From contig JAHWJJ010000015.1 of the NCBI GenBank assembly GCA_019348475.1, forward strand, positions 1-19,727: DNA of 19,727 nt, in the 5' to 3' direction. Below, in pieces: positions 1 to 19,727 of this stretch. The position numbers and the translations under genes are program-made. This stretch comes from Gemmatimonadota bacterium (GTDB lineage Bacteria > Gemmatimonadota > Gemmatimonadetes > Longimicrobiales > Longimicrobiaceae). The first letter of the stretch is position 1. Each line of letters opens with the position of its first letter. Below the pieces are notes generated by a model that had not been told where the DNA came from, searched no databases, and worked only from the letters and a program-made list of their open reading frames with translations.

Positions 1-863
1 GCAGGGCCACCGCCCGCGCCGCGCGCCAGCGGGCCGCGGTGGATCGCGGCGTGCCGGCGGAGCGGGGGGAGAACACGAACACCTTCCTTTTCCAGCTGCG
101 CGCCGGCCGCCGCCTGCGCCAGGCGACGGCGGCGGTAGACGATGCGGGACAGCAGGATGCTGAACTCGTACAGCAGCACCAGCGGCGCCATCATCATGAG
201 CGTCACCGTGATCACGTCGCCGGGGGTGAGCACGGCGGCCAGGATGGTGATGCCGGCGACGGCGTGGCGGCGCTTGCTGGCCAGGAACTCCGGCGTGACC
301 AGCCCCAGCGCCGACAGGATCAGGATCACCACCGGCAGCTCGAAGACGATCCCGAACGCCAGCAGCAGCCGCGTCACCATGGCCATGTACGGCCCGATGA
401 CGATGGACTGCTCCAGGAACTCCGTCTGAAAGCTCATGGTGAACCTGAGCGTCATGGGCAGCACCACCTTGTAGCTCATCACCACCCCGGCCACGAAGAG
501 CACCATCCCCATGTACAGCGCGGGGACGATCACCCGCTTTTCCGACGGCAGCAGCGCGGGGGCCAGGAACGCCCACACATGGTAGATGACGATGGGCGAC
601 GCCAGCACCAGCCCCGCGATCAGCGCCAGCTTCAGCGTGACGAAGAACGGGTCCGTAGGGCTCAGGTACTTGAGCTTGCCACCCTCCAGAAGCGGCTCGA
701 TGGGGCGGATGAGGAGCATCATGGCGTCCATCCGGTCCACCAGGATGAAGCCGATGATGGCCCCGCCGACGACGGCCAGCAGGCTCCACAGGGCCCGCCA
801 GCGCAGCTCCTCCAGGTGGTCCAGAAAGGGCATCTCGCCCGGGTTGCGTCCCAGCTTGCTCAT
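1..863 (-). CDS. tatC: Sec-independent protein translocase TatC (3' end beyond window)
   Basis: This is the polytopic core of the twin-arginine translocase, which binds Tat signal peptides and exports folded proteins across the inner membrane. The first 287 residues are visible and no stop is reached at the left edge. The N-terminus carries the family hallmark FLDHLEELRWR (residues 13-23), and LLAFGIVFELP (167-177) contains the conserved FG...FE.P element with Glu175. Six hydrophobic segments lie near residues 24-43, 74-97, 113-133, 162-185, 201-213 and 216-236. The ATG at 863 follows a purine-rich GAAGGGG and gives the usual N-terminus. E. coli TatC has about 258 residues, so this copy has a basic, proline-containing C-terminal tail of unknown length. 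It lies 73 nt after nrdR on the same strand and is probably read with the genes upstream. No tatA/tatB is seen here. Confidence 0.95.
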   Translation of the reverse strand, partial: MSKLGRNPGEMPFLDHLEELRWRALWSLLAVVGGAIIGFILVDRMDAMMLLIRPIEPLLEGGKLKYLSPTDPFFVTLKLALIAGLVLASPIVIYHVWAFLAPALLPSEKRVIVPALYMGMVLFVAGVVMSYKVVLPMTLRFTMSFQTEFLEQSIVIGPYMAMVTRLLLAFGIVFELPVVILILSALGLVTPEFLASKRRHAVAGITILAAVLTPGDVITVTLMMMAPLVLLYEFSILLSRIVYRRRRLAQAAAGAQLEKEGVRVLPPLRRHAAIHRGPLARGAGGGP

Positions 864-936
864 TACCCCTTCAGCCCTTCACCAAGAAACCGATGGAGCG
901 TCCGCGGACGCCGCGGCGCTCCATCCTCATTCGTCC

Positions 937-1473
937 CTATCGGGCGGTGCCGTCCGCCTCGCCCGGGGCGGGGGGCTCCAGCGGCAGCTCGTAGTGCGCG
1001 CGGTGCATCTCGCGCTGCGCCTGCCGGTTGGCCAGGTCCCGGAACTCGTGGTAGAACTCCTCGGGATCCTGAAAGTTTCGGTAGACCGAGGCAAAGCGCA
1101 CGTAAGCGATGTGGTCGCGCGACTTGAGCCGCTCCATCACCATCCGCCCTAATTCCTGGCTTTCCACCTCGCCGCTCTCGCGGCGGTCCAGCTCGCGCTC
1201 GATCTCCTCCACCACCCGGTCGATTTCCGTGGGGCTCACGGGGCGCTTGGCCGTGGCGGTGCGGATGCTGGTGAGCAGCTTGCGCCGGTCGTACGGCTCG
1301 CGCTCGCCGTCGCGCTTCAGCACCTGCAGCGGCCGCTCTTCGATGTACTCGTACGTCGTAAAGCGCCGCTCGCAGCGCAGGCACTCGCGGCGGCGGCGCA
1401 CCGCGCGGCCCTCGCGCACGCTGCGCGAGTCGACCACGCGGTCATCGGTGTGGTGGCAGAAGGGGCAGCGCAC
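937..1473 (-). CDS. nrdR: Transcriptional repressor NrdR
   Basis: NrdR is a nucleotide-sensing repressor of ribonucleotide reductase operons that binds paired NrdR boxes. The 178-residue protein has the family layout: an N-terminal zinc ribbon with Cys3, Cys6, Cys31 and Cys34 (MRCPFC ... ECLRC), then an ATP-cone domain from about residue 46 to 136 (LQVLKRDGEREPYDRRKL onward, with VRFASVYRNF near its end). The start is a GTG at 1473, chosen because it places the CPFC motif at the usual position. The usual length is about 150-160, so a short acidic, proline-containing tail of about 20 residues is extra. It sits 30 nt after cpoB and 73 nt before tatC. No ribonucleotide reductase gene is in the window, so its targets lie elsewhere. 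Confidence 0.96.
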   Translation of the reverse strand: MRCPFCHHTDDRVVDSRSVREGRAVRRRRECLRCERRFTTYEYIEERPLQVLKRDGEREPYDRRKLLTSIRTATAKRPVSPTEIDRVVEEIERELDRRESGEVESQELGRMVMERLKSRDHIAYVRFASVYRNFQDPEEFYHEFRDLANRQAQREMHRAHYELPLEPPAPGEADGTAR

Positions 1474-1503
1474 GCCTTTAGAACCCCGCTCCCGTCCCGC
1501 GGT

Positions 1504-2265
1504 TCATCGCGTCCCCATCCGCTGCAGCTCGGTGCGCGCCTCGCCCGCCTCGGGGCTGCGCGCGTAGCGCTGGACCACGGCGTTGAAGCGGCTGCGCGCC
1601 TCGGTACGGTTTCCGCGCCCCAGCTCCAGCCGCCCCATCCGCAGCAGCGCCGCCGGGGCGCGGGCGGAGGTGGGATACAGCTCCACCACCCTGCCGTACG
1701 CGGTGATCGCGTTCGCCGGCTCGCGCCCCTGCTCGTAGCTCTGGCCGATGTTGTATTGCGCGTCCGCGGCCAGCCGGTGCTGCGGGTGGGCGCGCAGAAA
1801 CTCCTCGAACCCCGCGCGCGCCGTGCCCACCGAGCCGCGCCGCAGCGCGCCCAGCGCGGCGTCGTACAGCTCCTGCGGATCGCCGGCGGCCTGCTCCCCG
1901 CCGCCCCCGCCGTCGCGCCCGGCGGCGGCGGCGGCCTCCTGCGCGCGGCGGGCCTCGGCCGCGCTCTGCTCGATCTGCTGGCGCAGGCCGGAGAGCTGGG
2001 CCTGGTTCTGTCCGCTCAGCTCCTGGATCTGCACCAGCTGCCGGTCGATGGCCAGCAGCCGGTTGGCGAAGTCGCCGCGCAGCCGCACGTTCTGGTCGCT
2101 CAGCGAGTCCAGCATGGCTTCCGTGCGCCCCAGCAGCACGCGGAACAGCGAGTCCTGGTGCGCGCGCTGCGCGGCCATGTCGAGCCGCAGGTCGCGCACG
2201 TCCTGCTTGGTGGCGCACCCGGCGGCGAACGGGAGCAGCGCGGCGGCCACGAGCAGCCGGCGCAT
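1504..2265 (-). CDS. cpoB: Tol-Pal system protein CpoB/YbgF-like, lipoprotein form
   Basis: CpoB is a periplasmic partner of TolA that coordinates outer-membrane constriction with peptidoglycan synthesis. The 253-residue protein begins with a signal peptide ending in the lipobox AAGC (Cys17), so it is probably lipidated, unlike the soluble E. coli protein. After it come a predicted coiled-coil stretch (about residues 18-105), a glycine/alanine-rich linker and a C-terminal TPR domain. That domain begins at ELYDAALGALRRG and includes AQYNIGQSYEQG and ALLRMGRLELGRG, the usual CpoB three-TPR pattern. The start ATG at 2265 overlaps the pal stop by one base (TAATG), so translation is probably coupled. 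Family membership is clear; the lipid anchor is inferred from the lipobox. Confidence 0.92.
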   Translation of the reverse strand: MRRLLVAAALLPFAAGCATKQDVRDLRLDMAAQRAHQDSLFRVLLGRTEAMLDSLSDQNVRLRGDFANRLLAIDRQLVQIQELSGQNQAQLSGLRQQIEQSAAEARRAQEAAAAAGRDGGGGGEQAAGDPQELYDAALGALRRGSVGTARAGFEEFLRAHPQHRLAADAQYNIGQSYEQGREPANAITAYGRVVELYPTSARAPAALLRMGRLELGRGNRTEARSRFNAVVQRYARSPEAGEARTELQRMGTR

Positions 2266-2867
2266 TACCGCAGCTCCTCGGGCACCACCGTCACCTGCCC
2301 GCCGATGATGCCGAACTCCGCGCGGCGGTTGCGGGACCACGCGGCTTCGCCCTCGCCCTCCACCAGCGGGCGCTCCTTGCCGAAGCTGACGGTGGTGAAG
2401 CGGGCGGGGTCGATGCCGTAGTTGGCCAGGAACGCGCGCACGGCCTCGGCGCGGCGCTGGGCCAGGGCCAGGTTGTACTCCGTGCTGCCGCGCTGGTCGG
2501 CGTGGCCCTCGATGCGCAGGCGCACGTTGGGGTTGGCGGCCAGGACGGCGGCTTTCAGGCGCAGCTGGTCCTCGGCCTCGCTGCCGATCTGGTCGCTGTC
2601 GTATTCGAAGAACACGATCTCGGTGAGCACGTCGCGGGCGCCGGCGGCCATGCGCTCCAGCCGCTCCCGCTCCAGCCGGTCGCGCTCGGCCCGGTCCCGC
2701 TCGGCGCGCTCGTTGGCCATGCGGATGCTGTCTTCGCGCGCGGCGTCGTTCCCGGTGACGATCGTCGTTCCCCCGTCCGGCGCGGGCGCGGTCTGCGGGC
2801 GCTTTTTGCACGCGCCCAGGGCGGTGAGCGGGACGAGGGCACAGATCACGGCGTGGCGCAGCTTCAT
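2265..2867 (-). CDS. pal: Peptidoglycan-associated lipoprotein Pal
   Basis: Pal is an outer-membrane lipoprotein that holds peptidoglycan through its OmpA-like domain and is mobilised by TolB. The 200-residue product has a signal peptide ending in LGAC (Cys20). A highly charged, probably helical or coiled stretch rich in Arg/Glu follows (about residues 47-72). The OmpA C-like domain (about 80-190) contains the motif RIEGHADQRGSTEYNLALAQ, in which the Asp and Arg residues contact diaminopimelate, and RNRRAEF near the end. The ATG at 2867 has a strong AGGAG six bases upstream. The gene is separated from tolB by a 469-nt repeat-filled gap, so it may have its own transcript or processed mRNA end. 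It ends in TAA, overlapping the cpoB start. Confidence 0.96.
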   Translation of the reverse strand: MKLRHAVICALVPLTALGACKKRPQTAPAPDGGTTIVTGNDAAREDSIRMANERAERDRAERDRLERERLERMAAGARDVLTEIVFFEYDSDQIGSEAEDQLRLKAAVLAANPNVRLRIEGHADQRGSTEYNLALAQRRAEAVRAFLANYGIDPARFTTVSFGKERPLVEGEGEAAWSRNRRAEFGIIGGQVTVVPEELR

Positions 2868-3044
2868 CGGCTTCTCCTGGCGGTCTTGGTTGGTTGTGGG
2901 GTGTTCGTGCGTTAACGCTGGCTTGTGGAAGCTGAGGTGTGTCTCGGCCGGCCGGAGGCGTGGGCCCCTCCCCCGGCCCCTCCCCGCTCGTTCCGCGCGA
3001 AGAGGGGGACTTCGACGACGTGCGGGCAGGCTGCCTTTCCATCT

Positions 3045-3075
3045 CCCTTCCCCCACGCAGTTTGTGGGGGAAGGG
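3045..3075. repeat. REP-like inverted repeat, copy 1
   Basis: Perfect 12-bp arms, CCCTTCCCCCAC (3045-3056) and GTGGGGGAAGGG (3064-3075), enclose the 7-nt loop GCAGTTT. The loop plus right arm and the following GCCGGGGATGGGGG recur almost unchanged at 3231-3265. It lies between tolB and pal. It could form a strong hairpin in the mRNA, but no T-tract follows on either strand, so I call it a repeat and not a terminator. Confidence 0.85.
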
Positions 3076-3146
3076 CCGGGGATGGGGGGCGGCCCGCCCA
3101 CGCACCACCCCGTCCACTCGGCGCGATCCCCGCCCGGTCCCCCACC

Positions 3147-3181
3147 CCCCCTCCCCCGGCGAACTGCGCCGCGGGAGGGGG
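3147..3181. repeat. REP-like inverted repeat with GAACTG loop
   Basis: A C-rich left arm (CCCCCTCCCCCGGCG) and a G-rich right arm (CGCCGCGGGAGGGGG) pair imperfectly around AACTG. The loop is the complement of the GCAGTT loop seen in the two neighbouring repeats, so this may be a divergent or inverted member of the same family. Confidence 0.65.
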
Positions 3182-3220
3182 GAGAACTTCGGTGACCGAG
3201 CGACAGCCCGTCTCACGTCA

Positions 3221-3251
3221 CCCTTTCCCCACGCAGTTTGTGGGGGAAGGG
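3221..3251. repeat. REP-like inverted repeat, copy 2
   Basis: The arms CCCTTTCCCCAC (3221-3232) and GTGGGGGAAGGG (3240-3251) have one mismatch and flank the loop GCAGTTT. From CCCCAC to the end of the downstream GGGGATGGGGG it is identical to copy 1, including the sequence outside the hairpin. The unit is therefore a real dispersed repeat and not just any GC hairpin. Confidence 0.85.
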
Positions 3252-3336
3252 CCGGGGATGGGGGCGCGCGGCGCTCGCGCCATTCCTTCCGAAGCTCACT
3301 GCGTTGTCCCTCCGGCTCCGCCCGGCCCTTACGCCC

Positions 3337-4635
3337 CTACCGCCCCGCCCGCACCAGCGTGGGCGACCAGTCCGGCAGGCCGAAGCCGCGGCCGCGCAGC
3401 AGCGGGCGCACGTTTCCGGTAACGGTGTCCAGCACGAAGAGGCCGCCGCCGTCGCGGTCCGACACGAAGACGATGTGCCGGCCGTCCGGCGCCCAGCTGG
3501 GGTCCTCGTTGTGGCCGCGGTCCGTCAGCATGCGCGGGGTGCCGCCGTCCGCGCTGACGGCGGCGATCTGCATCCGCCCGTTAACCCGGGTGTGGTACGC
3601 GATGGCCGGCCCGGCGGGCGACCAGTCGGGCGAGGTGCTGTAGCCGCGCCCGCCGTATGCGTACGACGACACCAGCCGCGGCTCGCCGCCGGGGCTCATC
3701 ACGTAGATCTGCGGCTCGCCCAGGCGGTCGCTGACGAAGGCGAAGCGCCGCCCGTCCGGCGACCAGGTGGGCGACAGGTTCTCGTATCCGCGGCCGCGCG
3801 TCTGCTGCCGCAGCCCGTCGGGGCCGATGGTGGCGATCTCGGTGTGTCCGCCCACGGTGGTCGCGAACGCCACCGTCCGCCCGTCCGGCGCGTACGAAGG
3901 GGTGATGTTGATCCCACCGCGGTCCGAGAGCACGCGGTCCTCGCCGGTGGAAAGGTTGCGCTCGTACAGGAGCGGCGCGCCGCTGCGGAACGACGTGTAC
4001 GCGATGCGCCCGCCGTCCGGAGACCACGAGGGGGAGAGCGAAATGGACCCGTCGTTCGTGATCCGGGTGACGTTCTCGCCGTCCGAATCCACGACGTAGA
4101 TCTCCTTGGACCCGCGCCCCTGCGTCACGAACGCGATGCGGGACGCGGCCATCCCCGGCTCGCCGGTGGCCCAGCGGACCACCGCGTCGGCGGCGGCGTG
4201 CACCTGCATGCGGAACGCGCGGCTCCCGGCAGCGGGCAGGGTGAAGCTCCCCTGCCCCTTTACGGTGCCGTACGCCGCGTCGTGCAGGGTGAGGCGGAGC
4301 GTGGCGCCGTCCAGCGCGCCCTGCAGCACCCAGGTGGCGCCGCGCTGGCTCCAGGCGTCCAGGTTCAGCGGCTCGCCCGCGCGGGCGCCGGTGGCCTCGG
4401 CCATCGCAAAGCGGTCGCTGTACTCCAGGTCGCGCCGCAGGATGGCCGCGACCTCCGCCCCCCCGGCCCCGGCGATGGGCAGGACGACGAAGCCGGGCGC
4501 GCGCCCCGTCTCGTACTGCGCGCGCAGACGGACGACGACGCTGTCCTGCGCGGCGGCGGGCGCGGCGGCCAGGGCCGCGGCGGCAGAAACGAACATGAAC
4601 GCGCGCGTGGCGCGCAGTCTGGAAAGAAACGTCAC
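3337..4635 (-). CDS. tolB: Tol-Pal translocation protein TolB
   Basis: TolB is a soluble periplasmic protein that links the inner-membrane TolQRA motor to Pal. The 432-residue protein has a signal peptide (basic SRLRATR, then a hydrophobic stretch ending APAAAQ near residue 30) and an N-terminal alpha/beta domain. A C-terminal beta-propeller is marked by five visible repeats of the PSWSPDG type: SPSWSPDGGRIAYTS, TPSYAPDGRTVAFAT, SPTWSPDGRRFAFVS, SPDWSPAGPAIAYHT and DPSWAPDGRHIVFVS. I chose the GTG at 4635 because it supplies the basic n-region and gives the normal family length. The ATG at 4596 would leave almost no charged residues before the hydrophobic core. It begins 23 nt after the TonB/TolA-like gene. 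Family assignment is firm; the exact start is moderately certain. Confidence 0.93.
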   Translation of the reverse strand: MTFLSRLRATRAFMFVSAAAALAAAPAAAQDSVVVRLRAQYETGRAPGFVVLPIAGAGGAEVAAILRRDLEYSDRFAMAEATGARAGEPLNLDAWSQRGATWVLQGALDGATLRLTLHDAAYGTVKGQGSFTLPAAGSRAFRMQVHAAADAVVRWATGEPGMAASRIAFVTQGRGSKEIYVVDSDGENVTRITNDGSISLSPSWSPDGGRIAYTSFRSGAPLLYERNLSTGEDRVLSDRGGINITPSYAPDGRTVAFATTVGGHTEIATIGPDGLRQQTRGRGYENLSPTWSPDGRRFAFVSDRLGEPQIYVMSPGGEPRLVSSYAYGGRGYSTSPDWSPAGPAIAYHTRVNGRMQIAAVSADGGTPRMLTDRGHNEDPSWAPDGRHIVFVSDRDGGGLFVLDTVTGNVRPLLRGRGFGLPDWSPTLVRAGR

Positions 4636-4658
4636 TCGAATCAGGACTTCGCTGGGGT

Positions 4659-5537
4659 TCAGCTTCGCGGGGAAAGCTCCACGCACCACCTCCACCGCGC
4701 CGGGTCGAACGCCGAGGGGAGCGTACCGAAGGCGCGGCGGCTGCCGGCGGCCTCGGCCGCTTCCATCATCGCGAACCGGAAGGGCGTGCCGCCTCCGCGG
4801 ACGCGCCGGGCCTCGATGTCGGTCACGCTGCCGTCGCGCTGGATGCGGAAGCACACTTCGCCGGTGGCGCCCGCGCTCTCCGGCGGCGGGCGAAAGAACC
4901 GGGTCACCTGGCGCGTCACGTTCTCGCAGTAGCCCTGCACCGGGCACGGGTCACCGTCCGTCCGGACGGTGATCCCCTCGCCCCCCGCGGCGTCCGGGCG
5001 CGGCGCGGGCCCCGTGGCCGGCCCGGTGCGGGTGCCCTGCCCCTGCGTGCGGTTGGCCTGGCTCCCCTGCCCGCTCTCCGCGCCCTTCGCCTTCTCCGGC
5101 TCCCGCCGCGTGGGCTGGGGCTGCGGGCGCGGCGGCGTCTGCGCCTGCGGCCGCGCGGGCGGCGTGGGCGGACGCTGCGCCGGGCGTTCGGGCTCCCTTC
5201 TAGGCTCGGGGGCCTTCTCAGGTTCCTTCGCCGGCTCCGGGCGCGGCGCCGGCGGCGTCGGCGTCGGCGGTGGGGCGGCCGGCTCCGGCTGCACGGGCTG
5301 CGGCTCGGGCTCGGCGGGCGCGGCGGGGGCGGGCTCCTGGGCGGCCGGGGGCTCCGCCATCGCCTCCCCCGCCACGTTCGGCGGGGGAGAGACGATGTCG
5401 ACCGCGATCACTTTCTCTCGCGGCGGCGCCGGCGTTCCCGAAAACGCGGCCATCAGCCCCAGCACGGCCACGTGCAGCACCACCGAGACCGTCAGCGCCG
5501 GCCCCGTCCGCATGGCTCCGCGCCGCCGCGGGATCAT
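4659..5537 (-). CDS. TonB/TolA-type energy transducer, proline-rich
   Basis: This gene occupies the tolA position of the operon. Its product should carry energy from the TolQ-TolR motor across the periplasm. The 292 residues comprise one N-terminal membrane helix (about 14-33) with the SxxxH signature (Ser18, His22) used by TonB and TolA to contact the motor. A long Pro/Glu/Ala/Arg-rich spacer (about 51-150) and a Gly/Gln/Thr linker follow. The C-terminal domain (about 195-290) has GEVCFRIQRDGSVTDIEA, typical of TonB/TolA C-domains. The spacer is TonB-like and unlike the Ala/Lys helix of E. coli TolA. Four cysteines (198, 204, 229, 285) suggest disulfides in the C-domain. The ATG at 5537 has GGAGGT six bases upstream, partly inside the tolR stop region. 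Position argues for a TolA role and the spacer for TonB ancestry. Confidence 0.87.
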   Translation of the reverse strand: MIPRRRGAMRTGPALTVSVVLHVAVLGLMAAFSGTPAPPREKVIAVDIVSPPPNVAGEAMAEPPAAQEPAPAAPAEPEPQPVQPEPAAPPPTPTPPAPRPEPAKEPEKAPEPRREPERPAQRPPTPPARPQAQTPPRPQPQPTRREPEKAKGAESGQGSQANRTQGQGTRTGPATGPAPRPDAAGGEGITVRTDGDPCPVQGYCENVTRQVTRFFRPPPESAGATGEVCFRIQRDGSVTDIEARRVRGGGTPFRFAMMEAAEAAGSRRAFGTLPSAFDPARWRWCVELSPRS

Positions 5538-5541
5538 CGCC

Positions 5542-5961
5542 CTACCTCCGCTTCGCGGGTTCCGGCTCCGCCACCAGCCCCACGCTGGCGACGTCCGCGG
5601 CCTTCATGGCGCCCAGCACCTGCGCCACGCGCCCGTACGGCACCCCCGCGTCCGCGCGCAGGTACACGCTGGACGAGCCGCGCTCGCGCACCATGGCGGG
5701 AAAGCGCGCTTCGAACTGCTCCCACGCGACCGCCTCCTGCCCCACGAAGATCTCCCCCGCCTGGTTCACCGACACCATCAGCCCGTCGCTGGCCGGCACC
5801 GCCTCCGTGCGGGCGCGGGGGAGCTTGACCTCCACCCCGCCCTGCATCATCGGCGCGGTGATGATGAAGATCACCAGCAGCGTGAGCGCCACGTCCACCA
5901 GCGAGGTGACGTTGATCTCGGCCGAGATCCCGGTGTCCTGCCGGTTGCGGCGCCGCGGCAT
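5542..5961 (-). CDS. tolR: TolR/ExbD-family motor protein
   Basis: TolR is the plug component of the proton-driven Tol motor in the inner membrane. The 139 residues include a basic N-terminus, one membrane helix (about 20-40) starting INVTSLVDVALTLLVIF with Asp23, the conserved proton-pathway aspartate, and a periplasmic ExbD domain containing VSVNQAGEIFVG and VYLRADAGVPYGRV. The ATG at 5961 overlaps the tolQ stop by one base (TGATG), and four bases separate the end from the next gene. The family also includes ExbD. The Tol assignment rests on the surrounding tolB, pal and cpoB. Confidence 0.93.
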   Translation of the reverse strand: MPRRRNRQDTGISAEINVTSLVDVALTLLVIFIITAPMMQGGVEVKLPRARTEAVPASDGLMVSVNQAGEIFVGQEAVAWEQFEARFPAMVRERGSSSVYLRADAGVPYGRVAQVLGAMKAADVASVGLVAEPEPAKRR

Positions 5962-6659
5962 CAGATGCGCCCTTCGCGGGCCAGTGCGCCGATCAGCTCG
6001 CTGCTGATCCCCTCCAGCTCGCCCATGAAGCGGTTCAGGCGCCCGGTAAGGTAGTTGTACGCCATCGCTGCCGGAATCGCCACCACCAGGCCGCCGGCCG
6101 TGGTCACCAGCGCCTCGGCCACGCCCGGGGCCACGGCGGAGATGTTGCTGGAGCCGGACTCCACCACGCCCAGGAACGAGTGCATCACCCCCAGCACGGT
6201 CCCCAGCAGCCCCAGCAGCGGCGACACCGTCGCGACGATGGCCAGCCACTGGATCCCGCCGGAAAGCCCGTCGCGCTCCTCGCCCTCCTCCTTCTCCAGC
6301 ACGATGCGCAGCACCTCCAGCTGCGCGGGCGACAGGCCGCGCACGTCGCTCCCCTGGCGCGCGGCGCCGGGGCGCATCTCGCTGAAGAAGCCCATCCCGC
6401 GCCGGAACAGCCGCGTGAACGGCGACGCCGGCATCCCCCGCACCCAGTCGTGCGCTTCTTCCAGCCGCTCGGCCACCTCGATGCGCTGCATGAACTGGTC
6501 GGCCTCGCGGTGCAGCCGCCGGAACTGCACCAGCTTGAGCACGATGAGCGTCCAGGAGAGGACGGAGAACACGGCCAGCACCAGCATGATGATCTTGGTG
6601 GACGCGGTGCCCTCCGCGATCATGTTCCACGCCGCCGAAAACTCGCTTCCGCTCTGCAT
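5961..6659 (-). CDS. tolQ: TolQ/ExbB-family motor protein
   Basis: TolQ forms the pentameric proton channel of the Tol system. The 232-residue protein has three membrane segments (about 22-44, 136-160 and 183-205) and a cytoplasmic loop between the first two. The loop contains charged helices such as LEVLRIVLEKEEGEE. The conserved channel motifs ATVSPLLGLLGTVLGVM and GVAEALVTTAGGLVVAIPA are clear. The ATG at 6659 starts 17 nt after hemA, with only a weak purine-rich site before it. The frame stays open far upstream, but that extension runs antiphase through hemA and is a shadow. Confidence 0.93.
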   Translation of the reverse strand: MQSGSEFSAAWNMIAEGTASTKIIMLVLAVFSVLSWTLIVLKLVQFRRLHREADQFMQRIEVAERLEEAHDWVRGMPASPFTRLFRRGMGFFSEMRPGAARQGSDVRGLSPAQLEVLRIVLEKEEGEERDGLSGGIQWLAIVATVSPLLGLLGTVLGVMHSFLGVVESGSSNISAVAPGVAEALVTTAGGLVVAIPAAMAYNYLTGRLNRFMGELEGISSELIGALAREGRI

Positions 6660-6676
6660 CGTCCGCAGGTGAGGGG

Positions 6677-7978
6677 TCAGTCGGTGTCGCCGGGGCCGCG
6701 GGCGTCGCGGTCCAGCTCGAAAAGGTAGCGAACGGTGTCCAGCACCCCCGTCCCCCGCCCGTTGCCGGCGGCGTCGCGCAGGCGGGCCGTGGGCGCGTGC
6801 AGCACCTTGTTCACCAGCGACCGGGTGAGGGCGTCGATGGCCAGCTGGTCTTCCGGTGTCAGGTGGGCCAGCTGGCGCAGCGCGCGCTGCATTTCGGCCT
6901 GGCGCATCTGCTCGCCGCGGTCGCGCAGGGCGCGGATGGTGGGGACCACGGCCAGGCCGCTGTACCAGGCCCAGAAGTCCTCCACCCCCTGCCCCACGAT
7001 CGCCTCCGCCTGGGGAAGCTCCGCGCGGCGGCGCCCCAGGTTGTCGTCCACGATCTGCTGCAGGTCGTCGATGTTGTACAGGAAGACGTTGGGCTGCTCG
7101 GCCACCGCCGCCTCCACGTCGCGCGGGATGGCGATGTCGATGATGCACAGCGGCCGCCGCGGCCCGTGCGGCAGCGCCCCCCGCAGCCGCTCCACCGTCA
7201 GCACGGGGTGGGGGGCGGCGGTGGAGCAGATGACGATATCCACCTGCGGCAGCGCCCCCGCGAACTCTTCCCAGTGGATGGCCTCGCCGCCCCACCGCTC
7301 CGCCAGCTCCGCCGCCCGGTCGTAGGTGCGGTTGGCGACGATGGCGGTGCGCACCCCCTCGTCGCGCAGGCACTCCAGGGTCGTCTCGCTCATCTCGCCC
7401 GCGCCCAGCACCAGCGCGCGGTGCCCCTTCAGCGAGCCGAATATCTTCTTCGCCAGGTGGACGGCGGCGCTGGAGACGGAGGCGGCGCCGATCCCCAGCC
7501 CGGTCTCGCTGCGCACCCGCCCGCCGATGGAGAACGCCGTCTGGAAGAGGCGGTGCAGCGCCTGGCCCACCACGGGGCCGTTCTCCCCCGCCACCTCGCG
7601 GGCGGCGGCGTACGCCTCCTTCACCTGCCCCTGAATCTGCGGCTCGCCCAGGATCATGGAGTCCAGCCCGGCGGCCACGCGGAAAAGGTGCTCCGCCGCC
7701 TGCCGGTCGCGGTGGACGTAGAAGAAGCGCGCGGCGGAGGTGGCGTCGTGGCCGATCCGCGCGGCCAGGAGGGCGCGGGCGTGCTCCACGCCGTCGGAGC
7801 CGTCCGGCAGCGACAGGTACACCTCGGTGCGGTTGCAGGTGGAAAGCACCACCGCCTCCGCCCCGTCCGCGGCCAGCCCCAGCAGCGCGCCCGGGACTTC
7901 GGCGCGCCCCAGGGCGAACCGCTCCCGGTGCTCGATGGGTGCCGTGCGGTGGCTTGCGCCTACGACTGCGAGAGGCAT
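6677..7978 (-). CDS. hemA: Glutamyl-tRNA reductase
   Basis: HemA reduces glutamyl-tRNA(Glu) with NADPH to glutamate-1-semialdehyde, the first committed step of the C5 tetrapyrrole pathway. The 433-residue product shows the catalytic domain with VVLSTCNRTEVY (nucleophile Cys48) and SMILGEPQIQGQVKEAY. The NADPH domain has ALVLGAGEMSETT, and the C-terminal dimerisation helix region has LTRSLVNKVLHAPTARLRD. The length is typical. The ATG at 7978 lies inside the end of the precorrin-2 dehydrogenase gene (19-nt overlap), suggesting coupled translation. No heme regulatory riboswitch or other leader is visible. The next gene downstream is tolQ after 17 nt, so heme and Tol genes probably share a transcript. 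Confidence 0.97.
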   Translation of the reverse strand: MPLAVVGASHRTAPIEHRERFALGRAEVPGALLGLAADGAEAVVLSTCNRTEVYLSLPDGSDGVEHARALLAARIGHDATSAARFFYVHRDRQAAEHLFRVAAGLDSMILGEPQIQGQVKEAYAAAREVAGENGPVVGQALHRLFQTAFSIGGRVRSETGLGIGAASVSSAAVHLAKKIFGSLKGHRALVLGAGEMSETTLECLRDEGVRTAIVANRTYDRAAELAERWGGEAIHWEEFAGALPQVDIVICSTAAPHPVLTVERLRGALPHGPRRPLCIIDIAIPRDVEAAVAEQPNVFLYNIDDLQQIVDDNLGRRRAELPQAEAIVGQGVEDFWAWYSGLAVVPTIRALRDRGEQMRQAEMQRALRQLAHLTPEDQLAIDALTRSLVNKVLHAPTARLRDAAGNGRGTGVLDTVRYLFELDRDARGPGDTD

Positions 7979-8601
7979 CGGCGGATGGACTGCTCCACGT
8001 CCTCGTCCCGTCCCGCGACCGCCAGGTCCACGAACTCGGGGGTGATCAGCTCGAACCAGAAGGCGCGACGCCGCGCCTCGTCGGCGGCCCAGCGCGCCTG
8101 CACCTCGTCCCGCACCCGCGCCAGGCGCGACGCCGCGCGCCCCAGGCCGGGGGTGACCACCGCCTCCAGCCGCTCGCGCAGCCGCCGGGCGAGCAGCGGC
8201 GACGCGCCGCCGGTGGAAAAGGCGACCACCACCTCGTCCCGGCGCAGGTGCGACGGCACGTGGAAGTCGGACTCCCCGCCCCCGTCCGCGCGGCTCACCA
8301 GGGCGCCGGCGGCCCGCGCGTCGTCCGCGACCCGCTGGTTGACGGCGGGATCGTTCGTGGCGGCGAAGACCAGGTGGTGGCGCTCCACGTCCGGCGAACG
8401 GTAGGGCCGCGGAAGCCAGACGAGCCGCAGGCGTTCCACCGTCGCCCGCAGCTCGTCCGTGGCCGTGGGCGCCACCACGGTGGGGCGCCCGCCGGCCTCG
8501 GCGAGCCCCGCCACCTTGCGCGCCGCCACCGCGCCGCCCCCGACCACCAAAGTGCGCAGCCGGCTCACGTCCAGCATCAGCGGATACGCGGCGGCGCTCA
8601 C
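7960..8601 (-). CDS. Precorrin-2 dehydrogenase / sirohydrochlorin ferrochelatase (CysG N-terminal type)
   Basis: Enzymes of this family oxidise precorrin-2 to sirohydrochlorin with NAD and in some cases insert iron, giving siroheme. The 213 residues contain a Rossmann motif VVGGGAVAARKVAGL (about 19-33), the conserved FAATNDPAVNQRVADDARAA segment, DFHVPSHLRRDEVVVAFSTG and SPLLARRLRERLE. These match the CysG N-domain/Met8/SirC family. There is no methyltransferase domain, so SUMT must be encoded elsewhere. The GTG at 8601 overlaps the preceding TGA stop (GTGA); an internal ATG nine codons later is less likely. The location between a HemX-like gene and hemA fits a tetrapyrrole operon. Confidence 0.9.
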   Translation of the reverse strand: MSAAAYPLMLDVSRLRTLVVGGGAVAARKVAGLAEAGGRPTVVAPTATDELRATVERLRLVWLPRPYRSPDVERHHLVFAATNDPAVNQRVADDARAAGALVSRADGGGESDFHVPSHLRRDEVVVAFSTGGASPLLARRLRERLEAVVTPGLGRAASRLARVRDEVQARWAADEARRRAFWFELITPEFVDLAVAGRDEDVEQSIRRCLSQS

Positions 8602-9422
8602 AGGAACCCCGCGCCCGCGCTCTCCGCGGCGCGCAGCAGCACGTACGCCGCCACCACGACGGCAAAGCCCACGACGGAAACCAGCGCGCCGCGCCACGCC
8701 CGCGCCGCGCCCTGTCCCGCGCGCGCGGCGAGCGCGGCCACGAACACGCCGAGCGTGATTACCCCCCACACGACTTTGGGGTTTCCGGCCTGCATGTCGA
8801 ACCCGAAGCGCTCCGACCACGCCCAGCCCAGGAGGAGCGAGACGGCCAGGAACGGGAGCCCCACCATCAGTGCCCGGCGGCCGATGCGGTCCAGCGTGTC
8901 CAGCGGGGGAAAGAAGCGGAAGACGGCGCCGAAGCGCTTTCCCTTGAGCTGCCGGAACTGCAGGAGGTACATCAGCCCCGCGGCGAAGGCGACGGTCAGC
9001 CCCGCGTATCCCGCCATGGCCAGGACCACGTGCAGGACGAACCATGGCCCGCGGAAGGCCATCTCCTGCGCCGCCGGGCGCATCCCCGCCACCTCGGCCA
9101 CCGCCGCCAGCGCGGCGGCGACGGGAACCAGCACCAGCCCCAGCGGGCCCGTGCGCCCCAGCGTCGCCAGCAGCAGCGACCCCAGCGCCACCAGCAGCGC
9201 CAGGACGGAGAGCGAGGGGCCCAGCCCCACCAGCGGCAGTTCGCCATAGCGCGCCGTGAACGCCGCCAGGGCGGCGCCGTGGGCGGCCACGCCGCCGGCC
9301 AGGCACGCCGTGGCCGCGGCGGGCAGGCGGCGCGCGCTGCGGGCCAGCGACACCCCCAGGAGCGCCGCCGCCAGGGCGTAGAACGCCAGGGCGACCACGT
9401 GCAGCGTCTGCGTCAGCTCCAT
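8598..9422 (-). CDS. CcsA/HemX-family cytochrome c assembly membrane protein
   Basis: The 274-residue protein is almost entirely hydrophobic, with about eight predicted membrane helices. Members of this family either handle heme for cytochrome c maturation (CcsA/ResC) or, as HemX, influence HemA levels next to heme genes. The segment LLGWAWSERFGFDMQAGNPKVV and the following WGVITLGVF resemble the tryptophan-rich WGxxWxWDPK-W region of HemX/CcsA, though the motif is degraded (NPK in place of DPK). Upstream is GPWFVLHVVLAMAGYAGLTVAF, a typical H-containing helix of the family. The ATG at 9422 gives MELTQTLHVVALAFYALAA. The overlap with the siroheme gene and the nearby hemA favour a HemX-like role. 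Heme binding itself is inferred. Confidence 0.82.
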   Translation of the reverse strand: MELTQTLHVVALAFYALAAALLGVSLARSARRLPAAATACLAGGVAAHGAALAAFTARYGELPLVGLGPSLSVLALLVALGSLLLATLGRTGPLGLVLVPVAAALAAVAEVAGMRPAAQEMAFRGPWFVLHVVLAMAGYAGLTVAFAAGLMYLLQFRQLKGKRFGAVFRFFPPLDTLDRIGRRALMVGLPFLAVSLLLGWAWSERFGFDMQAGNPKVVWGVITLGVFVAALAARAGQGAARAWRGALVSVVGFAVVVAAYVLLRAAESAGAGFL

Positions 9423-9445
9423 TCCGCCCCCTCCGGACGCAGAGA

Positions 9446-9467
9446 CGCCCTTCCCGGGGGAAGGGCG
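9446..9467. repeat. Perfect inverted repeat between LysM gene and ccsA-like gene
   Basis: The arms CGCCCTTCCC (9446-9455) and GGGAAGGGCG (9458-9467) are separated by two bases. The hairpin sits in the 85-nt gap between two minus-strand genes. It could be an mRNA-stabilising or attenuating structure, but no T-run follows, so I do not call a terminator. The C/G-rich arms resemble the repeats near 3045 and 3221 without sharing their loop. Confidence 0.6.
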
Positions 9468-9507
9468 CCGCCAGCACCGCCGGGCCTGCCCGCCAGCGCC
9501 GGGCTGG

Positions 9508-10566
9508 TCACGGCATCCGCGCCACGCGGCGCACGGGCAGCCCCACGGCGATGCGGGGCTGCTGCAGGTGCGTCACCCGCGCCGAGGCCGTCCCCTCCGT
9601 GACCTTGACCACCTGCATCCGGGCGACGGAGATCTCGGGGCGGGTGCCCCAGCGGCGGGCGGTGGAGGGGTCGTACAGCTCGAACTCGTCGCCCACGCCC
9701 ACGCCGGCGCTGCGGCCGATGTCCAGGAACAGGATGGACTCGGTGCGCTGCAGGGGCGTGTCGTCCCGAAAGGCCAGCACGCGGCCCTGCAGGTCGGCGT
9801 CCACGGCGGCCGGGCGCTCCAGCGTCTGGATGGGGAACGATTCCACGGGGATCACGGCGTCGCCCAGGCGCACCTGGTCGAACATCCCCACGATCACCAC
9901 CGTGGCGGTGGTCCCGTCCAGCGCCGCCACCGTGCCGATGCCGGTGGGAAGGTATACGCGCCCGGTGCGGCGGATCTCACGCCCTTCGCGCAGAAAGTGC
10001 AGCCGGTCGCCGACGGCCACGCGCGCGGGGTCCACGCTCACGAAGACGCGGTCGTACAGGTTGAGCTGCGAAGGCATGCGCGAGTTGATCACCGACTGGT
10101 ACTCCGCCTCGCGCAGGCGGCCCACCACCGGCACCTCGCGCGGGCGGGCCACGAAGGCGGCGCGGTAGAAGTCGCCCTGCAGCACCGCAGGCTGCTGTAC
10201 GGTCACGCCCAGGCGCAGCGTGGGCCCCCGGGGCCCCTCCCGCGGGCCAAAGAACGGCCCCTCGTCCACCACCTGCCCCGCGCAGGCGGGAAGCACCAGG
10301 CGCTCCGAGGGATAGATTCGCGCGGGGTCTTCGATGGTCGCGGCGTTCAGCCGGAAGATCTCCGGCCACAGGAACGGGTCGGAGAGGCAGGCGCGGGCGA
10401 TGTCCCACAGCGTTTCGCCGGGACGCACCACGTGGATCTGCGCCGGCTGCGCGGGCTCGTCCTGCGCGGCCAGCGGCGCGGCGGCAAGCAGTGCCGCGGC
10501 GACGACGACGGATGCGGTTGTTCTCACGGGTCCCCGAAGGCGGTTGCGTGCGGGCGTGGGATTCAC
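9508..10566 (-). CDS. Secreted LysM-domain protein
   Basis: This is a probable periplasmic or envelope protein that binds peptidoglycan. With the GTG start at 10566 it has 352 residues. A basic N-terminus and hydrophobic core end in APLAAQ (signal peptide, about residues 1-35). A LysM domain follows at about 44-93, beginning IHVVRPGETLWDIARACL. The rest (about 100-350) is beta-rich, with two segments of SH3- or barrel-like appearance (VGDRLHFLREGREI ... VYLPTGIGTVAALDG; VGVGDEFELYDPSTARRWG). I cannot name that part. Other possible starts are GTG 10527, with GGGGA close upstream, and ATG 10614, which would leave only about 13 nt of leader after the predicted promoter. The gene is first in the minus-strand run. 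Confidence 0.8.
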   Translation of the reverse strand: MNPTPARNRLRGPVRTTASVVVAAALLAAAPLAAQDEPAQPAQIHVVRPGETLWDIARACLSDPFLWPEIFRLNAATIEDPARIYPSERLVLPACAGQVVDEGPFFGPREGPRGPTLRLGVTVQQPAVLQGDFYRAAFVARPREVPVVGRLREAEYQSVINSRMPSQLNLYDRVFVSVDPARVAVGDRLHFLREGREIRRTGRVYLPTGIGTVAALDGTTATVVIVGMFDQVRLGDAVIPVESFPIQTLERPAAVDADLQGRVLAFRDDTPLQRTESILFLDIGRSAGVGVGDEFELYDPSTARRWGTRPEISVARMQVVKVTEGTASARVTHLQQPRIAVGLPVRRVARMP

Positions 10567-10633
10567 CGGAGTTTCGCCGGGGAGATCGGGCCGCGCAGAG
10601 AAGGAACGGTGCATGGCGGCCCGGCGTAGCCCA

Positions 10634-10662
10634 AGTGTAAGCTGGGCCCCGGCGAATGGCAA
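10634..10662 (-). promoter_or_regulatory. Predicted sigma70-type promoter for the LysM gene
   Basis: On the minus strand, TTGCCA (10662-10657, five of six matches to TTGACA) and TACACT (10639-10634, four of six to TATAAT) are separated by 17 bases. Transcription would start near 10627, about 60 nt before the favoured GTG. It is the only well-spaced promoter I found before the long minus-strand gene series, so it may drive several genes. It is predicted by eye only. Confidence 0.5.
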
Positions 10663-11002
10663 GGCGAATCGCGGAAAAACGGTTGAATCGACCGCCCGCG
10701 CCGCCAATCCCGTGCCGCATGCGCCACCGTGCACATCTCCAGCAGCCGCGCGGGTTCTGCTCGGAACAGGTGGAACCGGAACCGCTGATACGGGTGCAGA
10801 GCCGGAAAACTTTGCGGGTACGCCGCATCCCACGGTAACCCCCGAAAACCGCCCACTGCTCGCGGAGGTCGCAACGAGTCATCCTGAGCGAGCCGCCGCG
10901 CAGGCCGTGCCTCCGCACGATCCGTGGCGGCGACGGAAGGACCTTGCCCGCCGACTCGCGAGCCTGGATCCGCGCCGCGCCCCCTCCGCTCGCTTAGGCT
11001 CG

Positions 11003-11040
11003 CACCTCCCCCAAAAACCCCTGGGGGAGGTGAACTGCGC
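11003..11040. repeat. Inverted repeat plus GAACTGCGC tail
   Basis: Perfect 11-bp arms CACCTCCCCCA (11003-11013) and TGGGGGAGGTG (11022-11032) enclose AAAACCCC. The motif GAACTGCGC follows directly and also forms the loop region of the repeat at 3147-3181; its complement GCAGTT is the loop of the repeats at 3045 and 3221. I place it as a related, rearranged member of the same family. Confidence 0.7.
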
Positions 11041-11206
11041 TTTCGTGCCGCATGGTCCGACAGCGCCCGATGAATCAGGAATCACTGCCGGTGCGCCCTC
11101 CACGCCGTGAGGTCCCGAACTGCACCAGATCCGCGCGCTGCGCGACCTTCTGGGCACGACCTGCTCCTGTAGCCGCGGAACATCGGCCAGCGCGCGCGAA
11201 CGACAG

Positions 11207-11234
11207 GAGCCGGCGGACGCGCGTCCGCCGGCTC
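11207..11234 (-). terminator. 28-nt perfect palindrome, probable transcript-end hairpin
   Basis: The sequence is its own complement over 28 bases (GAGCCGGCGGACGC joined to GCGTCCGCCGGCTC). It starts 22 nt beyond the stop of the minus-strand lipoprotein gene, the right place for a terminator or 3' stabilising hairpin. The flanking base run is CTCCTGTCG and not a T-tract, so intrinsic termination would be weak. A protein-binding site is also possible. Confidence 0.5.
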
Positions 11235-11255
11235 TTCGGGAAGCGCGCGGAAGGG

Positions 11256-12695
11256 CTACTCGCCGCCGGTGGCGGCGCGATCCCCCAACCCGGCGCCGCG
11301 GCGGCAGACGGCCACGTACTCCGGCTCGGCGCCCTGGCACGACTGGCCGCGCTGCGCCGGCGCGCTCACCAGGGTGCTGATCATCTCCCCGACCACGCGG
11401 TAGCAGTGCCGCTTGGGGTCCGCCCCCGTTACGGCGCGGCAGAAGCGCAGCCCCTCCTCGGGATCCGCGGCCAGGTTCACCAGGTTCTGCACGACGCCGA
11501 TCATGCACCACAGGCCGCCGCCCCCCTCGGCCATGCTCCCGGCGCGCCCGCACAGCTCCAGCGAGCGTGCGTGGTTCTGCGAGGCGAGCGCGGTGACGTC
11601 GCGCCCCAAGCTGCCGAAGCAGAGTGCGACCATCGATTCCGGCGCCCGCTCGCACGCCCGGGCGGTCGCGGCCACGTCGCCGCCGTTGAAGAACAGAATG
11701 GCCGACGTCTGCATGTTGTAGCACGACTCCTGGTACTTGAGCGCCACCGCGTTGCACGGGTACAGCGGGTCGTTGCGGTCCAGCGGCCGCCAGGGTCCGT
11801 GCTGCATCCCCGCGTGCGCGGCGTGCGCACCGCTCCCCTCCTGCGCGTGCTCCCCGTGCGCGTGCTCCCCGTCCTCCTGCGCCGCCGCGGCGTGCGATCC
11901 GCCGTGCGCCGCGTGCGCGTCGCCCGCCGCGGGCTGCGCATCGTGCCCGCCGTGCCCCTGCGTTCCCGCGTGTCCCTCGGCGGTGTGGTGCGGATGGGTG
12001 ACGCGCACGATGTTCTCCATGAACACGCCGCCGTAGCACGAATGGCGGACGAAGTCGTCGGTCGCCAGGTCGCACGCCTCCAGCGACATGGGAAGGTGGT
12101 TGTCGTGCACGGCCATCAGCCCGTGCCCCATGCCGTGCGCGCATTGAAAGAACAGGAAGGGCGACGCGCGGTGCGGCTCGCACATGGCGTCCAGCTCCGC
12201 AGTGCCGGGAAGCTCGCCCTGCCGCGCCATCGAAAGAAAGTACCCCTGCACGACGCCGTGGTAGCAGCCGGACATCTGCGTGGGCGGGCAGGCGGCGAAG
12301 GTGGCGGCCAGCGTCTGCGGCGTGCGATACGCGGCGATCCCCAGCCCGTGCGCCAGGGCGTGGGCGTTCAACCGCACGTCGGCGTCCACGTTCACCAGCG
12401 TGTCGAGCACCTCCATCGTGCGGCCGATGCCGGCCTGGTCGATGAGCGCGACCAGGTTGCGCTCCACGCACGCCGCCTTGTTGCGGAACGGGCTGCCGCA
12501 CTGCCGCCGCACCCAGCGCGAGATCTCGCCCGCGGGCGATTCCGGGGTCCACACGCGCGTCTCCGGCGCGTTCGGCAGGTCCGGCGCCGGACCGCCGGCG
12601 GCGCCGGTCCGCGCGGAGGGGGTGCACGCGGCCAGCAGGACGGCGCAGGCGGCCACGGCCGCGCGCGAGAGCACTCGGTGCAGGGAGAACGTCAT
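11256..12695 (-). CDS. Cysteine-pair repeat lipoprotein with histidine-rich insert, unknown family
   Basis: I do not recognise this 479-residue protein. It starts at ATG 12695 with a signal peptide ending in LAAC (Cys24), so it is a predicted lipoprotein. The mature part has exactly 18 cysteines in nine pairs: 66/76, 136/144, 172/185, 208/220, 314/325, 348/359, 382/397, 419/431 and 453/464. The second Cys of most pairs begins a segment such as CYHGVVQGYF, CAHGMGHGLM, CYGGVFMENI, CFGSLGRDV or CMIGVVQNLV. This suggests degenerate helical-hairpin repeats, each possibly locked by a disulfide (Sel1/TPR-like in style, by inference). Between pairs four and five lies a low-complexity insert (about 234-299) with 15 histidines plus Ala, Gly and Glu, a likely metal-binding loop. 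HALAHGLGIAAY and CAHGMGHGLM add histidines in the folded part. It stands alone between two gene-poor stretches. Confidence 0.85.
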   Translation of the reverse strand: MTFSLHRVLSRAAVAACAVLLAACTPSARTGAAGGPAPDLPNAPETRVWTPESPAGEISRWVRRQCGSPFRNKAACVERNLVALIDQAGIGRTMEVLDTLVNVDADVRLNAHALAHGLGIAAYRTPQTLAATFAACPPTQMSGCYHGVVQGYFLSMARQGELPGTAELDAMCEPHRASPFLFFQCAHGMGHGLMAVHDNHLPMSLEACDLATDDFVRHSCYGGVFMENIVRVTHPHHTAEGHAGTQGHGGHDAQPAAGDAHAAHGGSHAAAAQEDGEHAHGEHAQEGSGAHAAHAGMQHGPWRPLDRNDPLYPCNAVALKYQESCYNMQTSAILFFNGGDVAATARACERAPESMVALCFGSLGRDVTALASQNHARSLELCGRAGSMAEGGGGLWCMIGVVQNLVNLAADPEEGLRFCRAVTGADPKRHCYRVVGEMISTLVSAPAQRGQSCQGAEPEYVAVCRRGAGLGDRAATGGE

Positions 12696-13279
12696 CGTCA
12701 CTTCGGATCGGGTCGGTTCAAGGGTATCGGGACGCCGGCCGGAAAAAGTGGCTCCCGCCGCGGATGCGCGCAACGTCCAGCGCACGTCCCGCCCGCCCGC
12801 GTTGCATCGCCCGCGCCGGGCGAACAGAACGCGTGGCCGCGGCGAGGCCATGCGGCGAGGGCCGGCGGGTGTTTCCGCTTCCGTCGCGGCGGCTTCAGCA
12901 TCCCGTTCGAGCTCGGTCAGCCCGAGGGGTCGGCCTGTCCGCTCCGTTGTCCAGGGTCCAGCCGGGGCGACCTCTTACAGATCGCAATCGGGTGGATGAT
13001 GCGCCCCGGCGGGCCCCGGCGCGCCACCTCGATCCCTGCCCATCCAAAAAATGCGGATCCCGTCCCCTCGCCGGCAGCATGCCTGTTACCAGGGGACGCC
13101 TGCATCCTGCGCATCCCATCCGGTCCGCCTCCGGCCGTCGCACCCCCATCCATCCAGCACTGCCCGCCTTCGCCCGACGGGTTTCCTGTTTGCGGCCGCT
13201 CGTGCACGACAGGTCTCGGGCGCGGAGTCCAGAACGATCCTCCGCAATCCGCGATCACACGCCACCGCTCGTGCCGGCG
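12696..13279. other. 584-nt stretch without a recognisable gene
   Basis: This is non-coding as far as I can see. It lies upstream of the minus-strand lipoprotein gene and downstream of the minus-strand FAD oxidoreductase gene. The lipoprotein promoter should be near 12700-12790, but I found only a poor match (TACCCT as a -10). Open frames through the stretch lack ribosome sites, family motifs and plausible residue composition. I saw no strong inverted repeat, tRNA or long direct repeat here. Confidence 0.6.
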
Positions 13280-14440
13280 TCACAGGAACTCGGGCGCGGC
13301 GTTCGGCTGGCCCTCGGCGAAGCGGGAGGGGCGCAGGGGATGGACGTCCATGGACGTGGCCGCTCCATCCAGGATGATCTCCGACAGCAGCTGCCCCAGT
13401 GCGGGGGAGTGCATCACCCCGTGCCCCGACGAGCCGTTGGCCAGGAACAGGTTCTCCACTCCCGGCGCGGCGCCCAGCAGCACGTGCCGGTCCGGCGACA
13501 TCTCGTACAAGCCCGCCACGCACGCGGCGCGGTCGACCCGCGCGTCGCGCAGGGACGGGATCCAGCGATGCGCGCGCGCGGTCACCTGCGGCAGCCACGC
13601 TTCGTCGAAGGTGGTGTCGAAGGGGTCCGCCGGGTTGGGCTGGTGGGACCAGAGCATCACCACCCGGCCGTCGCGCACGCGCAGGTGGAACTCCGCTTCC
13701 ACCAGGATGGTGAGCGGCATGCACTCCGGCAGCCCGGCGAACGGCTCCGTCACCGCCACCTGCCGCCGCAGCGGATGCACGGGGATGTCGACTCCCGCCA
13801 TCGCCGCCACCTTCCCCGCCCAGGCGCCCGCCGCGTTGACCACCGCTCCCGCGCCCACCTCTCCCCGGTCCGTGCGCACCGCCGCGACGCGGCCGTCCCG
13901 GGCGGCCATCCCGCGGACGGCGGCGCCGTACTCGAACCGCACGCCCATGCGGCGGGCCCCCTCCGTGTAGCCGCGCAGGATCTCCATCGGCCGCGCAAAC
14001 CCGTCCGTGGGGCAGTAGACGCCGCCCACCAGCCCCTCCGCGGCCACCGCGGGGTTGATCTGCAGCGCCTCGTCCACCGTCACCGGCCGCGCCGCAAGGA
14101 CGCCCAGGCGGCGCTGCATGGCCTGCGCGTGCAGCAGCCCGGCCAGCGTTTCCTCGCGCTCGGTGAGGAAAAGGTAGCCGCAGGGGCGGTAGCCGGGGTC
14201 CAGCCCCACTTCCACGGGAAAACGCAGCAGCTTTTCCCAGGCGAGCAGCGACAGCCGCACGTTGGGCTCGGACCCGAACTGCACGCGAAAGCCGCCGGTG
14301 GCCTTTCCCGTGCTCCCCATCCCGGGGCCGGGCGCGGCGTCCAGCACCAGCACGCGCGTGCAGCCGCCCATGGCCAGGTGCCAGGCCACGCTGGCCCCGA
14401 TCACGCCGCCGCCCACGATCACCACGTCGTACGTCTGCAC
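13280..14440 (-). CDS. DAO-family FAD-dependent oxidoreductase (sarcosine oxidase beta/glycine oxidase-like)
   Basis: The protein is a flavoenzyme that probably oxidises a secondary or N-methyl amino acid; the substrate cannot be read from the sequence. The 386 residues start with a dinucleotide-binding motif, VVIVGGGVIGASVAWHLA (about 6-23). The FAD-contacting GSTGKATGGFRVQFG, DAAPGPGMGST, the mid-domain VVNAAGAWAG and the C-terminal FLANGSSGHGVMHSPALG follow, all in the order expected of DAO-family proteins. I chose GTG 14440 because GGGAGGAG precedes it by a few bases and it gives the family N-terminus. Another GTG at 14482 would add 14 residues. It is divergent from the GH84 gene with 187 nt between starts. 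The lack of sarcosine-oxidase alpha/gamma/delta neighbours argues for a monomeric enzyme. Confidence 0.87.
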   Translation of the reverse strand: MQTYDVVIVGGGVIGASVAWHLAMGGCTRVLVLDAAPGPGMGSTGKATGGFRVQFGSEPNVRLSLLAWEKLLRFPVEVGLDPGYRPCGYLFLTEREETLAGLLHAQAMQRRLGVLAARPVTVDEALQINPAVAAEGLVGGVYCPTDGFARPMEILRGYTEGARRMGVRFEYGAAVRGMAARDGRVAAVRTDRGEVGAGAVVNAAGAWAGKVAAMAGVDIPVHPLRRQVAVTEPFAGLPECMPLTILVEAEFHLRVRDGRVVMLWSHQPNPADPFDTTFDEAWLPQVTARAHRWIPSLRDARVDRAACVAGLYEMSPDRHVLLGAAPGVENLFLANGSSGHGVMHSPALGQLLSEIILDGAATSMDVHPLRPSRFAEGQPNAAPEFL

Positions 14441-14627
14441 CGCTCCTCCCGGCCGGGCACCGCTGCCGCACGGACGGTTCACCGCCCCCTGCGCCGAATG
14501 ATCACACCTCGCCGCCGGGAGCGAAAGAGCGCCCGCGGCGGTGGCGAGCGGTAGGGGGCGGGCGTACTTTGCGGAGCAGGTTCCGGTGTTCCGTAGCGAG
14601 CCGCCGCTGAGGACGAAGGAGAGCGGG

Positions 14628-15689
14628 ATGGACGTGGAGCTGGGGGTGATCGAAGGATTCTACGGCCGGCCCTGGTCGTGGGAGGAGCGCGAGGCGGCGG
14701 TCGCCTTTCTGGCGCCGCATGGGTACCGCTTCTACCTGTATGCGCCCAAGATGGACGCGTACCTGCGGCGGCGCTGGCAGCAGGACCACCCGCGCGAGAC
14801 GGCCGACGCCCTGGCGAGCCTGGCCGGACGGTGCGCGGAGCTGGGCGTGCGCTTCGGCGTGGGGGTGAGCCCGTTCGAAGTGCAGGAGTTCGGGGCGGCG
14901 GAGCGCGAGGCGCTGGCCCGCAAGCTGGCGTTCTTCGACGCCATCGGCGTGCGGGACCTGGCCATCCTGTTCGACGACATGCGCGGCGACGTGCCCGGGC
15001 TGGCGGAGGGGCAGCTGCAGGTGGTGGAGTGGGCCGCGGCGCGCACGGGGGCGGACCGGGTGATCGTCTGCCCCAGCTACTACACCGACGATCCCGTGCT
15101 GGACCGCGTCTTCGGAGCGCGGCCGGAGGGATACCTGGAGCGGCTGGGCGCCGGGCTGGACCCGCGGATCGAGATCTTCTGGACCGGCGAAGAGGTGGTG
15201 TCGCGCGCGTACTCGCCGGGGCACCTGCGGCGCGTGGCGGACCAGCTGCGCCGCAAGCCGTTCCTGTGGGACAATTATCCGGTGAACGACGGGCAGCGGA
15301 TGTCGCAGTACCTGCACGTCCGCGGCTTTACCGGCCGCCCCGCGGGGATGGCGGGCCTGATCGCGGCGCACGGCATCAACCCCGCCCTGCAGCCCACGCT
15401 CACCTGCATCCCCGCCCTCACCCTGGTGGAGAGCTACCGCCGCGGCGAGGACTACGCCTATGGGGAGGCGACGCTCCGGGCCGCGCGGCAGGTGCTGGGG
15501 GACGAGCTGGGGACGCGGCTGTACGAGGACGTGCTGGTGCTGCAGGACATCGGCCTGGACCGGCTGGGCGAGCGCGAGGCCATGCTCCGCGAGCGCTACG
15601 CCGGCGCGGACCATCCGGGTGCCCGCGAAGTCGTGGCCTGGCTGGACGGCGACTACCGCATCACGGACGAGATGGTGCAGACGCAGTAG
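14628..15689 (+). CDS. GH84-type beta-N-acetylglucosaminidase (O-GlcNAcase-like)
   Basis: Enzymes of this family remove beta-linked N-acetylglucosamine by substrate-assisted catalysis. The 353-residue protein is essentially the catalytic barrel alone. Visible family motifs are GVIEGFYGRPWSWEER (residues 6-21), YLYAPKMDAYLRRRW with Lys41, the catalytic Asp pair ILFDDM (Asp116-Asp117), VIVCPSYYTDDP, IFWTGEEVVSR and FLWDNYPVND (Asp215, Asn216). The ATG at 14628 is preceded by AAGGAG at six bases; the frame is open further upstream but without support. No signal peptide, lipobox or carbohydrate-binding module is present, so the enzyme is predicted to be cytoplasmic, unlike many secreted bacterial GH84 enzymes. 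The substrate could be GlcNAc from cell-wall turnover or a modified protein; the sequence does not decide. Confidence 0.9.
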   Translation: MDVELGVIEGFYGRPWSWEEREAAVAFLAPHGYRFYLYAPKMDAYLRRRWQQDHPRETADALASLAGRCAELGVRFGVGVSPFEVQEFGAAEREALARKLAFFDAIGVRDLAILFDDMRGDVPGLAEGQLQVVEWAAARTGADRVIVCPSYYTDDPVLDRVFGARPEGYLERLGAGLDPRIEIFWTGEEVVSRAYSPGHLRRVADQLRRKPFLWDNYPVNDGQRMSQYLHVRGFTGRPAGMAGLIAAHGINPALQPTLTCIPALTLVESYRRGEDYAYGEATLRAARQVLGDELGTRLYEDVLVLQDIGLDRLGEREAMLRERYAGADHPGAREVVAWLDGDYRITDEMVQTQ

Positions 15690-15696
15690 GAACGAT

Positions 15697-15754
15697 GTCT
15701 CACGCGGAGCACGCGGAGAGCCGCTCCTCGCGGCCGGCGTGCGCCGCGTGAGAC
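15697..15754. repeat. Inverted repeat after the GH84 gene
   Basis: The arms GTCTCACGCGG (15697-15707) and CCGCGTGAGAC (15744-15754) are perfect over 11 bp around a 36-nt GC-rich spacer. The structure begins 8 nt after the GH84 stop and could end or stabilise its mRNA. The spacer repeats ACGCGGAG. No T-run follows. Confidence 0.6.
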
Positions 15755-15865
15755 GTGGTGTTCCGCCGCGCGCGGACGATCTGGCGGACGGGTCTGGCGC
15801 TGCCCATGTTGTGCGGCGCCGGGGCGGAACCGCGGACGGCTGAATCCCACCAGTAGACAGATCCA

Positions 15866-16744
15866 GTGGCAGACGAACGGACGATCCAGCACGTGGCCGT
15901 GCTGGGTGCGGGGACCATGGGGAACGGGATCGCGCAGGTGTGCGCGATGGCGGGGTGCGAGGTGTCGCTCTTCGACGCGGAGCCGGACGCGGTGGAGCGG
16001 GCGCTGAACGCCATCCGCGCCAACCTGGACAGGGGCGTGGAGCGCGGAAAGGTGAGGCTGGAGACCAGCGACCTGGCCATCCGCAGCCTGCGCAAGGCGC
16101 CTGACCTGGCCGACGCCGCGTCCAGGGCGGACCTGGTGATCGAGGCCGTCCCGGAGCGGATGGAGCTGAAGACGGAGATCTTCGCCGAACTCCATCGGCT
16201 GGCGCCGGCGCACGCCATCCTGGCCACCAACACCTCGTCGCTAAGCGTCACCCGCATCGGTCAGGCGACGGGGCGCCCGGAGCGCGTGATCGGGCTGCAC
16301 TTCTTCAATCCCGTGCACATCATGAAGCTGCTGGAGCTGGTGCGCGGACGGGAGACCTCGGGGGAGACGGTGGATGCGTGCCTGGCGTTCGCCCGGCGCA
16401 TCGGCAAGGAGCCGATCGTGGTCAGCGACACGCCGGGGTTCGCCTCCTCGCGCCTGGGCGTGGTGCTGGGGCTGGAGGCGATGCGGATGGTGGAGCAGGG
16501 CGTCGCCACGCCGCAGGACATCGACCGTGCGATGGAGCTGGGCTACAACCATCCCATGGGCCCGCTCAGGCTGACGGACCTGGTGGGGCTGGACGTGCGG
16601 CTGGGGATCGCCGAGTACCTGCACGCGCAGCTGGGCGGCGAGCAGTACCGCCCGCCCGAGCTGCTGCGGCGGATGGTGGCGGAGGGAAGGCTGGGGAAGA
16701 AGAGCGGACAGGGCTTCTACGACTGGACGCAGGAGGGACGGTGA
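15866..16744 (+). CDS. 3-hydroxyacyl-CoA (3-hydroxybutyryl-CoA) dehydrogenase
   Basis: The enzyme oxidises (S)-3-hydroxyacyl-CoA with NAD, or works in reverse in butanoate/PHB-type metabolism. The 292 residues show the NAD motif VAVLGAGTMGNGIAQ (Gly14-Gly19), TNTSSLSVTRI (Ser124), LHFFNPVHIMKLLELV (His145-Glu157 catalytic pair) and the dimerisation domain with YNHPMGPLRLTDLVGLDV. The position usually held by the active-site Asn in PGFxxNR is Ser195 here (PGFASSRLG). I recall this variant in other homologues, so the protein is probably still active. The start is GTG 15866 with no strong ribosome site. Its TGA overlaps the GTG of the enoyl-CoA hydratase gene (GTGA), indicating an operon for two consecutive beta-oxidation steps. 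Confidence 0.93.
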   Translation: MADERTIQHVAVLGAGTMGNGIAQVCAMAGCEVSLFDAEPDAVERALNAIRANLDRGVERGKVRLETSDLAIRSLRKAPDLADAASRADLVIEAVPERMELKTEIFAELHRLAPAHAILATNTSSLSVTRIGQATGRPERVIGLHFFNPVHIMKLLELVRGRETSGETVDACLAFARRIGKEPIVVSDTPGFASSRLGVVLGLEAMRMVEQGVATPQDIDRAMELGYNHPMGPLRLTDLVGLDVRLGIAEYLHAQLGGEQYRPPELLRRMVAEGRLGKKSGQGFYDWTQEGR

Positions 16745-17523
16745 GCCTGTACGAGACACTGCGGATCGAGCAGGACGGCGCCGTGGCCGTCCTCACCATC
16801 GACCGCCCCGAAAAGCGCAACGCCCTCAGCGGCCAGGTGCGGGCCGAGCTGGTCGCCGCGCTGGACGCGCTGCGCGACGACGGGACCGTGCGCGTGCTGG
16901 TGATCACGGGCGCGGGCGACAGGGCGTTCGTCGCCGGCGCCGACATCGGCGAGTTCGCGGAGCGCACCCCGCTGGAGCAGCGCGCGGCGATGACCGGCCG
17001 GCGGGTGTTCGACGAAGTGGCCGCGTATCCCAAGCCCGTGATCGCCATGATCAACGGCTTTTGCCTGGGCGGCGGGTGCGAACTGGCGCTGGCGTGCGAC
17101 GTCCGCATCGCCGCGGAGAGCGCCCGGCTGGGGCAGCCGGAGATCAACCTGGGGATCATCCCCGGCGGCGGGGGCACCCAGCGCCTGCCGCGCGTCGTCG
17201 GCACCGGCCAGGCCATGCGGCTGATCCTGTCCGGCGAGATCATCGACGCCGCCGAGGCGCTGCGCATCGGCCTGGTCGACGTGGTCCATCCCGACGCCGC
17301 CCTGCACGAGCGGGCGCTGGAGTTCGCGCGGGGGATGGCCGCGAAGTCGCCGGTCGCGCTGCGCATGGCCAAGTCCGCCGTGCGCGCCGCCGCCGAGATG
17401 CCCCTCTCCGCCGGCGTGCAGTACGAGACGGAGCTGTTCGTCACCTGCTTTGCCAGCGACGACAGGCGCGAAGGGGTCGCGGCCTTCCTGGAGAAGCGGC
17501 CCGCGTCGTTCGCCGGCCGGTAG
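16741..17523 (+). CDS. Enoyl-CoA hydratase
   Basis: The enzyme adds water to trans-2-enoyl-CoA, giving the substrate of the dehydrogenase encoded just upstream. The 260-residue crotonase-fold protein has RAFVAGADIGEFAE (oxyanion-hole region), INGFCLGGGCELALACD with catalytic Glu114, and LGQPEINLGIIPGGGGTQRLPR with catalytic Glu134. Both glutamates are present, supporting a true hydratase and not another crotonase-family reaction. The start is GTG 16741 within the GTGA overlap. Length and motifs are canonical, with the C-terminal EKRPASFAG typical of the family. The gene for a thiolase is not in view. Confidence 0.95.
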   Translation: MSLYETLRIEQDGAVAVLTIDRPEKRNALSGQVRAELVAALDALRDDGTVRVLVITGAGDRAFVAGADIGEFAERTPLEQRAAMTGRRVFDEVAAYPKPVIAMINGFCLGGGCELALACDVRIAAESARLGQPEINLGIIPGGGGTQRLPRVVGTGQAMRLILSGEIIDAAEALRIGLVDVVHPDAALHERALEFARGMAAKSPVALRMAKSAVRAAAEMPLSAGVQYETELFVTCFASDDRREGVAAFLEKRPASFAGR

Positions 17524-17774
17524 GGCGCCGATCCCCTCCGATTGAAACGGCCGGACGCACACCGCTCGCGGCCCGTTCCGGGACCCGCCAACCGCGCTGG
17601 CTCCCGCGCCGCGACTCCCGCGTCACCCGGGCACGGCGACGAGGGTCCCGATTCCCACCACACTGGCGGGCGCCTGTCGCGCGCGGCCTTCGAACCGTAG
17701 ATTTGGCGCCGCCGCGGGTACATGATTCAGCACCGCGGCCCTCCCCCACCCCCCGCGTCCCGATCCACACGCCC

Positions 17775-18074
17775 ATGCTCGAGACCTTTACCATCGAAAC
17801 GTTCCAGCCGCGCCTCGGCGAGATCTTTCACATCGTGGTGGACGACGAGACGCGTCTGCCCACCAAGCTCACCGAGGTGTTCCCCTGGGGTCCGGGGGCC
17901 GCGGCGGGACGAGACCGGCATCCGTTCTCGCTGATCTTCCACACCGTCCCCCAGGCCGTCTATCCGCAGCAGACGTACCGGGTGGAGAACGACAACATGG
18001 AGCCGTTCGAGCTCTTTCTGGCCCCCATCGGCCCCGACGAGCGCGGGATGCGCTACGAGGCCGTGTTCACCTGA
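17775..18074 (+). CDS. DUF6916-type small protein
   Basis: This is a 99-residue protein of unknown function. The pattern LETFTIETFQPRLGEIFHI at the start, HPFSLIFHTVPQAVYPQQTY in the middle and LFLAPIGPDERGMRYEAVF at the end matches what I remember of the DUF6916 family, whose members often lie near tail-collar proteins. It has no signal peptide, membrane segment or cysteine and looks like a compact, mostly beta protein. The ATG at 17775 has no Shine-Dalgarno-like sequence, yet it is the only sensible start because the family begins at this Met-Leu. A 251-nt gap separates it from the hydratase gene, and it converges with the GNAT gene. Confidence 0.75.
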   Translation: MLETFTIETFQPRLGEIFHIVVDDETRLPTKLTEVFPWGPGAAAGRDRHPFSLIFHTVPQAVYPQQTYRVENDNMEPFELFLAPIGPDERGMRYEAVFT

Positions 18075-18101
18075 CCGCCTCGGCCGGACGAGCACGAACG
18101 G

Positions 18102-18136
18102 GAGGGGCGGACGCTGCAGCGCATCGGCCGCCCCTC
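18102..18136. terminator. Hairpin between convergent genes, possible bidirectional terminator
   Basis: The arms GAGGGGCGG (18102-18110) and CCGCCCCTC (18128-18136) surround a 17-nt loop that itself contains CTGCAG. The hairpin begins 28 nt after the DUF6916 stop and lies between two convergent genes. No T-run is present on either strand, so this would be a GC-hairpin terminator of uncertain strength. Confidence 0.45.
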
Positions 18137-18153
18137 TGCGTTCCCCGCGAATG

Positions 18154-18174
18154 CGCCGGAGACCGTCTCCGGCG
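18154..18174. terminator. Second hairpin between convergent genes
   Basis: The arms CGCCGGAGAC (18154-18163) and GTCTCCGGCG (18165-18174) are perfect over 10 bp around a single base. It follows the hairpin at 18102 by 17 nt and precedes the GNAT gene end by 65 nt. Two stacked hairpins at a convergent junction fit a bidirectional stop signal, though no T-tract is visible. Confidence 0.45.
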
Positions 18175-18239
18175 GCGGACATGCCCACCCTCCGGCCGGC
18201 ACCGCCGCCCGCTCGTCCGGGTTATCCGCCTCTGGTTCG

Positions 18240-18719
18240 TCAGGCCGGCACCGCCGCCGGGTGCCGCTCCATCAGCAGGTACACGCCTTTCTCCTCCGCC
18301 TGGACGAAGCCGAGCCGCTCGTACAGGCTGCGCGCGGGGTTGAAGATCTCCACGTGGATGCTGACCTTGCGGCCGCTGGCCTCGCCCTCCGCCAGAATGC
18401 CGCGCAGCAGGCGCGTCCCCAGCCCCCGGCCGCGATGTTCCGGCATCAGCGCGATGTCCACCACGCGGATGTCATCGGGCCAGCGCGCCACGTACAGCCG
18501 GCCGACGGGCTCGCCGTCGAGAAGGATCAGGTCCCACGAGGTGTCGGTGTAGTTCTGATGCCAGTACTGGTGCTGCGCGTGGAACTGCTGGCTTACGAAC
18601 GCCGCCTTCTGCTCCGGCGTCCACGGCACCTGCTTGAGCTCATCCTCGCGAGTGGTGGCGTACAGCCGGTGCAGAAACTCCAGGTCGGCGTCCGTGGCGG
18701 CGCGCAGCGTGACATTCAT
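18240..18719 (-). CDS. GNAT-family N-acetyltransferase
   Basis: The protein is a predicted acetyl-CoA-dependent acetyltransferase. The 159 residues contain the acetyl-CoA pyrophosphate-binding loop RGRGLGTRLL (about 96-105) after the strand RVVDIALMPEH, and the C-terminal NPARSLYERLGF typical of GNAT proteins. The N-terminal segment TTREDELKQVPWTPEQKAAF followed by FHAQHQYW is distinctive. I associate it with GNAT proteins encoded beside DUF6916 and tail-collar genes; this is from memory. The ATG at 18719 gives the usual MNVTLRAATDADL start, although the frame is open to 18767. It lies 131 nt after the end of the collar gene on the same strand, with a GC hairpin between. The substrate is unknown. 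Confidence 0.88.
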   Translation of the reverse strand: MNVTLRAATDADLEFLHRLYATTREDELKQVPWTPEQKAAFVSQQFHAQHQYWHQNYTDTSWDLILLDGEPVGRLYVARWPDDIRVVDIALMPEHRGRGLGTRLLRGILAEGEASGRKVSIHVEIFNPARSLYERLGFVQAEEKGVYLLMERHPAAVPA

Positions 18720-18800
18720 GGCCGTTCGAGGCTGTTCGTGTGGTACGTGTGCGAGGAGTGGAGCCATTTCCGGAAGAAGTGTTCTCCCGCAGGCGCGAAG

Positions 18801-18822
18801 GGGGCGGCCCTGGGGCCGCCCC
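18801..18822. terminator. Perfect hairpin between collar gene and GNAT gene
   Basis: The arms GGGGCGGCCC (18801-18810) and GGGCCGCCCC (18813-18822) are separated by two bases. Read on the minus strand, it lies about 29 nt after the collar gene stop and before the GNAT start, where it could end or attenuate the collar transcript. The sequence after it (CCTTCGCG) has no T-run. Confidence 0.5.
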
Positions 18823-18850
18823 GCTACGGGTACTGCGGGCCGCTTCCGCC

Positions 18851-19363
18851 TCAGGGCCGCTGCGGGAAGATTCCCTGGAGCGCGATGCAGAAGTTGAGGG
18901 TCAGGTACGGCTGCATGTTGTTGTGCGGCAGCCCGCCGCCGGCCGGCGCGATGACCTGCGGGGCCATCGTCTGCAGTGCACCGGGAGCGGCGAAGATCGC
19001 GTTGCCACGGCCGAAGTAGCGGCCCACGGGCTGCGTGTTGTTCCCGTCGTCGTTCGTGGTGTTCACGACGTGGTTGTGGACGGGGATCTCGCTCACGAGC
19101 AGCGTAATGCTCTCCACACCGCTCATCTCGCCCAGGTCACGCAGGCTCAGCCCCTGCCCCTGACCCGGCTGCATGGGCGCGTTGTCCAGCATGTTCGGGA
19201 GCGCAAAGGTACTCTTGCCGTCGCCGCCATATACAGTGCCCAGCAGGGCGAAGAGCGCCGTGTTCTGCGAGATCGGCATGAGCTGCCCGTTGCAGAACGC
19301 CCACCCTGTGGGCGGAAAGTTGAACGGGAAGATGCGGATCTCCGCCAGGAATTGGTCGGACAT
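18851..19363 (-). CDS. Phage tail collar domain protein (MdpB-type), intact copy
   Basis: This 170-residue protein belongs to the microcystin-dependent-protein/tail-collar group. The N-terminal collar domain (about 6-62) includes FLAEIRIFPFNFPPTGWAFC, NGQLMPISQNTALFALLG and YGGDGKSTFALPN, all diagnostic. The middle has VESITLLVSEIPVHNHVV, with the conserved PxHxH-like histidines, and the end LPHNNMQPYLTLNFCIALQG, the usual hydrophobic C-terminal strand. Related phage proteins form trimeric fibre tips, but free-standing chromosomal copies have no assigned role. The ATG at 19363 has GAGGAGAG about eight bases upstream, and that site overlaps the stop of the preceding collar gene, implying coupled translation. 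No phage structural genes are nearby. Confidence 0.93.
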   Translation of the reverse strand: MSDQFLAEIRIFPFNFPPTGWAFCNGQLMPISQNTALFALLGTVYGGDGKSTFALPNMLDNAPMQPGQGQGLSLRDLGEMSGVESITLLVSEIPVHNHVVNTTNDDGNNTQPVGRYFGRGNAIFAAPGALQTMAPQVIAPAGGGLPHNNMQPYLTLNFCIALQGIFPQRP

Positions 19364-19376
19364 TTGGGCGCTCTCC

Positions 19377-19727
19377 TCAGGTCTGGCTCGGGAAGACCCC
19401 GAACAGGGAGATGATGAAGTTGACGCAGAGGAACGGCTGCGTGTTCTCGTGCGGCTGACTCCCGCCCGCGGGGGTGATCGCCTGCGGGTTCAGCGGCACG
19501 GGGTCCATGGCGTCCACGTACACGTCACCGGAGGCGATCGCGGGGGCAAAGTTGGGTACCGGATCGCGGCCCGTGGCCGTACCCGCAGTCGCCAGGACCG
19601 CGTGGCTGTGGGCGGGAATCTGCTGCACCGTCAGCGTCTCCTGCTCCGTCACGGCCATTTAGCCGATCTGGGACGTGGTTCCATCGGGAAACGTTCCCAT
19701 GGGGCTCGGAACCCGGCTGGCCCGGTT
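19377..19727 (-). pseudogene. Second tail collar protein, interrupted by in-frame TAA; 5' end beyond window
   Basis: The last 93 codons (ATG 19658 to stop 19377) encode the C-terminal half of a second MdpB-type protein: TEQETLTVQQIPAHSHAVLA, then PHENTQPFLCVNFIISLFGV at the end. Directly before that ATG is TAA (19661-19659). The same frame continues open to the window edge and encodes RVPSPMGTFPDGTTSQIG, which looks like the collar-to-middle region. Aligned with the intact copy, TSQIG-stop-MAVTEQETLT pairs with LRDLGEMSGVESITLL without gaps, so TAA replaces a Glu (or Gln) codon. A gene finder would report only the 93-residue fragment, which lacks a ribosome site. It may be a recent nonsense mutation or a base-call error; a functional C-terminal fragment is less likely. 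Confidence 0.75.

Follow-up and report, generated by a model that had tools for sequence, protein, structure and literature searches.

A gene set encoding three collar-domain proteins, a GNAT acetyltransferase and a DUF6916 protein recurs in at least nine bacterial phyla, old paralogue classes and partners included, and the best reading of this cassette from its sequence is that it would be a host-encoded extracellular fibre module. In this reading, to which we give a probability of about 40%, the cassette has no phage structural genes and the collars would assemble into a metal-clamped oligomer resembling T4 gp12, located outside the cytoplasm together with a giant protein for which export is predicted. 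Such a host-encoded fibre system, surface-bound or secreted, had also been proposed in the original prediction, and it is the best reading here. No description of the gene set was found in the literature searched, which took in a minority of subscription papers, and no papers were found on DUF6916. The portions available of four texts using the term 'tail collar domain' (PMC13133039, PMC3174227, PMC10949449, PMC4727817) do not describe the cassette, and PMC2953401 gave no hit. Genes of this kind are labelled 'tail fiber protein' in the annotated records examined and are easily mistaken for phage debris. Should the reading be true, bacteria would have in common a fibre module, at the cell surface or secreted, that has gone unrecognised; DUF6916 would acquire a role, and there would be a substrate to test for a bacterial protein N-acetyltransferase.

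The stretch of DNA analysed, here called the window, is a whole contig of 19,727 nt, and Pfam matches to all three families bear out the predicted collar/GNAT/DUF6916 locus. The DUF6916 protein (PF21880, 99 aa; positions 17775–18074, forward strand) matches with an E-value of 4.4e-27 and 94.4 bits against a cut-off of 27, and is the only copy found in this genome. Convergent to it lies the GNAT gene (18240–18719, reverse strand; 159 aa; PF00583, 50.6 bits), whose open frame reaches 18767 but which likely starts at the ATG at 18719, since many close relatives among the matches listed are 159 aa long. It is followed by a collar protein of class C3 (18851–19363, reverse strand; 170 aa; PF07484, 1.5e-25, 89.3 bits, cut-off 24) that carries an HxH motif and ends in FPQRP, and by a class C2 collar gene (19377–19727, reverse strand) that is interrupted by the contig end, so that the window holds only its C-terminal part. 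The 93-aa open reading frame of this cut gene has no Pfam match in the window fragment alone and gives PHROG tail-protein matches down to 3.2e-10. The right end of the window overlaps another contig of the same genome, C18, by 131 nt with 11 mismatches, all of which fall within the first 77 nt of the overlap. As an in-frame stop near the window edge is also missing in the C18 end, this stop looks like a contig-edge error, and the window most simply continues on C18. That contig holds a full-length collar as well as the N-terminal part of the interrupted one (L004 11151-11447), both above the PF07484 cut-off; the locus thus has three collars and not two. The two tandem collars of the original prediction hold in so far as one is a PF07484 collar in the window, whereas the other is a gene fragment whose completion brings the number to three. 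The third collar, the giant gene and the overlap had been missed because only the window was visible. The joined order is a giant lipoprotein-like protein, collars C1, C2 and C3 and the GNAT, followed by the convergent DUF6916 gene; going by the contig overlap, the right edge is followed by more collars and the giant gene rather than by a prophage or contractile-injection locus.

The expectation that these families recur together, often with three collar paralogues, holds well beyond close relatives. With class-3 collars as its only seed, a scan returned 80 loci in eight phyla, and plasmids of Deinococcus add a ninth; the hosts include both Gram-negative and Gram-positive bacteria. Three collars are present in 74 of the 80 loci, a matching GNAT lies within 3 kb in 67 and DUF6916 within 4 kb in 61, with the GNAT and DUF6916 pair incomplete in 20, partly owing to contig ends. 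Co-occurrence is above chance: 68 GNAT and 63 DUF6916 matches were found near the collars of these loci (to 4 kb; 563 kb of sequence), against two of each far from them (615 kb). Similarly, among 594 genomes from two phyla, collars were found in 19 of the 20 genomes with DUF6916, in 18 of these within about 6 kb. In Gemmatimonadota (298 genomes) DUF6916 is present in 11, collars in 15 and both in 10 (p 2.5e-14), and nine of the ten carry them no more than about 6 kb apart on a single contig; in Bacteroidota (296 genomes) the corresponding numbers are 9, 80 and 9 (p 5e-6), and DUF6916 lies within 4 kb of collars in all nine. A single collar triplet was present in each of eight genomes checked. 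Outside the cassette, with genes called by simple open-reading-frame rules and recurring clusters only partly identified, no family turns up in more than 8 of 101 loci.

The collars divide into three old classes of paralogues. In a tree of 286 collars, C1 (92), C2 (94) and C3 (94) each fall on one side of a branch, with supports of 78, 93 and 98, respectively, the classes having been assigned on the same tree whose branches were then checked. The gene order C1-C2-C3 is kept in 73 of 99 loci. An HxH motif is present in all 286 collars by a loose pattern search of residues 75–125 and is invariant in the collar alignment (A5). The segment that carries it aligns with the solved phage fibre 8kec. 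The HxH motif of gp12 binds metal. Among solved structures, T4 gp12 and another phage fibre come nearest; the AlphaFold2 model of the collar monomer is poor (pLDDT 49.5).

One rival explanation sees in the cassette a remnant of a phage or tailocin, decayed or domesticated, with collars outside any functional host module. The PF07484 and PHROG tail-protein matches, the phage fibres as nearest structures and a tyrosine recombinase/integrase gene annotated about 6 kb from a Spirosoma triplet speak for it, but decay would not keep three classes and their order across phyla. Nor are the expected companions present. As the original prediction had noted, phage structural genes are absent from view: no clear match to capsid, terminase, sheath or tube was obtained among ten scanned stretches (nine more proteins of the window and, for the C18 giant, its first 426 aa), where weak phage-type matches concerned a LysM-like region, an enoyl-CoA-hydratase-like reading frame and Ig domains. 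None of the four, nor a baseplate gene, is annotated in nine plasmid loci or in two further loci, one of them that of Spirosoma. GNAT or DUF6916 accompanies 0 of 23 collar loci on viral contigs, many of them short, a search of 50,697 phage records for DUF6916 at an E-value of 1 found nothing, and no outside family is widely linked, as stated above. A remnant is accordingly rejected as very unlikely. A device for contact-dependent antagonism or defence would be compatible with the large surface proteins, the variable flanks and the plasmid location; however, PADLOC gave no hit for three window proteins at an E-value of 0.01, and the lack of a further recurring family and the single triplets per genome also speak against it. 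This explanation was rejected as well, its probability being very small.

The cassette often has as its neighbour a giant gene whose product is predicted to be a surface protein. Depending on lineage, the giants bear T9SS, SLH, CWB2 or autotransporter domains. The giant family was defined as a single-linkage BLAST cluster, and counts of giants are lower bounds since antisense frames were sometimes picked instead. A model of their C-terminal domain matches 40 proteins in 34 loci; as it missed the giant of the window genome, one of its own seeds, at an E-value of 1e-4, no universal giant domain is claimed.

It is likely, as far as signals in the sequence tell, that the collars act outside the cytoplasm, since related collars carry their own Sec- or Tat-like signals and Tat-like signals are enriched beside collars. 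While gene content, order, conservation and motifs can be observed directly, signals were called with simple rules and visual inspection instead of a trained predictor, and one hit (L156_1350) is clearly false. Sec-like signals occur on three collars of locus L123 and in L184, and Tat-like signals on two collars of L165 and in L164 and L152, all in loci that lack GNAT and DUF6916; as L123 is a contig of 5.2 kb from a collection of viral sequences, the GNAT not seen there may lie past the contig ends. Tat-like signals were found on 34 of 417 genes near collars and on 11 of 413 far from them, about six of the 34 being giants or chance hits and four belonging to one Paenibacillus family, which is PhoX where tested. 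There is no Tat-like neighbour in the window or in 64 of 97 loci. A DUF6916 paralogue has a Tat-like signal in 14 loci. The window itself carries tatC (3–863, reverse strand; Pfam TatC 1.8e-61, TIGR00945 above cut-off) outside the cassette, so a Tat gene is present in the host; a search for TatA/B/E in this genome, which is 76.6% complete, found none. The collars could instead be cytoplasmic, forming a stress- or quorum-responsive lectin-like complex linked to the giant by co-regulation only. The collars of GNAT-bearing cassettes lack an N-terminal extension, and RhiB and MrpB are described as collar-domain proteins of other operons, both of which fit this explanation; the signals on homologous collars and on DUF6916 paralogues argue against it, as does the exoproteome of Ruegeria pomeroyi, which includes a PF07484 protein, whether of this cassette or not (PMC4949626). 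We consider a cytoplasmic complex quite improbable. Collar-type proteins are also reported from a soil metaproteome (PMC5579227), and the two records together indicate that such proteins, of this set or not, are expressed in nature.

That the GNAT modifies a component of the cassette, as originally proposed, is suggestive only. Its N-terminal segment is conserved across 84 cassette GNATs. RimI is its best NCBIfam model, yet below cut-off (TIGR01575: 33.5 vs 86.4 bits), and of 34 PDB sequences matched, 12 are named N-terminal or ribosomal-protein N-acetyltransferases while the remaining 22 are acetyltransferases of unspecific, drug or other type. Most collars of GNAT-bearing cassettes start with Met-Ala or Met-Ser. 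These starts, the missing extension and the RimI/NAA50-like GNAT suggest that, once Met is removed, the enzyme would probably acetylate the Ala/Ser N-termini of the collars. Residue 2 is small in 250 of 266 collars with GNAT (the other 16 having Asp) and in 35 of 78 without, as raw counts that score L067 (GNAT 82 bits) as GNAT-free and are biased for class 3 by the scan patterns. Left out of the test are five loci that lack the GNAT and have short flanks (L042, L061, L066, L113, L118), together with 21 collars whose start is unclear or that bear a signal. When corrected for relatedness, with L067 counted as GNAT-bearing, the association is not significant (five supported independent pairs, of which about 1.5 agree, 0 disagree and 3.4 show no difference; median p 0.5; low power), and 15 of 21 collars from eight GNAT-free loci of the C1-C3 type nevertheless have a small residue 2. 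It is conceivable, if somewhat unlikely, that the extracellular complex exists and that the substrate of the GNAT is the giant, DUF6916 or a small molecule rather than the collar N-termini. GNATs are functionally very diverse, and the lost association fits such a substrate, as does the opposite orientation of GNAT and DUF6916 in 37 of 62 pairs, of which some overlap at the ends, but the clade matches N-terminal acetyltransferases among solved structures and GNAT-free collar sets more often begin with Met-Glu or Met-Asp or have their own signals.

The steps by which an extracellular fibre module of this kind would be built can be inferred as follows. One chain each of C1, C2 and C3 would form a heterotrimer held by the HxH motifs, and in GNAT-bearing cassettes the RimI/NAA50-like GNAT would acetylate the collar N-termini after Met removal. 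DUF6916, for which AlphaFold2 predicts a mostly-beta fold (pLDDT 90.6) with no clear relative in fold searches of PDB or viral libraries, would act as a partner keeping hold of the collars while they are exported in folded form, or afterwards. The route would, as a guess, be Tat hitchhiking, TatC being encoded on the window's contig. The giant Ig/beta-helix protein would serve as surface shaft or scaffold, anchored by each lineage's own device. The complete version, a phage-independent surface machine in which an obligate 1:1:1 metal-HxH heterotrimer is acetylated at its N-termini by a dedicated GNAT, exported folded on a Tat-borne DUF6916-type partner and caps a giant beta-helix/Ig fibre in at least nine phyla, is unlikely to be right in every part.

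Among known systems, phage fibre tips (T4 gp12, 1ocy; the long tail fibre 8kec, presumably of cyanophage A-1(L)) share the collar-domain sequence, with the HxH aligned for 8kec, but each cassette collar stands alone as a protein of about 170 aa without a shaft, belongs to one of three fixed classes of paralogues and is encoded in a bacterial host operon with no virion genes. YcgR-N, MrkH-N and PilZ-type barrels were also taken into the comparison. RimI/NAA50-type N-terminal acetyltransferases share the GNAT core, whereas the cassette GNAT falls below the RimI cut-off, has its own conserved N-terminal segment and is bound to the cassette. ESAT-6 is not known to carry a signal peptide. Its N-acetyltransferase in Mycobacterium marinum is a precedent for acetylating the N-terminus of a secreted protein, with other substrates and another secretion route than those considered here (PMC10653941). 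No rhi genes are named in the annotation, itself incomplete, of the nine plasmid loci. RhiB (rhiABCD of Rhizobium leguminosarum) and MrpB (Microcystis) are likewise host-encoded genes of collar-domain or phage-tail type in small operons, and their descriptions set them apart from the cassette as single collar genes with other neighbours, namely rhiA, rhiC, rhiI/rhiR or mrpA (PMC13133039, PMC6969944, PMC11448079).

The window is an entire contig of a Gemmatimonadota genome that comprises 4.08 Mb in 504 contigs and is 76.6% complete, and Longimicrobium provides the named close relatives of the window's DUF6916 (PF21880) and GNAT acetyltransferase proteins. At the right end of the window lie the DUF6916 gene (17775-18074, plus strand) and, on the minus strand, the GNAT gene (18240-18719, the start ATG being chosen to fit relatives of 159 aa), a complete gene for a collar protein of family PF07484 (18851-19363) and the C-terminal part of another (19377-19727), which is cut by the contig end. 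The remaining collars found in the genome are confined to the right end of a second contig, C18, which also holds the N-terminal part of the cut collar. Over its final 131 nt C18 overlaps the window contig's end in reverse orientation, and the 11 mismatches all lie within the first 77 nt. The simplest gene order is a giant gene, collar classes C1, C2 and C3 and then GNAT, with DUF6916 converging. From the overlap and this order the collars number three, where the original prediction, made from the window, counted two in tandem. The giant ORF (4627-10557 of L004, the C18 collar locus; 1976 aa) has Big_2 and Big_9 Ig domains and, by eye, a lipoprotein-like start. In PHROG scans, nine further window proteins and part of the giant matched only weakly, to LysM-like, Ig-like, reductase-like and protease-like regions. 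Elsewhere the window holds tatC at the contig start (3-863, minus strand), a Tol-Pal-like cluster (about 2265-6630, minus strand) with OmpA-family Pal-like and PD40-propeller TolB-like proteins and, by eye, TolA/TonB-, TolR- and TolQ-like ORFs, and, on the cassette side, a Beta-N-acetylglucosaminidase of the NAGidase family (14541-15689, plus strand; Pfam 4.5e-56).

That this gene set exists is near certain; it is real, old and without a tie to phage genes, and no description of it was found in the literature searched. Nine annotated plasmid loci (three from Deinococcus, the others from Aminobacter, Comamonas, Ruegeria, Rhizobium, Sinorhizobium and Pontibrevibacter) each have three adjacent 'tail fiber' genes and, next to these or not far off, a large or giant gene. 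GNAT and DUF6916 are present in the same seven of the nine, GNAT being missing from the Deinococcus loci L036 and L037. Genome contigs were scanned with class-3 collars as the only seeds, blind to other genes. The collar HMMs derive from the window, C18 and all nine plasmid loci, and those for GNAT and DUF6916 from the window and seven of the nine. Of 570 confirmed loci, the best 80 include 74 with three or more collars and 60 with both partners (GNAT no farther than 3 kb away in 67, DUF6916 no farther than 4 kb in 61; 66, 58 and, for both, 57 at stricter scores), as expected from the proposal that these families recur together, often with three collar paralogues. The collars are on the same strand in all 76 of these loci where at least two were found, with a median gap of 14 nt. 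The best 80 are distributed over Pseudomonadota (28), Acidobacteriota (17), Bacteroidota (12), Chloroflexota (8), Actinomycetota (7), Bacillota (5), Verrucomicrobiota (2) and Gemmatimonadota (1), and all eight phyla include at least one locus with both partners. Around these 80 loci, the 563 kb within 4 kb of collars contain 68 GNAT and 63 DUF6916 matches, as against 2 of each in the 615 kb beyond (p = 1e-19 and 4e-18, respectively). One locus (L027, on contig C691 of genome G002) has two DUF6916 genes and four collars in 20 kb, apparently a complete cassette together with a piece of another.

The genome sampling was centred on the window's genome and on one cassette-bearing Flavobacterium genome, and the counts include both. 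DUF6916 was found in 11, collars in 15 and both in 10 of 298 Gemmatimonadota genomes. Nine of the ten have them within about 6 kb of each other on a single contig; in the other, G001, they are on separate contigs of a draft assembly. In 296 Bacteroidota genomes collars were found in 80 and DUF6916 in 9, all nine having both within 4 kb. With the two seed genomes left out, collars are present in 17 of the 18 DUF6916 genomes; the predicted co-occurrence extends outside close relatives. These counts indicate that DUF6916 rarely occurs without collars, and that collars, often as triplets, are commoner than DUF6916. Eight genomes reached through the loci have one triplet each, and four of them one further collar match elsewhere.

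The best mechanism, to which we give as a whole a probability of about 0.4, is that a collar hetero-oligomer would work outside the cell together with a surface-anchored giant protein, and that GNAT and DUF6916 would serve the form of the collars that lacks a signal. The predicted export or anchor domains of neighbouring giants are lineage-specific: Flavobacterium has a T9SS sorting domain, Paenibacillus three SLH domains and Desulfosporosinus three CWB2 domains, while Ruegeria and Sinorhizobium have autotransporter domains. One BLAST-connected giant family (392 to 3271 aa) occurs in 63 of 101 loci, and within 6 kb of collars in 50 of the best 80 of 570. In 13 of 24 GNAT-free Bacteroidota loci with at least two collars, a protein of at least 450 aa with a signal-like start (by eye) is encoded downstream on the same strand; several of these proteins have T9SS-like ends. 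A mostly C-terminal stretch of about 160 aa, with beta-helix-like rungs followed by approximately LRQR..LPGYAG..CPxP, is common to 40 giants of 34 loci (e.g., L021 6480-9875, L113 and L072). Between C3 and GNAT, Aminobacter L032 (8558-10042, 494 aa) and Ruegeria L034 (8598-9815, 405 aa) encode propeller-like proteins, as judged from weak FG-GAP and Tectonin matches in L032 and sequence similarity.

N-terminal extensions are absent from the collars of GNAT-bearing cassettes, whereas some collars of GNAT-free loci carry a signal instead. By our own readings of N-termini rather than signal-predictor output, homologous collars in loci without GNAT and DUF6916 have signals that are Sec-like in L123 (all three collars) and L184 and Tat-like in L165 (both collars), L164 and L152. 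In 14 loci, mostly Acidobacteriota, a copy of DUF6916 carries a Tat-like signal (e.g., SRRKFLRTG), and Pfam confirmed three such proteins as DUF6916. Over all loci, Tat-like signals were found in 34 of 417 genes up to 3 kb from collars versus 11 of 413 beyond 4.5 kb; the 34 include about six giants or chance matches and four members of a single divergent Paenibacillus family (PhoX in the cases tested). When Ruegeria pomeroyi was grown with Synechococcus, its exoproteome included YP_165745.1, a member of the collar family PF07484 that may or may not come from a cassette (PMC4949626), and COG4675 proteins are listed for a metaproteome from soil (PMC5579227). Inside the cassette of L031, L037, L091, L100 and L104 (Deinococcus, Herpetosiphon and a Prolixibacteraceae MAG) lies a related family (375 to 419 aa), with Peripla_BP_6 in L031 and L100 and a Tat-like start in L031, L037 and L100.

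The distinctive N-terminal segment noticed in the window GNAT is real, being conserved in the consensus of 84 cassette GNATs (about YastR.eEla.vpW...qk.aFl..QF.aQh..y...yp). The nearest NCBIfam model is RimI, at a score far below cut-off, and 12 of 34 matched PDB sequences are by name N-terminal or ribosomal-protein N-acetyltransferases, including NAA50 and RimI, the others being unspecific, drug or other acetyltransferases. That GNAT may acetylate collar N-termini is the leading hypothesis and not a result; a precedent is an acetyltransferase reported to act on the N-terminus of secreted ESAT-6 (PMC10653941). The residue after the initiator Met is small (Ala, Ser, Thr, Gly or Pro) in 250 of 266 collars of GNAT-bearing loci (Asp in the remaining 16) and in 35 of 78 of GNAT-free loci (otherwise 21 Glu, 17 Asp and 5 others). 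Corrected for relatedness, this comparison has only 5 supported independent pairs, of which about 1.5 agree and none disagree, and so decides nothing; a small residue in 15 of 21 collars of eight C1-C3-type loci without GNAT argues against a tight link. On a Spirosoma oryzicola plasmid (L187) a formyltransferase-family gene (8128-9081) directly follows the triplet, at the place of GNAT in many cassettes, and next comes the gene of a giant protein with a cellulose-binding domain; the annotation also has an integrase gene at a distance of about 6 kb from the collars. In Deinococcus sp. QL22 (L037) genes annotated as lasso peptide biosynthesis B2 and PqqD family (9729-12323) adjoin the GNAT-free cassette, all three collars of which start with Met-Glu or Met-Asp.

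In a FastTree phylogeny of 286 collars from 99 loci, C1 (92), C2 (94) and C3 (94) split on branches with support of 78, 93 and 98, respectively, and the six collars from L035 and L038 belong to none of these three old classes. The order is C1-C2-C3 in 73 of the 99 loci and C2-C1-C3 in 9, and the commonest C-termini are FPSQN in C1, FPSPT or FPSQT in C2 and FPPRT or FPPRG in C3. As the three classes are kept together, the simplest interpretation is that they would form a heterotrimer; the predicted model of a collar monomer was poor. In Paenibacillus L066, L086 and L108 two collars are fused (about 333 aa) and followed by a third, which suggests that the classes may be physical partners; GNAT was not found in these three loci and is present in Paenibacillus L076 and L186. 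The histidine motif HxH follows the collar domain in all 286 collars. In T4 gp12 HxH binds metal and knits the trimer. Phage fibre tips are among the matches of the collar profile, whose IPxHxH segment is aligned there with LPSHQH of phage fibre 8kec.
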